From Pedobacter hiemivivus (lineage in GTDB: Bacteria; Bacteroidota; Bacteroidia; Sphingobacteriales; Sphingobacteriaceae), in contig NZ_SJSM01000012.1 in the NCBI RefSeq assembly GCF_004331685.1, positions 1 through 64,000 of the forward strand: DNA of 64,000 nucleotides, in the 5' to 3' direction. Position numbers and translations under genes: made by a program. This document shows, one piece after another, positions 1-64,000 of the stretch (positions are counted from its first letter, which is position 1; each line of letters starts with the position of its first letter). The notes beneath the pieces are model-generated. The model saw only the letters and a list, made by a program, of their open reading frames with translations, did not search any database and was not told the origin of the DNA.

Positions 1-255
1 ACAGATAAAGTCTTCGCCTTGGCGAGATTGGCCAAATGGCATGAAAAAGTACGGCAAACGGGATTCAAGTCTTTTAATACAATTGCCAGGTCCATACAGA
101 ACCATTATCAGACTATATTGAACTACTTTGATAACAGATCTACTAATGCTTCCGCGGAATCTTTTAATGCAAAAATAAAGGCTTTTAGAAATCTGTTTAG
201 AGGTGTGAAAAACATAGAATTCTTCCTGTATAGACTAACTCAATTGTATGCTTAA
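1..255 (+). CDS. ISL3-type transposase, C-terminal end (partial at left edge)
   Basis: The frame is open from base 1, so the gene starts outside the window. About 84 codons remain, ending in TAA at 253-255. The sequence around NHYQTILNYFDNRSTNAS, then AESFNAKIKAFR and FRGVKNIEFFLYRL, is the characteristic C-terminus of ISL3/ISAon1-like DDE transposases common in Bacteroidota. The Glu in AESFNAKIK is the likely third catalytic acid. It cuts and joins DNA at the ends of its own insertion sequence. The right end of the element appears to lie near 302, inside a recombinase gene. Family call is confident; whether the full element is intact cannot be seen. Confidence 0.85.
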   Translation, partial: TDKVFALARLAKWHEKVRQTGFKSFNTIARSIQNHYQTILNYFDNRSTNASAESFNAKIKAFRNLFRGVKNIEFFLYRLTQLYA

Positions 256-302
256 AATCCAAAAATTCACGCCTGCTCCACAACTTTTGGGATTGATCCA
301 TT
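1..302 (+). mobile_element. right end of an ISL3-like insertion sequence
   Basis: The transposase tail is followed by about 47 bases that read into the broken recombinase. The recombinase homology stops exactly at LRGVIK (about 303-320, minus strand), after which the frame reads non-homologous sequence. The terminus is therefore placed near 302, where the bases TTTTGGGATTGATCC resemble an IS terminal repeat. The left end and the target duplication lie outside the window, so the boundary is inferred. Confidence 0.55.
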
Positions 303-549
303 TTATGACTCCTCTTAATGGGAAGTCCTCATTTTCTCTTACACGCTCTGTTGGTTTGTTTTTAAGTAATTTCTGAATTCGCCAAAAATCAACCGCCGAA
401 ATAATAGGTGGGTGTAGGGCCTTGACATATTTCTCTGGGAGATTTTTGAATGCCGGAACCTTTATCAATCCATCATACACACTGTCTTCTAAAATATTTC
501 TTACGACGCTATTCTTTGTGTTTTTGAACCCTAATGGGAGTTTCGGCAA
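235..549 (-). pseudogene. large serine recombinase fragment, cut by the IS
   Basis: Residues 13-80 match the 'Recombinase' domain (PF07508 type) of large serine recombinases: VVRNILEDSVYDGLIKVPAF, then ALHPPIISAVDFWRIQ and FPLRGVIK. The catalytic resolvase domain that should precede it is absent, and the zinc ribbon that should follow LRGVIK is replaced by IS-derived residues. The fragment begins with TTG and has no convincing start. It is a remnant of an integrative element or phage integrase, unlikely to be functional. The recombinase-derived part is about 303-549. Confidence 0.65.
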
Positions 550-1120
550 AGGTGACCCCCTTCGTTCTACAATTAAACTGACACCTAATTCCGCTCCAAA
601 ATGGCTCTTATTTTGGAGAAAAATGGTCTTTTTGAGCTACCAGGGTGCTTTTTTCAGTCACAATCCATCTAATTATCGTTGCGCTCAGGGGCTGAATTAT
701 AGCCGTCAGGCTCTGATGTATCCTATGGATGGGTAGTAAGCCCATATTGGTGTCTGAATCGTTTATAGAAGTTTATTAGAGTTGGACTAAAAAAATGCAG
801 GGCTAAAGGATCTAGATGGTTTATCTTCTCATTCTGAAAATGTGGTTTGCATGATGCAGGCTGGATACAGCTACTTTGAGTCAGCAGCACATCAATGGTC
901 GGAAGGAATTAATTATATTTGATCAAAGTTGAGGCGCATTTTATACCACGCTCGGCAGCTAAATAGGCGGCCACTTTGCCCGAAACAGAGGGGGTACTAT
1001 TACAGAAATATACAGTCATAAGCGCATTTTGAAGAGCTTAATAAGCAAGTCCCAAATTTGGTTTTATTTTTTGAATAGTGTTGTGATTTTGTTGGTGAAG
1101 TTCTGTTAAAATCTGTCTAA
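550..1120. other. non-coding or decayed stretch
   Basis: No convincing gene was seen. Open stretches exist on both strands (for example minus strand about 925-1040, reading NSTPSVSGKVAAYLAAERGI) but none could be assigned to a family and none has a credible start and stop. Given broken genes on both sides, this is most simply decayed accessory DNA. Confidence 0.5.
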
Positions 1121-1281
1121 TTATATATCAATGTTAAAAGGGGTATAGCCTTGATGTTCCAGTCCCATAAAAGTAATATGTTCTACAAACGGTAGGTTCT
1201 TATAAATGTATTGCGCAAGTTTTTTTAGGCGGGGAATGGACTGTTGATGTAAGACGATTCTGATTTCAGATATTTCCGGCT
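1121..1281 (-). pseudogene. HxsC (His-Xaa-Ser radical SAM protein) fragment
   Basis: The minus strand encodes about 52 residues between two stops: EIRIVLHQQSIPRLKKLAQY, then IYKNLPFVEHITFMGLEH and GYTPFNIDI before TAA at 1121-1123. This pattern (R-V-x-H, PRL..LA..I..NLPFV.HV..MGLE..GYT..N) is recalled from the C-terminal half of HxsC, a radical-SAM maturase of the His-Xaa-Ser repeat system. The CxxxCxxC cluster and the segment after FNID are missing. No start codon is present and the piece abuts a hydrolase fragment. It is a relic showing that an Hxs locus was once here. The family call rests on memory of the motif. Confidence 0.5.
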
Positions 1282-1430
1282 ATCGAATGCCCGATTAATA
1301 TCACATTTGTTAGCCCCAGCTTTTTGATCAGGAAAATGAGATCATCAGCGAATCCCTGGATTTTCCAGTCTTTTCGGTTTCGTCCAGATTTGTCATGGCC
1401 CGGCAAGTCCAGCAACGGCAATGGCTTCAT
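1266..1430 (-). pseudogene. alpha/beta hydrolase fragment with nucleophile elbow
   Basis: A 54-codon frame opens with ATG at 1430 and reads LPLLDLPGHDKSGR, then GFADDLIFLIKKLGL and VILIGHSIAGN before TGA at 1266-1268. The DLPGHG-like strand, a helix, and the GHSxxG nucleophile elbow follow the order of the alpha/beta-hydrolase fold. The protein stops just after the elbow, so the acid and His of the triad are gone. It overlaps the HxsC scrap by a few bases in another frame, indicating a deletion junction near 1275. Not expected to be functional. Confidence 0.55.
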
Positions 1431-1449
1431 TTAATAAATTAGGTTTGGC

Positions 1450-1716
1450 ATGGAAGGGGTAGTTGTAAAATCAAATAACGTGTACTTCATTAAGTTGGCT
1501 AACCAAGAACAATTACAAGAACAAATGGCCGATCTGTATTTAAAAACAGGCATGTTTTTGCACGGGGCCGGAGGGTATTATTACCCTGAACCGATTGAAA
1601 ATAATAAGCAAGAAGAAAAGTGGAAAGAATTGATTGCTGCGCCTGCTTCTGTAGCCCGTATGGTGATAGGTATTGCCAACAATTGCAATATGTTAGCCAA
1701 CAGATTTTTACTATAA
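1450..1716 (+). CDS. hypothetical protein, 88 aa
   Basis: An 88-codon frame starts with ATG and has no recognised domain. It has a mildly charged N-terminal half (IKLANQEQLQEQMADLY), a Gly/Tyr-rich middle (GAGGYYYPEP) and a hydrophobic C-terminus. There is no signal peptide. It lies between decayed genes and the FHA-like/kinase pair, on the kinase strand, and could be a small partner of that locus or part of the decay. Coding status is moderately likely because the composition is protein-like; function unknown. Confidence 0.4.
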   Translation: MEGVVVKSNNVYFIKLANQEQLQEQMADLYLKTGMFLHGAGGYYYPEPIENNKQEEKWKELIAAPASVARMVIGIANNCNMLANRFLL

Positions 1717-1810
1717 GTGAGTGATAGGCTAGAACCCCTTAAAAATGGTACGAAATTGGTTATGATTCTGCATATGCTGCACTTATGCGTAGCTATATGA
1801 TAAAGAGAAG

Positions 1811-1927
1811 ATGATCATGATATTCAATTTATTAAACATCAGGCAAGAAGTAGAAGAGGGCGACCAAATTATTTTGGGCGAATCGGTAGTATTAGCATTT
1901 AGTTATCAGGAACTCGAAAATGAGTAA
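1811..1927 (+). CDS. 38-aa FHA-like C-terminal remnant overlapping the kinase start
   Basis: The short frame ATG 1811 to TAA 1925-1927 ends 8 bases inside the kinase gene, an overlap typical of translational coupling. Its residues EEGDQIILGESVVLAFSY fit the last strands of an FHA domain (L.DGD.I.IG...L.F), the phosphothreonine-binding module often encoded with Hanks-type kinases. No complete FHA domain precedes it: the bases upstream (1717-1810) give no continuation. It is therefore either a truncated FHA protein or a small leader frame. The FHA resemblance is weak because of the short length. Confidence 0.35.
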   Translation: MIMIFNLLNIRQEVEEGDQIILGESVVLAFSYQELENE

Positions 1928-3248
1928 AGTATTTACAATTGCAGACGGACTTCAAAATCTTGGTGCCTTAAAAACAGGAGGCCAAGGTTCGGTGTATAAA
2001 GGGAAAAGAATGGGTGCAATTTATTCGGCCATCAAATTGATGCCTACGCCTATACATACTGAAGACGAGACTGACAAAAATTATCGGAATTTTAAGAATG
2101 AAGTAACTAAGCTCCAAAAAGTAAACGAAAATCCATGTCCCAATGTAGTGAAGATAATGAGTTGGGGCATTACCGATAGCGGTTCTTTTCCGTATATAGA
2201 AATGGAATATATAGAGGGGCCAGACCTCTCTGAACTTTTACAACCCCCGAACCCACGAGCTTTCGCTATTAAAGAGCTGGTTAAAGTTGCCGATCAGCTG
2301 GCCAGCGCCATTGCACATTGCCATCAAGTTGGCGTAAAGCATGGCGATATCAAGAGTAATAATGTAAAGTACAATGTGTATACAGGCAATTATGTGCTAC
2401 TTGATTTTGGTTTGGCCATTATGAGCGAAGAGCAGCGTAGAACCAGTATCCGCCATGCGGGAGCCGTCGAATTTATGGCGCCAGAGCAGCATGAAGGGAA
2501 GATGTTACTGCAAACTGACATTTACAGCTACGGGATCATTTTATATGAACTTTTAACAGGTCAGGTGCCATTTCCTTTAAATGGGGATGGCGATACCGGT
2601 CGTAATTCGGTAATGCTGGGTCACATGGAAGGGCAAATTCCAGATGTAATTAAATTAAGGAAAAAAAATCTGGAAAGCACCTTGTCAAAGGAGGACTTAA
2701 ATATCGGGCTACAAGTACCTGCTTGGTTATTAGCCGTGATTTATAAATGCCTCGAGAAAGATCCGGCACAACGGTATGCCAATGGTGTTGAACTAGCAGC
2801 CGCCATTACCCATGGAATAGTGGTCTCTGTGCAGCAACATCCTGAGGGGGGGATAATTGATAATGCTAAACTGATCGCATTGGTGAATTTAACTAAACCG
2901 CTTGCCCATGAGGTAACAAAGAAGCACGCATATGGAAATGAAGTGCGTTTGTCGAAAAAAATCATAGTTGGTTTAGCCGTAGCGATTGCACTTTTAACGA
3001 CCTTTTTGTCTTATCTGTTTTTACCAAAAGAGAAAGTGATGGTAAGTTATGCAGTAGCCAATGCGAAAGCCTTTGAACCACCCTTTTTATTCTATAATAG
3101 CCTGTATTGGGATCGAATATTGAAAGAGAGGGAAGATAGTATTCGTTTAGAAAAACTTAAACGCTCCGAAAAATCGAATCTGGCAAAGGGAATAAAAATG
3201 CAGGATGAGAAGAAAAAAAAGAGGAAAAAATTTTTAGGTATATTTTGA
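1920..3248 (+). CDS. membrane-anchored Hanks-type Ser/Thr protein kinase
   Basis: The 442-aa protein phosphorylates Ser/Thr on target proteins using ATP. The kinase domain covers about residues 10-295: glycine loop TGGQGSVYKG (19-28), ATP-binding Lys39 in AIKLM, catalytic loop HGDIKSNN (141-148), DFG at 162-164, APEQ at 187-190, and DIYSYGIILYELLTG. HGD replaces the usual HRD, as in many kinases that do not rely on Arg-dependent activation-loop control. One transmembrane helix (about 347-368) is followed by a short, very basic tail rich in Lys (about 400-442), so the kinase faces the cytoplasm. The ATG overlaps the FHA-like frame. No phosphatase gene is nearby. Confidence 0.9.
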   Translation: MSKVFTIADGLQNLGALKTGGQGSVYKGKRMGAIYSAIKLMPTPIHTEDETDKNYRNFKNEVTKLQKVNENPCPNVVKIMSWGITDSGSFPYIEMEYIEGPDLSELLQPPNPRAFAIKELVKVADQLASAIAHCHQVGVKHGDIKSNNVKYNVYTGNYVLLDFGLAIMSEEQRRTSIRHAGAVEFMAPEQHEGKMLLQTDIYSYGIILYELLTGQVPFPLNGDGDTGRNSVMLGHMEGQIPDVIKLRKKNLESTLSKEDLNIGLQVPAWLLAVIYKCLEKDPAQRYANGVELAAAITHGIVVSVQQHPEGGIIDNAKLIALVNLTKPLAHEVTKKHAYGNEVRLSKKIIVGLAVAIALLTTFLSYLFLPKEKVMVSYAVANAKAFEPPFLFYNSLYWDRILKEREDSIRLEKLKRSEKSNLAKGIKMQDEKKKKRKKFLGIF

Positions 3249-3356
3249 GCCCTACACATTAATCTTTAATCAATTCCAATAGCAAAAGATTGAAAGCCGA
3301 ATTGTGTATATTTATTTATTGCTACCGATAACAAAACGTATTGTTAATGCTTGGAT

Positions 3357-3377
3357 AAGAAGATCTGGACTTCTTTT
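3357..3377 (+). terminator. possible Rho-independent terminator after the kinase
   Basis: AAGAAG and CTTCTT flank a 7-base loop and are followed by a short T run. The stem is A/T-rich and short, so this is a weak candidate. Confidence 0.3.
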
Positions 3378-3477
3378 TGAATGTCTAAATGCTTGAAAAT
3401 AAATAAATTATTACGTTCGAATAGCTTTATATTTAAATACTTCTTTCTCGTTTATACTCAACTAAATCATCTACCTC

Positions 3478-6400
3478 ATGACTAAAATTGACGATCGACA
3501 ATACATTATAGCCATCGGAGCATCGGCTGGGGGCTTGGAAGCCATATCCGTGTTCTTTGATTATACCCCATTGGATTCCGTATCCTATATCCTGATACAG
3601 CATTTTTCCGCTGATTTTAAAAGTCAGATGGTGCAGATCCTGGCGCAGCATAGTAAATTGCAAGTGGTGGAGGCCACCGACAATGTAGAGATTAAATCAA
3701 ATACGGTTTACCTAATCCCGACTTCCAAGTTCATGTCAATAGAAAAAGGGAGACTGATTCTTTTAGACAAAAAAGACCAGCCACGCCCGCACATGACCAT
3801 TGATTACTTTTTCAGGTCTCTAGCAAAGGAACGCGGAAACAAAGCCATTGGTGTCATTTTATCCGGCACTGGCGATGATGGTTCCAAAGGGATCGAAGCC
3901 ATTAAAAATGCCGGGGGTATTACGCTAGTTCAGGATCCAGTTACGGCAAGCTTTAGTAGTATGCCCCTGGCAGCCATTGCGACGGGTTGTGCCGACAGGG
4001 TCATTTCACCTGAAGCCATGCCACAGGTCATTGATGATTATGTCGTGAATGGTATCCTAAACCAGTTGCCAGACGAACCTTCGGCGGACATCGGTGAGGA
4101 AGTGATTGGACAAATATTAACGCTAATCAAAGGTAACCTGCCATTGGATTTTAGCGACTATAAGCGTCCGACGATTATCAGGCGGATTAAAAGACAGATG
4201 GAGAAGCATCACCTGAATGAGGTTGGTCAGTACTACAAATTACTAACAGAGAATACCGCAGAGGTCACTTTACTCGCCAATGAGTTCCTGATTAGTGTAA
4301 CCTCCTTTTTTCGCGACCAGGAAGCTTTTAAAATCATTGAAGAAACCGTTATCCCGGCCATCATCAAAAATAATAATACCGAAGTGTTGAAGATATGGGT
4401 GGCTGGCTGCGCTACTGGAGAGGAAGCTTATTCCATAGCTATACTGATCCAAGAATATTTAAACAAATATCCCAAAAATATTGAGGTCAAAATCTTCGCT
4501 TCGGATATCAGTAAAGCGGCACTGGATATCGCCTCAAAAGGCGTTTACCCCGAAAGTATTGTTAAAACAGTATCTAAGGATAGGCTTCAGCAATTTTTCA
4601 CCAAAGAAGGGGCAAGCTATAAAGTCAAACACGACATACGCAAGATGCTGATCTTTGCTCAGCATGACCTGACCAAGAACACGCCGTATTGTAATATGGA
4701 TCTGATCAGCTGTCGTAACCTGTTGATATATCTGAATGTGACTTTACAGCAAAAGATATTTGCCCTGCTGCATTTTGGATTGAAAGAGGGTGGCTATCTC
4801 TTTTTGGGGCCAAGTGAGAGCGCTTCTGTTATTAAAGATGGCTTCAACGTGGTTAGCGGCAAATGGAACATCCTGAAAAGCAATAAAACAGGTCGTGTTA
4901 TCCATTCTGATACCTTTTCGTCCCATAGGATCGGAGAATTCCAGACGATAGAAGTAACCAAAAAGCAAGCCGTGCCGGTATCAAAAAGCGAACTCGCCGA
5001 CCTGGTCAATTCAGCCTTGTTAAAGGAACTAGCTTTTAACGGTGTCTGTACCGATGAAAACCTGTATGTGGTTCAGTCATTTGGAGATACCAAATCTTAT
5101 TTAAAAAGTATTAATTTTAACTATAACCTGATTGATCTTTTACCGGATCATATTTGCACGCTCTTTAAAGCTACCGCCTGGAAATCGCTAAAGCTGAACC
5201 AAAGGTTCGTGCTTAATGGGCTTAGCCTGGGCGACGCCGGCAAGAAAAAAAATAAGCTGATTGATATTGTCATCAGCCCATTTTATATTGCAGGGTCGGA
5301 AGAAAGGCTGCTGTTGGTCTTGTTTACAGAGCGTCAAGCGGGGACCATAGAGAGAAATGTGATCCATACTGATATCAATGAAGTGACGCGTGAGCATGTC
5401 ATCAGCCTTGAACAGGAGGTGGCGCAGCTGAGACATACTGTAACTATAGCGCATGAGCTTATTGCCTCCTCCAATGAGAATATGCAATCTTTTAATGAAG
5501 AACTGCAGTCTGCCAACGAGGAAATGCAATCTGCTAATGAAGAAATGCAAAGCACCAATGAAGAACTGCAAACGGTCAACAAGAACCATGAACTTACCAT
5601 TGACCAATTGACGGACCTGAATGACGATCTGAATAATTACTTCAGGAGTAATATAAATGGTCAGTTATTTGTTGACAGGGACTTGCTGCTGAAAAGATAT
5701 TCGCCGGGAGCAGTGAAGCACATTAACATTCGAGAAAGTGATATTGGCCGGCCACTTAGCAATATAACAACCAATATCAAATTTGAAACGTTGATCGCTG
5801 ATATAAAAAAAGTAATTCAGAATGAGGAACACATTACACGGGAAGCAGAAGGGCCGAATGGAAAGGTCTATCAGGTGATGACCATGCCTTACCTGAAGGA
5901 GAACAGCAAAAAAGCCGACGGAGCCGTTATCAGTTTTTACGACATCAGCGAACTGAAGGAACTATTGCGGAAGCTGGATATGAGCAATAAAAGTCTGGAC
6001 ATCAGTAACCACAGCCTTGATGAAAGTAATAAAAGCTTACTGAGAATTAACGCTGACCTGAACAACTTTGTTTTTGGTGCTTCACACGACCTCAATGCGC
6101 CAATTGTGAACATTGAAATGTTGCTGGAGATACTGAATGAAAAGCTAGATACCCAAGACCCTGAGGTCATGGAATTATCCGGAATGATGAATAAAGCGGT
6201 TACCAATTTTAAATCTATAATCAGCGATCTCGCCAGGATTGGTCACTTGGAATCGGAAGATGATGATCACCCTCAGGAAAGCTTCCCGAATTTATTTGAC
6301 GAGATAAAAGAGATCATGTCGGAACATATTAAGGTGTCTAAAGTCATTTTTCATACCGATTTTCGTGAAAAAAGAGTTCGGTTTGCCAAAAAGAACTTGA

Positions 6401-6711
6401 GAAGCGTGATGCTGAACCTCGTTACGAATGCGATCAAGTTCAGCCACCCAGACCGCTTGCCAGAGATCAGTATCAAAACCGAAAAAAAAGCTCAGTTTAT
6501 CCTATTGACGATAACCGATAATGGTATTGGTATCACGAAAGAAGAGGTCGATCATATCTTCAAAAAATATAAGCGGGTAAACATAGCAGCAGAAGGTACC
6601 GGTATCGGACTGTACCTCATCCGAAAGATCGTCAATGCCTCAGGTGGCAAAATTGAAGTGGAGTGTGCAATAGATAAAGGCTGTACTTTTAAGATTTTTT
6701 TTAAAATATAA
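3478..6711 (+). CDS. CheB-CheR-PAS-histidine kinase fusion
   Basis: This 1077-aa protein has a CheB-type methylesterase domain (about 8-190) with a complete Ser-His-Asp triad (Ser16 in GASAGG, His42, Asp134 in TGDDG). A CheR methyltransferase follows (about 215-490; GCATGEEAYSIA for SAM, ISCRNLLIYL). Next are a Glu/Asn-rich coiled coil (about 660-710; repeats of NEEMQS/NEELQ), a PAS-like domain, and a HisKA-like helix (ASHDLNAPI, His near 870). The C-terminus is a HATPase (NLVTNAIKFSH, DNGIGI, GTGIGLYL). There is no N-terminal receiver, so CheB is not controlled by phosphorylation. No chemotaxis receptor genes are near; such fusions are thought to act in stress or light-type signalling rather than taxis. 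It probably has its own promoter in 3378-3477. Confidence 0.9.
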   Translation: MTKIDDRQYIIAIGASAGGLEAISVFFDYTPLDSVSYILIQHFSADFKSQMVQILAQHSKLQVVEATDNVEIKSNTVYLIPTSKFMSIEKGRLILLDKKDQPRPHMTIDYFFRSLAKERGNKAIGVILSGTGDDGSKGIEAIKNAGGITLVQDPVTASFSSMPLAAIATGCADRVISPEAMPQVIDDYVVNGILNQLPDEPSADIGEEVIGQILTLIKGNLPLDFSDYKRPTIIRRIKRQMEKHHLNEVGQYYKLLTENTAEVTLLANEFLISVTSFFRDQEAFKIIEETVIPAIIKNNNTEVLKIWVAGCATGEEAYSIAILIQEYLNKYPKNIEVKIFASDISKAALDIASKGVYPESIVKTVSKDRLQQFFTKEGASYKVKHDIRKMLIFAQHDLTKNTPYCNMDLISCRNLLIYLNVTLQQKIFALLHFGLKEGGYLFLGPSESASVIKDGFNVVSGKWNILKSNKTGRVIHSDTFSSHRIGEFQTIEVTKKQAVPVSKSELADLVNSALLKELAFNGVCTDENLYVVQSFGDTKSYLKSINFNYNLIDLLPDHICTLFKATAWKSLKLNQRFVLNGLSLGDAGKKKNKLIDIVISPFYIAGSEERLLLVLFTERQAGTIERNVIHTDINEVTREHVISLEQEVAQLRHTVTIAHELIASSNENMQSFNEELQSANEEMQSANEEMQSTNEELQTVNKNHELTIDQLTDLNDDLNNYFRSNINGQLFVDRDLLLKRYSPGAVKHINIRESDIGRPLSNITTNIKFETLIADIKKVIQNEEHITREAEGPNGKVYQVMTMPYLKENSKKADGAVISFYDISELKELLRKLDMSNKSLDISNHSLDESNKSLLRINADLNNFVFGASHDLNAPIVNIEMLLEILNEKLDTQDPEVMELSGMMNKAVTNFKSIISDLARIGHLESEDDDHPQESFPNLFDEIKEIMSEHIKVSKVIFHTDFREKRVRFAKKNLRSVMLNLVTNAIKFSHPDRLPEISIKTEKKAQFILLTITDNGIGITKEEVDHIFKKYKRVNIAAEGTGIGLYLIRKIVNASGGKIEVECAIDKGCTFKIFFKI

Positions 6712-6805
6712 CAGTAGCGAATTTCTGCTGATTTTTATGCACCTTTTATAAAAAACTAAAGTCGTACTCTCTTTGTTCTTTATTTAAACTATTAAATTAA
6801 ATATT

Positions 6806-6991
6806 ATGGATAAGTTAGAAATTAAAGGAAAGTGGAATGAGCTAAAAGGTAAAATAAAACAAACTTATGGAGATCTTACCGATGATGACTTGACTTACGA
6901 AGAAGGGAAAGACGATGAGATGTTGGGAAAACTGCAGCAAAAAACGGGAAAGAAACGAGATGAGTTAGTTAAATGGATAAATAGTTTGTAA
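6806..6991 (+). CDS. CsbD-like stress protein (UPF0337)
   Basis: The 61-aa, highly charged protein begins [19 protein letters not shown] and continues with YGDLTDDDL and [16 protein letters not shown], the standard CsbD pattern. CsbD proteins accumulate under general stress in many bacteria; their biochemical role is unknown. It is soluble and cytoplasmic by sequence. It follows the CheB-CheR kinase on the same strand after 94 bases and ends in a strong hairpin at 7006-7040, so it is probably transcribed alone. Confidence 0.9.
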
Positions 6992-7005
6992 TTCTTTAAC
7001 CGCTA

Positions 7006-7040
7006 ACAAAACGAGCAAATGATTCATTTGCTCGTTTTGT
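7006..7040. terminator. shared bidirectional hairpin overlapping a stop codon
   Basis: A perfect 16-bp inverted repeat (arms 7006-7021 and 7025-7040, 3-base loop) lies between convergent genes. Its arms begin ACAAAACG and end CGTTTTGT, giving U-rich ends in both directions. The stop codon of the minus-strand membrane gene (7024-7026) sits at the hairpin tip, so its last five codons are part of the stem. Confidence 0.8.
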
Positions 7041-8316
7041 GTTTTAATATTATTGATAATACCGAAGCATAGACCACGTATGCTAAAAAAATATAATAAC
7101 CTGGTTGTAATGAGGTATTATTTTCGGTTACAGTAGAAAGCAACTCCTCTTTAATATTTAAGCTAGAAAGTTGACTTTTTATGATCCCATTTAGACCTAT
7201 ATATGTCATCGCAATACCAACAACCATAACATCGGCCATGTCCCATTTACTTAAATCAAAAGCTAAAAATCTGACAATCTTATTCTCTGCGTATTTATCT
7301 TTGCCCCATATCAGAATGCCCTTGCCAACCATACGCAGCACAGGCAGGATAACAACGAAGAGTAGGATGAGTATACCAACAAGTATCGCATCGAATTTAG
7401 GCTGTGCAATTAATGACTCAATGATGCCAGTTATGCTCTTACTCTGAAAAAATAATACCTGGTTCGTAAAAGCTAACTTTTCGCTTAGCAGCGTAAAGTT
7501 TAGTGATTGGATGCGTGCATCAACTTCTATGACAGTAGCTGTGATACCTACTAGTAAAAGGACAAAAGCGAACAAAAGAGAAAGGATGTATAACGTGTTA
7601 TGAAGGCCTACTTGCTTTCTCATTAGCAACCATACACAAAGCACCAGCAATACGCAACCAATCATTGCATAAGTGTAATTATATAGGACTGATTGTATGC
7701 TAGATAATTGCAAATTGATCGTTTTTTCAAAAGCTTCAGTACTCGCTACTCCGTATTTTTTGTATATATGCCTGGTTACTGTAACGCTGGCAGGCTCGGT
7801 ATTGTCGAAAGTTTGCTTTTCCAACTGATCAACTTTACTGGTGACGATACTTTTGAGTCTTTTCTTACTTTCCGGTTTGTTGATCCTGTTAACAATTGTC
7901 GCAGCAAAAACAGGTACTTCCGACTTGATTTCCTCGGGATCAACTAAAGCATTAAAAGCAAGTTTTTTGAGTTTTCCACCAATACCTTTTTGCGGTTTAT
8001 TCATTTCAGCTATTGCCTGGTCAACAAGATGGTACAATTGTTTTTCAACTTTCTTTTGCAGGTCCTTTTTCTGTGTGGCCGTCATGGTGAAATCATTGAC
8101 TTTTCCATCCACCACATTTGCCATTTTTTCACGCCACTGATCAACAGATAATATGCCGAAAGTGATGTTGTTTACAACACTATAATCTGTTTTTATTTCT
8201 TCCTGCTGATTCGAAAGTTTCGATATTCGGTATCCAAACCATGCCTCTGCGCAAAGTAGTAGACTTAGGCAAACAATTAGCAAGATATTAGGAAGGACTA
8301 TTTTTCTAATGTTCAT
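7024..8316 (-). CDS. PqiA-like membrane protein, second of a tandem pair
   Basis: This 430-aa protein has an N-terminal membrane helix (about 8-28), a long extracytoplasmic alpha-helical region (about 35-210) rich in Lys/Glu, then about five further helices. The C-terminal half contains ILPVLRMVGKGILIW and KWDMADVMVVGIAMTYIGL, resembling the conserved W-x-M-x-DV segment of PqiA (paraquat-inducible protein A) domains. It is clearly a paralogue of the next gene upstream, with matching segments throughout (SKWDMADV against GKWSMADV). Its start overlaps that gene by 11 bases, so they are co-transcribed. PqiA proteins partner with MCE lipid-transport proteins, but no mce gene is present here. The PqiA assignment is moderate. 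Confidence 0.6.
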   Translation of the reverse strand: MNIRKIVLPNILLIVCLSLLLCAEAWFGYRISKLSNQQEEIKTDYSVVNNITFGILSVDQWREKMANVVDGKVNDFTMTATQKKDLQKKVEKQLYHLVDQAIAEMNKPQKGIGGKLKKLAFNALVDPEEIKSEVPVFAATIVNRINKPESKKRLKSIVTSKVDQLEKQTFDNTEPASVTVTRHIYKKYGVASTEAFEKTINLQLSSIQSVLYNYTYAMIGCVLLVLCVWLLMRKQVGLHNTLYILSLLFAFVLLLVGITATVIEVDARIQSLNFTLLSEKLAFTNQVLFFQSKSITGIIESLIAQPKFDAILVGILILLFVVILPVLRMVGKGILIWGKDKYAENKIVRFLAFDLSKWDMADVMVVGIAMTYIGLNGIIKSQLSSLNIKEELLSTVTENNTSLQPGYYIFLAYVVYASVLSIILKHKTSK

Positions 8317-9622
8317 AAGGAGAAATGAATTTCAATATGGTCGACAAAATAAGCCCGTACAATACAAAGCTGATAAAAATGATAAAACCTGGCTGTAATG
8401 CGGTATTATTTGTTGTAATTACATTTAAGTCATCACTTTTTATATTCAAACTCTTTAACTGGCTGTCTAACAAACCATTTAAGCCGATATACACCATCAG
8501 GATTGCTATAACTATAACATCTGCCATGCTCCACTTGCCTGACTGAAATGCAAAATATCTTATGATTTTGTTCTTTGCAATTTCCCTTTTGCTAAGCAGA
8601 TGGATGCCTGTTGCACTAAGTTTCATGATTGGAAAGAGTATGCTGAACACCAATATCAGAATGCCGACTAAAACCGAATCAATACCAGATTGACTGATCA
8701 GTATTTTTACTACTTCCAAAATACTTTTACTCTGGAAGAATAATACCTGGTTCTCGAAAATCACATGTTCGCCCAATAGCACAAAGTCCAGCGCTTTAAT
8801 ACGCGCATCGACCTCGATCATAGAGGCAGTCAAACCGATAAAGAGAAGAATAAATGCGAACATCAATGACATAATGAAAAGTGTCCCATGTAATTCAACC
8901 CGTTTTCTGAATATCCACCAAAGCCCCAATACGATGACGATGCAACCTAACATGGCGAATGAATAATTATAGGTTGCAGTTCTGATATGGGACAACGAGG
9001 AAATCAGTTTATAGTTTAATTCTTCCGCTGTGGATACTTGATATTTTTTATATACCTTATCGGTGGCAGCCTTCGTGGCAGCTCCAGCACTATCCAGGTA
9101 TTCTGCACGTTCAAGTGCATCAAACTTGTCCATTGCGATTTTACTTAAGTGCTTCTTATTAGTGGGATTATAAACTTTGTCAACAATCTCTTTCGCGAAT
9201 GAAGGAGCTTTCTGCTTTATATCATCTGTGTTTACAAAGGTTTTAAACAGGAACTTCTTAATTTTTCCATCAATAGTTTTTTTCGGTTTATTTATTAGAA
9301 CTTCAGCCTTGTCAATCAGTGTGCGGACTATTTTCTCAACTTCCTTCTGAAGTTCATTTTTTTGTTTTGGAGTAAGCGTAAAATCTCGTATCTGACGACT
9401 AATAATCGCCGATACCTTATCTCGCCACTGCTCAATAGAGAATAACCCTGAGCTAATGTTGTTAACATTCGAGTAATCCTCCTTAATTTCTTCCTGTTGG
9501 TCAGACAGCTGGTATAACTGGTAACCAAAATACCCTTCAAAGGATAATAAAATGGAGAGCCCGCAAATTAGTAAGAGTCTTGCAACAATCAGTTTCTTGT
9601 TAGAATTAGGGATTTCATGCAT
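8306..9622 (-). CDS. PqiA-like membrane protein, first of a tandem pair
   Basis: The 438-aa protein has the same architecture as its downstream paralogue: an N-terminal helix (about 10-30), a large coiled, Lys-rich soluble domain (about 40-215), and a C-terminal bundle with WWIFRKRVELHGTLFIMSLM and GKWSMADVIVIAILMVYIGL. The region SIEQWRDKVSAIISRQIRDF aligns with SVDQWREKMANVVDGKVNDF in the paralogue, so the pair arose by tandem duplication. It is the promoter-proximal gene of a two-gene minus-strand operon; the upstream region 9623-9739 is shared with the divergent DUF421 gene. Function is unproven; an envelope lipid or stress role is inferred from the PqiA resemblance. Confidence 0.6.
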   Translation of the reverse strand: MHEIPNSNKKLIVARLLLICGLSILLSFEGYFGYQLYQLSDQQEEIKEDYSNVNNISSGLFSIEQWRDKVSAIISRQIRDFTLTPKQKNELQKEVEKIVRTLIDKAEVLINKPKKTIDGKIKKFLFKTFVNTDDIKQKAPSFAKEIVDKVYNPTNKKHLSKIAMDKFDALERAEYLDSAGAATKAATDKVYKKYQVSTAEELNYKLISSLSHIRTATYNYSFAMLGCIVIVLGLWWIFRKRVELHGTLFIMSLMFAFILLFIGLTASMIEVDARIKALDFVLLGEHVIFENQVLFFQSKSILEVVKILISQSGIDSVLVGILILVFSILFPIMKLSATGIHLLSKREIAKNKIIRYFAFQSGKWSMADVIVIAILMVYIGLNGLLDSQLKSLNIKSDDLNVITTNNTALQPGFIIFISFVLYGLILSTILKFISPYEH

Positions 9623-9739
9623 AGGCTTCGATCGATCATGTAATTTTAGTTTAATTCTTTTTGTTCAACAAATTAGAATTGAGATTTGTTTTCGTTTCTG
9701 AAACAATATTCACGCTATAGGTGTTAAAAATATTTATCT

Positions 9740-10471
9740 ATGAAACTATTTATGATGGCATTGGTATTTCACTTAACTATGACTTCAATTAACTGGACTA
9801 GCTTTTTTATAGGGGAAGAAGATTGGATATTTTTATTGGAGATATCTCTCCGCACTATAATAATGTATTTTATCATTCTTATTGGTTTGAGACTTTTAGG
9901 GAAACGAGGAGTGAGGCAGCTTTCTGTTTTTGAACTCGTAGTGATCATTAGTCTCGGTTCTGCCGCCGGAGATCCAATGTTTTACAAAGAGATAGGGTTG
10001 TTGTTTCCAGTTGTTATTTTCGGAATCATTGTTGGTGCCTACAGACTCACAACTTATTTTATGGCAAAGAGTAAAAAATTTGATGACTTGGTTGAAGGAA
10101 AGTGCGTTTATTTAATTGTGGAAGGTGAATTTTCTATAGATGGGTTTAACAAAGAAAGCCTGGCTCAAGATGAATTCTTTTCAGAACTTCGCCAACAGAG
10201 TGTATCTCATCTGGGACAAGTTGAAACTGCTATATTAGAGACATCCGGTAATTTAAGTATATTCTTTTATCCCGATGAAAAAGTGAAATACGGTCTACCA
10301 ATAATGCCAGCTCTGTTTGAAAAAGCGAATGAGCGGGTTTTTGAGCTCGGGAAGTATGCCTGTACGCATTGCGGAAATATTTTACATCTACAGCCTTCAA
10401 TTGAACATAATTGTGATAAGTGCGGACACAAAAAATGGATTAAAGCTCTAAAAACCTGTAGGGTAAGGTAA
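9740..10471 (+). CDS. DUF421/YetF-type membrane protein with C-terminal zinc ribbon
   Basis: The 243-aa protein has three N-terminal membrane helices (between about 25 and 110) with the DUF421 signature GLRLLGKRGVRQLSVFELVV and SLGSAAGDPMFYKE. A small cytoplasmic domain follows (about 115-200; EGKCVYLIVEGEF). The C-terminus adds CTHCGNILH and CDKCGHKKW, two CxxC pairs about 18 residues apart that would bind one zinc ion; typical YetF proteins lack this extension. The start could be the ATG at 9740 or the one near 9779. Function of the family is unknown. It is divergent from the PqiA-like operon. Confidence 0.75.
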   Translation: MKLFMMALVFHLTMTSINWTSFFIGEEDWIFLLEISLRTIIMYFIILIGLRLLGKRGVRQLSVFELVVIISLGSAAGDPMFYKEIGLLFPVVIFGIIVGAYRLTTYFMAKSKKFDDLVEGKCVYLIVEGEFSIDGFNKESLAQDEFFSELRQQSVSHLGQVETAILETSGNLSIFFYPDEKVKYGLPIMPALFEKANERVFELGKYACTHCGNILHLQPSIEHNCDKCGHKKWIKALKTCRVR

Positions 10472-10477
10472 TTTTAG

Positions 10478-11593
10478 CTATCCGTGAACCGGAAGTGTAA
10501 ACCAGAAAGTGCTACCCTGGCCAGGTTGACTGTTAACACCAATATCTCCACCATGTTGTTTAATGATCTCCGCTGAGACGTAAAGTCCGATACCAAAGCC
10601 TGATATATTTTCCGTTTTGCTGGTTTTTATCCTGGAATGAGGTTTGAAGAGTTTGTCAATATCCGTTTGTTCTATCCCGATTCCGGTATCTTTAATATTT
10701 AATTTTAATTTTGTTTTTTCTTGCTGGCAAGAAACCTCGATTGGTTTTTTAGGTTCAGAGTATTTAACCGCGTTACTGATCAGGTTAATAATCACCTGCT
10801 CTATCTTTTCCCGATCTGCATTTACAACTCTCCCTTCACATGGCAGTAACGTGATTACATGTTCAGGAGAAATATCGCTGTGTTCCTCGATTACTTCCTC
10901 TAACAGTTTACTCATATCAAAATCCATTTTAGTTAAATGGATCTTGCCGGATTCTGCCCCTGAAAAATTCAAAAAACCATTGATCATGGTAGTCATTTTT
11001 TTGACCTGTTTTTCCAGTTTGGATAATGCACCGATCGTGAAGCCGTCTTTTTTTTGCTTTGCCCATTTGTTGAGCAATTGGATGTAAGCTTTCAATGCCG
11101 TTAGTGGTGTTTTAAGCTCGTGGTTAACCATGCCAATGAATCTGTTCCTGCGAAGTTCAATTTGCTTAAGATCAGTAATGTCCATGATCACACCTGAGAA
11201 TTGTTTGTTTCCAGCTGACGGTTGATCTGAGCCACCCAATACCCTGAGCCAACGCTGCTGCTGATCATGAAATCCGATCACTGGATATTCCAGATAAAAT
11301 GTTTCCTGTCGGTTCTTGGCTTCTTTCATGATACGGATTACTTTTTGCCTGTATTTTTTTGGTATTTGGGCAAGAAGTGCTTCAAAGGAAGGCTGTTCTT
11401 GGGGATGGTAACCATGAAGTTCTTTCATGCGTATAGAGGAAAGAAATGTTCCTGTCCGTTCATCTATAAACCAGGTGCCTATATTGGCGGCTTTTATTGC
11501 GAGCTTAGGAATATCGGGTAACTGGAACAGTGCACTCTCGTCAGGATTGAATTTAGTGTTTTCCTGATCTTCTCTTCCCGTATTTTTTTTCAT
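10478..11593 (-). CDS. PAS-domain sensor histidine kinase
   Basis: This 371-aa cytoplasmic kinase contains a PAS domain (about 30-145, ending GVIMDITDLKQIE), a HisKA segment with the phospho-acceptor His158 in MVNHELKTPLTALKAYIQ, and a HATPase (NLISNAVKYSEP, DTGIGI, GFGIGLYVS). It has no membrane helix, so it senses an internal or bound signal. No response regulator is adjacent. It converges with the DUF421 gene 6 bases away and lies downstream of the lysine operon, separated by 116 bases. Confidence 0.9.
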   Translation of the reverse strand: MKKNTGREDQENTKFNPDESALFQLPDIPKLAIKAANIGTWFIDERTGTFLSSIRMKELHGYHPQEQPSFEALLAQIPKKYRQKVIRIMKEAKNRQETFYLEYPVIGFHDQQQRWLRVLGGSDQPSAGNKQFSGVIMDITDLKQIELRRNRFIGMVNHELKTPLTALKAYIQLLNKWAKQKKDGFTIGALSKLEKQVKKMTTMINGFLNFSGAESGKIHLTKMDFDMSKLLEEVIEEHSDISPEHVITLLPCEGRVVNADREKIEQVIINLISNAVKYSEPKKPIEVSCQQEKTKLKLNIKDTGIGIEQTDIDKLFKPHSRIKTSKTENISGFGIGLYVSAEIIKQHGGDIGVNSQPGQGSTFWFTLPVHG

Positions 11594-11709
11594 TTTGCAG
11601 TATCTACAGTTTTTCTGTACGCCTTAAAAGTACCGTATTTTTTTGATTTCCAATTAAATGCTTTGATAAAAGGTGCTTTATTGAGCCTGTGAGAAAAGTA
11701 AAATGAGCC

Positions 11710-14661
11710 CTACAGCAATACCGCTTCGGGGCTTTTTTGTCTAACCAATGCACTGAACAAAATTTCGACCGGATGGAATGCTTTTCTTGATGTGCCATCT
11801 TTGATCTGATGTCGGCAACTGGTTCCTGTGGCTGCTATAATTACTTCTTCAGTTTGTTTTCTAACATCCGGGAACAATACAAGTTCGCCAATCTGCATGG
11901 ATAGCTCGTAATGTTCCTTTTCATATCCAAATGAGCCTGCCATACCGCAACACCCAGAAGGAATGGTTTGTACCGTGTAATTTTCAGGAAAAGAGAGTAT
12001 TTGTTCAGTAGCTCCCAGGGCATTAAAAGCTTTCTGCTGGCAATGGCCATGCAATTTGATGGATTGGGATGCAGTAGTAAATTGCGACTTCAAAATATTT
12101 CCTTTTTGGATCTCTTTGGCTAAAAACTCATCAATCAGAAATACGTTTGCTGAGAGGTTTTTTGCAGCTTCCAGCTGTTCTTCATTCACCAGATCCGGAT
12201 ATTCATCTCTGAAGGTCAGAATTGCGGAAGGCTCAATCCCCACAAGTGGTGTTTCAGCTGTGATCAGCTTACTTAAGCACCATACATTGTGCTGTGCAAT
12301 TTTCTTCGCTTTTCGCAATAGCCCTTTAGAAATGGATGCTCTGCCGCTTTCCAAATGCTTAGGTATGATGACTTCATAACCTAAGGCTTCAAGTAGCAGG
12401 ATTGCCTTGATGCCAATTTCTGTGTCCTGGTAATTGGTAAATTCATCACAAAAAAGATAAACCTTCCTATTGAAGTTTTTTAGCGGTTTAGAGGTGCGCT
12501 GATGTTTATTAAACCAGTTTTTTAGGGTTGTATGATACATTTCCGGCATGCTGCGCTGAAGCGCAAAACCTGCCATTTTTTTTACCGTAGCACTTAAAAA
12601 TGAGCTTGTCACGGTCCAGTTGTATAATGATGGGATTACTGAGCCCAGACCTGCAATGCGGCTAAAATTAGCGATTAAGCGCGATCTTAAAGGGATGCCG
12701 TTCGCATCCTGGTAATGCTGTAAAAATTCGGCCTTCAACTTGGCCATATCTACATTAGAAGGGCATTCTGATTTACATCCCTTACAACTCAGACAAAGAT
12801 CGAGTACTTCTTTAATCTCTTGGTGATCAAACTTATTGATCTGGTCAGAATGTGTCAAAAAGTTCCTCAGGATATTCGCCCGTGCTCTTGTTGTATCTTT
12901 TTCGTCGTGAGTAGCCATGTAGGAGGGACACATCGTTCCGCCGGCCAAATGCGATTTTCTGCAATCACCTGAACCGTTACATTGTTCTACGTGTTGCAAC
13001 ATGTTTTGTCCCGCATAGCGGAATATGGTTTTAAAGGTAAAGTCTTTTTGACCAGGCGTATACCTCAGCATGGTGTCCATTGGAGGCGTATCGATGATTT
13101 TACCGGGGTTAAAGATTTGTTTCGGATCCCAGGTATGTTTCACTGCTTTGAGTAATGCATAATTCTTTGATCCGATCATCTGCTCAATAAACTCCCCCCT
13201 TAACCGGCCATCTCCATGCTCACCACTTAATGAGCCCTTATATTTTTTTACCAGGGCAGCTATTTCCTCAGCAATGGTGCGAAACATTTTGTTGCCCTCT
13301 GCTGATTTGAGGTTCAGGATGGGACGTAAATGCAATTCTCCAGAGCCTGCATGTGCATAATGCACGGAGTACAAGCCATGTTTTCTAAGTATTTCATTAA
13401 AATCACGAATATAAGCTGGCAGATCCTGTACATCTACAGCAGTGTCTTCGATTACCGGTACTGCCTTTTCATCACCAGGTAAATTGCTCAATAAGCCAAG
13501 ACCGGCTTTTCTGAGCGACCATATCTTTTTGGTGTCGCTTCCAAATAACAAAGGGAAATGGTAGCCTAAACCTAGTTCACGTAGCTCAGCTTCAACTTTT
13601 TTCGCAATTTCTTTTACCTCATTTTGGGTATCCCTCGCATATTCAATCACCAGTAAAGCTGCCGGCTCTCCCTGAACAAAGAAGTTGTTTTCCCGCTGTT
13701 CGATGTTATCTCTGGTACATTCTAAAATATAATGGTCAATCAATTCAACAGCATTCGGCTGGTGTTTCAGGGCTACTAAATTTGCCTTTAAAGCTTCTTC
13801 CAAAGTATGGAAATGCACGCAGAGCAAACCGGAATGTTCGGGTGGGAGGGGTTCCAGATTCAGCTTGATCTCTGTAATGAAGGCCAGGGTGCCTTCTGAT
13901 CCTGCAATCAGCTTACAAAAGTTAAAATCTTCTCCATCAGCTGAAAAAGGGGCACTGTCAAGCAAAATGTCTATTGCATATCCTGTATTGCGCCTTTCTA
14001 CGCTAGGTTTTGGAAATTCCTTTCTGATTTCCTGCTGATTTTTATAATCCCCTAGTAAGGTTCTGATGGATCGGTATAAGGATGCCTCTAAGGTGTTTCC
14101 TTCACCTTTAGCGATGAAATCATCAAAGCTAAGCGCCTTAAATATCGCTTCAGAGCCATCGCTCAATAGCGCTGTGATTTCAAGGGTATGTTCTCTTGTA
14201 CTTTTGTAAACAATGGAGTTGGAGCCACAGGAGTTGTTACCAACCATGCCGCCAATCATGGCACGGTTGGCTGTTGAAGTTTCAGGACCAAAAAACAATC
14301 CAGCGCTTTTCAGGTAACTGTTTAATTCATCTCTTACTACCCCTGGCTGTACCTTTACCCAACGTTCTGTGGTATTGAGTTCCAGAATCTTATTGAAGTG
14401 TCGGGATACATCTACTACAATGCCGCTACCTACTACCTGGCCAGCAAGTGATGTCCCGGCAGTACGGGGAATCAATGAAGTACCTTCTCGATCGGCAAAA
14501 TTGATGAGTTGCTTAAGGTCGGCCACAGAATGGGGTATGGCTACCGCAAGCGGCATCTCCGAATAAGCAGATGCGTCAGTAGCATACAATACCCTGGTCA
14601 TTTCATCTGTATAAAATTCGCCATCCATCGATCTGGCCAGTAACTCAAGCTGCTCTTTCAT
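11710..14661 (-). CDS. FAD/Fe-S D-2-hydroxyglutarate dehydrogenase (YdiJ-like)
   Basis: The 983-aa fusion has an N-terminal FAD-binding PCMH domain (IPRTAGTSLAGQVVG; GGMVGNNSCGSNSIVY), a C-terminal FAD oxidase domain (YAHAGSGELHLRPIL; SGEHGDGRLRGEF), a ferredoxin segment near 615-640 (CLSCKGCKSECPSNV), and a CCG heterodisulfide-reductase-like domain near 900 (PSGCCGMAGSFGYE). This matches the YdiJ class of D-2-hydroxyacid dehydrogenases, which oxidise D-2-hydroxyglutarate to 2-oxoglutarate and pass electrons to the respiratory chain. It is the last gene of the lysine operon. In that context it removes the D-2-hydroxyglutarate made by the DUF1338 enzyme. D-lactate is an alternative substrate for the family; context favours 2-hydroxyglutarate. 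Confidence 0.85.
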   Translation of the reverse strand: MKEQLELLARSMDGEFYTDEMTRVLYATDASAYSEMPLAVAIPHSVADLKQLINFADREGTSLIPRTAGTSLAGQVVGSGIVVDVSRHFNKILELNTTERWVKVQPGVVRDELNSYLKSAGLFFGPETSTANRAMIGGMVGNNSCGSNSIVYKSTREHTLEITALLSDGSEAIFKALSFDDFIAKGEGNTLEASLYRSIRTLLGDYKNQQEIRKEFPKPSVERRNTGYAIDILLDSAPFSADGEDFNFCKLIAGSEGTLAFITEIKLNLEPLPPEHSGLLCVHFHTLEEALKANLVALKHQPNAVELIDHYILECTRDNIEQRENNFFVQGEPAALLVIEYARDTQNEVKEIAKKVEAELRELGLGYHFPLLFGSDTKKIWSLRKAGLGLLSNLPGDEKAVPVIEDTAVDVQDLPAYIRDFNEILRKHGLYSVHYAHAGSGELHLRPILNLKSAEGNKMFRTIAEEIAALVKKYKGSLSGEHGDGRLRGEFIEQMIGSKNYALLKAVKHTWDPKQIFNPGKIIDTPPMDTMLRYTPGQKDFTFKTIFRYAGQNMLQHVEQCNGSGDCRKSHLAGGTMCPSYMATHDEKDTTRARANILRNFLTHSDQINKFDHQEIKEVLDLCLSCKGCKSECPSNVDMAKLKAEFLQHYQDANGIPLRSRLIANFSRIAGLGSVIPSLYNWTVTSSFLSATVKKMAGFALQRSMPEMYHTTLKNWFNKHQRTSKPLKNFNRKVYLFCDEFTNYQDTEIGIKAILLLEALGYEVIIPKHLESGRASISKGLLRKAKKIAQHNVWCLSKLITAETPLVGIEPSAILTFRDEYPDLVNEEQLEAAKNLSANVFLIDEFLAKEIQKGNILKSQFTTASQSIKLHGHCQQKAFNALGATEQILSFPENYTVQTIPSGCCGMAGSFGYEKEHYELSMQIGELVLFPDVRKQTEEVIIAATGTSCRHQIKDGTSRKAFHPVEILFSALVRQKSPEAVLL

Positions 14662-14693
14662 CAGTTAATTTCGGGTAATAAGGTAAGGATGAC

Positions 14694-16223
14694 TTACAAA
14701 TCAAATTTTATTCCTTGCGCCAATGGTAAGGTATTGGAATAATTGATGGTATTGGTTTGCCTGCGCATGTAACCTTTCCATGCATCCGATCCACTTTCTC
14801 TTCCACCACCAGTTTCTTTTTCACCGCCAAATGCTCCGCCTATTTCAGCACCAGAAGTACCAATGTTCACATTGGCAATACCGCAGTCCGAACCATTTGC
14901 TGATAAAAATTGCTCAGCTTCACGCAGGTTTAAAGTCATGATAGCCGAAGACAATCCTTGTGGTACATTGTTCTGCATATTTATTGCTTCTTCAATGTCG
15001 CTATATTTCATCACATACAGTATCGGTGCAAAGGTTTCTTCCTGTACAATTTCGTAGTGATTTTCGACTTCTGCAATACATGGTTTAACATAGCAGCCGG
15101 ATTCAAAACCTAGACCATTAAGTACACCGCCTTCAACCAGGAAGCGTCCGGATTGTTGTTTTATCTTTTCAATACAACTCAGATAAGTAGCTACTGCATC
15201 TTTATCAATTACTGGGCCTACATGGTTATTTTCATCCAGTGGATCTCCGATCTTAAGCTGACCATAGGCCTTTACCAGTCTTGCGGTAAAATCGTTATAT
15301 ACATCTTTATGGATGATCAGTCTGCGTGTAGAAGTGCAACGTTGTCCCGCAGTTCCTACTGCACCGAATAAAGCGCCAATTACCGACATTTCCAGATCTG
15401 CATCTTTGGATATAATGATGGCATTGTTACCACCAAGTTCCAGTATCGTTTTTCCGAATCTGCCAGCTACAGCAGCGGCAACCAATCTCCCAACTCTTGT
15501 TGAACCGGTGAAGGAAATAAGTGGAATACGTTTGTCCTGATTCATCAGGTTACCACAAGGATTTCCGGTGATTAGACTGCTAATCCCTTCAGGCAGGTCG
15601 TTTGCCTTTAAAACTTTTGCCATGATATGCTGACAGGCAACCGCACATAAAGGTGTTTTTGAAGAAGGTTTCCATACGCAGACATTACCACATACTAAGG
15701 CTAAGGCCGTATTCCATGCCCAAACAGCTACAGGGAAGTTAAAGGCAGAAATGATACTTACAATCCCCATTGGGTGCCATTGCTCATACATGCGGTGGTT
15801 TGGTCTTTCAGAATGCATGGTTAAGCCATATAGCTGGCGGGATAAACCTACTGCGAAATCACAAATGTCTATCATTTCCTGTACCTCGCCCAATCCTTCC
15901 TGTAGACTTTTACCCATTTCATAGGAAACTAAAGCGCCCAGATCGGCCTTATACTCACGTAAAGCATCTCCGAACTGACGTACGATGTCGCCACGTTTTG
16001 GTGCTGGTACATTTCTCCACTGTAAAAAAGCCTGTTGTGCCTGTTGCATTACCGCTTCATAAGCATGCTCATCTGTGGTTTGTACTGTTCCTATTACCGC
16101 TCCGTTTACAGGAGAATAGGAGGTAACCACTGAACCCTGTGCAGGTAGCCATTTTGTACCTGTCGAAGTACCTGAATTGTTTGCTTCAATACCCAGTCTG
16201 GTTAATATATCTTTAAGGTGCAT
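14694..16223 (-). CDS. L-aminoadipate-semialdehyde dehydrogenase (ALDH7-type)
   Basis: This 509-aa NAD(P)-dependent aldehyde dehydrogenase has the antiquitin (ALDH7) pattern: SAFNFPVAVWAWNTALALVC, WKPSSKTPL, FTGSTRVGR, the general-base Glu in LELGGNNAII, and the catalytic Cys near 293 in GTAGQRCTSTRRL. ALDH7 enzymes oxidise 2-aminoadipate 6-semialdehyde to 2-aminoadipate. It lies between D-2-hydroxyglutarate dehydrogenase (32-base gap) and the DUF1338 enzyme (14-base gap) in one operon, which supports the lysine-degradation role. Length is normal for the family. Confidence 0.9.
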   Translation of the reverse strand: MHLKDILTRLGIEANNSGTSTGTKWLPAQGSVVTSYSPVNGAVIGTVQTTDEHAYEAVMQQAQQAFLQWRNVPAPKRGDIVRQFGDALREYKADLGALVSYEMGKSLQEGLGEVQEMIDICDFAVGLSRQLYGLTMHSERPNHRMYEQWHPMGIVSIISAFNFPVAVWAWNTALALVCGNVCVWKPSSKTPLCAVACQHIMAKVLKANDLPEGISSLITGNPCGNLMNQDKRIPLISFTGSTRVGRLVAAAVAGRFGKTILELGGNNAIIISKDADLEMSVIGALFGAVGTAGQRCTSTRRLIIHKDVYNDFTARLVKAYGQLKIGDPLDENNHVGPVIDKDAVATYLSCIEKIKQQSGRFLVEGGVLNGLGFESGCYVKPCIAEVENHYEIVQEETFAPILYVMKYSDIEEAINMQNNVPQGLSSAIMTLNLREAEQFLSANGSDCGIANVNIGTSGAEIGGAFGGEKETGGGRESGSDAWKGYMRRQTNTINYSNTLPLAQGIKFDL

Positions 16224-16237
16224 ATGTTCTAAATTGG

Positions 16238-17143
16238 TTAATCTTTTGTTTGTTTGATATAGGTGCTTTCAAATATTTTATCTGCATTGTCCGTCTCGAA
16301 GCCTTCACGTCTGTGTTCCTGCTTAATTGCTGCCAGGGGTAGATTCTTAAACTCCGGCAGAACCAGGCGCTCAGAAAACTCCACATAACTACCTGCAATA
16401 GGCATGGTTTCAGCTTCTATAAAGATAGCGTCTTTCATTTCTGCAACCGTACTGCTCTGGCGCAATAAGCCATCCGGACTAACCTTAATGATTCCACCCG
16501 AACTGTTTAATTTCAATCCCAGGGATTCCACAAAGCGGTTAAAATCTTCAAGTGTATTGTAACCCGCTTTCAGATCATGTACACTTATGGTATAATGGTT
16601 CAGGTAATAACGGTTGTAGATTACCCAGGCAGCATATTCACTTTCTTCCAATAAAATCCGGTAATCTTCTATAGAAGGCAATGTCCATAAGGGCTGATGG
16701 AAAAATTCGCCAATCTCCTGGCCATTATCCAGATCCAATGCATCTACAGGATCCTGATGGATGTTGCGGGTGTAGTTGTGAATTATTTCCTGCGCTTTTT
16801 CCGATAGATCGTTTACAATCAGCTCGCTCATAAATATCCGGGGATACTCAGGCGATGGGGGAGCATACCAGTAAGCATTTAGCTTTTTTCCTTCAAAATG
16901 GTAGTAATCCATCTTTTTGTAACCTTGATGCAAAAAGATCTTTTCGAAAGAAGCAATGCCCAAATGCCGAACACCCAATGTTCTGAAGGCGATATGGTCG
17001 TTCACAATATCCTGCTGCCTCGCAATCACACCTGATGAAATTAAAGCATTGGTAATCATTCTGACTGCAGGAACCTGTTGTTCATAACGCTCAAAGAGTA
17101 TGTTGAGAAAAGTATCCAGGGGTTTTTCTTTATCAAAATTCAT
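16238..17143 (-). CDS. DUF1338 2-oxoadipate dioxygenase/decarboxylase (HglS-like)
   Basis: The 301-aa protein belongs to DUF1338 (YdcJ/HglS family), Fe(II) enzymes of the vicinal-oxygen-chelate fold that turn 2-oxoadipate into D-2-hydroxyglutarate. Visible candidate metal ligands are His50 in NDHIAFRT, His183 in NHYTISVHDL and Glu255 in YVEFSERL. Arg54 lies four residues after the first His, the same spacing as His70/Arg74 of the Pseudomonas enzyme, where the Arg selects the substrate. At 301 aa it is shorter than the Pseudomonas form. The product is the substrate of the dehydrogenase encoded downstream, so gene order supports the reaction. Confidence 0.85.
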   Translation of the reverse strand: MNFDKEKPLDTFLNILFERYEQQVPAVRMITNALISSGVIARQQDIVNDHIAFRTLGVRHLGIASFEKIFLHQGYKKMDYYHFEGKKLNAYWYAPPSPEYPRIFMSELIVNDLSEKAQEIIHNYTRNIHQDPVDALDLDNGQEIGEFFHQPLWTLPSIEDYRILLEESEYAAWVIYNRYYLNHYTISVHDLKAGYNTLEDFNRFVESLGLKLNSSGGIIKVSPDGLLRQSSTVAEMKDAIFIEAETMPIAGSYVEFSERLVLPEFKNLPLAAIKQEHRREGFETDNADKIFESTYIKQTKD

Positions 17144-17150
17144 AATTTGT

Positions 17151-18212
17151 TTATTTAAACAGGCTGCCGGTTTTTGTATTTAGCAAGGCCTCAAGTGAAA
17201 TTTCTTCCTGCTTAATAAAGCCTTTTGAAGGAAGCGATCCATTGGCTACCATTTCAATTACAGCTACAAGACTTGCTGCGGTAGTCCAGGAAATTGCCCT
17301 CCAGCTTTGGCCATCAATATCAATAGGTTTGCATGACTTGTAAAACTCGTTGCGTTTTAATTCACCGTCTTTCCATCCTTCAGAAACGGCATAAATTAAC
17401 ACTACATCTTCTTCTACTACTGGTTTAGCATTTTTAAGTATGTTTTCCAGTTGTGCTTTATCATTTTTCATATGCAGCTCATGAATCAGGAAATTCATCA
17501 GGTAGCAATGCCCCGGATAACGGATCGTTTTATAATCCAGTTTATCTACTTTTCCATCATAAGTTTCGCACATGGTCCCCAGACCACCAGATGTATAGAA
17601 AGCCTCATAAGCAGCACCTTCTATATTGATGCTTTCCTTACCCTGTAAAGAGATAACCTGTTTGCGTTTGCCATCGTGTATAGCTTCTGCGTCGTTGATG
17701 TATTCGTTCACTACACCTGTGGCCGACCAGGTAAAAGAATAGCCCATTTCACCGTTAGGGTATTTAGGTAGTGCACCTACTCTCATTTCTATGGACCGGA
17801 TCTTTTCGAACTCCTTACTTAGGTGTGCACCGATTATTCCAATAATTCCGGGCGCAAGTCCGCATTGTGGTGCCATTACCGATGTAGCCGTTTCACTCAA
17901 ACCCCTGATATAGGTAGTTGTCTCTACATCCTCTGTCAGATCAAAATAATGACAACCTTGTTGTTGTGCGATAAGAGCAATGGTTTTATTTAAAAAATAG
18001 GGTAGGGCCGACACCACTGCGTCATGCTCGGAAATCAGTTTAGTCATCAATTCAACATCGGCCACATCACCAGTAATTACGTTAAACGGAAGGGTATATG
18101 GATAATGAGGCTTCGTTTTATCCATTCCGGTTACTTCGAACTGTTTGCTGAGCAGTACTCCAACCAGGGTGCCAACCTTACCTAGTCCGAGTGTTAATAC
18201 TTTTTTAATCAT
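17151..18212 (-). CDS. saccharopine dehydrogenase family protein
   Basis: About 353 aa with an N-terminal Rossmann fold (VLTLGLGKVGTLVGVLL) and a saccharopine-dehydrogenase C-terminal domain (MAPQCGLAPGIIGIIGAHL; SFTWSATGVVNEY; RYPGHCYLMNFLI). These enzymes split saccharopine to glutamate and aminoadipate semialdehyde, or run the reverse step. It is the first gene of the minus-strand operon, 7 bases before DUF1338. The ATG at 18212 is preferred because it opens directly on the dinucleotide-binding strand; an upstream ATG at 18242 would add ten residues. The enzyme that makes saccharopine from lysine is not separately visible here. Confidence 0.85.
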   Translation of the reverse strand: MIKKVLTLGLGKVGTLVGVLLSKQFEVTGMDKTKPHYPYTLPFNVITGDVADVELMTKLISEHDAVVSALPYFLNKTIALIAQQQGCHYFDLTEDVETTTYIRGLSETATSVMAPQCGLAPGIIGIIGAHLSKEFEKIRSIEMRVGALPKYPNGEMGYSFTWSATGVVNEYINDAEAIHDGKRKQVISLQGKESINIEGAAYEAFYTSGGLGTMCETYDGKVDKLDYKTIRYPGHCYLMNFLIHELHMKNDKAQLENILKNAKPVVEEDVVLIYAVSEGWKDGELKRNEFYKSCKPIDIDGQSWRAISWTTAASLVAVIEMVANGSLPSKGFIKQEEISLEALLNTKTGSLFK

Positions 18213-18252
18213 GTTTATATTTGGTTTGTCGTTTTTATTCAAATATCTCTAT

Positions 18253-18276
18253 ATTTATCATTAGTGAACGATATAT
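18253..18276. promoter_or_regulatory. candidate LysR-type operator
   Basis: An interrupted dyad, ATTTATC - 10 bases - GATATAT, lies in the short gap between the divergent LysR gene and the saccharopine dehydrogenase operon. Six of seven positions pair. Position and architecture fit a LysR binding site controlling both directions. This is a prediction from symmetry only. Confidence 0.45.
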
Positions 18277-18288
18277 ATTAATTAACTA

Positions 18289-19185
18289 ATGATAAGTATT
18301 GCTAATCAAATAGAGCTACGTCACCTCCATTATTTCAAGGTACTGGCTACTGAACTGCACTATCGTAAAGCTTCCGAGTTATTGTTTATTTCCCAGTCGG
18401 CTTTAAGTCAGCAGATCAAACAATTGGAGCAGATCCTTAAAGTTTCCCTCTTAGATCGGAGCAATAAAAAAGTCACTTTAACAGATGCCGGGATTATATT
18501 CTATCGGGACGTACAGCAGGTGCTGAATAAAGTAGAAAGTGCGGTTATCCATTTAAAATTATATAAGGAGGGGAATACCGGTCAAATAGGTATTGGCTTT
18601 GTGGCTTCGGCTATGGAATCCATATTGCCGGATTTGCTTAAAAAGTTCAATAGTGATTGTCCGAATATCAAATTTCAACTGGATGAATTGAGTAACAGTG
18701 AGCAGCTTGTGGCACTGCAAAATGAATCTCTAGACCTTGGTTTTATGCGGAGCAACACTGTCCCAGAGGGCTTTGCCAGTAAAAAGGTCTTTACAGAAAC
18801 CTTTTCTGTTGTACTTCCGGCGTATCATCCCATGGTTTCGGCGAAATTTAAGCATATGGGACAATTCAAGGACGAATCTTTTATCCTGTTTCCAAATGAG
18901 CAAAGTCAGTTTTATTATCAACAGATCATTAATCTGTGTGCCGATCAGGGATTTGTTCCAAAAGTAGCACATCGGTCTATTCATGCGCCTACTATTTTCC
19001 GACTGGTAGAAAATGGAATGGGACTTAGCATTATACCTACTTCATTGGCTTCAACGGATAACCCTAATATTAAATTTATAGAGCTGAAGGAGATACCTCA
19101 GCAAACAGCTTTGTATGCGGTCTGGAAAACTGACAGCAGCAATCCAGCGTTACCTTATTTATTGGAAATGCTTCCAAAAGGATAA
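18289..19185 (+). CDS. LysR-family transcriptional regulator, divergent to the lysine operon
   Basis: The 298-aa protein starts with the typical LysR helix-turn-helix (IELRHLHYFKVLATELHYRK, then ASELLFISQSALSQQIKQLE). A periplasmic-binding-protein-like effector domain follows (about 95-295; GQIGIGFVASAMESILPDLL). Divergent placement 76 bases from the operon start is the usual arrangement for a LysR activator of a catabolic operon. A lysine-pathway intermediate such as aminoadipate is the likely inducer, but the effector cannot be read from sequence. Confidence 0.9.
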   Translation: MISIANQIELRHLHYFKVLATELHYRKASELLFISQSALSQQIKQLEQILKVSLLDRSNKKVTLTDAGIIFYRDVQQVLNKVESAVIHLKLYKEGNTGQIGIGFVASAMESILPDLLKKFNSDCPNIKFQLDELSNSEQLVALQNESLDLGFMRSNTVPEGFASKKVFTETFSVVLPAYHPMVSAKFKHMGQFKDESFILFPNEQSQFYYQQIINLCADQGFVPKVAHRSIHAPTIFRLVENGMGLSIIPTSLASTDNPNIKFIELKEIPQQTALYAVWKTDSSNPALPYLLEMLPKG

Positions 19186-19211
19186 AACCAAGAGGGTATA
19201 GCAACATAGGA

Positions 19212-19248
19212 GGCATATTCCCGAGCAGTAAAGACCCGGGAATATGCC
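19212..19248. terminator. hairpin after the LysR gene
   Basis: Twelve-base arms (GGCATATTCCCG and CGGGAATATGCC) enclose a 13-base loop between the convergent LysR gene and the small basic protein gene. There is no T run, so termination may be weak or the hairpin may protect mRNA ends. Confidence 0.55.
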
Positions 19249-19274
19249 ATTAAATGGATTTGCATTTGAAAAGC

Positions 19275-19430
19275 TTACTTGAAAAGGATATGCGGTCTGC
19301 TGAGCGCGTTTTGCTGTTTTGGCTTTTCCTGTTCTTCCGTTGTTTTTTGAGCAGGTTGTCCGGCTGAATTTGAAATTCTGGCTGCTCTCTCCGGATCACT
19401 GTTTTGGGGCTTTTTTCCTTTCTTTTCCAT
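19275..19430 (-). CDS. small hydrophilic hypothetical protein, 51 aa
   Basis: The frame from ATG 19430 encodes a Lys/Gln/Pro-rich, presumably disordered protein (MEKKGKKPQNSDPERAA; TTEEQEKPKQQ). It has no domain, no signal peptide and no membrane helix. Small polar proteins of this type are common in Sphingobacteriaceae. A longer frame to 19484 exists, but its extra residues look non-coding. It ends close to the LysR hairpin. Confidence 0.45.
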   Translation of the reverse strand: MEKKGKKPQNSDPERAARISNSAGQPAQKTTEEQEKPKQQNALSRPHILFK

Positions 19431-19514
19431 GGGATGATCAGTTAAGTTAAAATAGAATGCCTTAGAAATAAATAAACAATCCATGGACAGCTTTGTTTAG
19501 CGCTATGGAGAATT

Positions 19515-20102
19515 ATGAAGATCGCGATCCTATCCAGATACGGGGAAATTCAGGAGACTCGTAGAGGGCTCGCAGGAGATCCAGAAGATCTGCACAGCCG
19601 GTATATTGAGGCTTTTATCAACGGTGTAGTCATTGGTTGTCTGTATTTGCCTAATGGCAATCCTTTTCCCGGACCGAAATTCGATTATAAGTTGAAATGG
19701 ATCAATAGGTTAACTGCCCATTCGGAAAAATTAAAGGGTTTTAATATGCCTGTTGCTTTAATAGGAGATTATAACATTATGCCTACTGAAATGGATACCT
19801 ATAAGCCGGAGAAATATGTCAATAATGCCCTTTTTCGTCCTGAGGCCAGGAAGCTTTTTCAGGCATTGATCGCTCAGGGCTGGACTGATGCTATTCGCAA
19901 ATTATATCCCCATGAGCGCATCTATACCTTCTGGGATTACCTGCGAAATGCTTATGGAAGAGATGCAGGCTTGAGGTTGGATCATTTCCTGTTGAATGCG
20001 GATCTGGCGGACCATCTTGACTCTGCTGGAGTAGACAAGCATGTGCGTGGCTGGGCGCATTCCAGTGACCATGCTCCGGTATGGATCAACATTAAAGTTT
20101 GA
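19515..20102 (+). pseudogene. exodeoxyribonuclease III lacking its N-terminal catalytic part
   Basis: 195 aa match the C-terminal three quarters of exonuclease III (EEP fold): RRGLAGDPEDLHSRYIEA, YLPNGNP, catalytic GDYNIMP, LDHFLLN and the SDHAPV catalytic His. Normal XthA is about 255-260 aa and begins with MKIATWNVNG, followed by an active-site Glu in the LQE motif. Here MKIA is followed immediately by ILSR, which in intact homologues lies about 65 residues later (GVAILSR). An in-frame deletion therefore removed the metal-binding Asn and Glu. The protein may still fold in part but should lack nuclease activity. Confidence 0.7.
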
Positions 20103-20135
20103 TCCATGGTGGATATGGCGATTGATTTTCCTGTT

Positions 20136-20570
20136 TTAGTTTTGGCTTTGCAGGTTCAGGATCTTTAGGGTGATGTGGTCTTTCAGGCCGTTGAAGAATT
20201 TTTTAAGGACGAGGCCGAAAACGGGGTCTGCGCCGGGTACCTGGGAAAATAAGGTCATGCAGGATTTTAGTTTGAGATCGTCGGGACTTCCGAATATTTT
20301 ATGGGCATCGCTGGTTTCCAACCCAAGTAGGACACGGCTCAGTAGGATCAATCTTGGGCCGAGCATGCGGTGCTCGAGGTATTCGGCTGCTTCATCCAGG
20401 TCCTGGATGGCGTAGCGTTTGGAGATCTCGGTATAGCCGAGCCCCTGGATTTGCGGGAAGATGTACCACATCCAGTGGCTTTGTTTTTTTCCGGCCTTTA
20501 GTTCATTCAATGCAGTCTGATACACTGATTTTTGTGCGGCGATGAATCTTTCCAGGTTATGACTTTTCAT
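20136..20570 (-). CDS. DUF1810 family protein
   Basis: The 144-aa protein carries the DUF1810 pattern: NLERFIAAQKSVYQTALNEL, KKQSHWMWYIFPQIQGLG, RYAIQDLDEAAEYLEHRMLG, and KLKSCMTLFSQV near the end. Function of the family is unknown; it is widespread, short, soluble and usually encoded alone. It converges with the truncated exonuclease gene. Length is normal and the gene looks intact. Confidence 0.9.
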   Translation of the reverse strand: MKSHNLERFIAAQKSVYQTALNELKAGKKQSHWMWYIFPQIQGLGYTEISKRYAIQDLDEAAEYLEHRMLGPRLILLSRVLLGLETSDAHKIFGSPDDLKLKSCMTLFSQVPGADPVFGLVLKKFFNGLKDHITLKILNLQSQN

Positions 20571-20621
20571 GGGGGCTGGGGTTTAGGGTATTTAAGCAAA
20601 GTTGTGCTGTACAAATATCGC

Positions 20622-21464
20622 TTAACTAACGGGTAATTGTGCTGTAGGGCTGTCCAAAAAATGCGGATCAAGTAAGGCAATACAGGTTGAAAATTTAAAT
20701 GCAATACCTTCTTCCAATAACCATACAAGCCGGCCTGTTTTGGGGGCAACAATTTCCACTGAAACTTTGTCAGTATTTACCTCGCAAATTACTTCATCTT
20801 TCATAACGATCTCATCTAATTCAATTCTCCAATGGCTAATGACAGCTTCAGATTGGCTGTAGGTTAATGAATCATCTTCGTTAAATAATACTTCTGAGCT
20901 AAGCGGAAACTTTTCTTTAGTAATGCTATATGTTGATAACAACGGGCGAAATTTTCGCCAGACAGGCTCTCCAAAGGGTGTGTCAATTTTCTGATATCCC
21001 TCAGCAATTTTTCTTGCTGACTCGGCTTGCTCGGCTTTCCATGCATTTTCTTTTTTTTGCTTTCTCGATACTTCCTGTTGATAAAAAAAAGTGGTGTCAC
21101 CGGTTAGAATATCTGCAGCATAGGTCATTAGATAATGAGCATAGCCGTAAAGTTGATCAATCTGATTGCCATCAACGACCAGTTCCGGTTTTCGTTCTCT
21201 TATGAGCTGTAGGATGCTATACAAGCAACTATCCTTGGTATTAACCCCAAATCGAACAGCAGTATTCATGCCCCAGTTAACTCCTTCCACCACGATTCGG
21301 ACTTTATTATTCGAAAACCTTAGCTGAAAAAGATTATCAGTATCTTTTAGGATCATATTTTCTTCCTGCAAACCGAAGCTGCTGCAGATACTAGCAAAGG
21401 CTTTTCGTGCTTCATCTTTGAAGTGGTCAAGCGCATCAGCATATAGTTTATAATATTCTTGCAT
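20622..21464 (-). CDS. unknown protein with C-terminal lipoyl/biotinyl-like domain
   Basis: The first 200 of 280 residues match no family I recognise (mixed alpha/beta; a Lys-rich helix at about 133-160). Residues about 205-267 look like a biotinyl/lipoyl hammerhead: DEIVMKDEVICEVNTDKVSV, then EIVAPKTGRLVWLLEEG and CIALLDP. The TDK motif with Lys233 sits at the hairpin where E2 proteins carry lipoate. No acyltransferase or carboxylase genes are adjacent. It may be an unmodified hammerhead used for binding, or a real lipoylation target. No signal peptide; cytoplasmic. Confidence 0.6.
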   Translation of the reverse strand: MQEYYKLYADALDHFKDEARKAFASICSSFGLQEENMILKDTDNLFQLRFSNNKVRIVVEGVNWGMNTAVRFGVNTKDSCLYSILQLIRERKPELVVDGNQIDQLYGYAHYLMTYAADILTGDTTFFYQQEVSRKQKKENAWKAEQAESARKIAEGYQKIDTPFGEPVWRKFRPLLSTYSITKEKFPLSSEVLFNEDDSLTYSQSEAVISHWRIELDEIVMKDEVICEVNTDKVSVEIVAPKTGRLVWLLEEGIAFKFSTCIALLDPHFLDSPTAQLPVS

Positions 21465-21600
21465 ACTTGTTGATTATCGAAGATAGAGATTATTTGCCAA
21501 TGGCTAGACAACGGGTTGAAAATGATAAAAAATACGGTTTTTCAGTTCGCTGCATTAAGAACTAATTAATCCCTAACCCTAAATATTACATCATAAAGTT

Positions 21601-22053
21601 CTATAAAATGAGATTTCTTTTAAAGGCACACCCCAGTTCAATAATAGAATCTGTTTTGGCAATACCGGAGATATTATCAATTTTTTCATAAAGCACCTTC
21701 CTCATGTGTTCATGATTTTTAGCAACGATCTTAATATATAGCGTATAATTACCCGTAATATAATAACACTCCGTAACTTCTGGGATTTTCTTTAGTTCTT
21801 CGATAATGCGATTTGAATCGTGATCTTTTTCCAGTGTTATTCCCGTAAAAGCACCCCAGTCATAACCAATCTTTTTTTCGTCTAAAACGGGTTTGATGCC
21901 TGTTAAAATGCCTTGCTCCGTCAACCTCGATATCCTTTGATGTACCATGGTATTGGATACACCCAGGGTCGTCGCAATCGCTGAATACGCCATTCGCCCA
22001 TCCTTTTCAAGTTCTTTCAAAATTTGAATATCAAAATCGTCAACACCATTCAT
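21601..22053 (-). CDS. Lrp/AsnC-family transcriptional regulator
   Basis: The 150-aa protein has an N-terminal winged HTH (DDFDIQILKELEKDGRMAYS, then VSNTMVHQRISRLTEQGI) and a RAM ligand domain (TECYYITGNYTLYIKIVAKN). It is divergent from ornithine aminotransferase and arginase, so it most likely senses arginine or ornithine, or a branched-chain amino acid, and controls that operon. A 15-base palindrome (22080-22094) lies 26 bases before its start and is a candidate autoregulatory site. Confidence 0.9.
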   Translation of the reverse strand: MNGVDDFDIQILKELEKDGRMAYSAIATTLGVSNTMVHQRISRLTEQGILTGIKPVLDEKKIGYDWGAFTGITLEKDHDSNRIIEELKKIPEVTECYYITGNYTLYIKIVAKNHEHMRKVLYEKIDNISGIAKTDSIIELGCAFKRNLIL

Positions 22054-22079
22054 GTTTTTTGTAGTTTAATGCACGATTC

Positions 22080-22094
22080 AAATATCGAATATTT
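22080..22094. promoter_or_regulatory. candidate Lrp/AsnC site
   Basis: Perfect palindrome AAATAT-CGA-ATATTT in the divergent gap between the Lrp gene and ornithine aminotransferase. A/T-rich 15-bp palindromes are the usual Lrp-family target. Predicted by symmetry and position. Confidence 0.4.
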
Positions 22095-22144
22095 TAAGTT
22101 AAATTCACTTTTTAAGCGTAGAAAATAAGTTAATAAAACTTTAT

Positions 22145-22177
22145 TTTGCGTGTTAATGTGAAATGTTGCTAACTTCG
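22145..22177 (+). promoter_or_regulatory. candidate Bacteroidota promoter for ornithine aminotransferase
   Basis: TTTG (22145-22148) and TAACTTCG (22170-22177) are 21 bases apart, fitting the -33 TTTG / -7 TAnnTTTG pattern with one mismatch. The start codon follows 23 bases later. Confidence 0.45.
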
Positions 22178-22200
22178 CTTCAGCTGACAAGTATTCGACA

Positions 22201-23460
22201 ATGGAAAATTTAATAGAAAAAAGCACTACTGAAATGTTAATCGCCAAGGAAGATAAGTATGGTGCGCACAATTATCATCCGCTACCAGTTGTATTAACCA
22301 GGGGAAAAGGCGTTTACGTGTGGGATGTAGAGGAAATGAAATATTTCGATTTCCTATCAGCCTATTCAGCTGTAAATCAGGGACACTGTCATCCTCGAAT
22401 TATTGATGCCCTGAAAGACCAGGCAGAGCAACTCACGTTGACTTCAAGAGCCTTTTACAGCGATAAATTGGGGGACTTCGAAGAGTTTGTCTGTAACTTA
22501 TTCGGTTATGATAAGGCACTGATTATGAATTCTGGCGTTGAGGCTGTGGAAACAGCCATGAAGCTTTGTCGGAAATGGGCATACCAGATCAAAGGAATCC
22601 CAGCAAATCAGGCTAAAATTGTTTTTGCCGATGGGAATTTCCATGGCAGGACCATTTCAGTGATCTCAGCCTCTAACGATGAAAGTGCAAGAAAAGATTT
22701 TGGACCATTCGTATCTGGGATAACACATGTTCCCTATAATGATGTAGATGCTTTTGAAGCATTGTTGAAAACTGATAAAAATATTGCTGGTTTTATTGTC
22801 GAACCGATACAAGGAGAAGCTGGTGTTGTTGTGCCCGATAGTGATTATCTAAAACGCATTAAAGCACTTTGTCAGACCTACAACGTACTCTTTATTGCAG
22901 ATGAAATCCAAACGGGAATTGCCCGCACCGGAAGTATGTTGGCTTCATACGATATCAATACGGAGGAAAAAAGCGGCCAACCTGATATTTTAATACTGGG
23001 GAAAGCCATCTCAGGAGGTGTGTTGCCTGTTTCAGCCGTTTTGGCCAATGACGAGATTATGCTGACCATCAAACCTGGCGAGCATGGTTCAACCTATGGC
23101 GGAAATCCATTAGCTTGCGCCGTGGCAAAGGAAGCTTTGCAGGTAGTCATTGATGAAAACTTAGCTGAAAATGCCTATAAACTTGGCGAACAATTCCGGT
23201 CCGGGCTTGAAGCCATTGCTAAAAAAACAGATTTAATTCAATTGGTGAGAGGAAAGGGGCTGCTCAACGCAATCGTAATCAATAGCAGCGAAGAATCTGA
23301 CATGGCCTGGGACATTTGTATGAAATTTAAAGAGAATGGTTTACTGGCCAAACCTACCCATGGCAATAAAATCCGCTTCGCTCCTCCGCTGGTGATCACA
23401 GCAGCACAAATTACTGAAAGTCTGGCCATCATCGAAAAATCTTTACTAGACTTTGCTTAG
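22201..23460 (+). CDS. rocD: ornithine aminotransferase
   Basis: This 419-aa class III PLP aminotransferase matches ornithine:2-oxo-acid transaminase: [58 protein letters not shown], and the PLP Lys in [17 protein letters not shown], with [14 protein letters not shown] near the phosphate. It transfers the delta-amino group of ornithine to 2-oxoglutarate, giving glutamate semialdehyde. Arginase begins 6 bases downstream, so the two form an arginine-to-glutamate operon under the divergent Lrp regulator. Confidence 0.93.
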
Positions 23461-23466
23461 AAATTT

Positions 23467-24444
23467 ATGAAGAGACCGATCAGGCTCATAAAAAACAGAT
23501 CTGATATTGGGGCAGGAACCCGGGGATCTGATATGGGGATAGATGCCATTGAAATTGCGGCCATCAACAAAGGGAGCGAATACTTTAACAATTTTCCTTT
23601 TGTGGATGTAGAAACACATAATGAAACGATCTATAACAAAGACCGGAATTCTTTTGCCAAAAGAATTGAGCATGTATTACAGCAGTGCTCCCGCGTGGCC
23701 AAAACGGTTGAAAATACTTTGCTGGATAATTACTTTCCATTGGTGCTTTCAGGCGATCATTCCTCCGCTTTGGGGACCATTAGCGGAATCAAAACTGCAT
23801 ATCCTGATAAAACCCTTGGTGTAATCTGGATAGATGCACATGCCGATTTGCACTCGCCTTATACTTCTCCTTCGGGAAACATACATGGAATGCCGCTTGC
23901 TGCTGCTTTGGCTAACGATAATTTAGGCTGCCAGGTTAATCAGGTTGAGGGAGAGACCTTATCTTTCTGGGATAAATTAAAAACAATCGGAACCACTCAG
24001 TACAAACTGAAACCAGAACATTTAATCTATTTTGGAGTTCGAGATACGGAAGAAGCTGAAGATCTTCAAATCCAGAATTTGGAGATTAAAAACTATAAGG
24101 TAGAAGAAGTACGTTTCAGAGGATTAGAAATCTGTGTGCATGAAGCACTGGAAAAATTATCAGATTGTGATTTGATCTATGTTTCGTTTGATGTGGACAG
24201 TATGGATTGCGATCTGATCTCTCATGGAACCGGAACCCCCGTTTCAAAAGGATTTGACCAGCATGAAATTGTTGCTATTGTAAAAAAAATCATTGTCTCT
24301 CAAAAAGTGATATGCTTTGAAGTAGTCGAGGTCAATCCATTGCTGGATAACAAAGGAAATAAAATGGCTGAAACTGCTTTTGAAGTATTGGAACAGGTAA
24401 CTCCGTGTTTAGAATCTTATCTAATTTGCGGAATCAATATTTAA
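23467..24444 (+). CDS. arginase
   Basis: The 325-aa ureohydrolase has all the manganese-binding motifs: SGDHSSALG, WIDAHADLHSP, and SFDVDSMDCDLISHGTGTP. Met between the two Asp residues replaces the usual Leu/Pro, but the acids are kept. It hydrolyses arginine to ornithine and urea, feeding the aminotransferase just upstream. Agmatinase is the alternative within the family; pairing with ornithine aminotransferase argues for arginase. No urease genes are visible. Confidence 0.88.
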   Translation: MKRPIRLIKNRSDIGAGTRGSDMGIDAIEIAAINKGSEYFNNFPFVDVETHNETIYNKDRNSFAKRIEHVLQQCSRVAKTVENTLLDNYFPLVLSGDHSSALGTISGIKTAYPDKTLGVIWIDAHADLHSPYTSPSGNIHGMPLAAALANDNLGCQVNQVEGETLSFWDKLKTIGTTQYKLKPEHLIYFGVRDTEEAEDLQIQNLEIKNYKVEEVRFRGLEICVHEALEKLSDCDLIYVSFDVDSMDCDLISHGTGTPVSKGFDQHEIVAIVKKIIVSQKVICFEVVEVNPLLDNKGNKMAETAFEVLEQVTPCLESYLICGINI

Positions 24445-24633
24445 TGCTACTTTAGCGTCTGTAAAATACATATGGTAAATATTCTAAAAAATATCATCAA
24501 CAGACCATCTTAATTCAGGCCATTCCTGAATCTTCCCGTATTTACGTCATTACGAAAACACTTCACGTTTAATTCAATTACATCCCTCGGCATAAGCATG
24601 TGGTGTAATTTATATTTGATTAATCTTTTAAAA

Positions 24634-25920
24634 ATGATTTTTGAAAATAATCTGGCATATGCCCGGCAGTTGGATCGGCAGGATCCACTCTCTGAACTTA
24701 GAAATGAGTTTTTATTTCCACAACAAAAAGGAAAACCTTTCATTTACCTCTGCGGTAATTCACTCGGCCTGCAGCCTAAAACGGCCAGACAGCACATTGA
24801 TGAGCAACTGGGAAACTGGCATAACCTGGCTGTCGAAGGCTGGTTTGAAGGCGAGAAACCTTGGATGTTTTACCATAAGGCACTCAAAGAACTGATGGCG
24901 CCTCTTGTTGGTGCTAATCCAAAAGAAGTTTGCCCAATGAATACACTTACCGTGAATCTTCATTTGTTGATGGTTAGTTTTTATCGCCCATCAGGTAAGC
25001 GGTTTAAAATTATAATGGAATCAGGAGCTTTCCCTTCCGATCAATATGCGATGGAAAGTCAGGTCCGCTTTCATGGCTATGACCCTAAAGAGGCCATTAT
25101 TGAAGTGGCGCCGAGAACAGGCGAGCATACGCTACGTACAGCAGATATCCTTACTGCCATAGCTGATCAGGGAGATGAAATTGCCCTTGTACTATTTGGT
25201 GGTGTCAATTATTTTACCGGCCAGTGGTACGATATGCCGGCGATTACGAAAGCTGGACATGCGGCAGGAGCAATCGTAGGCTTCGACCTTGCTCATGCTG
25301 CAGGTAATGTACCGTTACAATTACACGATTGGGATATCGATTTCGCCTGCTGGTGTTCCTATAAATACCAAAACTCTGGTCCGGGTGGAATCAGTGGCAT
25401 CTTCGTTCATGAAAAACATTTTCAGGACAAAACTATCAACCGCTTTGCCGGATGGTGGGGGTATCAGGAGCAGGAACGTTTCAAAATGGCAAAAGGTTTC
25501 GTCCCCGAGGCGGGGGCGGACGGCTGGCAGGTGAGCTGTACACAGGTGATCCCCATGTCGCTGTATTATGCTTCGCTACGCATTTTCGAAAAGGCGGGAT
25601 TCATTGAGCCACTTCGTGAGAAAAGTGAAAAACTAACGGCTTACCTTTTTTATGTGATCGACCAGGTGAATCGCAGTTTAGGTGAAGAACAATATCAGAT
25701 CATCACACCTGCTACAGCAGCCGACAGGGGTGCCCAGGTTTCTATCATTGCCAAACACAAACCTAAAGAAATCTTCAATGCGCTGATGGCCAATAATATT
25801 TTGGGCGACTGGCGTGAACCGAATGTCATCCGCTTAACTCCGGTCCCATTATACAACAATTTTGAAGATGTATTTATCACCGGTGAACAGCTGATGAAAA
25901 TCAGTAAAGAATTGCTGTAA
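24634..25920 (+). CDS. kynU: kynureninase
   Basis: About 428 aa of a PLP enzyme of the KynU family: YLCGNSLGLQPKTAR, ESGAFPSDQYAMESQ, GFDLAHAAGNVPLQLHDWD, and the Schiff-base Lys in CWCSYKYQNSGPGG. It splits kynurenine to anthranilate and alanine (or 3-hydroxykynurenine likewise). The ATG at 24634 is chosen because homologues begin with a short (M)FEN-NLAYARQLD stretch; the ATG at 24598 would add twelve unconserved residues. It is followed by tryptophan dioxygenase at a 25-base gap. Neither kynurenine formamidase nor kynurenine 3-monooxygenase is here. Confidence 0.92.
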   Translation: MIFENNLAYARQLDRQDPLSELRNEFLFPQQKGKPFIYLCGNSLGLQPKTARQHIDEQLGNWHNLAVEGWFEGEKPWMFYHKALKELMAPLVGANPKEVCPMNTLTVNLHLLMVSFYRPSGKRFKIIMESGAFPSDQYAMESQVRFHGYDPKEAIIEVAPRTGEHTLRTADILTAIADQGDEIALVLFGGVNYFTGQWYDMPAITKAGHAAGAIVGFDLAHAAGNVPLQLHDWDIDFACWCSYKYQNSGPGGISGIFVHEKHFQDKTINRFAGWWGYQEQERFKMAKGFVPEAGADGWQVSCTQVIPMSLYYASLRIFEKAGFIEPLREKSEKLTAYLFYVIDQVNRSLGEEQYQIITPATAADRGAQVSIIAKHKPKEIFNALMANNILGDWREPNVIRLTPVPLYNNFEDVFITGEQLMKISKELL

Positions 25921-25945
25921 ACCAGAATTGAATAAAATTAATTTA

Positions 25946-26923
25946 ATGATCAAAGATCAAGAGATGGAAATTACACCAGAAATTACCGACCGCCTTTCCA
26001 AACTTCAGGAAAAATTTGCGGCCATGGGCCAGGATATCAACGCCTATCTGGACGGATTGCTTTATGCAGATTATCTGACCTATTGGGACTATATACATTT
26101 AGATACTTTATTGAGTCTTCAGACTCCGAAAACACCTTTTCCTGACGAAGAGATTTTTATCATGTATCACCAGATTACCGAGCTGTACTTTAAGCTGACC
26201 CTGCATGAATGCAGGCAAATCAGTGGACATGCAACATTAACATCCGGTTTTTTTGTCGAAAGGTTAAAACGAATCAACGCTTACTTTACTGCTTTGGTCT
26301 CTTCGTTTGACATTATGGTAGATGGAATGGACAAATCACAGTTCTTGAAATTCAGGATGTCGTTGCTTCCCGCGAGTGGTTTCCAATCCGGACAGTACCG
26401 CATGATTGAAATCTATGCTGCAGATCTCATTCGGCTGGTTGACAAAAGCAAGCGGGAAGAATTGACAGCATCTACCGTTGAGGAACAGTTTGAATACCTG
26501 TACTGGAAATTTGGTGCCTCAGAATTGTCGACCGGAAAGCAAACCCTGACCCTGCAGCAGTTCATTGCCAAGTATGCTGCTGGGTTCCTGCAGTTAGCAA
26601 ACGATTGTGTCCAAACGAATTTTGCAGCACTTTACAGGAAGCTGGTTAGAGAAGGCCAGGATGTGACCGAAGTGGAAAACGAACTGCGCAAACTCGACCT
26701 ATTTGTGAATGTAGAATGGCCGTTGTCTCACTATAAGTCAGCTGTGCGCTACCTGGAAAAAGACCCAGTAGACATTGCGGCCACAGGAGGTACCAATTGG
26801 CAAAAATACCTGCCTCCACGCTTTCAAAAAAGAATCTTCTTCCCCTTTTTGTGGACTGAGGAACAACTGGAAGAGTGGGGTAAAACATGGGTAATGAATA
26901 TATTAAAGAGTTATAAAATATAA
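25946..26923 (+). CDS. kynA: tryptophan 2,3-dioxygenase
   Basis: About 325 aa of a heme dioxygenase: YADYLTYWDYIHLDTLLSLQ, FIMYHQITELYFKLTLHE, SLLPASGFQSGQYRMIE (substrate pocket) and the C-terminal LSHYKSAVRYL with ATGGTNW. It opens the indole ring of tryptophan to N-formylkynurenine, the step two before kynureninase. Start codons at 25946 and 25964 are both possible; the TTG at 25928 is less likely. The operon ends in a very strong hairpin directly after the stop codon. Confidence 0.93.
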   Translation: MIKDQEMEITPEITDRLSKLQEKFAAMGQDINAYLDGLLYADYLTYWDYIHLDTLLSLQTPKTPFPDEEIFIMYHQITELYFKLTLHECRQISGHATLTSGFFVERLKRINAYFTALVSSFDIMVDGMDKSQFLKFRMSLLPASGFQSGQYRMIEIYAADLIRLVDKSKREELTASTVEEQFEYLYWKFGASELSTGKQTLTLQQFIAKYAAGFLQLANDCVQTNFAALYRKLVREGQDVTEVENELRKLDLFVNVEWPLSHYKSAVRYLEKDPVDIAATGGTNWQKYLPPRFQKRIFFPFLWTEEQLEEWGKTWVMNILKSYKI

Positions 26924-26966
26924 TGAAATGCAAAGGAGATTCCTCAGGAATCTCCTTTGCATTTCA
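26924..26966. terminator. 20-bp perfect hairpin after the tryptophan operon
   Basis: Arms 26924-26943 and 26947-26966 pair perfectly around a 3-base loop immediately after the stop codon. The arms start TGAAATGCAAAGG. No long T run follows, so it could be a Rho-independent terminator with a weak U tract, or an mRNA-end stabiliser. Confidence 0.7.
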
Positions 26967-26985
26967 GTTCGTGGGCAGGGCTGGA

Positions 26986-27084
26986 CTATTTATTGAAAAA
27001 ACTATAGCTGCTGCCGAGCTCGTAATCGCCGATGGTATAACCTTGTAACGGTGATGTATTGGTGGTGTACAGGCATGATGAGTA
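26986..27084 (-). pseudogene. possible C-terminal gene remnant
   Basis: The minus strand reads TSPLQGYTIGDYELGSSYSF followed by FNK and a stop. It looks like a genuine protein C-terminus, but two stops end the frame after about 32 codons and there is no start. Family not recognised. Probably the leftover end of a deleted gene. Confidence 0.25.
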
Positions 27085-27173
27085 TCATCATAAAGCCTGT
27101 TCTCCGTCAATTAAATAAGGAAATATTAGTCCAAGATTTACAGGGTATTTCATCGCCATGCTATTGCTATAAA

Positions 27174-27632
27174 ATGATTAAGATCCGAATTGCTACAAAT
27201 CTTCTGAAAAGGCCATTTCTCTTGCTGTTTTTATTCATGTGGCCAATTTTTAGTTTTAAAAATATTAGCGCAGATCTTGAGAAATGGATTTTAACAAAAC
27301 AATGCACACTTAAAGTAAACGGTAGCACCAATATCAACAAATTCAGCTGTATCATTCCTGAGTATACTCAACCGGATACCCTGGTGTTTTATAAGAGGAA
27401 TAAGAATGAGCTGATGAAGATTACAGGATCAATGGCCCTTGAGGTCCAAAAGTTTGACTGCAAGAATGCGATGATGACTAGTGATTTGAGAAAGACGCTT
27501 AAAGCTAAGGTCTATCCGAAGATCATTATCCGGTTTCTAAATCTAAGTCGATATCCAGACCCTTCTATGAAAGAACGTGCCATCAGTGGTGCAGTAACCA
27601 TTGAACTTTCGGGAATAGTGAAGCGTTTTTAG
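27174..27632 (+). CDS. truncated YceI-like exported protein
   Basis: The 152-aa protein has a signal-like hydrophobic N-terminus (about 10-30) and then CTLKVNGSTNINKFSCII, DLRKTLKAKVYPKIIIRF and AISGAVTIELSGIVKRF. The order resembles the YceI lipocalin-like beta-barrel that carries isoprenoid ligands in the periplasm. It stops at GIVKRF, about 40-50 residues before a normal YceI end, although the full YceI gene at 28137 continues past the equivalent point. It may be a broken paralogue. The ATG at 27174 is preferred over the upstream frame start at 27051. Confidence 0.5.
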   Translation: MIKIRIATNLLKRPFLLLFLFMWPIFSFKNISADLEKWILTKQCTLKVNGSTNINKFSCIIPEYTQPDTLVFYKRNKNELMKITGSMALEVQKFDCKNAMMTSDLRKTLKAKVYPKIIIRFLNLSRYPDPSMKERAISGAVTIELSGIVKRF

Positions 27633-27684
27633 GTATAATAATCCCCTGTTTAATTCAGATGGAAACAGAGATATACTTTTCTAT

Positions 27685-27933
27685 TTGCACGCCTTTGTAA
27701 TCAGTTTTGCCTTATCCTGGTTTTGGGATCGCTTTAAGGGGCTATTCAATGGAGCCTTTATCTTAAGAGGGCTGGAATTCGGTTCTGTATACGCACTAGT
27801 CGCTTTACTGCCCGTGATGTGGATCACATTTAGTGCAATGGATGTTACTGCGTTGATGGTCCTCAGTTGGTTTCTTTATGGTTTCGCCCAGGCAATCATT
27901 GCCGGTATTTTATTTGCAAAGTTCAATCCTTAA
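27685..27933 (+). pseudogene. small membrane protein, probably N-terminally truncated
   Basis: About 82 codons encode two or three membrane helices (FVISFALSWFW; SVYALVALLPVMWITF; MVLSWFLYGFAQAIIAGILF). Its similarity to DUF1761-like Bacteroidota membrane proteins, which carry WDR-KG and a C-terminal YG..QA..AG motif, is tentative. There is no ATG: the frame opens with TTG and continues upstream into the broken YceI-like gene in another frame. Likely the surviving C-terminal part of a longer gene. Confidence 0.35.
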
Positions 27934-28046
27934 GGGTTACTTTTTTTAGGAACTGCTGTAACTGGTTTTCTCTCATTCATCAGTATTGGTTTTTATTTCT
28001 TTTTGAGAAAACTACATGGTTGGTTTCTTTGGAATTTAAAGGGTTT

Positions 28047-28060
28047 ATGATGATGATCAT
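28047..28060. promoter_or_regulatory. FNR-type palindrome before the YceI operon
   Basis: ATGAT-GATG-ATCAT, a perfect 5-4-5 palindrome of the FNR/FixK class (NTGAT-N4-ATCAN), centred 83 bases before the YceI start codon. A perfect -7 element (28105-28112) lies 55 bases downstream of the site centre. Matching sites occur at 33940 and 35425. Confidence 0.65.
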
Positions 28061-28104
28061 TATTTTGAATGTTTGAAATCATCGTGGGAGGAAAATCTTC
28101 ATTG

Positions 28105-28112
28105 TAATTTTG
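28105..28112 (+). promoter_or_regulatory. candidate -7 element of the YceI operon
   Basis: TAATTTTG matches the Bacteroidota -7 consensus TAnnTTTG exactly, 25 bases before the start codon. No TTTG occurs at the proper -33 spacing, which suits an activator-dependent promoter. Confidence 0.5.
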
Positions 28113-28136
28113 GTTAAATTATTTAATTAGAATATT

Positions 28137-28763
28137 ATGAAAAAGATGTTGTGCACTACGCTTCAACCTATCCGTTTTAAATACCTGATCGTTCTCATTT
28201 TTGTCGGTGTTGGGATCAGCAATAGCTTACAAGCACAGATTGTATATAAACTATATGGCGCTAAAGAAAATATCGTAAAGATCGCGGGCAAGTCAAACAT
28301 CCACGATTGGACGATGACGGCGGAAAATTTAGCATGTGATGCAAATTTCGGTCCCGTTTCCGGAGCGGCTGGGGTACCTAAAAAACTGATTTCACTAAAT
28401 TTTAGTGTGAAGTCTAAAAACTTAAAGAGCGAAAGTGAGTCTATGAATAACCGCACTTATAAAGTCATTAAGGCTGATGCCTATCCCGATATTGACTTTA
28501 AGCTCCGTGAAGCAACTATTTCAGCGCTGCAGAAAAATAAATTTTCAGTTGATGCAACCGGTACACTTACGATTGCGGGAGTTTCCAAGATCATTACTTT
28601 ACACGTAAATGGGGAAGTGAATGCTGATCATACCATTTTATGCACTGGTCAGCAAAAAATAAAGCTAACCGATTATGGCATACAGCCTCCCAGCTATATG
28701 CTCGGTGCCATGAAGGTGGGTAACGAACTGACCATCTTATTTACGCTCAATTTTAAAAAGTAA
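28137..28763 (+). CDS. YceI-family periplasmic protein
   Basis: The 208-aa protein has an N-terminal signal peptide (about 1-33, ending NSLQAQ) and a full YceI domain: IAGKSNIHDWTMTAENLACD, SMNNRTYKVIKADAYPDIDF, FSVDATGTLTIAGVSKII and GNELTILFTLNF. YceI proteins are lipocalin-like carriers of isoprenoid quinones or similar lipids. It starts an operon with a porin (30-base gap) and a CoA transferase and sits behind a perfect FNR-type site, suggesting induction when oxygen is low. Confidence 0.85.
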   Translation: MKKMLCTTLQPIRFKYLIVLIFVGVGISNSLQAQIVYKLYGAKENIVKIAGKSNIHDWTMTAENLACDANFGPVSGAAGVPKKLISLNFSVKSKNLKSESESMNNRTYKVIKADAYPDIDFKLREATISALQKNKFSVDATGTLTIAGVSKIITLHVNGEVNADHTILCTGQQKIKLTDYGIQPPSYMLGAMKVGNELTILFTLNFKK

Positions 28764-28793
28764 CCCGTTAAAAATAACTATAAATAAAAAAAC

Positions 28794-30173
28794 ATGAGAC
28801 TTAAAAATACCCAACGCTTAGTGCCCATAACTGTGTTAATGTGGATTTGCTTTATTCCGCTCAGTCAAGCGCAGTTTCAAAAAATAGACAATTTGAGACC
28901 CTATGACAAAACCGGTATCAATGTATTTGAAGATCCGAAAGATACGGTCACCACATTTGACGGATTAAAATTGAAATTTGGAGCTGGTTTTACACAGCAG
29001 TTTCAAAACCTGAAACATAAAAACCCAGACGCTTTGAACAACACAATAGGGTCATTTAATCCTCTTGTGGCAGGTAATAGGTTAAAAGTAATTACCCCCG
29101 GGTTTCAAACCGCCCAGGCTAACCTATATATGGACGTGCAATTGGCCGACGGGATTAGGTTAAACATTACCAGTTACCTTTCTACGAAGCATCACAATGA
29201 GAACTGGGTCAAAGGCGGATACATCCAGTTTGATAAGCTCCCTTTTAAAGGTCAGATCTGGGACAACATCATGAAAATCGCAACCCTTAAGATCGGACAC
29301 TTTGAGGTAGACTACGGTGATCAGCACTTTCGTAGAAGTGACGGAGGAAACGCGATTTATAATCCATTTATGGAGGGGAATATTGTCGATGAGTTTGCAA
29401 CAGAGATTGGCGGACAGGTCATGTTAAGGAAAAATGGTTTTTTTGGATTGCTGGCTGCAACCAATGGTATGATAAAAGGCAATATAGATTCATTGTATGC
29501 AGCCTCAAATCCTGATGGAGACTACCATAAATCTCCGTCAATACTGTTGAAAGCTGGATTTGACAAGCAAATCATGAAAGATGTGCGGGTAAGGGTTAGC
29601 GGATCTTATTATGGCAATCAAAGTTCCGGCGGAAATACCATTTTTGGCGGTGACCGCTCCGGATCTAATTATCAGTATGTGATGGAACTAAATTCTGCCA
29701 ATCCTAGCAGTACAACAGGTGCAGGTACCCCATTGGCATTCTCCGGCCGTTTTAACCCCGGGTTCAATAAAAAAGTAAACACGATTATGCTCAACGGTTT
29801 TTTAAAAGTAAAAGGGTTTGAATTGTTTGGAACCTACGAAACCGCTTCGGGAAGAACAGCTAAAGAAACAGACACGAGGAAAATGAAACAATTTGCAGCC
29901 GATGCGGTCTACCGATTCGGAAAAACCGAGAACTTTTTTATCGGTGCCAAATACAATACAGTTACTGCGCGTTTAGCCAATTCTGCAGCGATCACCTATA
30001 CTGACGACGTGAAAGTTGACCGCATTGCGGGAGCAGCGGGCTGGTTTTTAACTAGAAATATCCTTCTAAAAGGAGAGTACGTAGTCCAGAAATATAAAGA
30101 TTTTCCTATTCAGGATTACCGTGCCGGGGGCAAATTTAATGGATATGTGATAGAAGCAGTGGTTGGTTTTTAA
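28794..30173 (+). CDS. outer-membrane porin-like beta-barrel
   Basis: This 459-aa protein has a signal peptide (about 1-27, ending SQAQ) and a series of amphipathic strands typical of an outer-membrane barrel: LKFGAGFTQQFQNL, TAQANLYMDVQLADGIRLNI, FEVDYGDQHFRRSDGGNAIY, and a terminal strand ending VIEAVVGF with the aromatic C-terminal residue used for barrel insertion. It resembles OprO/OprP-like or generic Bacteroidota porins. Substrate unknown. It is the second gene of the YceI operon. Confidence 0.75.
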   Translation: MRLKNTQRLVPITVLMWICFIPLSQAQFQKIDNLRPYDKTGINVFEDPKDTVTTFDGLKLKFGAGFTQQFQNLKHKNPDALNNTIGSFNPLVAGNRLKVITPGFQTAQANLYMDVQLADGIRLNITSYLSTKHHNENWVKGGYIQFDKLPFKGQIWDNIMKIATLKIGHFEVDYGDQHFRRSDGGNAIYNPFMEGNIVDEFATEIGGQVMLRKNGFFGLLAATNGMIKGNIDSLYAASNPDGDYHKSPSILLKAGFDKQIMKDVRVRVSGSYYGNQSSGGNTIFGGDRSGSNYQYVMELNSANPSSTTGAGTPLAFSGRFNPGFNKKVNTIMLNGFLKVKGFELFGTYETASGRTAKETDTRKMKQFAADAVYRFGKTENFFIGAKYNTVTARLANSAAITYTDDVKVDRIAGAAGWFLTRNILLKGEYVVQKYKDFPIQDYRAGGKFNGYVIEAVVGF

Positions 30174-30225
30174 TGTAACTTGAAAAATAATTTAGCAAGA
30201 AAGATTTATAGAAATTAAGGCATTT

Positions 30226-31500
30226 ATGGAGTTAAAGCATACTGAAGCTGCAGAGGCAGTCAAATTAATTACATCGGGAAACAGGGTTTTTATTCATGGT
30301 GGCGCAGCTACTCCTGTCTTTCTGGTTAAAGCGATGCAGAATAGGCATACAGATCTTGAGAATGTCGAGCTGGTAAGTATTACGACTTTGGGAGATGTTG
30401 ATTTCGATACTGATATATATCGCAAATCATTCTTCTTCAATTCTTTATTCGTTTCTGCGGCAACCCGCGCAGTCGCCAATAGCAGCCGTGGTGATTATGT
30501 GCCTATCTTCCTGAGTCAGATTCCACAGTTGTTTTATGGGAATATTTTGCCAATTGATGTAGCTCTTGTTCAGGTATCTCCTCCAGACAAACATGGTTAC
30601 TGTTCTTTGGGAACTTCTGTTGATATTGCAAAGGCTGCTGTTGATACGGCTAAGATTGTGATCGCCCAGGTAAACGACAGAATGCCAAGAACCCATGGGG
30701 AAAGCTTTATTCATATAGACAAATTAGCAGCTTTAGTTTACCATAATGCCGAATTGCCAGAAGTAGATTATTCCTTTGCAGTTAATGATATTGTTGGTAA
30801 GATTGGATACAATGTGGCCTCGCTTGTTGAAGATGGAGCCACGTTGCAACTAGGAATTGGAAGCATTCCTGATCAGGTCCTCAAAAATCTTGGTGGACAT
30901 AAAGATCTTGGGCTACATACCGAGATGTTTTCTGACGGGATCATTGACCTGATCCATAAAGGGGTGATCAATAACAGCCTAAAGAAGTTGAATCGTGGCA
31001 GATCTGTCACTTCATTTATCACAGGTACTCGAAAACTTTACGATTTTGTTGATGACAATCCCTCGATTCGTGTGATGAACATCAGTTATGTGAATGACAC
31101 CAGCATCATCAGGCAAAATGCAAAGGCAACAGCGATAAATAGCGCAATAGAATTGGATCTCACTGGTCAGGTGTGTGCTGATTCTATAGGAACCTATCAA
31201 TATTCCGGTATAGGTGGTCAAATGGACTTTATGCGTGGTGCATCTTTATCTGAGGGTGGAAAGCCGATCATCGCACTGCCTTCTCAAACACAGAAAGGCA
31301 TTAGCCGAATCGTTCCGTTTCTTAAGGAAGGAGCGGGGGTGGTTACCACAAGAGGACATGTTCACTGGGTTGTGACCGAATATGGAATGGTAAATTTGTT
31401 TGGTAAATCTCTAAAGCAAAGGGCAAAGGCATTGATTGAAATCGCACACCCCAATCATCGTGAGATGCTAGACAAGGCATACTTTAGCCGGTTTGACTGA
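30226..31500 (+). CDS. acetyl-CoA hydrolase / 4-hydroxybutyrate CoA-transferase family protein
   Basis: The 424-aa protein shows the class I CoA-transferase pattern of the AcH1/Cat2 family: SGNRVFIHGGAATPVFLVKA, VQVSPPDKHGYCSLGTSVD, LQLGIGSIPDQVL, HTEMFSDGIIDL (containing the Glu that forms the CoA thioester), SGIGGQMDFMRGA and EYGMVNLFGKSL. It moves CoA between acetyl-CoA and short acids (acetate, 4-hydroxybutyrate, succinate). In the YceI operon behind an FNR-type site, with a semialdehyde dehydrogenase nearby, it suggests fermentative or C4 carbon handling at low oxygen. The exact acid is not determined. Confidence 0.85.
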   Translation: MELKHTEAAEAVKLITSGNRVFIHGGAATPVFLVKAMQNRHTDLENVELVSITTLGDVDFDTDIYRKSFFFNSLFVSAATRAVANSSRGDYVPIFLSQIPQLFYGNILPIDVALVQVSPPDKHGYCSLGTSVDIAKAAVDTAKIVIAQVNDRMPRTHGESFIHIDKLAALVYHNAELPEVDYSFAVNDIVGKIGYNVASLVEDGATLQLGIGSIPDQVLKNLGGHKDLGLHTEMFSDGIIDLIHKGVINNSLKKLNRGRSVTSFITGTRKLYDFVDDNPSIRVMNISYVNDTSIIRQNAKATAINSAIELDLTGQVCADSIGTYQYSGIGGQMDFMRGASLSEGGKPIIALPSQTQKGISRIVPFLKEGAGVVTTRGHVHWVVTEYGMVNLFGKSLKQRAKALIEIAHPNHREMLDKAYFSRFD

Positions 31501-31540
31501 TAAAACACAAATTATCCTGGATGGGGGAGTAATTGCTTAA

Positions 31541-32593
31541 TTAGTTCTTCATTTTTGCAAGTCTTTCCAGATCCAGTACAGTAATGGTTATGCCTTCACG
31601 ATCAATTAATTTTTCATTGTGGAAATCTGATAGGGTTCTACTTACCGTTTCGGTAGCCATACAGGCCATGGCTGCTAAGTCTTCCCTGGCAATGCTGAAA
31701 AAATCTTTTTTTACAATTTGCTGGTGATACAGGCGAAGAATGGCTCCGGCCATTTTTTTTCTGACTGAATCATAGGCCAGTTCTAGTAGTTGTTCTTCTT
31801 TTTCCTGGTTGTCACGAGATAAAAGATGAATGAACTTTCTTGCTACTTCGGGATAAAGGTTGATTAGCTTTTCAATTTCTTCTATGGGGATCAGGCAAAG
31901 TATACTATCCTCTATTGTGGTAGCAGTATCGGTATAGGCGCTTTTGCTTAAAATGGCACTGATGCCGAGATAATCCCCTATGCTATACATACCGGTCATG
32001 AGTTCACGTCCATCCTGTGAAAGCTTAATGGTTTTAACCTTACCCTGAGTAATCAGGTACAAACCTCTACCATGATCTCCTTCATAGTAAAGCACGTGGT
32101 TTTTCCTGAATTCATGGCCTTTATGACCTGCTATGATCTTGGTAAATTCTGCCAGTCCGTCTGTTTTGGAAACCAATACTTTGAACTCCTCTGTTATGTT
32201 TTTATTCTGAAGTTTCTGGTAGGCTTGTTTTCTCAGTCTAACATCGATAGCATTGAGCAGTTCAATGTCATCAAAGGGTTTGGTCAGGTAATCATCTGCG
32301 CCCATCTCCATTCCTTTGCGCAAGTCGTTGTGCTCAGCTTTGGCTGTTAAAAAAATAAATGGAATTGAGGTTGTTTCTGCATACCTGTTTAACATATACA
32401 ATACCCCGTATCCGTCAAGTTCAGGCATCATGATATCGCAAAGAATGATGTCTGGAATATGTTTTAAAGCCATTTCTACACCAACCTTGCCATTGTCAGC
32501 TTCAAAAACAGTGTATTTAGCCATTTCCAGGATCTCAACTATGTTCCCTCTTATGCCATCGTGATCTTCAATGATCAATATTTTTTTGTTCAT
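31541..32593 (-). CDS. response regulator: receiver fused to a Crp/FNR DNA-binding module
   Basis: The 350-aa protein has a receiver domain (1-120; phospho-acceptor Asp53 in LCDIMMPELD, Lys in the TKPF motif), a cyclic-nucleotide-binding-like barrel (about 150-265; VLYYEGDHGRGLYLITQGKV) and a Crp-type HTH (about 295-350). The recognition helix contains ETVSR (315-319), the Glu/Ser/Arg set that FNR uses to read TTGAT, rather than the CRP set. There are no FNR cysteines, so oxygen would be sensed through the partner kinase. Its start overlaps the end of that kinase gene by 4 bases, showing translational coupling. In effect FixJ and FixK are one protein. Confidence 0.9.
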   Translation of the reverse strand: MNKKILIIEDHDGIRGNIVEILEMAKYTVFEADNGKVGVEMALKHIPDIILCDIMMPELDGYGVLYMLNRYAETTSIPFIFLTAKAEHNDLRKGMEMGADDYLTKPFDDIELLNAIDVRLRKQAYQKLQNKNITEEFKVLVSKTDGLAEFTKIIAGHKGHEFRKNHVLYYEGDHGRGLYLITQGKVKTIKLSQDGRELMTGMYSIGDYLGISAILSKSAYTDTATTIEDSILCLIPIEEIEKLINLYPEVARKFIHLLSRDNQEKEEQLLELAYDSVRKKMAGAILRLYHQQIVKKDFFSIAREDLAAMACMATETVSRTLSDFHNEKLIDREGITITVLDLERLAKMKN

Positions 32594-33840
32594 GATTGTG
32601 GAAATGTGAGGGTAAAAAGCGTACCTCGGTTAATTCTGCTTTTGAAATCTACTTTACCATTCATCAGGTCGGTATATCTGGAAAGTATGCTTAATCCAAG
32701 TCCGTTACCAGAGATCTTTCCCGTATTGTGGGCTCGGAAAAATGGTTCACAAAGATGTTTCTGATCTTCAATAGGTATTCCGATGCCATTGTCACAAATT
32801 CTGATGGTGCAGTTGTTTTCATTGATTTTGGTGTAGAATTGTATGGAACTTTCTTCGCCAGAGTATTTTATAGCGTTATCAATGAGTATAACGATGCAGT
32901 TTTTTAAGAGTGTTTGGTCTAGTGTGATCATCAATTCCGAGCCTCTATGCACGAAAACTATTTTCTGTCTCCCATTTAATGCAATCTGCATCTCCTCAAT
33001 AATTTCTGCAGCGAATTCTGCCAAATTAAAATGGCTGAATTTGGCCTGTACTTTCCCTGTATCCAATTTTTCGAGGGAAAGGAAATCATTCAGAATTGCA
33101 GTAACATTCTGTACAGCATCTTTTATCTTGCCTACATGTTTACCGATATTGGGACTGTCAAAAGGAAGCGCATAGCGTTCAATAAGTGATGCAGAAAGCT
33201 GTACCATACTCAAAGGTGTACGGAATTCATGTGATGCAATGGAAACGAACCGACTTTTAAGCTTACCCAATTCCTGTTCTTTTGCCAGTGATAAGCTCAA
33301 TTCCTGTTGTGTTTGTTCCAAGGTAAAAACTGTATTATGTAAGTTTTCAATAGAGAGGTTCAATTCAGCTTTTGTCTGCTCTAAGGCATCAACGGTTTCC
33401 CGAAGGGAAACCGTACGCTCTTGTACCTGATCTTCCAGCGACGTTGCATAATCCTGAAGTTGTGATTCGGCTTCTTTTTCCCTACTCAAGTCATGAATAA
33501 AACCAGCATAAACGACCCTTCCAGAGTACCTGACTTCACTGACACCCAATCTAAAAGGAAACTGACTTCCATTTTTTCTCATGCCGGTCAATTCTCTTCC
33601 AATACCAATAATGCTGGCGTCACCAGTTTTTTTATAACGAAACAGGTAACCGTCATGATACCCCCGATCAGGTTGTGGCATTAGCATAGATATATTTTTT
33701 CCAAGTACTTCTTGCTCGGTATAGTTGAAAAGTTTGCAGGCAGAGGGATTAATGGATTCAATTACCCCTTGGTCATCTATTGTGATCAGACCGTCTATCG
33801 CATTGTCGATAATCGCTTTCAGCAAAACGGAATTTTCCAT
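32590..33840 (-). CDS. FixL-like heme-PAS sensor histidine kinase
   Basis: This 416-aa cytoplasmic kinase has a PAS domain (1-120), a coiled coil (about 123-195), HisKA with His204 in IASHEFRTPLSMV, and a HATPase (LIDNAIKYSGE, DNGIGIP, GNGLGLSIL). The PAS keeps the FixL heme features at identical spacing: His62 (axial ligand, FixL His200), Arg68 (Arg206) and Arg82 in IIGIGRE (Arg220, the oxygen-contact residue). By homology it binds heme and loses kinase activity when O2 is bound. No membrane helix, as in Bradyrhizobium FixL. It is encoded with, and just before, its likely target regulator. Confidence 0.88.
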   Translation of the reverse strand: MENSVLLKAIIDNAIDGLITIDDQGVIESINPSACKLFNYTEQEVLGKNISMLMPQPDRGYHDGYLFRYKKTGDASIIGIGRELTGMRKNGSQFPFRLGVSEVRYSGRVVYAGFIHDLSREKEAESQLQDYATSLEDQVQERTVSLRETVDALEQTKAELNLSIENLHNTVFTLEQTQQELSLSLAKEQELGKLKSRFVSIASHEFRTPLSMVQLSASLIERYALPFDSPNIGKHVGKIKDAVQNVTAILNDFLSLEKLDTGKVQAKFSHFNLAEFAAEIIEEMQIALNGRQKIVFVHRGSELMITLDQTLLKNCIVILIDNAIKYSGEESSIQFYTKINENNCTIRICDNGIGIPIEDQKHLCEPFFRAHNTGKISGNGLGLSILSRYTDLMNGKVDFKSRINRGTLFTLTFPQS

Positions 33841-33851
33841 AAAATAGGGTT

Positions 33852-33870
33852 ACAGATCATACTAATCTGT
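33852..33870. promoter_or_regulatory. second palindrome before the sensor operon
   Basis: ACAGAT - 7 bases - ATCTGT, perfect arms, 12 bases before the kinase start codon on the minus strand. It does not match the FNR-type motif and could be a different operator or an RNA hairpin in the 5' leader. Confidence 0.35.
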
Positions 33871-33939
33871 TCTATACCTACAATCTGTAGGCGGTTTTGT
33901 TTTAATTATATGGGATGATGATGAGTATCTTCTCTGTAG

Positions 33940-33953
33940 ATGATTCCCATCAT
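33940..33953. promoter_or_regulatory. FNR-type palindrome between sensor operon and aldehyde dehydrogenase
   Basis: ATGAT-TCCC-ATCAT, a perfect 5-4-5 palindrome centred 68 bases before the aldehyde dehydrogenase and about 106 bases before the divergent kinase. An imperfect copy, ATGAT-GAGT-ATCTT, lies 22 bases away (33918-33931). Could serve both directions, including autoregulation. Confidence 0.65.
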
Positions 33954-34014
33954 TTCCCAGGTTGGCGATTACGCGGACCTTTATGCTTTATCTACCAAAT
34001 AAACAATCCACATT

Positions 34015-35397
34015 ATGGCTATACAAACCGTTAATCCTTTTAGTAACGAACTTATTAAAAGTTTCAAGGAAATGTCTCCGGAAGTGGTGGCGGTCGAAAT
34101 TTCTATTGCTGATGAAACTTTTCAAAGCTGGCGTAAAACCACTTATGCAGAACGGGCAGATCTCCTACACGGTGTCGCAAAATTGATGCGGGAGCAAAGA
34201 GATCAACTATCTAAATTGATTACATTGGAGATGGGTAAATTAATCGCTCAAAGCTATGGAGAGATCGCCCTTAGCGCCGATATTATAGACTATTATGCTA
34301 CAAATGGGGAAGCCTTCCTAAGTGACCAAAAGTTGGAAACTGAATATGGTGAAGCTTATATTAAGAGCACTCCAATTGGTGTGCTACTTGGAGTTGAACC
34401 TTGGAATTTTCCTTTTTATCAGGTCGCTCGTTTTGCTGCACCTAACATTATGGCAGGTAATGTTGTGTTAGTTAAACATGCTTCGAATGTTCCGCAATGT
34501 GCATTGGCAATTCAGGAGTTGTTTGCACAGGCTGGTGCACCAAAAGGTCTATATACAAATTTATTTGTCAGCGGAAGCCTTATAGATGATGTAGTAGCTG
34601 ATCCACGGATTAAAGGCGTTTCTCTTACCGGCAGCGAAACTGCTGGTGCAAGTATTGCCGCTGCTGCAGGAAAATTTCTAAAGAAATCGGTGCTTGAACT
34701 TGGCGGTAGCGATGCCTTCATTGTTTTGGAAGATGCGGATCTGGATAAAGCGGTGGATTGGGCCGTTATAGGACGCATGAACAATACGGGCCAATGCTGT
34801 GTGGCTTCAAAAAGGATTATTGTACTGGAAGCAGTTGCTGATGAGTTTTTGGATAAGTTCAAGGCTAAACTAACTGGGTTAAAGGTTGGAGATCCAATGG
34901 ATGAGGACACAGAATTAGGCCCTTTAAGCTCAGAAGGAGCAGTTATACAGTTGATTGAACAGGTACAGCGAAGTGTGAGGGCTGGTGCAAAGGTATTGTT
35001 AGGTGGTAAACTGATTGATCGAAAAGGTGCATTTATAGAGGCTACCATATTAGGTAATGTTAAACCTGGCATGGCAGCGTATCATGAAGAATTATTCGGA
35101 CCGGTGGCTTCGTTTTACAGAGTTAAAAATGAGCAGGAGGCGATTGATCTGGCAAACGACTCATCTTTTGGTTTGGGTGGGAGTATTTTTACCAATGATA
35201 TCGAGCGTGGAAAACGCTTGGCTGAACAGATTGATACCGGTATGGTATTTATCAATCATCCGACCTGGACCCAGCCTGATCTGCCTTTTGGCGGAACTAA
35301 GGGGTCCGGCTATGGAAGGGAATTGTCCAGCCTAGGCATACAGGAATTTGTCAATAAAAAACTGATTCGGATCAGCAATTTAACAGACCCTTTTTAG
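34015..35397 (+). CDS. succinate-semialdehyde dehydrogenase-like aldehyde dehydrogenase
   Basis: 460 aa of a short-form ALDH resembling YneI/Sad and GabD-type enzymes: PIGVLLGVEPWNFPFYQV, GSETAGASIAAAAGKFL, the Glu in LELGGSDAFIVL, and the catalytic Cys in NNTGQCCVASKRII. It oxidises succinate semialdehyde or similar aldehydes with NAD(P). It differs clearly from the ALDH7 enzyme at 14.7 kb. It is monocistronic behind a perfect FNR-type palindrome, which links it to the neighbouring oxygen-sensing pair. Confidence 0.85.
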   Translation: MAIQTVNPFSNELIKSFKEMSPEVVAVEISIADETFQSWRKTTYAERADLLHGVAKLMREQRDQLSKLITLEMGKLIAQSYGEIALSADIIDYYATNGEAFLSDQKLETEYGEAYIKSTPIGVLLGVEPWNFPFYQVARFAAPNIMAGNVVLVKHASNVPQCALAIQELFAQAGAPKGLYTNLFVSGSLIDDVVADPRIKGVSLTGSETAGASIAAAAGKFLKKSVLELGGSDAFIVLEDADLDKAVDWAVIGRMNNTGQCCVASKRIIVLEAVADEFLDKFKAKLTGLKVGDPMDEDTELGPLSSEGAVIQLIEQVQRSVRAGAKVLLGGKLIDRKGAFIEATILGNVKPGMAAYHEELFGPVASFYRVKNEQEAIDLANDSSFGLGGSIFTNDIERGKRLAEQIDTGMVFINHPTWTQPDLPFGGTKGSGYGRELSSLGIQEFVNKKLIRISNLTDPF

Positions 35398-35424
35398 TCG
35401 GCCGGGGTTTTTAAATCTCTGCAG

Positions 35425-35438
35425 ATGATCTATATCAT
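35425..35438. promoter_or_regulatory. FNR-type palindrome before the hybrid kinase/Usp operon
   Basis: ATGAT-CTAT-ATCAT, a perfect 5-4-5 palindrome about 145 bases before the hybrid kinase. A near copy, ATGAT-AGCG-GTCAT, is centred 22 bases downstream (35447-35460). CATCTTTG (35483-35490), one base off TAnnTTTG, lies 55 bases from the first site centre, the same spacing as at the YceI operon. Confidence 0.6.
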
Positions 35439-35576
35439 AACAACTGATGATAGCGGTCATTAGAAAAGTAAGGATGATGCCTCATCTTTGGATAAATGGC
35501 GCGTATGCCACGCTGATGATCACGTATATAACTGATTAAACAATCGATTAACATATTTTTTTAGCACTCAAGATAT

Positions 35577-38240
35577 ATGTCATTTACAATAGATAATTTT
35601 GATCTTTCTGTTTTTTTTAAGGAGATACCTTGTGTCGTTTTTAGAATTCATGAAGATGAAGGCCGTTTTTCTTTTTCATTTGTCAGCGCTGCAATTGAAC
35701 GGGAATTGGAATTGAATCCAATTTTATTGATTAACGATATTGAAATATTGTTGGATCTCTTGTCCCAAAAGCATAGGGAATCATTTCTAAGTTCATTGGA
35801 AAGCGCAGTACGTCGGTCAATCCCCTGGAAATGGGAAGGCTATTTTAATTTACCTTCAGGTAAGAAAAAATGGATACAAGGTTTGGGCGAAATAAGCCGT
35901 TCAAGTAAAACTACTATTGATTGTTTTTTTAAGGATATTACGGCAGAGAAGCGCATCTTCGATATGTTTACTGAAACGAGTAAACTCACTAAAACGGGCT
36001 CCTGGGAGTTGGATTTACTTACGAATCACCTTTTGTGGTCCGATGAGGTATATGCAATCCATGAGGTTGAACCGAAAATAGTACCGGAGTTAGATCATGC
36101 ACTTAGTTTCTATTCTGCTGAAGGCAGGGAAATGATCATCAATTTAATCGGAAAGGCGGTAAAAAGTGGAGAGTCCTGGGATGTTGAAGTTTCTTTTGTT
36201 ACCGCCAGAGGTAATGACAGGTGGGTTCGGACATCAGGGAAAGCTGTTTTCGAAAATGGAATTGCAGTTAAACTGCATGGGATAATTCAGGATATCACAG
36301 AAAAGCGTCTTTCTGAAGAAATCTTCAGTGTGATCTTTAAATATTCAACTGATGCTCATTTTTTGTTTGGAACAAAAGGGATAATTGACTGTAACGATGC
36401 GGCTATTGCGATGTTGAACTGTAGCAATAAAGCGGAATTACTCGCTTGTCATCCGGCAGATTTTTCTCCTAAGTATCAGCCAGATGGTAGGCTTTCGAGT
36501 GAAAAGTCTTTGGAAATGGACAACCTGGCCTACAAAAATGGCTATCATCAATTTGAATGGCTGCATAAGCGGATTAACGGAGAGACTTTTACAGTACTGG
36601 TAACATTAAAACCTGTGAACATAAATAGTAAAACTGTACTGTTAACAGTATGGCACGATATTACAGAACAGAAATACCGGACAGAATTAATCAAGCTCAA
36701 CCAGATATTACTTTCCGAGACCCAGGAATTGACACATAGCGGGAGCTGGGAAGCTGATCTGGTTACGGGCAAGAACTATTGGTCTGATGAAGCCTTCCGT
36801 ATTTTTGGATTGATTCCAGAAAAGGAAGGACCAAATACCCTGAGTTTTGGAAGAATGATCCATCCTGATGATAAGGAAACTTATAAGAGGGTAGTTCAAA
36901 ATACAATTGATGATCGAGTGATGTCTGATTTTAATTTGCGTATCATTTTATCTGACGGACAAATCAGGTATATCCGTGCCATAGGTAAGCCGCTTATTAA
37001 TGAATCTGGAGAAGTGACTAAACTGTACGGTGCTATAGTCGACATAACAGCCCAGAAAAATGCAGAGAATGAGTTGATTATGGCAAAAGATCTCGCTGAA
37101 CAAGCTGCTACTGCAAAATCCCAATTCCTGGCTACCATGAGTCACGAAATCAGGACCCCTATGAATGCGGTAATTGGTTTTACCAATTTGCTTTTGTTGA
37201 AAGATCCCAATCCTGAGCAACTGGAATACTTGAAAGTATTAAAATTTTCAGGCGACAATTTATTGGTATTAATCAACGATATCCTTGATTTTAGCAAAAT
37301 GGAAGAAGGTAGGGTAACCTTTGAGATGATTGATTTCAGTATACCGGAATTGCTGAAAAATATCCGCCTCTCTTTATTGGAAAAAGCTAAGGAGAAAGGG
37401 CTGGAGTTGAAGCTGTCCATAGACGAGGAGTTATCAGAGGCCGTTATGGGCGATCCTGTTCGTCTGGGACAAATCTTAACTAATCTGATCAACAACGCGA
37501 TTAAATTTACATCTAAAGGCAAGGTCAGCATTTCTGCTTTTTTTGTTAGCAGAAACAAGGTTCAAACCATCATTGATTTTGAGGTGACGGATACTGGTAT
37601 TGGTATACCGAAAGATAAAATGGAATTCATCTTTGAAAGATTTACACAGGCAAATGCGGATACCAACAGGAAATATGGTGGAACCGGCCTGGGACTAGCT
37701 ATTACAAAGAGACTTGTTGAGCTACAGGGCGGGAATATACAGGTAGAGAGTACGCCTGAGGTTGGTTCCAGTTTTAAATTCGGTTTGAGCTTTAGAAATG
37801 GTAGTAATGAGTCAATTATTGCGGGGGAATCAATTCCGGTAAAAGCTTTGAAAAATTTAAAGGGAATTAAAGTACTGATGGCCGAGGACAATGAAATTAA
37901 TGTAATTTTAGTAAAGCAGTTTATGAAATTCTGGCAGGTAGAATGTGATGTGGTAGGAAATGGTTTGCTTGCCTTACAACAGGTACAACTAAGGGATTAT
38001 GATATGGTCTTTATGGATCTGCAGATGCCCATTATGGATGGATACCAGTCTGCAACAGCCATCAGAGCCTTGTCCGGAGACAAATTTAAGAGGCTACCAA
38101 TAATAGCGCTGACTGCTTCAGCCATGTTGGATGTTCAATACAAAGCATTTGATTCGGGTATGAATGATTACATCAGCAAGCCATTCAAGCCCGAAGAACT
38201 TTACCATAAGATAGAAATTTACGGCTATGAACCGAAATAA
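35577..38240 (+). CDS. PAS-rich hybrid histidine kinase with receiver
   Basis: The 887-aa cytoplasmic protein has three or four PAS/PAC repeats (residues 1-490; each ends with a DIT-x-K/Q segment), HisKA with His near 523 in ATMSHEIRTPMNAVIGF, a HATPase (NLINNAIKFTSKG, DTGIGIP, GGTGLGLAITKRL), and a C-terminal receiver (about 765-880; phospho-acceptor Asp near 812 in VFMDLQMPIMDG). Without a membrane helix it senses internal cues. It has no DNA-binding domain, so it must pass phosphate on or bind partners. The Usp gene follows after 39 bases and is likely co-transcribed behind the FNR-type sites. Confidence 0.9.
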   Translation: MSFTIDNFDLSVFFKEIPCVVFRIHEDEGRFSFSFVSAAIERELELNPILLINDIEILLDLLSQKHRESFLSSLESAVRRSIPWKWEGYFNLPSGKKKWIQGLGEISRSSKTTIDCFFKDITAEKRIFDMFTETSKLTKTGSWELDLLTNHLLWSDEVYAIHEVEPKIVPELDHALSFYSAEGREMIINLIGKAVKSGESWDVEVSFVTARGNDRWVRTSGKAVFENGIAVKLHGIIQDITEKRLSEEIFSVIFKYSTDAHFLFGTKGIIDCNDAAIAMLNCSNKAELLACHPADFSPKYQPDGRLSSEKSLEMDNLAYKNGYHQFEWLHKRINGETFTVLVTLKPVNINSKTVLLTVWHDITEQKYRTELIKLNQILLSETQELTHSGSWEADLVTGKNYWSDEAFRIFGLIPEKEGPNTLSFGRMIHPDDKETYKRVVQNTIDDRVMSDFNLRIILSDGQIRYIRAIGKPLINESGEVTKLYGAIVDITAQKNAENELIMAKDLAEQAATAKSQFLATMSHEIRTPMNAVIGFTNLLLLKDPNPEQLEYLKVLKFSGDNLLVLINDILDFSKMEEGRVTFEMIDFSIPELLKNIRLSLLEKAKEKGLELKLSIDEELSEAVMGDPVRLGQILTNLINNAIKFTSKGKVSISAFFVSRNKVQTIIDFEVTDTGIGIPKDKMEFIFERFTQANADTNRKYGGTGLGLAITKRLVELQGGNIQVESTPEVGSSFKFGLSFRNGSNESIIAGESIPVKALKNLKGIKVLMAEDNEINVILVKQFMKFWQVECDVVGNGLLALQQVQLRDYDMVFMDLQMPIMDGYQSATAIRALSGDKFKRLPIIALTASAMLDVQYKAFDSGMNDYISKPFKPEELYHKIEIYGYEPK

Positions 38241-38279
38241 CTAACAGATAAACCAGTTGAAACTCCTATTCCTGAACTT

Positions 38280-39167
38280 ATGAAAACACTACTTTTATTA
38301 ACCGATTTTTCAACTGCTGGAAACCATTCGGCTGAATATGGCTATAACCTTGCAAAAGTTTTGAATGCCAATGTTATTCTATGCAATGCTGTTACTATTC
38401 CCGCCCAGCTTTCTGAAGTTGGCGACATAGATTGGCCATTGATTGGATACGATGGCGTTATTGACGATAGTGATGAGGAGCTCAAAAAGTTAAAGAAACA
38501 TTTTGAACATACAGATCGCAGCTCAGGCTTTCACCCACAGATCAGCACCTTCAACCAAACAGGAAGGCTGGCAGATGTGGTGGAAAATGTAATGCAGGGT
38601 TGCAATGCAGACATGGTCGTAATGGGTACTCACAGAAAAGGGATTGCTCATTTTTTGTTGGACAATAATTGTAGAAATATGATTAATGCAACCTCCTGCC
38701 CATTGCTCCTGATTCCTCCGCACGCAGTTTTTCGTGACTTTGGTAAAATAGCTTTCGCTACAAATTTTGAATATCCACAGCAAGATTTTGAGGACATTTA
38801 TAAGCTAATACGGATAGCCAATATATTTCGTTCGGATATTTTGGTAACCCATATACATGCAGCGCATCCTCAAAGTGTAGACCATCAACATATAGTAGAT
38901 GAACTGCTTACCGGTATATTTAATAAAGCAAATTATCCAAATATTTTCTATAAATCTGTTGAAAATGAAGATATCGGGACGGGACTGAATTTGTTTTGTG
39001 AAGACCAGCAGATTGGTTTATTGGTCATGGTCCATCGGCCGCATGATTTTTTTGATATTATTTTGAAAGGTAGTCATACACAACAAATGGCGGCAAATAT
39101 TACCATTCCATTACTTGTTTTACCAGACGGCAACAAATCACCAGCTTGCAAGGCTAGTACTACTTGA
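38280..39167 (+). CDS. universal stress protein, two Usp domains
   Basis: The 295-aa protein has two Usp repeats. The first (about 1-145) opens with TLLLLTDFSTAGNHSAEYGY and contains VMGTHRKGIAHFLLDN, the G-2x-G-9x-G(S/T)-like region in degenerate form. The second starts near IAFATNFEYPQQD. Usp proteins bind ATP or AMP and build up under growth arrest and low oxygen. It lies in the hybrid-kinase operon. The last residues (GNKSPACKASTT) run into sequence that matches a BON-gene start on the other strand, so the natural C-terminus may have been altered by a deletion. Confidence 0.85.
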   Translation: MKTLLLLTDFSTAGNHSAEYGYNLAKVLNANVILCNAVTIPAQLSEVGDIDWPLIGYDGVIDDSDEELKKLKKHFEHTDRSSGFHPQISTFNQTGRLADVVENVMQGCNADMVVMGTHRKGIAHFLLDNNCRNMINATSCPLLLIPPHAVFRDFGKIAFATNFEYPQQDFEDIYKLIRIANIFRSDILVTHIHAAHPQSVDHQHIVDELLTGIFNKANYPNIFYKSVENEDIGTGLNLFCEDQQIGLLVMVHRPHDFFDIILKGSHTQQMAANITIPLLVLPDGNKSPACKASTT

Positions 39168-39193
39168 TCTCTAAGTTCTTCATCAGTTTTCAT
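39139..39193 (-). pseudogene. start of a BON-domain protein, truncated
   Basis: From ATG 39193 the minus strand reads MKTDEELRDQVVLALQAG, a close match to the beginning of OsmY-like BON proteins (MKTDxxLrxDVxxEL). Homology ends after about 17 codons, where the frame enters the antisense of the Usp gene. BON genes usually sit next to Usp genes in Bacteroidota, so this is most likely a deletion scar. Confidence 0.4.
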
Positions 39194-39221
39194 GGGAATG
39201 GTGATTTTGGTAGGATTATTT

Positions 39222-40010
39222 TCAGATGCCGGAAAATTCAGTTTTATTAAGCTCAACAGATTTGATACTACCTTTAAAGTATTCGTAGTCGCCATTGTCT
39301 GTATGCCAGGTTGCGCTAAACTTAGTTGGGAATCTGATCCCCTTTTTTAAGATATAATCATTAGCCGTTGCCGTCCATGGGGTCTTTTGATATTTGTTGT
39401 TTTTTTTTGCCCGATACCTATCCTGTGTTGTAAATTGTGTGCAGTCACCATGCTCGTTGAAATGAAAAATACCACTTGCCGAAATGCCATTATGATGGAT
39501 GATTCCTTTTATATTTGAAGGATCAATAACTTCCCAGGTGATGTATTTTTGCAAGGCATAATGTGGGATAATCATGGTTTCGGCGAGAATAGTCACCAGC
39601 TCGGCAGCATCCATTTCTTTTCCTTTTGCATTACTTATAGGAATCATTTTTAGTAGCTTAACCAGCATTTGTCCTTGTGCGTCTTTATAAATATCAACGG
39701 CCTCTAATGGAAATAAACCATACCATTTGATACTCATGTATACTAACCTTACAGGTTCGCTTAGAAAATTCAGCTGGTAACAGCGCATAGAACTCCAATT
39801 TGCCTGGGGGCTGAGCCTAAGTGCGGTGTCGTTCCATTTAATGTGGGCACATTCAATCTTTTCCTGCCCTGTATAGCCACAACGATGGAAAAATTTTTGC
39901 AGCAATTCCGGTAAAGTATTAAAATCGTTTGAAAGGGCAGGGGCTGCATATGCAGAATATTGACCTGCTGAATTGACTGCTTTTAAAAATGTGTGCCTAA
40001 GGTTTTCCAT
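39222..40010 (-). CDS. DUF6544-like protein
   Basis: The 262-aa protein reads LPELLQKFFHRCGYTGQEKI, QANWSSMRCYQLNF, FPLEAVDIYKDAQGQMLVKL, then DRYRAKKNNKYQKTPW and a final region ending GDYEYFKGSIKSVE. This follows the pattern of DUF6544/DUF6920 proteins, often annotated next to stress genes, with no known function. No signal peptide. It starts 20 bases after the upstream Usp gene on the minus strand, so the two form an operon. Confidence 0.6.
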   Translation of the reverse strand: MENLRHTFLKAVNSAGQYSAYAAPALSNDFNTLPELLQKFFHRCGYTGQEKIECAHIKWNDTALRLSPQANWSSMRCYQLNFLSEPVRLVYMSIKWYGLFPLEAVDIYKDAQGQMLVKLLKMIPISNAKGKEMDAAELVTILAETMIIPHYALQKYITWEVIDPSNIKGIIHHNGISASGIFHFNEHGDCTQFTTQDRYRAKKNNKYQKTPWTATANDYILKKGIRFPTKFSATWHTDNGDYEYFKGSIKSVELNKTEFSGI

Positions 40011-40030
40011 TGGAAACAGTTTTTTATGGT

Positions 40031-40519
40031 TTAAAGTCTAAGAAAATCCATTTCGGGGACGATGACTACAGGACATCTGGCTTTCTTTACCACTTCTTTG
40101 ATTTCTGTTCCAAAAAGAAAGTCATCGTTATTCCTTGCTTTAAATCCGCTCATAACCAGCATGAAAATATTCTTCTTTTCTTCAATAATGCTACATACAT
40201 TTTCCGCTATACCACCACCTTCGCTCAAATAGTCAATTTCAGGTTTGAAATTAGTGGTAGATGTTTTGATACTGTTATTTAAACGATTCATCTCTTTTTC
40301 CAAGTTTGATTTACTAGTTTGTGCCAATGATTGGTAATCATTGATCTGCAGGGACTCAAGTTCTGAGACAGAAATATAGTAGGAGTGAAACAACAATATA
40401 TTTGTCTTTAATTGTACCGCTAAAAATAAGGCGTAGTCTGCTGCATTTAATGCGCTTTTTGTAAAGTCAGTGAGTACAATAACTGTTTTTGTATGATCTA
40501 AATCTTTCGCAGTTTTCAT
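40031..40519 (-). CDS. universal stress protein, single domain
   Basis: The 162-aa protein opens with KTVIVLTDFTKSALNAADYA and contains VMSGFKARNNDDFLFGTEI followed by CPVVIVPE, a single Usp fold. The glycine-rich ATP loop is only partly kept. It heads a two-gene minus-strand operon with the DUF6544-like gene. An FNR-type near-palindrome (TTGAT-GGCT-ATCAG) lies 112 bases upstream, so it may belong to the same low-oxygen regulon as the Usp at 38280. Confidence 0.85.
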   Translation of the reverse strand: MKTAKDLDHTKTVIVLTDFTKSALNAADYALFLAVQLKTNILLFHSYYISVSELESLQINDYQSLAQTSKSNLEKEMNRLNNSIKTSTTNFKPEIDYLSEGGGIAENVCSIIEEKKNIFMLVMSGFKARNNDDFLFGTEIKEVVKKARCPVVIVPEMDFLRL

Positions 40520-40630
40520 GGGATACTTAATTTAGTTAAGATGCATGGGGTTTCACAGTAATGAATTGTAGATCAGCAGCCACGGTTTTAGATTTATATA
40601 CAAAGATTCTGGTAATATTTTGTTATAACC

Positions 40631-40644
40631 TTGATGGCTATCAG
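40631..40644. promoter_or_regulatory. FNR-type near-palindrome before the second Usp operon
   Basis: TTGAT-GGCT-ATCAG, one base from the classical TTGAT-N4-ATCAA FNR/FixK box. A further imperfect dyad (GATGATG-TT-CGTCATC) lies at 40652-40667. Confidence 0.5.
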
Positions 40645-40699
40645 GCTTTTGGATGATGTTCGTCATCAAGACAGTGAAAATAATTAATCCATAAACTAT

Positions 40700-41986
40700 T
40701 TATTGAATTTTATCTAAAACGATAAATACCTCTGAACCTGCTCTTGCTGCAATGCTGTTATAGCATTTTTCCATTGTCTTAATGTCAAAATAAGGGCTGA
40801 AAATAGCTTTGTACTCAGGACTGGAGCCACCAAATGGAGGACCTTCTCTGTCAAATATTTTATCAAAAAGTAACCCGATTATTTTTCCTTTTTCATGGAG
40901 TAATGATGCTGTTTTTTTGGCATAGTTTTTTCTTTTGTCTGGTAGAATCGCACAAAAGAATGTTTGCTCGATGATGAGATCGTATTGTCCTTTATGCTGA
41001 AAAAAATCTTCAGCCAATACCTTTACTTGTGAATTGTGCTCAAATTTATGACGTATTTTTTTAACAGCTTCCGGTGATATATCAATCAAAGTAATGTTCG
41101 TGAATCCATTTTCTACTAAGTATTCCGCTTCATATGCATTGCCACAACCAGGTATTAATATAGAAGCATTCTTATTGGGATATTGGTCCAGATATTGGCA
41201 AATGGCAGGTGAAGCATGACCAATATCCCAGCCAATTGTATTGCTTTGCCATTTAGCATCCCAATATTGTTTGCCGGATAGTTTATCTTGGGATTGTTCA
41301 GGATCCTGTTCTGTTGATATGCCCATTGTGTTTAAATCTAATATTTCAATAACATGGTTACCAAGGTAAATACTGTTGCTTAAACTTCTTCTATCATCTG
41401 CAATAAAAGACATATAGACCTGAAGTTGCAAGCCTTTTACTTCTGCAGGCAATTCTAAAAAATCTGTCCCTTCTGTCATGCGTGCGCCAGAAAATAGGTA
41501 ATATGATTTTCCTGTTTCTTGGGCATAAACCAACAACATTACCCGTGCGCCTCTGTCGCTCCAGTTTAATGAGGTGTTGTAGCTCCAGTTAAAACGAACA
41601 CCATTGCCTTCAGCCATTGCTTCTGGATTTAAAGGCAGCTCGATGGTTCCTTGAGTTAAACGTGCTGCAGCGTAGTTAATGCTGATGTCGGGATATTCGC
41701 CTTGAACTGCATGTAGTAGTTGGTAGGATTTAGCTGCATTGTTGGGCGAAATGGGTTTGCCCTGGGCAGCTTCTTCAAAGCCTATTCGAACATAATCCGT
41801 CATACTGTTGACGAAATTATTCACTACTTCCATTCTCTTTCTTTGGATTTTTTCTCTTGGGGTTGGGGGAGTGGTACGCTTTCTTTTCTTTGTCCTAACA
41901 TAAGCGATTCCATATCTTACATAACCCTCTACTGGACCGAGATTACCATTAAAGCCGCCCAAAATACCATTCTCAATTCTTGCCAT
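40700..41986 (-). CDS. DUF6266 protein fused to a TPMT-type methyltransferase
   Basis: The 428-aa protein joins two families. Residues 1-213 are a full DUF6266 protein (MARIENGILGGFNGNLG; GYVRYGIAYVRTKKRKR; LLVYAQETGKSYYLFSGA; SNSIYLGNHVIEI), a Bacteroidota family of unknown role normally of about this length and alone. Residues about 237-428 are a thiopurine-methyltransferase-like enzyme (YWDAKWQSNTIGWDIGHASP; SILIPGCGNAYEAEYL for SAM; IIEQTFFCAILP; FGGSSPEYKAIF), normally a separate protein. The 23-residue linker has no stop, so the reading frame is continuous. It could be a natural fusion or a deletion joining neighbours. The methyltransferase probably acts on thiols, selenium/tellurium or halides. 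Confidence 0.8.
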   Translation of the reverse strand: MARIENGILGGFNGNLGPVEGYVRYGIAYVRTKKRKRTTPPTPREKIQRKRMEVVNNFVNSMTDYVRIGFEEAAQGKPISPNNAAKSYQLLHAVQGEYPDISINYAAARLTQGTIELPLNPEAMAEGNGVRFNWSYNTSLNWSDRGARVMLLVYAQETGKSYYLFSGARMTEGTDFLELPAEVKGLQLQVYMSFIADDRRSLSNSIYLGNHVIEILDLNTMGISTEQDPEQSQDKLSGKQYWDAKWQSNTIGWDIGHASPAICQYLDQYPNKNASILIPGCGNAYEAEYLVENGFTNITLIDISPEAVKKIRHKFEHNSQVKVLAEDFFQHKGQYDLIIEQTFFCAILPDKRKNYAKKTASLLHEKGKIIGLLFDKIFDREGPPFGGSSPEYKAIFSPYFDIKTMEKCYNSIAARAGSEVFIVLDKIQ

Positions 41987-42094
41987 AGTTTTTTGTTTTT
42001 TCTAAAAGTATGCACTAAGCTATTGATTGTCAATTCGCATGCTTTTGACTGACTGCACTTTAAGGCAATTTAATTCACTATATATTAAGGGATG

Positions 42095-42178
42095 TTACTC
42101 GGACACTACTCGGCTCCAGCCGGGCAGTGTCCGAGTAATGTCCGGGTAAATGCCGGGTATAGGCCGGGTTTACAGGGT
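42095..42178. repeat. hairpin plus short G/C-rich direct repeats
   Basis: Perfect 13-bp arms (TTACTCGGACACT at 42095-42107, AGTGTCCGAGTAA at 42126-42138) enclose an inner dyad CGGCT-CC-AGCCG. Three more degenerate copies of the arm unit follow to 42178 (GTCCGGGTAAAT, GCCGGGTATAG, GCCGGGTTTAC). It is upstream of the DUF6266 fusion and far more G+C-rich than its surroundings. Confidence 0.7.
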
Positions 42179-42243
42179 TAACTGAAAAGAAACTTTTGAG
42201 CTGAAATCCTTAGTTGTAACATTCTTGTTGTGAAACAAAAAGA

Positions 42244-42438
42244 ATGTTTTTTTTAACAAATGTTAACTTTTTTGATTGGTTGATTTTTTTGTTTTTTGTA
42301 AATCACCCTAATGTATTGGCTTTAATCACTTTTAATGATGTGTTGCTGACCATTCATCCCGACGATATTGATTTTGTTGCTAATGCAGAAGTATTTATTG
42401 GCAAGTTTTTCTCTGAGCGGATTACCCGGGAAAAATAA
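42244..42438 (+). pseudogene. fragment of a PAS-containing LuxR-type regulator
   Basis: The 64-codon frame ends TFNDVLLTIHPDDIDFVANA then EVFIGKFFSERITREK. This resembles the middle of Bacteroidota PAS-LuxR proteins (xxLHPDDxxFVxxAExxxxxxFxxxI). The N-terminal 30 residues are low-complexity and not homologous, and the PAS core and HTH that should follow are absent. Probably a relic. Confidence 0.3.
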
Positions 42439-42547
42439 CTGAGTTATAAAATGAATTATAGTTTCAGGAGCAGGATGAAAAATGGGGAATATGCATTACT
42501 GAATCATCAGGCGTTTTTTTTATAAAATATGATATGAGGTCATGTAT

Positions 42548-43996
42548 TTAGATGACACTTAGATCAAAATAGAATATAGAACCGTTTTCCCCGTCACTGA
42601 TGATGCCAATATGACTCTGATGTGCTTTGATAATCTCTTGAGAAAGATATAAGCCCATGCCAAAGCCGTCTATATTTCGTGCTTTTGTATGATTTGTTCT
42701 TGAAAAACGTTTGAACAACCCTTGTTGATTTAGCGGGGAAATACCTATGCCATAGTCCTGGACCGATAGTCGTACATTTTTTTTGCTTTCATCTAATTGT
42801 AAGCTGAGGCGAATGGTGTCCGCATCAGGTGAATACTTTGCGGCATTGCTCATCAGGTTGGTTATCGCCTGTGCGATACGTACCCGATCTGCTAATACCC
42901 TGACATCGCTTATTTCCTCTAAGATAATTTTATGCTTTGTATTTTCAGTTATTCCAGCCACAATCTCCAGTACGAGTTCTAACAATACAAAAGGTTCTTT
43001 GTTTAGGCTAATATTTCCGGCATTGAACGCGGAGACATCCAGCAGTAGGGAAGTTAGCTTATTCAGTTGGTCAGATTGATGAAGAATGCGTTTGAGAATT
43101 TTGTTAACCCGATCACTGCTTTTGCCGTTGAGTTCCAAGCCTAGCAATTGTGTATAAGACCTGATCACGGAAATGGGCGTTTTGAGCTCATGGCTGGCAA
43201 TGTTCATAAAGTCTTCTTTCGCCTGTTCCAGTTTACGTGCAAAGGTAACGTCCTCAAATGTGAGTAGAAATTGGCCGATCGATTTGAAAGTTTGAAAAAC
43301 CTTCCGGCTGGAAACTAGTAAAATATGTTCTTCATCGTTTTCTTTTTGAGGGTATATCAGTTCGAGGTTCTCGAAACTGTCATAGCTTTGCATCTGCTGT
43401 TTTAGGACTTGAGGATCGAGCGATCGAGAGAGAACCTCGAATAGGTTTATATTTTCAACTTCATGTTTGTCTAGATTAAACAGGTTAAAAAATGACTTAC
43501 TGGCTGAATTAATACTCAAATCCGCATTTAAAATGAGAATAGGTTCTTTAGAGGTCTCGACAATACTTTGTGCATATTTTCGGGCTTCTAGAAGCTCTTC
43601 TTCTGCTTGCTTGCGGTTACTCAGGTTTCTAAGGATCTTGGTAAAACCAATGTGTTTCTGATCATTGTCATATAAAGGAAAAACCAGTCCGCTGGCCCAA
43701 AATAAGGTTCCATCTTTTCTTTGATGATAACGTTCATCTTGTCCTCTTCCTTTTTCCATAGCCTCTGTAAATTCATGCTCTGGAATTTCATTTTTGCGAT
43801 CCTCATCAGTGAAAATGATCCTGGCAGATTGTCCGCATATTTCCTCTTCGATATAGCCCAGTACATTTTCGGCTCCTTTGTTCCAGCTGGTCACAATTCC
43901 TTCTTTATCAGTGGTAAATACCCCATAATCTTCGAGGCTCTCCAAAACATTTTTATAAAAATCATAGCTGAAAGGCTGGTAGTTTAATGAGCTCAT
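42548..43996 (-). CDS. dual-PAS sensor histidine kinase
   Basis: The 482-aa cytoplasmic kinase has PAS-1 (about 12-128; GVFTTDKEGIVTSWNKGAEN, then FTKILRNLSNRK), PAS-2 (about 140-255), HisKA with His269 in MNIASHELKTPISVIRSYTQ, and a HATPase (NLMSNAAKYSPDA, DYGIGIS, GFGMGLYLSQEII). PAS-1 lacks the FixL heme His/Arg set, so a different signal is expected. No regulator gene is adjacent. It is divergent from the potassium channel gene. Confidence 0.9.
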   Translation of the reverse strand: MSSLNYQPFSYDFYKNVLESLEDYGVFTTDKEGIVTSWNKGAENVLGYIEEEICGQSARIIFTDEDRKNEIPEHEFTEAMEKGRGQDERYHQRKDGTLFWASGLVFPLYDNDQKHIGFTKILRNLSNRKQAEEELLEARKYAQSIVETSKEPILILNADLSINSASKSFFNLFNLDKHEVENINLFEVLSRSLDPQVLKQQMQSYDSFENLELIYPQKENDEEHILLVSSRKVFQTFKSIGQFLLTFEDVTFARKLEQAKEDFMNIASHELKTPISVIRSYTQLLGLELNGKSSDRVNKILKRILHQSDQLNKLTSLLLDVSAFNAGNISLNKEPFVLLELVLEIVAGITENTKHKIILEEISDVRVLADRVRIAQAITNLMSNAAKYSPDADTIRLSLQLDESKKNVRLSVQDYGIGISPLNQQGLFKRFSRTNHTKARNIDGFGMGLYLSQEIIKAHQSHIGIISDGENGSIFYFDLSVI

Positions 43997-44192
43997 AGTT
44001 GTTTTTTATCAGCGGTATGAAGTGAATGGCCAAAAAATTGTCGATGAAGCGGCAAAATTACCATTTTTATTTGATTTTTTCGGTGAAGCGGAGGTTAGGG
44101 TCTTGTAATCTGGATTTCAGTTTATGACAAAATCATTTGACAGTTTGATGTTAAGTTGCAGTAAATGTTTAATTTAGTTTGTTTAAACCCTA

Positions 44193-44882
44193 TTGCCATT
44201 GAAACGGATCATCAATAAAGTAAAGGATTATTGGCACTCAGACACCAGCTTTATCACATTATTGGTAATGCTCTTTTTTATGGTATTTATTATGCCTGTT
44301 TTGTTGGAGGGAGCTGTAGTAGACATTTTGTTTTTGAATATTTTATTTTTGACACTCTATTTTATTGGCATTTTTTCAAGCGAAGACAAGTGGAATATAT
44401 ATGTATCGTCATTTCTGTTCTTAGCCCATTTGATTTTGCTGATGATTAGATTTGACGATACGCCTAAAGAATACTATTTGCTAGAGCGTTTAGTTGGACT
44501 TGTTAATATGAGTTTGTTCATTTTTATTAATGTTAGGTTGTTATTTCGAAATGCAGAACGTAATATTTTCAGAGTGATAGGGGCTGTAAATGTTTATCTC
44601 TTATTTGCCTTAATGGGCGCTTTTGCTTTTGAGATTTTAAAAATCCAAACCGGTAAATCGATAGCCGGAAATATTAGTTTGCAAAATAACGATACTGATT
44701 ATGCAGCTTATATTTATTATAGCTTGGTATCGTTAACTACTGTCGGCTATGGTGATATTTACCCTGATGGAATGGCGTCACGTATGCTTTCAGTTTTGCT
44801 TTCGGCAGTTGGTATCCTATATCCTGCTGTAGTTATTGCGAGGTTGGTTACCAATAACATTGTAAGTAACAAAGAGCTTTAA
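44193..44882 (+). CDS. two-pore-type potassium channel protein
   Basis: The 229-aa membrane protein has several N-terminal helices (between about 18 and 140) and a C-terminal pore: YYSLVSLTTVGYGDIYPDG, with the K+ selectivity filter TVGYGD at 183-188, then a final helix (LLSAVGILYPAVVIARLV). It lets potassium through the inner membrane. The open frame begins with TTG at 44193, and no ATG is well placed, so the start is uncertain. Its stop codon overlaps the stop of the AraC remnant on the other strand. Confidence 0.8.
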   Translation: MPLKRIINKVKDYWHSDTSFITLLVMLFFMVFIMPVLLEGAVVDILFLNILFLTLYFIGIFSSEDKWNIYVSSFLFLAHLILLMIRFDDTPKEYYLLERLVGLVNMSLFIFINVRLLFRNAERNIFRVIGAVNVYLLFALMGAFAFEILKIQTGKSIAGNISLQNNDTDYAAYIYYSLVSLTTVGYGDIYPDGMASRMLSVLLSAVGILYPAVVIARLVTNNIVSNKEL

Positions 44883-45170
44883 TGTTGTTGATTTTTTTTA
44901 AATTCACTGGGACGCATTCCATATTTTGATTTGAAGACAGTTGAAAAATAATTAGAAGAAGAAAATCCTACCATATAGGTGATCTCTGCTATGCTATATC
45001 TCTCATTGATTAACAAGTACTTTGCTTTCTTCAACCTTCTGTTGACGGTTTAATAGTCATGACCGATATCTTTTTTCCAGATAGTCCGATTGATCGTATA
45101 AAAATAACAGGAGCGGGAAAGCAAAAGTTAACCAACCTGGCAATTTCATCAATCCCGAGCTTTAAATAAA
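44879..45170 (-). pseudogene. AraC-family regulator, C-terminal remnant with frameshifts
   Basis: The minus strand from 45049 to the stop at 44879 encodes a complete second AraC helix-turn-helix: NRRLKKAKYLLINERYSIAE, ITYMVGFSSSNYFSTVFKSK and YGMRPSEFKK. The frame is closed upstream by a stop at 45050-45052. AraC-like sequence reappears in other frames to about 45170 (YLKLGIDEIARLVNF; YFYTINRTIWKKDIG), showing at least two frameshifts. The rest of the gene is missing. Not functional. Confidence 0.6.
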
Positions 45171-45602
45171 AAATCAAAAACACCCAAAATCTCTACTAAG
45201 GGGAGCACTCGAAACAAATTGATCTAAATCAGCTATTTTCTTCAAATCATCATAAAAATTTTTTGAGTTCAGTCCATTTGCGCTTCAAAAAGCTTCTAGT
45301 GAAAACTAGGAGCTTTTTTGATTTTAGGCCTATTCCTTAATAGCATTTTTGGTTAATTCCACACCCAACCTTTCAATTTCTTTATAAAGGAAGTCGGATT
45401 TTTCAGGTGTATTATTTGCTTTTATTGCCTGTGTTCCATTTTTTGTTGATGAACACGAAAAAAGAATCGGCTCATTCGAGTTTATTTTTAGCCTTTAATC
45501 AGAGCCAAATTAATAAAAAAAAGCTTGAGTTAGCGCGAGATAAATCCTATTTAAAGAAATTAGTAGTTATTTATTTTATATTTAAGGAAATATGTTTAAA
45601 TA
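45171..45602. other. intergenic stretch before the acetolactate decarboxylase gene
   Basis: Apart from the hairpin at 45287-45320 no feature is supported. A 67-codon frame (45407-45610) starts without a credible signal and has low-complexity Lys/Leu composition, so it is not called as a gene. Confidence 0.4.
45287..45320. terminator. Rho-independent terminator
   Basis: Arms AAAAAGCTTCTAGT and ACTAGGAGCTTTTTT pair with one mismatch around a GAAA loop, with A and T runs on the two sides. A classical bidirectional terminator, although no intact gene now ends next to it. Confidence 0.7.
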
Positions 45603-46403
45603 ATGAATAAGATATATTACTGTCTGGTAGGTTTTGTTTGCTTGAGTAGCTGGACTGCAAATGCTCAGCTAAAATCTGATCGTAAAAATAATACGTTATA
45701 TACAGCCGGCCACGCTGGCGCTTTTATCGGGGGATTGTATGATGCATTTGCTCCCTACAACAAGTTAATGAAACATGGTGATTTTGGCTTGGGTGCGCCT
45801 GATAAGCTAGATGGAGAGCTGCTCATTCTCCATGGGAAAATATATCAGACACAATCCAATGGTAAAACTTTCGAGATACCTGATGCTGGTAGTACACCAT
45901 TTTCGGTGGTTAATTTTTTTCATGCAGACAAGGTTTTAAAGGCCTCTGTTCCTATGTCTAAGATGCAGGTTTATGCTTATTTGGATAGTGTAATGCCTAA
46001 CCAAAATGGAATTTATGCCATTCGCATCAAAGGCGTATTTAATAGTATAAAAACCAGAGCCTTTCCTCCGGTTACGAATAAACCCTACGCACCTTTAGCA
46101 CAGCTATTATCTTTACAACAGTTTTTTAACTTTAGTCATATTAGTGGGGATTTAGTTGGATACCGTATTCCAGCATACATGGAAGGATCCAATATTACCG
46201 GGTATCATTTTCACTTCTTATCAGATGATAAAAAAGGGGGAGGTCATATTATCGATCTCCTGACAGGAAATGTTACTATTGAAATTGATGAGTTGGATAG
46301 CTTTACGGTGGACATTCCTCAAACCAAAGAATTCAGCAGTTTTGATTTCAAAAAAGACCGCCGTGAGGAAGTCCGACAGGTTGAAAACGGAAAATCTAAT
46401 TAA
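45603..46403 (+). CDS. acetolactate decarboxylase with signal peptide
   Basis: The 266-aa protein has an N-terminal export signal (about 1-22, ending TANAQ) and a full acetolactate decarboxylase fold: TLYTAGHAGAFIGGLYDA, KTRAFPPVTNKPYAPLAQ, DLVGYRIPAYMEGSNITGYH and FHFLSDDKKGGGHIIDLLTG. His202, His204 and His215 have the same 2/11 spacing as the zinc ligands His194/196/207 of the Bacillus enzyme. It converts 2-acetolactate to acetoin. The predicted export is unusual because the substrate is made in the cytoplasm. No acetolactate synthase is adjacent; an AraC relic overlaps its stop. Confidence 0.85.
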   Translation: MNKIYYCLVGFVCLSSWTANAQLKSDRKNNTLYTAGHAGAFIGGLYDAFAPYNKLMKHGDFGLGAPDKLDGELLILHGKIYQTQSNGKTFEIPDAGSTPFSVVNFFHADKVLKASVPMSKMQVYAYLDSVMPNQNGIYAIRIKGVFNSIKTRAFPPVTNKPYAPLAQLLSLQQFFNFSHISGDLVGYRIPAYMEGSNITGYHFHFLSDDKKGGGHIIDLLTGNVTIEIDELDSFTVDIPQTKEFSSFDFKKDRREEVRQVENGKSN

Positions 46404-46531
46404 AGGCTTTTTGCATATATCAGTAGATTCGACGGAAGGCGATTTGGCGATACCCCATATTTCTTTTTGAAAACAAAAGAAAAATGGGAGAGGTCTTCAA
46501 AGCCTACTTCAAGGTAAACCTCTCTTGGCTT
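46400..46531 (-). pseudogene. AraC-family regulator, C-terminal fragment
   Basis: The minus strand reads REVYLEVGFEDLSHFSFVFK, then KKYGVSPNRL and a tail to TAA at 46400-46402. This is the recognition-helix half of an AraC HTH. No start is present: upstream the sequence passes directly into an SDR gene in another frame. Its stop overlaps that of the decarboxylase gene. Confidence 0.6.
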
Positions 46532-46772
46532 TTGGAATGCCATCTAAATTTTTCTTTGCTTTTTCAATATCCCTTGCCGGTACGATCACAGTTGCACCTG
46601 CTGCTGCAAGCACTCTGGTAGTCTCCAGACCGATGCCTGCATTTCCACCCGTTACGATTGCAATTTTTCCAGTTAGGTCAATGCCTTTGATAACTTCTGT
46701 TGCTGTTGATGCGGCATTAAATCCTGATCCTATTGGATGTTGTAACGCACCTTGATAATTGTTCCTTTCCAT
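46509..46772 (-). pseudogene. short-chain dehydrogenase, N-terminal fragment
   Basis: 87 codons from ATG 46772 give a normal SDR beginning: GIDLTGKIAIVTGGNAGIGL with the TGxxxGIG cofactor motif, then ETTRVLAAAGATVIVPARD. It breaks off after NLDGIPK, where the DNA becomes AraC C-terminal sequence. The catalytic Tyr/Lys part is lost. A deletion of roughly an SDR tail plus an AraC head explains the junction near 46530. Confidence 0.7.
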
Positions 46773-46825
46773 TTTGTTTTTGATTAAATGTATAGAACAA
46801 ATTTAGGTGGATGTGGAGTCGTGGG

Positions 46826-46864
46826 TTTTGTTGAGCGTGTCAAGTTATTTTGTTGAGCGTGTCA
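46826..46864. repeat. 22-bp-period tandem duplication over a stop codon
   Basis: TTTTGTTGAGCGTGTCA occurs at 46826-46842 and again at 46848-46864. The second copy encodes the cyclase end (PDTLNK) and the first contains its stop codon. A 22-base unit is not a multiple of three, so the duplication set the present stop. Confidence 0.75.
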
Positions 46865-47988
46865 GGTTGAATACCTTCTACACTGAGAATCCCCACCTTT
46901 GTTGATTTACCCTTTAACAAGATCATACCGATATTTTCTGTTTTGATGTTATGGTTTGGTGCTAAGGACTCCAACAAGTATGCTGAAATAAGAAAGTTTT
47001 TTTGGTGTTCATTACAGACGCTTTGAATCCTTGCAGCAGTATTCAAAGTGTCGCCATGATAAGCAATATCCCTTTTGATATCTCCGATTTCTACGGCAGT
47101 AACTTTTCCCATGTGGAGTCCTGCTTTAAAGTGGGGTAATAAACCATAGTTTGTCATGTAGTAATGGGCTCTGTCTTGAAACTGCTTTTCACAACCAAAG
47201 AAAAATCGAATACAAGAGAGGTTTCTTAGTCCATCAGGTACCCTCCAGGTTACCACAATTTCATCCCCCACATATTGGTAAACCTCTGCATTAAATCGCA
47301 AAAGAATTTGGTTGATGTCCATGAAACTATCTCTGATAAATGAACTGTACTTTATGTGCCCCAGCTTTTCTGCAATAGTTGTGGAGGATTTTAAATCCAT
47401 AAACATAAAAATCCGTTCCTCTTCCTGTGGATATTTATACTTTCCAAGTAATAAGGGGACTAAAACACCCGGGCCATATTTTCTGTTGACCTGGTTGATA
47501 AAGCTTATGATCAGTGTCATAGCGAAATAGTAGATCGCCAGAATATAAAAAAGGTATTTCCATGATTTGTCGTTTGCCTTCAGGTTGTCTCCAAAGTTTG
47601 AGGTAGTAATAAAAAAATCAAGGAAGGTATACCGGATCAAAATCAATGTAAGTACAATAAGAATGAGGGAGATGGTAGATTTGACTAGAATTATTCTACC
47701 CATAGAGTGCTTTTCGTGAAGATTCTTATCGAGGTATTGGTCGGTTAAGCCAAGTATGATACCATAAAAGAATCCAAACATTATAGACAATGCTAAGGTG
47801 TTGTCAAATCTGGTAGGGGAGCTGAGTTGGGAAGTTTCGCTTATGGAAAGGGCTTGTAAATGTAGGAGGATACTCAGAAAAACACTGGCTATAATCCAGA
47901 AATTGATTTGTATTCCCAAATAACTTAGAACCGGAAACTTAGCGGAGAATTTCTGTGCAGTACTTGTATAATCCCATTTTTTGGACAT
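46840..47988 (-). CDS. membrane-bound class III adenylate/guanylate cyclase
   Basis: The 382-aa protein has about five membrane helices in its first 180 residues, then a class III nucleotide cyclase domain (about 195-365). Its two metal-binding Asp are visible in FMFMDLKSSTTIAEKLG and in QYVGDEIVVTWRV. GLHMGKVTAVEIGDIKRDIA and YHGDTLNTAARIQ follow the family pattern. It makes cAMP (or cGMP) from the nucleotide triphosphate in the cytoplasm. It could feed Crp-type regulators, but none of those here has proven cyclic-nucleotide binding. Its stop lies in a tandem duplication. Confidence 0.88.
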   Translation of the reverse strand: MSKKWDYTSTAQKFSAKFPVLSYLGIQINFWIIASVFLSILLHLQALSISETSQLSSPTRFDNTLALSIMFGFFYGIILGLTDQYLDKNLHEKHSMGRIILVKSTISLILIVLTLILIRYTFLDFFITTSNFGDNLKANDKSWKYLFYILAIYYFAMTLIISFINQVNRKYGPGVLVPLLLGKYKYPQEEERIFMFMDLKSSTTIAEKLGHIKYSSFIRDSFMDINQILLRFNAEVYQYVGDEIVVTWRVPDGLRNLSCIRFFFGCEKQFQDRAHYYMTNYGLLPHFKAGLHMGKVTAVEIGDIKRDIAYHGDTLNTAARIQSVCNEHQKNFLISAYLLESLAPNHNIKTENIGMILLKGKSTKVGILSVEGIQPDTLNKIT

Positions 47989-48173
47989 CTTATTCAGTTT
48001 TTAGTTAAACTAAATTTTCGAATATCTATACAAGATAATGTAATCTATTCATATTTCAGATAGATGTTAATTTTCCATACTTTATGATGTTTAAGGCAAT
48101 TGTGTTTTGTCGATTTTTAATTGAAATAATTGCATAAATTTAGATGTTGACTTTGATTGTGATTCGCTGAAAA

Positions 48174-49052
48174 ATGAAACTATTGCTTACAGATGCAAAT
48201 TCCGGCGGTCATCTTCTGCTTCTGAATGATGAACAGCATTTTGATCGTTTTTTTTATGGCAGGGATGGCACCAATAAATATTTCACAATTGTATGGAACC
48301 GTGGTGATCAGCAAAGGGTTACCATTGATGGGGAACAATTTGATTTTCCTCAGCAGACTATATTACCACTCATGTTTAATCAATCCTTTTCCTTTGAGCG
48401 GAGTTCGGATTTAACAGCCTGGCAGTTTAACCGGGAATTCTACTGTATTATTGATCATGACTCGGAAGTGAGTTGTGTTGGATTTTTATTTGGGATTGGT
48501 ACCAATCTTTTTATTAACCTAGAGGAGGCTTCACAGCAGAAGCTATTATTGTTGCTCAATATGTTTGTTTCTGAATTGAATACATCAGATCATATGCAAA
48601 ATGATATGCTGGTGATGCTGTTGAAGAGGTTAATCATTACCGTGACCCAATTGGCCAAATCTGAATATATACCTGACACGCGGCAACAGAACGAGCGGTT
48701 CAATATCATCCGTAAATTCAATTTATTGGTAGAGGGAAATTTTCACAATGAGCATTCGGTGAATTTTTATGCACAGAAACTCAACAAATCTCCAAAGACA
48801 CTTTCCAATTTATTTGCCTTATTTGACCAGAAAACTCCGATCCAGCTGATCCAGGAGCGGATCATTATTGAAGCCAAGAGACTCTTGTACTATACCGACA
48901 AGTCTGCTAAGGAAATAACTTATGATTTGGGTTTTGAAGATCCGGCCTATTTCTGCAATTTCTTCAAAAAACACACTTCCTTTTCGCCCATCGGCTACAG
49001 AAATAAAAAGGAAACTGAAGAAAGGGAAAAAATTACAATATCGGGGGAATAA
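48174..49052 (+). CDS. AraC-family transcriptional regulator
   Basis: The 292-aa protein has a cupin-like N-terminal sensor region (about 1-160) and a C-terminal double HTH: NEHSVNFYAQKLNKSPKTLS, then TPIQLIQERIIIEAKRLLYY and ITYDLGFEDPAYFCNFFKKH. It is intact, unlike the AraC scraps nearby. The alpha/beta hydrolase gene begins 74 bases downstream on the same strand and is the likely target. Confidence 0.9.
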   Translation: MKLLLTDANSGGHLLLLNDEQHFDRFFYGRDGTNKYFTIVWNRGDQQRVTIDGEQFDFPQQTILPLMFNQSFSFERSSDLTAWQFNREFYCIIDHDSEVSCVGFLFGIGTNLFINLEEASQQKLLLLLNMFVSELNTSDHMQNDMLVMLLKRLIITVTQLAKSEYIPDTRQQNERFNIIRKFNLLVEGNFHNEHSVNFYAQKLNKSPKTLSNLFALFDQKTPIQLIQERIIIEAKRLLYYTDKSAKEITYDLGFEDPAYFCNFFKKHTSFSPIGYRNKKETEEREKITISGE

Positions 49053-49126
49053 TCTCTATTATTCGAGGCTCTGTTTCGGGCCATCTTTGTATCGTTGACT
49101 CAAACAAAACATCAACGGCAAAGAAA

Positions 49127-49909
49127 ATGAAAACTCTAAATCTAAAAAACAAAATCAAAGGTGGCGTTTTAGCTACAACATTAGTATTGACTTCAATTGC
49201 AGGCCAGGTGAATGTGGCAAATGCACAATCGGTTAAAAATGTGGTATTGGTGCACGGCGCTTTTGCTGATGGTTCAGGATACAAGGCACTATATTCCGTG
49301 CTTACCAAAAAAGGATATCATGTAACTGTTGTACAAAATCCATTGACTTCTCTGGAAGATGATGTAAAGGCAACCCAGGTAGCTTTGGACAAACAGGACG
49401 GGCCTGCAATATTGGTCGGACATTCCTGGGGCGGCGCAGTAATTACAGAAGCAGGAAATCACCCTAAAGTAGCCGCTCTTGTCTACATCGCAGCATTCCA
49501 GCCAGATAATGGTGAATCTGCTTTGCAATGGCTTCAGACAGCTCCACCGGCAGCAGAGAATGGGGTTCTTCCTCCTGATGATAAGGGAATCGTTTATTAT
49601 GACAAGGCTAAATATCATGCTGGGTTCTGTGCGGATATCAGCAAGGAAGAATCAGATTTTATGTATGCTTCTCAGGGTGCATTCTATGCTAAAGGTTTCG
49701 TAACACCTATCACTCATGCCGCCTGGAGAGATAAACCAGCCTATGCCTTGGTTGCCACTGAAGATAAAAGTATTGCTCCTGAAATTCAGCGTGCGATGTA
49801 CAAACGCTCTAATACCAAAGTTACCGATGTTAAAGGGAGCCATGTGATATTCATGTCCCAGCCTGAAAAAGTAGCGGCTGTTGTGATGCAGGCTGCGCAG
49901 GGAAAATAA
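49127..49909 (+). CDS. exported alpha/beta hydrolase (EstC/HNL-like)
   Basis: The 260-aa protein has a signal peptide (about 1-35, ending VANAQ) and an alpha/beta-hydrolase fold: VVLVHGAFADGSGYKALYSV, nucleophile Ser in LVGHSWGGAVITEAG, and the late catalytic His in VKGSHVIFMSQPEKVA. It belongs to the salicylate-esterase-like group of small hydrolases often induced by AraC regulators in Sphingobacteriaceae. Substrate unknown. Transcription ends at the hairpin 49932-49968. Confidence 0.88.
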   Translation: MKTLNLKNKIKGGVLATTLVLTSIAGQVNVANAQSVKNVVLVHGAFADGSGYKALYSVLTKKGYHVTVVQNPLTSLEDDVKATQVALDKQDGPAILVGHSWGGAVITEAGNHPKVAALVYIAAFQPDNGESALQWLQTAPPAAENGVLPPDDKGIVYYDKAKYHAGFCADISKEESDFMYASQGAFYAKGFVTPITHAAWRDKPAYALVATEDKSIAPEIQRAMYKRSNTKVTDVKGSHVIFMSQPEKVAAVVMQAAQGK

Positions 49910-49931
49910 TTGTACCGGATCTTAGGGGCTT

Positions 49932-49968
49932 AAAAAAGGTGTTTACCAAGTTTGGTGAACACCTTTTT
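49932..49968. terminator. bidirectional Rho-independent terminator
   Basis: GGTGTTTACCA and TGGTGAACACC pair with one mismatch and are flanked by A6 and T5 runs, between the convergent hydrolase and isochorismatase-like genes. Confidence 0.8.
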
Positions 49969-49985
49969 GCATGAAATGGTATCCT

Positions 49986-50639
49986 TTATGATGTTGGCGG
50001 AGTCTGCAGCAATTGTAACTCCCATCTGAGGCTGGTACCTACATTTCCCATATAGTCAAAAATCATTTCCGAGACTGCCGGAACCGTTTCTGTACGTGCC
50101 CAATCACGTTGCAATTCTGATCCGAACACAGTCCATGTAATCGGTACTGCACCGGCCTGAACCATACGCATGACGGCCATTTCGTGTGCTTCCAGGCTTA
50201 CTCCGCCTGATGCATCTGTTACGATGTAGACCTCATAACCTTCGCCAAGGGCCTGTATAACTGGCATGGCCAGACAGATCTCTGTCCATAAGGCTGCCAT
50301 TACTATTTTTTTCTTGCCGGTGGATTTTACCCAGTCTGTAACACGGGTATCTTCCCAGGTATTGATAAATGTACGGTCAATTGGCTTCTGATCTGGAAAA
50401 ATATCCTGAAGTTGTTTTAGTAGATAGCCACCTCTTTGCTCAACTACGGTGGTGAAAAGGGTAGGGACGTTAAAAGCCCTGGCAGCTTTGGTGAGTCCGA
50501 CAACGTTGTTAATTATGGTTTGTGTGTCGTGGCTGCGCAGTCCGGCAAACTGGAATGGTTGATGGTCAATTAAAATCAGTGCACAATTGTTTGGTGTTAA
50601 CAAGGCACCGAGGCCTGTTTTAATGTTCGAATTTTCCAT
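49986..50639 (-). CDS. isochorismatase-like cysteine hydrolase (YcaC type)
   Basis: 217 aa: the hydrolase fold has Asp in CALILIDHQPFQFAG, Lys in the TGKKKIVM strand and the nucleophile Cys in ALWTEICLAMPVIQAL. GYEVYIVTDASGGVSLEAHE and MAVMRMVQAGAVPITW are typical of YcaC and related proteins that oligomerise into rings. Substrate unknown. It leads toward two more minus-strand genes upstream (SnoaL-like protein, F420-type reductase), which may form one stress operon. Confidence 0.88.
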   Translation of the reverse strand: MENSNIKTGLGALLTPNNCALILIDHQPFQFAGLRSHDTQTIINNVVGLTKAARAFNVPTLFTTVVEQRGGYLLKQLQDIFPDQKPIDRTFINTWEDTRVTDWVKSTGKKKIVMAALWTEICLAMPVIQALGEGYEVYIVTDASGGVSLEAHEMAVMRMVQAGAVPITWTVFGSELQRDWARTETVPAVSEMIFDYMGNVGTSLRWELQLLQTPPTS

Positions 50640-50704
50640 TTTTTTGAAGTTTATAAAAGATTTTAAGTTTTAATTGATAAGATGAGTGTCTTATTGAAAC
50701 CGGT

Positions 50705-51172
50705 TCAGTTGAACATTGATGAAGGATCGACGGTGAGCGGGATTTCCTGTATAATGTCCCAGTGCTCGGCTATTTTCCCATTTTTTACCCTGAATATATC
50801 CATGGACATTTTACCATGGTCTTTAGGGGTATCTTGAGTGTAGCATTGAATCCAGACAAGATCGCCTTCGGCTGCGATCCGTTTTATACTTACAGTAAAT
50901 TCCGGGAACTTTCCAAACAGGAATTTGTTAACCGCTGCGATGGTCTCCTCAGCTCCTTTTCCCGAATGGGGATGGTGATTGATCATGTCTGGAAGCATCA
51001 TTGTTCTGGCCTTATCCATGTTTTTCTCATTATAAAAGGTGTAGAAAAATTCTGTAACAAATTTCTTATTTGCTTCTTCCTGTTTGAGATCTCTCATTTT
51101 TTGTGCATTAACTGCCTGTAAAAAACAAGCTGTGCTGAATAGGATGGTTAACTTTAATTTTAGCGTGTTCAT
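50705..51172 (-). CDS. exported SnoaL-like protein
   Basis: The 155-aa protein has a signal peptide (about 1-23, ending AVNAQ) and an NTF2/SnoaL fold: VTEFFYTFYNEKNMDKARTM, INHHPHSGKGAEETIAAVNK, and MSMDIFRVKNGKIAEHWDII, which carries the conserved His-Trp near the end. SnoaL-like proteins are ester cyclases or small-molecule binders; the activity is not predictable here. It follows the reductase gene after 10 bases, so the two are co-transcribed. Confidence 0.8.
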   Translation of the reverse strand: MNTLKLKLTILFSTACFLQAVNAQKMRDLKQEEANKKFVTEFFYTFYNEKNMDKARTMMLPDMINHHPHSGKGAEETIAAVNKFLFGKFPEFTVSIKRIAAEGDLVWIQCYTQDTPKDHGKMSMDIFRVKNGKIAEHWDIIQEIPLTVDPSSMFN

Positions 51173-51182
51173 GGCTATACAT

Positions 51183-51788
51183 TTAACTGATTTGGATCAG
51201 ATTCAAGGTTGCAACAGCGCCCTTAGCCTGCTGAAGTTTACTGCCGTAGGCAAGTGAGCCCAGATCTATCACGGCAAATCCTAGATCTTTTATAACTTCA
51301 GCTACCTCTTTTTTTGCCATTGGTTCGTCTCCGGAAACAAATAGGACACGATTTCCATTAGCCACTTTAGGATCAGCAGCCAGGATTTTAAAGAAAAGTG
51401 TATTGAAAGCTTTCACAATTCGCGCAGCGGGCAGCCATTGGGCAACTATTTCACTGGAAGCCTTTCCGTCAAGATCAGCTACCTCGAAGTCTGGGTAATA
51501 AGTAATAAAGTGATTGGTTGCATCGATGACGATGCGGTTGGTCCAGTCTCTTAAAGTTGTTAGTGAAGGGACTTCTGACCAAGGAAGAGCCAGGACAACA
51601 ATATCAGCCTGGGCTGCTTCGGCAGTGGTTCCTGCTTTAGCCCCTGCACCTAGCTCTGCAATAGTCGCGGAGAGTGATTCGGCTCCGGTATGATTGCTTA
51701 GTGTCACCTGGTAGCCCGCTTTTAACAAATGTCCGGCAACCGCTTTGCCTATGTTTCCTGAACCAATTATTCCAAATGTCTGTTTCAT
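51183..51788 (-). CDS. NADPH-dependent F420-type reductase
   Basis: About 201 aa with an N-terminal Rossmann motif (FGIIGSGNIGKAVAGHLLKA), DIVVLALPWSEVPSL, DATNHFITYYPDF and KAFNTLFFKI, matching the NADP-oxidoreductase/coenzyme-F420-dependent family. In Bacteroidota these probably use other flavins or quinones. The ATG at 51788 is chosen because the 33 residues before it are not conserved. Operators resembling FNR boxes lie just upstream. Confidence 0.85.
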   Translation of the reverse strand: MKQTFGIIGSGNIGKAVAGHLLKAGYQVTLSNHTGAESLSATIAELGAGAKAGTTAEAAQADIVVLALPWSEVPSLTTLRDWTNRIVIDATNHFITYYPDFEVADLDGKASSEIVAQWLPAARIVKAFNTLFFKILAADPKVANGNRVLFVSGDEPMAKKEVAEVIKDLGFAVIDLGSLAYGSKLQQAKGAVATLNLIQIS

Positions 51789-51872
51789 GATATTTAATTT
51801 TATATGTCGTTTTGTTTGAGTAAAGTTAGATCTACTCAGCCTGGGGACAGATGATATATAACATGAAATCTG

Positions 51873-51888
51873 CTTGATATTTGTCAAG
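51873..51888. promoter_or_regulatory. candidate Crp/Fnr-type operator
   Basis: CTTGA-TATTTG-TCAAG, perfect 5-bp arms, lies before the F420-type reductase gene. A partial second copy (TTGATATTTGGCA) follows at about 51904. Confidence 0.4.
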
Positions 51889-51927
51889 CGAGCTTGCTAA
51901 GCTGTTGATATTTGGCAGGGAATACGG

Positions 51928-51941
51928 ATGATAATTATCAA
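51928..51941. promoter_or_regulatory. FNR-type site, copy 1
   Basis: ATGAT-AATT-ATCAA lies between the Crp/Fnr gene and the reductase operon. It is identical in 13 of 14 bases to the site before the Crp/Fnr gene itself (52600-52613). Confidence 0.55.
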
Positions 51942-51947
51942 GCTGAG

Positions 51948-52547
51948 CTAGCGTGATGATTTGTTTTGCAGGGTAACCTGTTTACGGATCCTGCTGAGCG
52001 TTTCAGGAGTAATGCCCAGATAAGAGGCTAGCATCGCCTGTGGTATCCGCTGGATAAAAACTGGATAAGTATTCATTAGATGCAGAAATCTTTCTTCTGC
52101 TGTGTAACTGATCATCGCCTGAATTCTTTCTTGAGAGGCACTAAAGTGTTTTTCATCAAGATTCTGGCACATTTTATTGAAATGTACAGAAGTAGCACGG
52201 AGGTTAATTAGCTTTTCATTAGTAGTAACAAGCAACTCGGTATCTTCCAATGCATCAATGCAATATTTGGTGGGGGTAAGATTGATAAAACTGTCCCGGT
52301 CACTGATCCACCAGTTTTCTATGCCAAAACGAACAATATGTTCATTGCCCTTCTGATCAATAGTATATTGACGCATGGTTCCCTTAACAATAAAAGACAT
52401 GTATTTACAAACCATTCCTTCGTGAAGCAGAAACTGTTTTTTCTTAATTATCTTGGGGGTAAAAGCTTGTTCTACCAGTTTAAATTCTTCATCGGAAATG
52501 ATGGAAGAAGTACCATTGTTAATGTATGCTCTGAGTTGTTCGTACAT
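51948..52547 (-). CDS. Crp/Fnr-family transcriptional regulator
   Basis: About 199 aa with a cyclic-nucleotide-binding-like barrel (about 20-130; KKQFLLHEGMVCKYMSFIVK) and a C-terminal HTH whose recognition helix reads ITPETLSRIRKQ. The ETxSR set is that of FNR (TTGAT readers). There is no cysteine cluster, so it does not hold FNR's Fe-S centre; the ligand is unknown. The ATG at 52547 is preferred to the longer frame starting at 52613. It precedes the reductase, SnoaL and isochorismatase-like genes on the same strand and probably controls them. Confidence 0.88.
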   Translation of the reverse strand: MYEQLRAYINNGTSSIISDEEFKLVEQAFTPKIIKKKQFLLHEGMVCKYMSFIVKGTMRQYTIDQKGNEHIVRFGIENWWISDRDSFINLTPTKYCIDALEDTELLVTTNEKLINLRATSVHFNKMCQNLDEKHFSASQERIQAMISYTAEERFLHLMNTYPVFIQRIPQAMLASYLGITPETLSRIRKQVTLQNKSSR

Positions 52548-52599
52548 AAGATGGTGATTGATAAGCAGTTTTTTTAATTCTAATAAAAATAAGAAATGC

Positions 52600-52613
52600 A
52601 TAATAATTATCAA
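52600..52613. promoter_or_regulatory. FNR-type site, copy 2
   Basis: ATAAT-AATT-ATCAA lies 53 bases before the Crp/Fnr start codon, one base different from the copy at 51928. This suggests autoregulation. Confidence 0.5.
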
Positions 52614-52686
52614 ATTGTAAATTCTTTATTGTAGATGGTTCGGGAGGTAATTGAGTAACTTTGGCAAAACCAAAATAGATTGGATA

Positions 52687-53205
52687 ATGGAATACATACA
52701 GGTTAGAAAAGCTACAATAGACGATTTAAGTACCCTTCAGCAAATCGGTAGAGAAACTTTTTTTGAAACATTTGCCGAAAGCAATACTGAGGATGACATG
52801 AATAAGTACCTTGAAGATAGTTTTAATGCCGATAAAGTGACTGTTGAGTTGAGTAATCCAGATTCGTTGTTTTATATTGCCTGGGAAGATGAAAGTCCTG
52901 TTGGCTACGTAAAGGTAAATACTGGAATCGCACAGACGGAGCAGTTGGATGAAAAGGCTTTGGAAATCGAGCGGATTTATGTAAAAAGTAGCCATCATGG
53001 TAAAAAAGTTGGTCAGCTCCTTTATGAAAAAGCTTTAGAGGTAGCTCAGCAATATCATAATTCCTATTTATGGTTGGGTGTTTGGGAAAAAAATCCACGT
53101 GCAATAAGGTTCTATGAAAAGAATGGGTTTATTGCTTTTGACAAGCATATATTTAAGATGGGCGACGATGAGCAGCTTGATATTATGATGAAGAAAGTGT
53201 TATAA
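52687..53205 (+). CDS. GNAT-family N-acetyltransferase
   Basis: About 172 aa: YIQVRKATIDDLSTLQQIGR, then the acetyl-CoA region ALEIERIYVKSSHHGKKVGQ with the Q/RxxGxG/A-like loop, and LWLGVWEKNPRAIRFYEKNG. It resembles spermidine/spermine or ribosomal-protein-type acetyltransferases (PaiA-like). Substrate unknown. Start at ATG 52687; an upstream TTG at 52651 adds twelve unlikely residues. It is divergent from the Crp/Fnr gene. Confidence 0.88.
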   Translation: MEYIQVRKATIDDLSTLQQIGRETFFETFAESNTEDDMNKYLEDSFNADKVTVELSNPDSLFYIAWEDESPVGYVKVNTGIAQTEQLDEKALEIERIYVKSSHHGKKVGQLLYEKALEVAQQYHNSYLWLGVWEKNPRAIRFYEKNGFIAFDKHIFKMGDDEQLDIMMKKVL

Positions 53206-53278
53206 ATTGCGGGCCATGACAGATGGCTGCTATTGGTTTTCCTGAATAGTGATCCAGGCGCTCCTGTCTCAGTTTTTT

Positions 53279-53830
53279 TTACTGTTTCAAGTAATGTAGT
53301 GCTACAGCTCCTGATTCAAGCACTTTCGACTGTACTAGTTTCAAGTTTAACCGATCCCGAAGTTGGGTATCAGCTAACAGTCGTCTTCCTTCGCCAGCAA
53401 TGACAGGATGAATGACAAAGTGAAATTCATCAACCAAGTCAAGTGCTATTAATTGCGAAGGCAGGTCTACACCACCAATTGAAATTTTCTTACCTGTTTG
53501 CTGTTTCAGTTTTAAAAATTCCTCTGCAAGGTTCTCACGAATAATCCTTGTATTCCCATCAGCACTTTCTAATGATTTGGAAAAAACAATTTTGTCGATC
53601 GCATCGAATGTTTCTGCAAATTCATTCTCTAATTTTGTCCCGGACTGGCTTTTAGCTACATCAGGCCAATAGGGGACCATCAGTTCATAGGTTTTTCGGC
53701 CGTAGACGATCAGATCAACGTCCTTCATGAGCGCTGTAAAATATTCATGAATATCTGCTGTACCATTTCCTTTGGTATGGTCGCAGCAGCCATCTGTAGT
53801 CAGATTAATTCCATAGATAACCTTTCTCAT
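53279..53830 (-). CDS. dihydrofolate reductase-like (RibD C-terminal) protein
   Basis: The 183-aa protein has the RibD-C/YyaP pattern: GINLTTDGCCDHTKGNGTAD, DLIVYGRKTYELMVPYWPDV, KISIGGVDLPSQLIALDLVD and FHFVIHPVIAGEGRRLL. These NADPH-binding reductases are common singletons; the substrate is not known and it is unlikely to be the housekeeping dihydrofolate reductase. It lies 15 bases downstream of the DUF1343 gene on the same strand. Confidence 0.88.
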   Translation of the reverse strand: MRKVIYGINLTTDGCCDHTKGNGTADIHEYFTALMKDVDLIVYGRKTYELMVPYWPDVAKSQSGTKLENEFAETFDAIDKIVFSKSLESADGNTRIIRENLAEEFLKLKQQTGKKISIGGVDLPSQLIALDLVDEFHFVIHPVIAGEGRRLLADTQLRDRLNLKLVQSKVLESGAVALHYLKQ

Positions 53831-53845
53831 TTGAATAGTTTTTAA

Positions 53846-55075
53846 TTACGGATATAGGAGATACTTTGCGCGTATAGCCTTAAACTTTTGCAATCCAGGT
53901 TCCCAGCTTTTTCTGATGTCGGCTTCCGATACTCCTGCTAAGATTTGTTTTCTTAATTGATCGGTACCTATGCGCAGATCGAAAGCTGATATATCTTGGT
54001 TCGCTCTTCCAGGGGTAAAGAACTTAGCTTTATCCGGATAGGCATTGTACAATTCAATTAACCATGATAGATCAATTTGGCGACTCTTTCGAAACTTGTT
54101 AATATCATAATTGCGAAGGTCAAGACCATAACAAACAGCGTCTTTGTGATTTGGTCGTTCACTCATTCCCGGAATACTTACTGGTTTGTAGGAGAATGAA
54201 TATTTGCCTTTCAATGCGGGGGCTCCCAATATCGTAAATGGCATATGAGTTCCCCGGCCTTCATTGATAGCTGTTCCTTCAAACATACATAAGCTCGGGA
54301 AAAGCATTACAGCTTGCTGTGTATTTAAATTTGGTGAGGGATTTATGGGTAATACATAAGGCAAGTCATGATTGTAATTGGCAACTTTTATAATATTTAT
54401 TTTGCATTGTTTCTTAAGATATCCTTCGCCGTTAAGGTATTGTGCAAATTCAGCGATTGTCATGCCATGCGTCATGGGTGTATAATGGATCCCTATAGCA
54501 GATTTATATTTATCATCAGTCATTACCGGTCCGTCTACTACATATCCGTTAGGATTAGGCCGGTCAAGAATTAGCAGTTCTTTATTGTTTTCTGCACAAG
54601 CATCCATCACATACTCAAGCGTATTGATATTGGTATAGTAGCGACAGCCCACATCCTGAATATCAAAGACCATCAGGTCGATATCTGCCAGCTGTTCTTT
54701 TGTTGGTTTTTCGTTTTTGCCATATAAAGAGATGATTGGAATGCCAGTTTTAGCATCTTTCTCATTGCCCACAACGGCTCCATTACTGGCATTGCCTCTA
54801 AAACCATGCTCAGGTCCAAACACTTTTACTATTTTAATTCCAAGGCTCAATAAACTGTCCACGCTGCTTTTTTTGCCGATAATAGAACTCTGATTTGCAA
54901 CCAGGCCAATTCGTTTTCCTTTTAGATAAGGCAAATATTTTTCAGTCTGGTCGGCGCCTGTAATAATTCCTGGCTTATTGGATTTATTGTGGTTTGAGGA
55001 TGCAGTTTGTGCGGTACATTTAACATTACTGATCACCAGAAGCGTTAAAAAAAGTTTTGAAATAAATCTCATCAT
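53846..55075 (-). CDS. DUF1343 exo-beta-N-acetylmuramidase-like protein (NamZ type)
   Basis: About 409 aa with a signal peptide (about 1-25) followed by a DUF1343 domain: GKRIGLVANQSSIIGKKSSV, KVFGPEHGFRGNASNGAVVG, LMVFDIQDVGCRYYTNINTL, LLILDRPNPNGYVVDGP, and MFEGTAINEGRGTHMPF. NamZ enzymes remove terminal N-acetylmuramic acid from cell-wall fragments. In Bacteroidota the protein is exported for peptidoglycan salvage. The ATG pair at 55072-55075 is used because the upstream 16 residues are not signal-like. The lower end of the VOC pseudogene lies 21 bases upstream. Confidence 0.88.
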   Translation of the reverse strand: MMRFISKLFLTLLVISNVKCTAQTASSNHNKSNKPGIITGADQTEKYLPYLKGKRIGLVANQSSIIGKKSSVDSLLSLGIKIVKVFGPEHGFRGNASNGAVVGNEKDAKTGIPIISLYGKNEKPTKEQLADIDLMVFDIQDVGCRYYTNINTLEYVMDACAENNKELLILDRPNPNGYVVDGPVMTDDKYKSAIGIHYTPMTHGMTIAEFAQYLNGEGYLKKQCKINIIKVANYNHDLPYVLPINPSPNLNTQQAVMLFPSLCMFEGTAINEGRGTHMPFTILGAPALKGKYSFSYKPVSIPGMSERPNHKDAVCYGLDLRNYDINKFRKSRQIDLSWLIELYNAYPDKAKFFTPGRANQDISAFDLRIGTDQLRKQILAGVSEADIRKSWEPGLQKFKAIRAKYLLYP

Positions 55076-55095
55076 TTTTAGAGGGTTAATAAGGG

Positions 55096-55451
55096 TTATA
55101 CGGGCTGCTGAAATATAATGCAAACCGTAGTTGGATCAAGAGTAGCAAATTCCTTAAGCCCCCAGGTTTATGGCTCACTACTCTGGAATTGGGATGTAAG
55201 ATTTCTGGTGCGCGGTCTTTGATTTCCTGGTAAATGGCTTCAATATCATTGGTCGCTATTCTAATTTCGGGGCGATCTCCTTCTGCAAATTCTTTACTGT
55301 CTACCAGTAGAAAAGTGATGTCATCCCGATTGACAATGTATAAGGAATCGTCATGATACCCGAGGGTAAATCCCATACCGTCAATGAAAAATTTTAGGCC
55401 TACATTGATATCAGAATAAAATACTTTCGGAAGAATCTGTTTAAGCGCCAT
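55096..55451 (-). pseudogene. VOC/bleomycin-resistance-like protein, frameshifted
   Basis: The first 95 codons match a VOC (glyoxalase/bleomycin resistance) protein: KQILPKVFYSDINVGLKFFI, RPEIRIATNDIEAIYQEI, NSRVVSHKP. After the bases CCTGGGGG (about 55160) the reading frame is wrong. The natural C-terminus LKEFATLDPTTVCIIFQQPV appears in the neighbouring frame and ends at 55096-55098. Homologues have PWGLKEF, so one T has been lost from CCTTGGGGG. The annotated frame would end instead at 55086 with an unrelated tail. A sequencing error is possible. Confidence 0.7.
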
Positions 55452-55493
55452 AATTGAATCTATTTATGTTCGTCTTTTTAGCTATTTGCCAGC

Positions 55494-55919
55494 TCATTGC
55501 TTACCCCATTTTGCCTCAAGGAAATCAATTGTTCCGCTGATCATTTCTTTAAGTACATCGGTGTTAATGTCCTCCAGTTTTTTTACATAAATGCAACCTT
55601 TTCCCATGGTGAACTTTCCCAATCGCTTAAGCAGTTCTTCTTGACCTGGGGCAGCACTATAAACATACAAAGATATAGCCGCTTTTCGAGGTGAAAATCC
55701 GACCAAAGGCCAATCTCCTTCCTGTTTGCTCCTGTCTGATTTATAATGATATAAGCCGAAACCGATTATCGATGCCCCCCACATTTTAGGATCATAACCT
55801 GTATGTTCTTTCATCAATTTCAATAGTTCGAAACCGTCTTGCTTTTTCTGCGACGTTGCTGCAAAGTCATTGATGAAATCTTCGACGCTGGCCTCTGTTT
55901 GGGTGGTTTTAATGGTCAT
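55494..55919 (-). CDS. DUF1801 family protein
   Basis: The 141-aa protein follows the DUF1801 (YdhG) pattern: SVEDFINDFAATSQKKQDGF, MWGASIIGFGLYHYKSDRSK, then ISLYVYSAAPGQEELLKRL and GKGCIYVKKLEDIN. The fold resembles the iron-chaperone frataxin-like YdhG; function is not established. It is soluble and intact. Confidence 0.88.
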   Translation of the reverse strand: MTIKTTQTEASVEDFINDFAATSQKKQDGFELLKLMKEHTGYDPKMWGASIIGFGLYHYKSDRSKQEGDWPLVGFSPRKAAISLYVYSAAPGQEELLKRLGKFTMGKGCIYVKKLEDINTDVLKEMISGTIDFLEAKWGKQ

Positions 55920-55994
55920 GTTGCTAATGGTTTTAACTCATAACAATATAGTAAACAAAACTGTTTTTTGCCAGCAATTTCATGCTTGGTTGTT

Positions 55995-56144
55995 ATGCCA
56001 CCAATTTGCATAGTTACCTTGCATAGAGTAGGTAAAATTTGGTATAAAGGATTGGCACAGGGCGGAACTGCAATCATTGGTATGGTGGTTGTTACAGTTG
56101 GGGTAATTATGTGTGTGGCAGGAACAAAGAAATTTGCTAAATAA
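55995..56144 (+). CDS. possible small membrane protein, 49 aa
   Basis: The frame from ATG 55995 encodes MPPICIVTLHRVGKIWYKGL followed by one hydrophobic helix (TAIIGMVVVTVGVIMCVAG) and a basic end TKKFAK. The helix flanked by Lys looks like a real single-pass protein. It lies 22 bases before the ATP-grasp gene on the same strand. The opposite strand is also open here, so coding status is unproven. Confidence 0.3.
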   Translation: MPPICIVTLHRVGKIWYKGLAQGGTAIIGMVVVTVGVIMCVAGTKKFAK

Positions 56145-56166
56145 GATTTAACTAAAATAGAGAAGA

Positions 56167-57036
56167 ATGAAAATAGCAATAGTTAGTTACAATAAACAGG
56201 AAAAGTTTTCACAGGGCATTGTCAATGATGAAGATGCAGACCTTATAAGATTTTTGACAGGTAAAGGATTAAATGTTGTTCCTACAATTTGGAATGATGA
56301 AAATGTAGATTGGAACAGCTTTAATGTAGCTATCATTAAATCCCCTTGGGACTATCACAACCATTTAACCGAGTTTTTGAATTGGTTGAATAAATTGGAA
56401 AAATTAAATGTCAAAGTATTAAACCCTGTGGAAATTATTAAATGGAACAGCCACAAAAAATATTTGAAAGACATTGCCAATAAAGGACTTCCTGTAATTC
56501 CTAGCGAATACCTTGCAAAAGGAGCTACCTTGGATCACCGTTTCTTTGACCTATTCGGTACAAATAAATTGGTTGTAAAACCTTGTGTAAGTGCAGGAGC
56601 ACAAAATACGATAACCGTAGATCTAATTAATTATCAGGAACGTATAGAAGAAATTGGACAACTTTTAAAAGCAGAAGATTACATTGTACAACCTTTTGTA
56701 GAAGAAATTAAAAATGGTGAGTGGTCCTTTCTGTTTTTTAATGGCAAATACAGCCATTGTTCATTAAAGACGCCTAAACAAGGCGATTTTAGGGTGCAAC
56801 ATTATCACGGTGGCAGTATCAGCTATCCTACGCCTAATCCCTTGCATATAGAACAGGCCGAAATATACGTAAAGAGCTTACCAGTAGCTACGCTTTATGC
56901 AAGGGTTGATGGTGTAGTCATAAATGATTCATTTAAATTAATGGAATTGGAATTAATCGAACCGTATTTGTTCCTTAATGGCGATTTCAATTTATTGGAA
57001 AACTATTACCGGGCATTGATGGCTTTGATTTCATAA
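56167..57036 (+). CDS. RimK-like ATP-grasp enzyme
   Basis: The 289-aa protein has an ATP-grasp fold: IKSPWDYHNHLTEFLNWLN, IKWNSHKKYLKDIANKGLPV, NKLVVKPCVSAGAQNTI (ATP Lys), YIVQPFVEEIKNGEWSFLFF, and the metal-binding MELELIEPYLFL. The SPWDY and WN-x-K-x-YL segments match the DcsG/glutathione-synthetase-like group that ligates an amino acid or a small acid. The natural substrates are unknown. It may be co-transcribed with a small membrane frame upstream. Length is shorter than graspetide ligases, and no precursor peptide is convincing. Confidence 0.8.
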   Translation: MKIAIVSYNKQEKFSQGIVNDEDADLIRFLTGKGLNVVPTIWNDENVDWNSFNVAIIKSPWDYHNHLTEFLNWLNKLEKLNVKVLNPVEIIKWNSHKKYLKDIANKGLPVIPSEYLAKGATLDHRFFDLFGTNKLVVKPCVSAGAQNTITVDLINYQERIEEIGQLLKAEDYIVQPFVEEIKNGEWSFLFFNGKYSHCSLKTPKQGDFRVQHYHGGSISYPTPNPLHIEQAEIYVKSLPVATLYARVDGVVINDSFKLMELELIEPYLFLNGDFNLLENYYRALMALIS

Positions 57037-57139
57037 GGGATGGTTACTGCAAGGAGCCTTGGAATATGACAATTATGTCATACTATTTTTTTTGCTTTAA
57101 GTTAGTTTTGTCCGCTATCTTATTTAAAATAAACTCAAA

Positions 57140-57850
57140 ATGAATTGCAGAAGTATGTATATGCTCTTGTTGCTCTTTACTTTTAAAACAGCTTATAGTC
57201 AGCATAGTCATTATCCTGATAAGCCCAATACCCATGGGATGTTATTGATGGGGCAGGAGACTGTATATGGAGAACACCTTCCTATGTTTCATACTCCCCA
57301 TGATTATCAGATTATTCTGGAGCTTGAATTTCCGAAAACAGATTTGGAAAAATATCGTAAGGATCGTATAGCGCATCCTCAAGAATTGGTTTATACCATT
57401 GAACCTGAAACCTTTGTTTTACCAGAGATGGTTAATCATACTAAAGTGTTTAAAGCCAGTGTGTATAGGGGGCATTTTGAAAGAGGAGGGATCAAATTTT
57501 TAGATACAATTACCCTTAAAATTAAGAAGATTATTTATTATAAGCAGTTTGATAAAAATCAACAAAGACCTGAGCAGCTGCAATACATTTTGTTCGGAAA
57601 TAAGAAAGAACAATTTTTGAGCCACCTAATTAGCAAAAAGCCTGATTTTAATGAAGTATTGGCCGTTCAGCTGTCAGATATGAAGGTTATGAATGCAAGT
57701 AGACCTTATCAGCTGATTACTTTTGAAGAAAAGGAGAGTCGTAAACCTTTTTCATGGGCTAAGCCTGAAGCGCTGATATGGGGAACTCATAACCCGGCTG
57801 TGTTTAAAAAGCACAAACAGTTGTATCTTGAGTTTGGTGATTTGGAATAA
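57140..57850 (+). CDS. exported protein of unknown function, 236 aa
   Basis: A signal peptide (about 1-20, ending TAYSQ) precedes a mature part rich in His and aromatic residues at its start (HSHYPDKPNTHGMLLMGQ; VYGEHLPMFHTPHDYQI). The rest has alternating beta-like segments. No family recognised. The dense His cluster near the mature N-terminus (seven His in about 35 residues) hints at metal binding. It stands alone between the ATP-grasp gene and the MFS fragment. Confidence 0.7.
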   Translation: MNCRSMYMLLLLFTFKTAYSQHSHYPDKPNTHGMLLMGQETVYGEHLPMFHTPHDYQIILELEFPKTDLEKYRKDRIAHPQELVYTIEPETFVLPEMVNHTKVFKASVYRGHFERGGIKFLDTITLKIKKIIYYKQFDKNQQRPEQLQYILFGNKKEQFLSHLISKKPDFNEVLAVQLSDMKVMNASRPYQLITFEEKESRKPFSWAKPEALIWGTHNPAVFKKHKQLYLEFGDLE

Positions 57851-57864
57851 AAAACAATTCTATT

Positions 57865-58257
57865 ATGTATTTTTATATCGATGGACTGAATTCTTTTGCC
57901 GGATTTTATAATTTGCAGTTGTACTTTAACCAGAAATTCAAGGAAGGATTTCTTGGTTATTTGAGCGCGGAAAATCAGAACGTGATGGCGCGTTTGAATT
58001 TTTATCAGGGATTATATACTTCGAAAGGATTCACTGACGATCAGTCATCAGCTCTGGCGAATTCAGCGATATGGCAGAGTGTTGCCCAACAGAGCCAGTT
58101 GCTCAGCAACCGTGCGGTGTTTGTGTTCTTTGGCCTAATATTAATTGGTATTGCTTTGCTGATTATTCTAGTGCCCGCTATGTCAAAAACATATTGCTGG
58201 GCAAAAAGGAGTTTTACCCCTAATCTTTACCGCAATTTAGGAAATGGTTCTGTATAG
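57865..58257 (+). pseudogene. C-terminal fragment of an MFS drug-efflux transporter
   Basis: 130 codons match the end of Bacteroidota EmrB/QacA-like MFS transporters: FYNLQLYFNQKFKEGFLGYL, then QGLYTSKGFTDDQSSALANS, AIWQSVAQQSQLLSNRAVF and a final helix VFFGLILIGIALLIILVP. The preceding 12-13 helices are absent, although an ATG starts this frame. The leading residues MYFYIDGLNS belong to the loss junction. Not expected to transport anything. Confidence 0.65.
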
Positions 58258-58734
58258 TTCCTTGTAATGAATTACGAGATCATTAAGCCTGAATCCGCGG
58301 TTTAGCCCACTTGGGTTAGGAAGTATCCAGATAGATGCCCCGCAGAATTTTTCCTCCTGATAGCCCCATGAGATCTGTTTTTTTCCGGAAAAGGCAATGT
58401 AAGCTGCTCTGCCAAGGAAGGCGATACATTCCGGCCGGTAATGTTCCATTTTATTTTTAAGGGCATCAACCGAACTTTCGAAGTCCCCTTTAGAGAGCTC
58501 ATCTGCTCGACCTGTTGCCCTGTCCACGGCGGTAGTCAGGCCATACCCAAAATTGAGGATGCTTGCATCGTGTATAGGTTCGATTTCGTATGGTGTGAAA
58601 CCAGCCTGGTGAAGGGCTTTCCAAAAACGGTTGCCCCGTCCGGAAAAATGATGCCCCTCCCATGCAGATTTTAGCCCAGGGTTAATTCCACAAAAAATTA
58701 TTCTTAGGTCTTTGTCAATAAGGTCAGTTAACAT
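58237..58734 (-). CDS. mug: G:T/U mismatch-specific DNA glycosylase (Mug/TDG family)
   Basis: About 165 aa: LRIIFCGINPGLKSAWEGHH, the active-site GINPG loop with its Asn, SGRGNRFWKALHQAGF, then LGRAAYIAFSGKK and the DNA-clamping WILPNPSGLNRGF. It removes uracil or ethenocytosine opposite G in DNA. The ATG at 58734 is preferred (MLTDLIDKDLRIIFCG); the longer frame to 58767 adds eleven residues. Its start overlaps the end of the aldo/keto reductase gene by 11 bases, so they are co-transcribed. Confidence 0.9.
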   Translation of the reverse strand: MLTDLIDKDLRIIFCGINPGLKSAWEGHHFSGRGNRFWKALHQAGFTPYEIEPIHDASILNFGYGLTTAVDRATGRADELSKGDFESSVDALKNKMEHYRPECIAFLGRAAYIAFSGKKQISWGYQEEKFCGASIWILPNPSGLNRGFRLNDLVIHYKELYRTIS

Positions 58735-59641
58735 GGCTGGTATTGTTTGGGATGAAACCTGGGACACCAGTCTTCACGACTCCATTAAATCTCTGCCTGG
58801 TCTGAATACGGTTGATTTCATCAAAAGCGTCTTCCGGCAGGGGAGATATGTCAAAATTTTCTCTTGCGCGTGCTGGAGTTTTGGGTGTAGTGAGCAAAGC
58901 TGTGCCACGTTGGATCGCCCAGGCTAATAGCACCTGTGCTGGTGTCTTTCCTACAGATGAGGCAATCTTCAAAATAACCGGATCTTCGAGCAGTCCGGGC
59001 CTTATTCCATGGCCCAATGGCGCGAAAGCCAAAAAAACAATCCCCTTCTCTTTGCAGAATTCCAGAAGTTCGGTTTCGGGCAGATATGGATGTGCTTCGA
59101 CCTGGACTACCGCTGGCTTGATTCTCGCTGATTCATAGAGTGGCAACAGTTCCTTCAAACTGATATCCGACAGGCCGATAGCCCGGCATTTGCCACTGTC
59201 CACCAGAGATTCCATCGCCTTCCAGGTATCGAGCAAAGTCACGCCTTTGTCGTAGATCACATTGCCTTTTTCGTCCCTAGGATCCTGATCTTCTCCCGCT
59301 TGAAACGCAAACGGAGTATGGATGAGGTACAGATCGATGTAGTCAAGCTGGAGTCTCTGCAGGCTCGCCTCGAATGCCGCTTCTACGCGTTCCGGACGAT
59401 GATTGGTACTCCACAACTTTGTGGTCACAAAGATTTCTTCGCGGGTAATGCCGCCAGCTGCAAGTCCAGACTGTAGTGCTTCGCCGACCTCTCGCTCGTT
59501 CCCGTATCGTTCGGCACAGTCGAAATGCCTAAATCCGGCTTCCAGCGCGTCCCTGGTTGCACTTATCGTTGTAGCTGCGTCGGGAATCAACGTTCCAAAC
59601 CCGAGGCTTGGCATACCACTGCTCATATTTGTTTGATTCAT
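58724..59641 (-). CDS. aldo/keto reductase, higher G+C than neighbours
   Basis: About 305 aa: an AKR with the full catalytic tetrad in HFDCAERYGNEREVG (Asp, Tyr), TTKLWS (Lys) and LYLIHTPFAF (His), plus the NADPH-binding end LLTTPKTPARARENFDIS. It reduces aldehydes or ketones. Base use is unlike its neighbours: hand counts over three 60-base stretches give 48-57% G+C, against 35% in a stretch of the 57 kb gene. This suggests recent transfer from a higher-G+C donor. Start at ATG 59641; the frame to 59683 adds non-conserved residues. The glycosylase gene overlaps its end. Confidence 0.88.
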   Translation of the reverse strand: MNQTNMSSGMPSLGFGTLIPDAATTISATRDALEAGFRHFDCAERYGNEREVGEALQSGLAAGGITREEIFVTTKLWSTNHRPERVEAAFEASLQRLQLDYIDLYLIHTPFAFQAGEDQDPRDEKGNVIYDKGVTLLDTWKAMESLVDSGKCRAIGLSDISLKELLPLYESARIKPAVVQVEAHPYLPETELLEFCKEKGIVFLAFAPLGHGIRPGLLEDPVILKIASSVGKTPAQVLLAWAIQRGTALLTTPKTPARARENFDISPLPEDAFDEINRIQTRQRFNGVVKTGVPGFIPNNTSHVN

Positions 59642-59683
59642 TTGTAGGCTATTTTTAATATTCTTAACAATGTCATATCTCAT

Positions 59684-59937
59684 ATGTTCTAAAATTTATA
59701 ATTGCCTAAATTTCCGATTAGGGAACAATTAAAAGTAGACAGAATTGCTTCAGTGTTGGTCGAAATAGCCTATGCATTCTCCCAACCAGATATTAATATA
59801 GAAAAAGGCAGATTTTATAGCGTTAACTGAAACAGTTAATAGTTATTTGTCTTATATTTAGGTGAATATGCTTGGGCTGGGGACATTTATTGCTTGAAAT
59901 AAGCATATATAAGATAAATTTATAACCATAACGAACC
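59684..59937. other. gap with one unrecognised short frame
   Basis: A TTG-initiated 42-codon frame (59702-59830, beginning PKFPIREQLKVDRIASVL) has protein-like composition but no known family, and may be a relic. TATGCTTG (about 59865) is one base from the -7 consensus and could be the promoter of the protease downstream. Nothing else is supported. Confidence 0.3.
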
Positions 59938-62562
59938 ATGAAAAAAAGCATTACTTTACTATCTCTCGTCCTGTTTTTAGCCAGTGGGGCTTTTGCCCAA
60001 AAGAAGAAAAAAGCATTATCGGCTGATTCCTTAAAGAAAGTTCAGGTAACTCCTCCTAAACCAGGTATTAAAGATAAGATCAAATCCAGTAAAAAAATTG
60101 ATGGTCTTTTTGCAATGTATAGAGATACTGTAACAGGTAGTCTTCAGATGTATGTTAAAAAAGGTCAGTTAGGCAAGGATTATATTTATCAGAGTTTTTC
60201 GATGGGCGGGCCAACTACCTTGTATCTTAATCAGAATATGATTAGGACTACTTGGTTATTTTATATTCAGAAATCTGATGATAAAATTGAGCTTCTTAAA
60301 AGAAATACAAATTTCTATTACGACCAGTCAAATCCTGTAAGTAAAGTTGCTAATGTTGACGTTTCGGATGCTGTTTTTTATAATGATAAAGTTGTCGCAC
60401 AAGATTCACTTGGTTATTTAATTTCTGTTGATGGTCTTTTTCTTGGAGATAAATTAGATCCGGTTAAGCCCGTTTTTCCGCCAACATTGCCTCCAGGTGC
60501 AATGTTTAATCTAGGGAACTTAAATACCGCAAAGTCGAAGTACCAAAAGATACGTTCATATCCAGGAAATACAGATGTAGTGGTAGAGCTTGCTTATGAC
60601 AACCCGGTACCTTTGAATGGTGGAGGAAAAGATATTACTGATGCCCGCTATGTAAGGGTTAAAATGCAGCATTCTTTTCTTGAAGTTCCTAAAAATGATT
60701 TCCGCCCACGTCGTGATGATCCAAGGGTAGGTTATTTTGGTGGAGAAGTAGATAACCTGACTTCTTTATCTCCAACACCATACAAAGACTTTATCAGTCG
60801 CTGGAATCTTAAAAAGAAAAATCCATCAGCAGCATTAAGTGAGCCGGTTGAACCGATTGTTTTCTGGATTGAAAATACTACTCCGCTAGCGTATCGCCCG
60901 ATTATAAAAGAAGCAGGTGAGAAATGGAATGAAGCATTTGAGAAGGCTGGTTTTAAAAATGCTGTGGTAATGAAAGAAATGTCTGATACCGCCAGCTGGG
61001 ATCCGGCTGATATCGCATACAATGTAATCCGTTGGGTCTCGTCAGCTTACCCTTCTTATGGCGCAATAGGTCCCAGTTTTTATAATCCTTTAACTGGTCA
61101 GATTTTAGGCGCTGATATTACTGTTGAGTGGCGTTCTGGAGCAGGTACAGTTGTTACCGACGATTTATTTAGTGCAGGTAATTCTTCATTAAAGTTACCT
61201 TGGGAAAATCCAATTGAAGCGGTTGCTGCAACGCCGAAACATTTACACGGTTTTGATAAGAATCATAGTGCTTCCTGTGCATTGGCTCAGGAGTTAAGTA
61301 TGCAGTATCAGGCTGGTTTAACAGCTATTGAAGCGCTTGATACTGACCTGCCAGAGGCAAAAAGAGTAGAGACCGTTCGAGAAATGCACAAACAGTTCTT
61401 GTACTACCTTATTATGCATGAAATGGGACATACACTAGGGCTTAATCATAATATGAAATCAAGCCAGATGCTAAGCCCTGCGCAAATGAATGATGTAGCA
61501 CTTACCCGTAAAATTGGGTTGCAAGGATCAGTAATGGATTATCCTGCAATAAATGTAAGCAGTGATCGGAGCAAGCAAGGTGATTATTATACCACCAAAG
61601 CTGGTCCTTATGATTTATGGGCAATTGAATATGGTTATACTCCATTTAGCGAGTTGGAAGAAGAAGCAGGATTAAATAAAATTCTAAGTCGTAGTACAGA
61701 TCCACAACTAGTTTTTGGTAATGATGCTGATGATATGCGTAGTCCTGGCGGAGGGATCGATCCAAGAGTAAATGTTAATGATCAAACAAACGATATGGTT
61801 GCTTATGGAGAAGACAGATTTAAGTTGGTAAATACAATGATGCCAAAGTTGAAATCTCGATTTAGTAAAACAGGCCAAAGTTACCAGGAGTTACGTCAGC
61901 GTTATATGCAGCTTAATGGTCAACGTTCAAGTATGGCTGCGGCAGTAAGCCGTTTTGTTGGTGGTGTGTATGTTGACAGAAGCTTTGTTGGACAAAAAAC
62001 AACAGTTGCTCCATTTACCCCAGTTCCGGTTGCTTATCAAAAAAAGGCAATGGCATTATTGGATAAATATGTGTTTGCACCTGATGCTTTTGATGCTGAC
62101 AGTCCCCTGTTCCCTTATCTTCAGATTCAAAGACGAGGATTTGGATTTTTTGGAACCAATGAGGATTTTAAACCTCAGAATACTTTTATGGGAATACAAT
62201 TGAGTACACTAGCTCAAATTCTACATCCAAATACTTTAACCAGAATAAACAATAGTGGACTTTATGGTAATACCTATTCAGTAGCTAGTGTAATGAGCGA
62301 TTTGGCAAACCATATTTTTGTAGCAGATCTTAAATCAAATGTGAACTTATTCCGCCAAAATCTGCAAACTGAATTTGTAAAAGCGTCAGCAAGTATTGTT
62401 TCTGCACCAGGAGGATATGATAATGCAAGTAAAGCAGCAGCGCTTTTTACATTGAAGAAGATAAAAACTCAGCTTGGAGCTGCAGTTTCAACAAATGAGC
62501 AAACAAAAGCTCATCGTACAAACCTGGTATTCTTAATTGATAAAGCTTTGGTAGTAAGATAG
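59938..62562 (+). CDS. large secreted zinc metalloprotease (DUF5117-type)
   Basis: The 874-aa protein has a signal peptide (about 1-21, ending GAFAQ) and belongs to the Bacteroidota zinc-dependent metalloproteases with DUF5117/DUF5118 regions. The metzincin-type site HEMGHTLGLNHN lies near residue 495 (HExxHxxGxxH, Glu catalytic). FRPRRDDPRVGYF and VDRIS-like barrel segments precede it, and a Met after the site (SVMDYPAINV) fits the Met-turn. It probably acts in the periplasm or outside the cell on peptides. It stands alone, with no sus genes beside it. The ATG at 59938 follows an A-rich leader typical for the phylum. Confidence 0.9.
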   Translation: MKKSITLLSLVLFLASGAFAQKKKKALSADSLKKVQVTPPKPGIKDKIKSSKKIDGLFAMYRDTVTGSLQMYVKKGQLGKDYIYQSFSMGGPTTLYLNQNMIRTTWLFYIQKSDDKIELLKRNTNFYYDQSNPVSKVANVDVSDAVFYNDKVVAQDSLGYLISVDGLFLGDKLDPVKPVFPPTLPPGAMFNLGNLNTAKSKYQKIRSYPGNTDVVVELAYDNPVPLNGGGKDITDARYVRVKMQHSFLEVPKNDFRPRRDDPRVGYFGGEVDNLTSLSPTPYKDFISRWNLKKKNPSAALSEPVEPIVFWIENTTPLAYRPIIKEAGEKWNEAFEKAGFKNAVVMKEMSDTASWDPADIAYNVIRWVSSAYPSYGAIGPSFYNPLTGQILGADITVEWRSGAGTVVTDDLFSAGNSSLKLPWENPIEAVAATPKHLHGFDKNHSASCALAQELSMQYQAGLTAIEALDTDLPEAKRVETVREMHKQFLYYLIMHEMGHTLGLNHNMKSSQMLSPAQMNDVALTRKIGLQGSVMDYPAINVSSDRSKQGDYYTTKAGPYDLWAIEYGYTPFSELEEEAGLNKILSRSTDPQLVFGNDADDMRSPGGGIDPRVNVNDQTNDMVAYGEDRFKLVNTMMPKLKSRFSKTGQSYQELRQRYMQLNGQRSSMAAAVSRFVGGVYVDRSFVGQKTTVAPFTPVPVAYQKKAMALLDKYVFAPDAFDADSPLFPYLQIQRRGFGFFGTNEDFKPQNTFMGIQLSTLAQILHPNTLTRINNSGLYGNTYSVASVMSDLANHIFVADLKSNVNLFRQNLQTEFVKASASIVSAPGGYDNASKAAALFTLKKIKTQLGAAVSTNEQTKAHRTNLVFLIDKALVVR

Positions 62563-62570
62563 ATATGAGG

Positions 62571-62603
62571 TGTCCCCAATAAGTGTCTAACTTTTTGGGG
62601 ACA
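62571..62603. terminator. hairpin after the protease gene, possibly an IS-end relic
   Basis: TGTCCCCAA and TTGGGGACA pair perfectly around 15 bases, 8 bases after the stop codon. It can serve as a terminator. The wording (GGTGTCCCC ... TTTTTGGGGACA) also resembles terminal repeats of IS3-like elements, so a solo IS end is an alternative. Confidence 0.45.
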
Positions 62604-62665
62604 TTGAAAAGTAGGAGCTTTTTATTTTTAGAATCGGGTAGATATATCCATTTTTGATTGCAGAA

Positions 62666-63016
62666 TTACAGGTGGCTGAGGATATTGATTAGTTTTCCAA
62701 AAGGATCCCTAACATAAAATCTCCTTACACCCCAAGGTTCGTCTACAGGGCCATATTCAATGTCAAAGCCTGCGTTGGTAAACTTTTCCCATGCTTCATT
62801 TACATCATCGACCTCAATGGAAAGGTCAGGGACAGCAGTGCCTGATCCGCCCTCACTTGCAAAACTAAGTTGCACAGTCATTAATTCGGACGATCCATAG
62901 GTACGAATCCAGCCATGATCCATCAATAGGTCAAGATTCAGAATATCTCTGTAGAAAACATCAGCGGCATTTAAATCGGGCGTAAAGACATCGCTTACAA
63001 TTCTTTTAACTTTCAT
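62666..63016 (-). CDS. VOC-family (glyoxalase/bleomycin-resistance-like) protein
   Basis: The 116-aa protein has one VOC module: KRIVSDVFTPDLNAADVFYR, DILNLDLLMDHGWIRTYGS, then DLSIEVDDVNEAWEKFTNAG and GPVDEPWGVRRFYVRDPFGK. The last part keeps the motif that brings a metal ligand in related enzymes. Substrate unknown. It is intact, unlike the VOC gene at 55.1-55.5 kb, and divergent from the gene at 63078. Confidence 0.88.
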   Translation of the reverse strand: MKVKRIVSDVFTPDLNAADVFYRDILNLDLLMDHGWIRTYGSSELMTVQLSFASEGGSGTAVPDLSIEVDDVNEAWEKFTNAGFDIEYGPVDEPWGVRRFYVRDPFGKLINILSHL

Positions 63017-63077
63017 GTCTAAAGATAAATAATTTAGTTTGGGTGGGTTCTATGGGTTTTACTAACTTCGCGAAACT

Positions 63078-63614
63078 ATGAAAGAAGAGATTAAATTATT
63101 CAGAAACACTAAAAAAACCAGAACATTATTGTTATCATCGTTAGGAGTTTGCATGCTGCTGGGCTTGGGAATATTATACAGCGTAGGCCTGTTTGATGGC
63201 GAATTAAAAATGAAACCGGCCATTTTTTCTGCGGCTGCATTCCTGATTATGCTCTTTTTAACTTTAAAGACCTTGCTTAGTTTGAAAGATAAATCTCCGT
63301 TAATAGAATTGAATGGACAAATGTTTGTTGGAAAAACAACTCCAATATCAAAAGCTTTTGGTCAGGTAGATTGGATAGATGTAAAGGATATCCAATTGCA
63401 AAAAACGGGAGGGGATACTCTGGTAGTGGTTACAGTTGGTAATACGGATAAATATGCTGGAAGGCTTTCCAAAATGTCATGGAATATGGTTTTTGATAAG
63501 TCATCAGAACAATTACAATTGATGTACTCTACTTCTGAAGTTGATATCGAACCGAAACCGCTTTTTGACTTATTTATATCCTTCTGGGAAGGCAGTTCTA
63601 AAAAGGCCTTATAA
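63078..63614 (+). CDS. STM3941-like membrane protein
   Basis: The 178-aa protein has two membrane helices (about 17-36 and 50-67) and a C-terminal soluble domain: FRNTKKTRTLLLSSLGVCML, SPLIELNGQMFVGKTTPISK, FGQVDWIDVKDIQLQKTGG. The arrangement (charged start, two helices, PH-like domain with an early GxxDW segment) matches the STM3941 family, of unknown function. No partner genes are obvious; the LacI-type gene ends 5 bases away on the other strand. Confidence 0.65.
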   Translation: MKEEIKLFRNTKKTRTLLLSSLGVCMLLGLGILYSVGLFDGELKMKPAIFSAAAFLIMLFLTLKTLLSLKDKSPLIELNGQMFVGKTTPISKAFGQVDWIDVKDIQLQKTGGDTLVVVTVGNTDKYAGRLSKMSWNMVFDKSSEQLQLMYSTSEVDIEPKPLFDLFISFWEGSSKKAL

Positions 63615-63619
63615 GAGTT

Positions 63620-64000
63620 CTATTCCCCAGTGGAGGCTCTATAGATGATTTCTGCATCCATTACAATTGTCTTACTTGGCGCTGTGCTGTCTTTAATTTT
63701 TTCTAAAATCAATCCTGCAGCAATTTCACCCATTTGAAGCAGTGGTTGCTCTACGCTAGTTAATTGTGGATGTACAATGGTTGCTAATTCAGTCCCTGAG
63801 AAACTCGCAATGGCTACTTTTTCAGGGATTTTGATGTGCTGCTCATGAAGGTAGTTCATTGCGCCGATGGCCAGTGTGTCGGTGAAGGCAAAAATACCAT
63901 CAAACGCTAACTTTTTGTCTAACAATTGCCGGGCAGCATTTCTTCCATCTTCAAACGTGGTACCTTCGGTTTTGATCACCAAATCTGGATCAAAAATGCC
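63620..64000 (-). CDS. LacI-family transcriptional regulator, C-terminal part
   Basis: The gene runs off the right edge: the frame is open to base 64000 and at least 126 codons are visible. They encode the end of a sugar-binding-type effector domain: EDGRNAARQLLDKKLAFDGI, FAFTDTLAIGAMNYLHEQ, IPEKVAIASFSGTELATIVH, PQLTSVEQPLLQMGEIAAGL. The HTH lies outside the window. It presumably controls a carbohydrate locus to the right. Confidence 0.85.
   Translation of the reverse strand, partial: GIFDPDLVIKTEGTTFEDGRNAARQLLDKKLAFDGIFAFTDTLAIGAMNYLHEQHIKIPEKVAIASFSGTELATIVHPQLTSVEQPLLQMGEIAAGLILEKIKDSTAPSKTIVMDAEIIYRASTGE

Follow-up and report, generated by a model that had tools for sequence, protein, structure and literature searches.

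What does a palindromic word repeated around a single regulator gene do there, and which protein reads it? We examined this in the window, the whole 64,000-nt stretch of DNA analysed, for which a preliminary description had proposed a local low-oxygen regulon with perfect ATGAT-N4-ATCAT sites at 28047, 33940 and 35425 and an FNR-like regulator encoded among them. We consider it quite likely that a FixL-like sensor signals to a receiver-FNR fusion which controls a local low-oxygen regulon, the palindromes being the operators of the regulator encoded between them.

Clustering of the palindromic word

All three sites are present and intergenic as claimed, and a fourth perfect match to ATGATNNNNATCAT, at 27075, had been overlooked. 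Shuffling the window's dinucleotides 100 times gave 0.20 matches on average and never as many as four; the claimed excess therefore holds, although the expectation of 0.06 given for it was too low. Across the whole genome (6.58 Mb) the word is found at 38 places and the word read backwards at 16. Four of the 38 fall inside 8.4 kb of the window (a span of 8,363 bases), where 0.043 would be expected from the rate in the rest of the genome, and when 38 places were drawn at random, 122 of 200,000 simulations brought four together over so short a stretch.

A genome-wide comparison of genic and intergenic matches, also proposed earlier, turned out differently. RTGAT-N4-ATCAY occurs at 86 places, 72 within open frames of at least 100 aa (27075 is counted among these) and 14 outside, and on this count we rejected the word as a genome-wide marker. 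Stricter matches numbered 18, and 14 of the 15 examined lie within open frames. Outside the two regulator loci of this genome (the second is described below) matches are mostly within genes, and one of eight other intergenic matches tested has a phased -7 box. Chance repetition of a word that coding sequence often contains would account for such genic matches, but it is a hardly credible account of sites that cluster, that share a motif ranking first de novo in orthologue loci, and that keep exact distances to a -7 box and between twins. Clustering at regulator loci and a fixed distance to the -7 box are the probable marks of functional sites.

A response regulator of the CRP/FNR superfamily

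The receiver residues E9, D10, D53, T83 and K105 and the HTH residues E315, S318 and R319 of the regulator (Table 1) are invariant in 82 sequences, and the recognition helix reads ETVSR in 80 of 80 orthologues. An AlphaFold model built from the 82 sequences reached a pLDDT of 84.8 (65.5 for an earlier model from 14 sequences) and had FixK2 (4i2o) among its fold matches (rmsd 1.8, TM 0.89 by target length); phmmer likewise matched the regulator to FNR (5cvr) and FixK2 (4i2o). None of the 50 solved-structure matches listed is a receiver-CRP fusion by title. With its cNMP-binding fold, Crp HTH and inverted-repeat operator, the protein belongs with FixK to the CRP/FNR superfamily.

FNR is an Fe-S oxygen sensor whose [4Fe-4S] centre sits on an N-terminal cysteine cluster. 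This cluster is absent from the window regulator; residues 1-45 lack Cys altogether in 79 of 80 orthologues, and CxxC occurs anywhere in the protein in 3 of 80. Because it is a response regulator and because of these missing cysteines, we conclude that the protein labelled "FNR-like" earlier is not an oxygen-sensing FNR; it joins a receiver to a CRP/FNR-type DNA-binding part. A true Fe-S FNR regulon, in which the regulator itself senses oxygen as first proposed, would agree with the recognition helix, the fold and the phmmer matches to FNR and FixK2, yet the N-terminal receiver, the lack of cysteines and the scarcity of TTGAT sites (below) make it very improbable; the absent cysteine cluster led us to reject it.

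The adjacent kinase and its probable oxygen input

The kinase and regulator genes share an overlap of 4 bases. The proximal His and distal Arg of a FixL PAS domain are heme-pocket residues, and His200 and Arg220 of BjFixL both align to the same residues in the window kinase, which by sequence thus carries the pair of a FixL-type heme PAS. Upstream kinase frames were obtained from 76 of the 80 orthologue loci (four had none), and in these the first position is His in 71 and the second Arg in 74; two kinases from Dyadobacter carry Gln at the heme His position. The window kinase scores 150.8 bits with NCBIfam NF041777 (rhizobial FixL equivalog), whose cut-off is 850, which makes it a relative and not an equivalog of rhizobial FixL. 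No membrane domain was recognised in it, and a simple pattern test found no FixL heme pattern in the window's other two PAS kinases. Oxygen input most likely enters through this neighbouring kinase, whose PAS domain is predicted to bind heme and which would transfer phosphate to the regulator.

Operator motif and promoter phasing

Our comparison set was 80 orthologue loci from several genera, of which 153 of 1,506 kb were intergenic by crude open-frame gene calls. When all 5-mer inverted repeats with gaps of 0-12 were ranked de novo, ATGAT-N4-ATCAT came first between genes, with 40 sites there and 9 within genes. The wider form RTGAY-N4-RTCAY gave 211 intergenic and 48 coding sites and was present in 69 of the 80 loci (11 have no intergenic site), against means of 4.4 and 23.3 for the 119 other orders of the half-site. 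Canonical FNR/FixK TTGAT-N4-ATCAA, in contrast, had only 1 intergenic and 4 coding sites in these loci. The predicted operator is RTGAY-N4-RTCAY rather than the canonical sequence.

Counting a -7 box when at least five of its six bases fit, we found it exactly 51 bases from the site centre in 59 of 205 gene-facing flanks and exactly 29 bases away in 28, with a median over offsets of 2; the same two offsets lead in each half of the loci when these are split. Phased sites occur in 60 of 80 loci and not in the other 20, and 170 of 291 flanks are without a phased -7 box. Twin sites are spaced 22 bases apart in 23 counts (19 pairs), followed by 8 at 42 and at most 2 elsewhere. The kinase gene has its own site in 34 of 75 loci, and other targets in the orthologue loci include Usp, CcoNO, YceI, acetate kinase, phosphoketolase, alcohol dehydrogenase and Hsp20 genes. 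The -7 box also has a third, smaller peak at offset 26 (16 of 291 flanks).

Going by sequence, the repeated words very probably serve as docking sites of a gene switch that responds to low oxygen. The FixL-like kinase would sense oxygen with its heme PAS domain and, when oxygen drops, phosphorylate the receiver domain of its partner; this receiver being fused to a FixK/FNR-type DNA-binding part, the heme sensor would act directly on one fused regulator. A regulator dimer would bind RTGAY-N4-RTCAY at about -63.5 and/or -41.5 from the predicted start of sigma-A promoters, whose box TAnnTTTG would lie at -12 to -5, and would activate them as CRP/FNR proteins do at class I and class II promoters, some promoters carrying a pair of operators with a spacing of exactly 22 bases. 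What can be read from the DNA itself is the domain make-up, the similarity to heme PAS domains, the motif, the phasing of operators with promoters and the linkage of the genes; the sign of the response, activation at low oxygen, is what we infer. An extended version seems unlikely to us: a two-input Bacteroidota oxygen switch in which the FixL-like kinase phosphorylates the receiver, a second ligand is read by the retained cyclic-nucleotide-type fold, and two dimers bound 22 bases apart work cooperatively as an AND gate at the promoters of cbb3, fermentation and stress genes, one protein replacing FixJ and FixK.

Predicted targets in the window

Table 1. Predicted features around the regulator gene (window positions; scores from a matrix built from the orthologue loci).
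Feature	Position	Strand	Sequence	Details
Possible operator	27075..27088	+	ATGATGAGTATCAT	score 13.8
Weak -7 box	27133-27140	+	AAGATTTA	4/6; 51 bases from centre of 27075 site
Small gene	27174..27632	+		no Pfam match; relatives in 9 orthologue loci
Operator	28047..28060	+	ATGATGATGATCAT	score 17.7; centre 51 bases before perfect -7 box (about -63.5)
-7 box, YceI operon	28105..28112	+	TAATTTTG	6/6
Probable target operon	28137..31500	+		YceI 28137-28763; 28794-30173; 30226-31500
Response regulator	31541..32593	-		receiver, cyclic-nucleotide-binding fold and Crp-type HTH (REC-FNR fusion); Pfam PF00072, PF00027, PF13545
Sensor kinase	32590..33840	-		FixL-type heme PAS, HisKA, HATPase; phmmer E 3.1e-30 to BjFixL heme PAS 1dp6
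Second, weaker operator	33918..33931	+	ATGATGAGTATCTT	score 7.7; 22 bases upstream of 33940 (about -63.5)
Operator	33940..33953	+	ATGATTCCCATCAT	score 18.0; centre 29 bases before weak -7 box (about -41.5)
Candidate -7 box, aldehyde dehydrogenase promoter	33976..33983	+	GACCTTTA	4/6; suggestive only
Aldehyde dehydrogenase, probable target	34015..35397	+		Pfam PF00171
Operator	35425..35438	+	ATGATCTATATCAT	score 15.1; centre 51 bases before -7 box (about -63.5)
Second operator	35447..35460	+	ATGATAGCGGTCAT	score 7.1; 22 bases downstream of 35425 (about -41.5)
-7 box, hybrid kinase/Usp promoter	35483..35490	+	CATCTTTG	5/6
Hybrid PAS sensor kinase	35577..38240	+		first gene of probable target operon; Pfam
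Universal stress protein	38280..39167	+		two Usp stretches; second gene of probable target operon; Pfam

The window targets turned on would probably be the YceI/CoA-transferase, aldehyde dehydrogenase and hybrid-kinase/Usp operons. Sites 28047 and 35425 fit the operator-promoter rule well, and 33940 and 27075 weakly. With the first base of each -7 box set at -12, transcription is predicted to start near 28117, 33988, 35495 and 27145. The perfect -7 element reported by the YceI site is there at the phased distance, and relatives of YceI have a site 66-95 bases before the start in 6 of 12 loci. The second gene of this operon has no Pfam or NCBIfam match and the third encodes a butyryl-CoA:acetate CoA-transferase-like protein (TIGR03948 match below cut-off).

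The 33940 site lies between the kinase and aldehyde dehydrogenase genes, in front of the latter, with no phased -7 box facing the kinase gene. The nearest NCBIfam model for the dehydrogenase is succinic semialdehyde dehydrogenase NF006915 (528.5 bits, below the cut-off of 730), and the site position is not kept before four aldehyde dehydrogenase relatives in the orthologue loci. Usp relatives have a site scoring at least 8.8, 44-86 bases before the start, in 11 of the 14 loci shown (of 22); no relative of the hybrid PAS kinase over 60% of its length was found in the 80 loci. Three near matches had been listed and all exist, those at 33918 and 35447 as twins of the perfect sites; the third, at 40631, has a matrix score of -0.3, and we rejected it, and with it the second Usp operon, from the set of targets. 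The proposed local regulon thus keeps its sites of CRP/FNR geometry around the regulator and a probable low-oxygen signal, but loses the FNR sensor and that operon.

The 27075 site lies inside an open frame starting at GTG 27051 and would be upstream of the small gene if this starts at a possible ATG at 27174; no site scoring above 6.5 was found before the gene's nine relatives. Two further candidates were set aside: a site at 27814 (score 16.7), inside a short 82-aa open frame and lacking a phased -7 box, and acetolactate decarboxylase at 45603 as a target, where the site at 45219 scores 4.2.

A second pair and other genomes

A second such kinase-regulator pair in this genome adjoins a cbb3 oxidase operon with the same twin sites, and sites cluster around both copies. 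The linked cbb3 genes are fixI-, fixNO-, fixP- and fixG-like by Pfam, a linked radical SAM gene appears to be hemN-like, and the operon starts further upstream, with fixI. The second pair probably controls this operon; neither of the two sites at the C34 kinase gene has a phased -7 box facing that gene.

Another CRP/FNR regulator encoded elsewhere could own the sites and co-regulate the same physiology, with the REC-FNR pair as neighbour and target. Members of this family recognise similar sequences, the kinase gene itself is often a target, and three further proteins with a CRP/FNR-type HTH (HTH_Crp_2) score above the Pfam cut-off in the genome (C26, C7 and C1). A motif scan of 3-kb loci around the genome's Crp-type genes gave no sites, but it gave none at the two true pairs either and so speaks for neither view. 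We regard this alternative as improbable, since sites cluster around both pair copies, the motif is kept in orthologue loci of several genera, and its excess tracks the REC-FNR regulator across 121 genomes: with kinship ignored, 86 genomes with the regulator have 1.50 per Mb against 1.00 for the control, and 35 genomes without it have no excess (0.91 against 1.14). We therefore infer binding by the REC-FNR regulator rather than by another family member. Regulator and CcoNO occur together in 80 of the 121 genomes (kinship ignored); 65 genomes have both on one contig, and in 50 of these the two are no more than 15 kb apart. Of 30 ccoNO genes, only 5 have a phased site immediately before them and 7 have any site there.

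Comparison with known oxygen responses

FixJ joins a receiver to a LuxR-type HTH, and FixK is a stand-alone protein without a receiver. The window regulator differs from both, having an HTH_Crp_2 output behind its receiver and an N-terminal receiver with invariant D53. Shared with rhizobial FixL/FixJ/FixK are the FixL-type heme PAS kinase, a CRP/FNR-type final activator and, at the second pair, linked cbb3 genes; in place of separate FixJ and FixK, a receiver is fused to the FNR/FixK-type part. The best reading is a FixL/FixJ/FixK cascade condensed into two proteins. When CRP or FNR of E. coli activates a class I or class II promoter, its operator is centred near -61.5 or at -41.5. Position -41.5 is also predicted here for the downstream operator; unlike in E. 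coli, the upstream position is about -63.5, the -7 box is TAnnTTTG, twins stand 22 apart and phosphorylation is the likely trigger.

The rhizobial FnrN/FixK consensus, TTGANCNNGATCAANG, differs from RTGAY-N4-RTCAY at these Bacteroidota promoters. FixK sites are described before cco operons and hemN (PMC4999443). In R. etli and R. leguminosarum, hFixL is a hybrid kinase and FxkR a response regulator acting on fixK. This hFixL-FxkR-FixK route wires the same oxygen signal in a variant way (PMC4999443, PMC7888657); here, the kinase is encoded next to the final activator, with no intermediate seen. For Flavobacterium psychrophilum, PMC9723704 reports cbb3 oxidase and heme synthesis up at oxygen limitation and the sigma-A box TAnnTTTG at -12 to -5 used here; the words FNR, Crp and FixL are absent from its main text. 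Among the literature matches listed, a set with subscription papers mostly outside it, none pairs a FixL-type kinase with a receiver-FNR fusion by title or abstract.

If the condensed cascade is right, many Bacteroidota run with two proteins an oxygen cascade that textbooks describe with three, and with it come an operator, a rule for promoters and a list of targets that are directly testable in laboratory strains. A close relative of the regulator (E 1e-60 or better) is present in at least 56 of 395 sampled Bacteroidota genomes, probably a lower bound with five candidates scored per genome.

A FixL-Like Kinase and Its Probable Receiver-FNR Partner

The best reading of these genes, drawn from sequence, is that a FixL-like heme kinase would signal to a receiver-FNR fusion, a variation on the FixL/FixJ/FixK theme that would be new, and the main lines of evidence for it are the sensor domain, the orthologue motif and the promoter phasing. 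The kinase and regulator genes share 4 bases, and the PAS domain of the kinase is similar to the heme PAS domain of Bradyrhizobium FixL (E-value 3.1e-30). FixL kinase is active without oxygen. Against the NCBIfam equivalog for rhizobial FixL the kinase scores 150.8 bits (cut-off 850), and it is a relative, not the equivalog, of rhizobial FixL. An open frame lies upstream of the regulator in 76 of 80 orthologue loci, and His stands opposite His200 in 71 of these frames, Arg opposite Arg220 in 74. One of the five frames without His is missing that stretch, two are apparently unrelated neighbours, and two are Dyadobacter kinases (loci L153 and L154) with Gln at the heme-ligand position and the Arg kept; perhaps the heme ligand was lost or changed in this lineage. 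The window also encodes a CheB-CheR-PAS-HATPase protein (3478-6711, plus strand).

The preliminary description read the sites as marking a local low-oxygen regulon around an FNR-like regulator. A local regulon around the regulator is supported, probably a low-oxygen one, but the sensor has to be revised: 79 of 80 regulator orthologues have no Cys in residues 1-45, so the FNR cysteine cluster is absent. An alignment of 82 sequences shows E9, D10, D53, T83 and K105 of the receiver to be invariant, as are E315, S318 and R319 of the HTH. Structures of the CRP family match the AlphaFold model (pLDDT 84.8); one of them is FixK2 (4i2o), with an rmsd of 1.8 and a TM-score of 0.89 by target length. The closest named relatives among the matches listed come from Pedobacter cryoconitis and Pedobacter sp. 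N36a (85% identity). Besides this cyclic-nucleotide-fold regulator, the window encodes a protein that carries an adenylate/guanylate cyclase catalytic domain (46840-47988, minus strand).

We found no title or abstract on a FixL-type kinase/receiver-FNR pair in the literature searched, though subscription papers may describe the system; the terms "receiver" and "response regulator" are absent from the main text of PMC12531629.

The Word Cluster in the Window

The cluster of perfect ATGAT-N4-ATCAT words noticed earlier at 28047, 33940 and 35425 stands and gains a fourth, at 27075. Dinucleotide shuffling predicts 0.20 words in the window, and the entire 6.58-Mb genome, in which the window forms bases 1-64000 of contig C4, holds 38. 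At the background rate outside the cluster the 8.4-kb span should contain 0.043 words (P of at least four, 1.4e-7), and four of 38 random places fell equally close anywhere in 122 of 200,000 simulation runs; the cluster is therefore real. The suggested comparison of genic and intergenic places went the other way outside the cluster, as 72 of the genome's 86 RTGAT-N4-ATCAY places lie inside open frames 100 aa or longer, the 72 including 27075.

Features of the regulator locus and predicted or possible operators with their -7 boxes
Feature	Position	Strand	Domains or box	Offset	Remarks
Regulator	31541-32593	minus	receiver domain, cyclic-nucleotide-binding fold, Crp-type HTH		
Kinase	32590-33840	minus			
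Predicted operator	28047		TAATTTTG	51	
Predicted operator	35425		CATCTTTG	51	near match 35447 at +22
Predicted operator	33940		GACCTTTA	29	4/6 bases; near match 33918 at -22
Possible operator	27075		AAGATTTA	51	4/6 bases
Isolated site ATGATAGCTATCAT	G000:C44:1973 (L071, own genome)		CAACTTTG	29	before PTPS-family gene

The Predicted Operator in Orthologue Loci

We counted all 5-mer inverted repeats with gaps of 0-12 in intergenic DNA of the 80 orthologue loci (up to 10 kb each side, 1,506 kb), a de novo count independent of the word first noticed. ATGAT-N4-ATCAT ranked first with 40 sites, compared with 0-4 for the ATGAT repeat with each other gap, and over all locus DNA it was outnumbered only by T runs with gap 9 (52 vs 49). 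The outer bases are mostly A and G; TTGAT-N4-ATCAA has one intergenic match and the mixed ATGAT/TTGAT form has 10. Matches to RTGAY-N4-RTCAY number 211 in intergenic and 48 in coding DNA and are spread over 69 of the 80 loci, against means of 4.4 and 23.3 for the other 119 half-site orders, whose top counts (96, 80, 42 and 39) belong to relatives that overlap the motif.

The kinase gene lies behind a site in 34 of 75 loci. Sites also precede genes for Usp (11/23 loci), the fused cbb3 subunit CcoNO (7/18), BON (7/20) and YceI (6/12, at 66-95 bases before the start), and further genes for a PPDK/PEP-synthase-type enzyme, OsmC, acetate kinase, phosphoketolase, alcohol dehydrogenase and Hsp20. In 11 of the 14 Usp relatives listed, out of 22, a site scoring at least 8.8 lies 44-86 bases before the start. 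On the other side, for the small gene at 27174 none of nine relatives has a site above 6.5, the four relatives of the aldehyde dehydrogenase do not conserve the place of its site, and no relative of the hybrid kinase occurs in the 80 loci. In the window, one open frame (40700-41986, minus strand) combines a first half matching DUF6266 with a second half matching a TPMT-type methyltransferase, an apparently unusual pairing.

Promoter Geometry

Flavobacterial sigma-A promoters carry TAnnTTTG at -12 to -5, according to PMC9723704. In 205 gene-facing flanks, -7 boxes with at least 5/6 consensus bases start exactly 51 bases from the site centre in 59 and exactly 29 in 28, against a median of 2 over offsets. 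The plain consensus box gives 72 and 51 of 291 flanks, and both offsets lead in each half of the loci (L079-L123 and L124-L158). A phased box occurs in 121 of the 291 flanks and 60 of the 80 loci; by the -12 rule, site centres are predicted at -63.5 and -41.5. A third, smaller peak lies at offset 26 (16/291). Secondary sites (score at least 4, 8 to 60 bases from a strong site) lie exactly 22 bases away 23 times, with four pairs counted from both sides, 42 bases away eight times, and at any other distance at most twice.

Among 1,892 octamers of the window's tested intergenic stretches, 17 reach 5/6 and 110 reach 4/6, so the boxes of 33940 and 27075 are suggestive only. Between the small gene and YceI, an open frame (27634-27933, plus strand) resembles a small membrane protein, has no Pfam match and is possibly a decayed gene; GTGATGTGGATCAC at 27814, inside it, has no phased promoter.

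Association across Genomes

The regulator, counted as present at E 1e-60 or better, occurs in 86 of 121 family genomes. The longer motif is in excess in these 86 (1.50 per Mb, control 1.00) but not in the 35 that lack the regulator (0.91, control 1.14; Mann-Whitney p 0.0016, uncorrected for phylogeny). Regulator and CcoNO are both present in 80 of the 121 and both absent from 25 (Fisher p 1.3e-12, likewise uncorrected), and in 50 of the 65 genomes that carry the two on a single contig they are no more than 15 kb apart. A site is directly upstream of ccoNO in 7 of 30 loci (30 of 92 matches), five of them phased. At least 56 of 395 phylum-sample genomes have a close regulator relative, five candidates being scored per genome.

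Other Sites in the Same Genome

Of eight other intergenic matches tested in the genome, only the one on contig C44 has a phased box; its PTPS-family gene may belong to the regulon at a distance from the two main loci. The second of these, on contig C34, holds another regulator/kinase pair; after it, in the same orientation, come a hydroxyacid-dehydrogenase-domain gene and a radical SAM gene that would be hemN-like by inference. Two sites precede the C34 kinase gene, with no phased box facing it from either. A twin site, its two members 22 bases apart and sharing one box GAACTTTG (5/6) at 51 and 29, precedes genes resembling fixI, fixNO, fixP and fixG, and fixNO has an additional site (score 14.1) 93 bases ahead of it. 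A PycTM gene of the Pycsar effector family (L069:1923-3101) and the fixI-like gene are divergently oriented, and their shared intergenic region contains the predicted twin operator.
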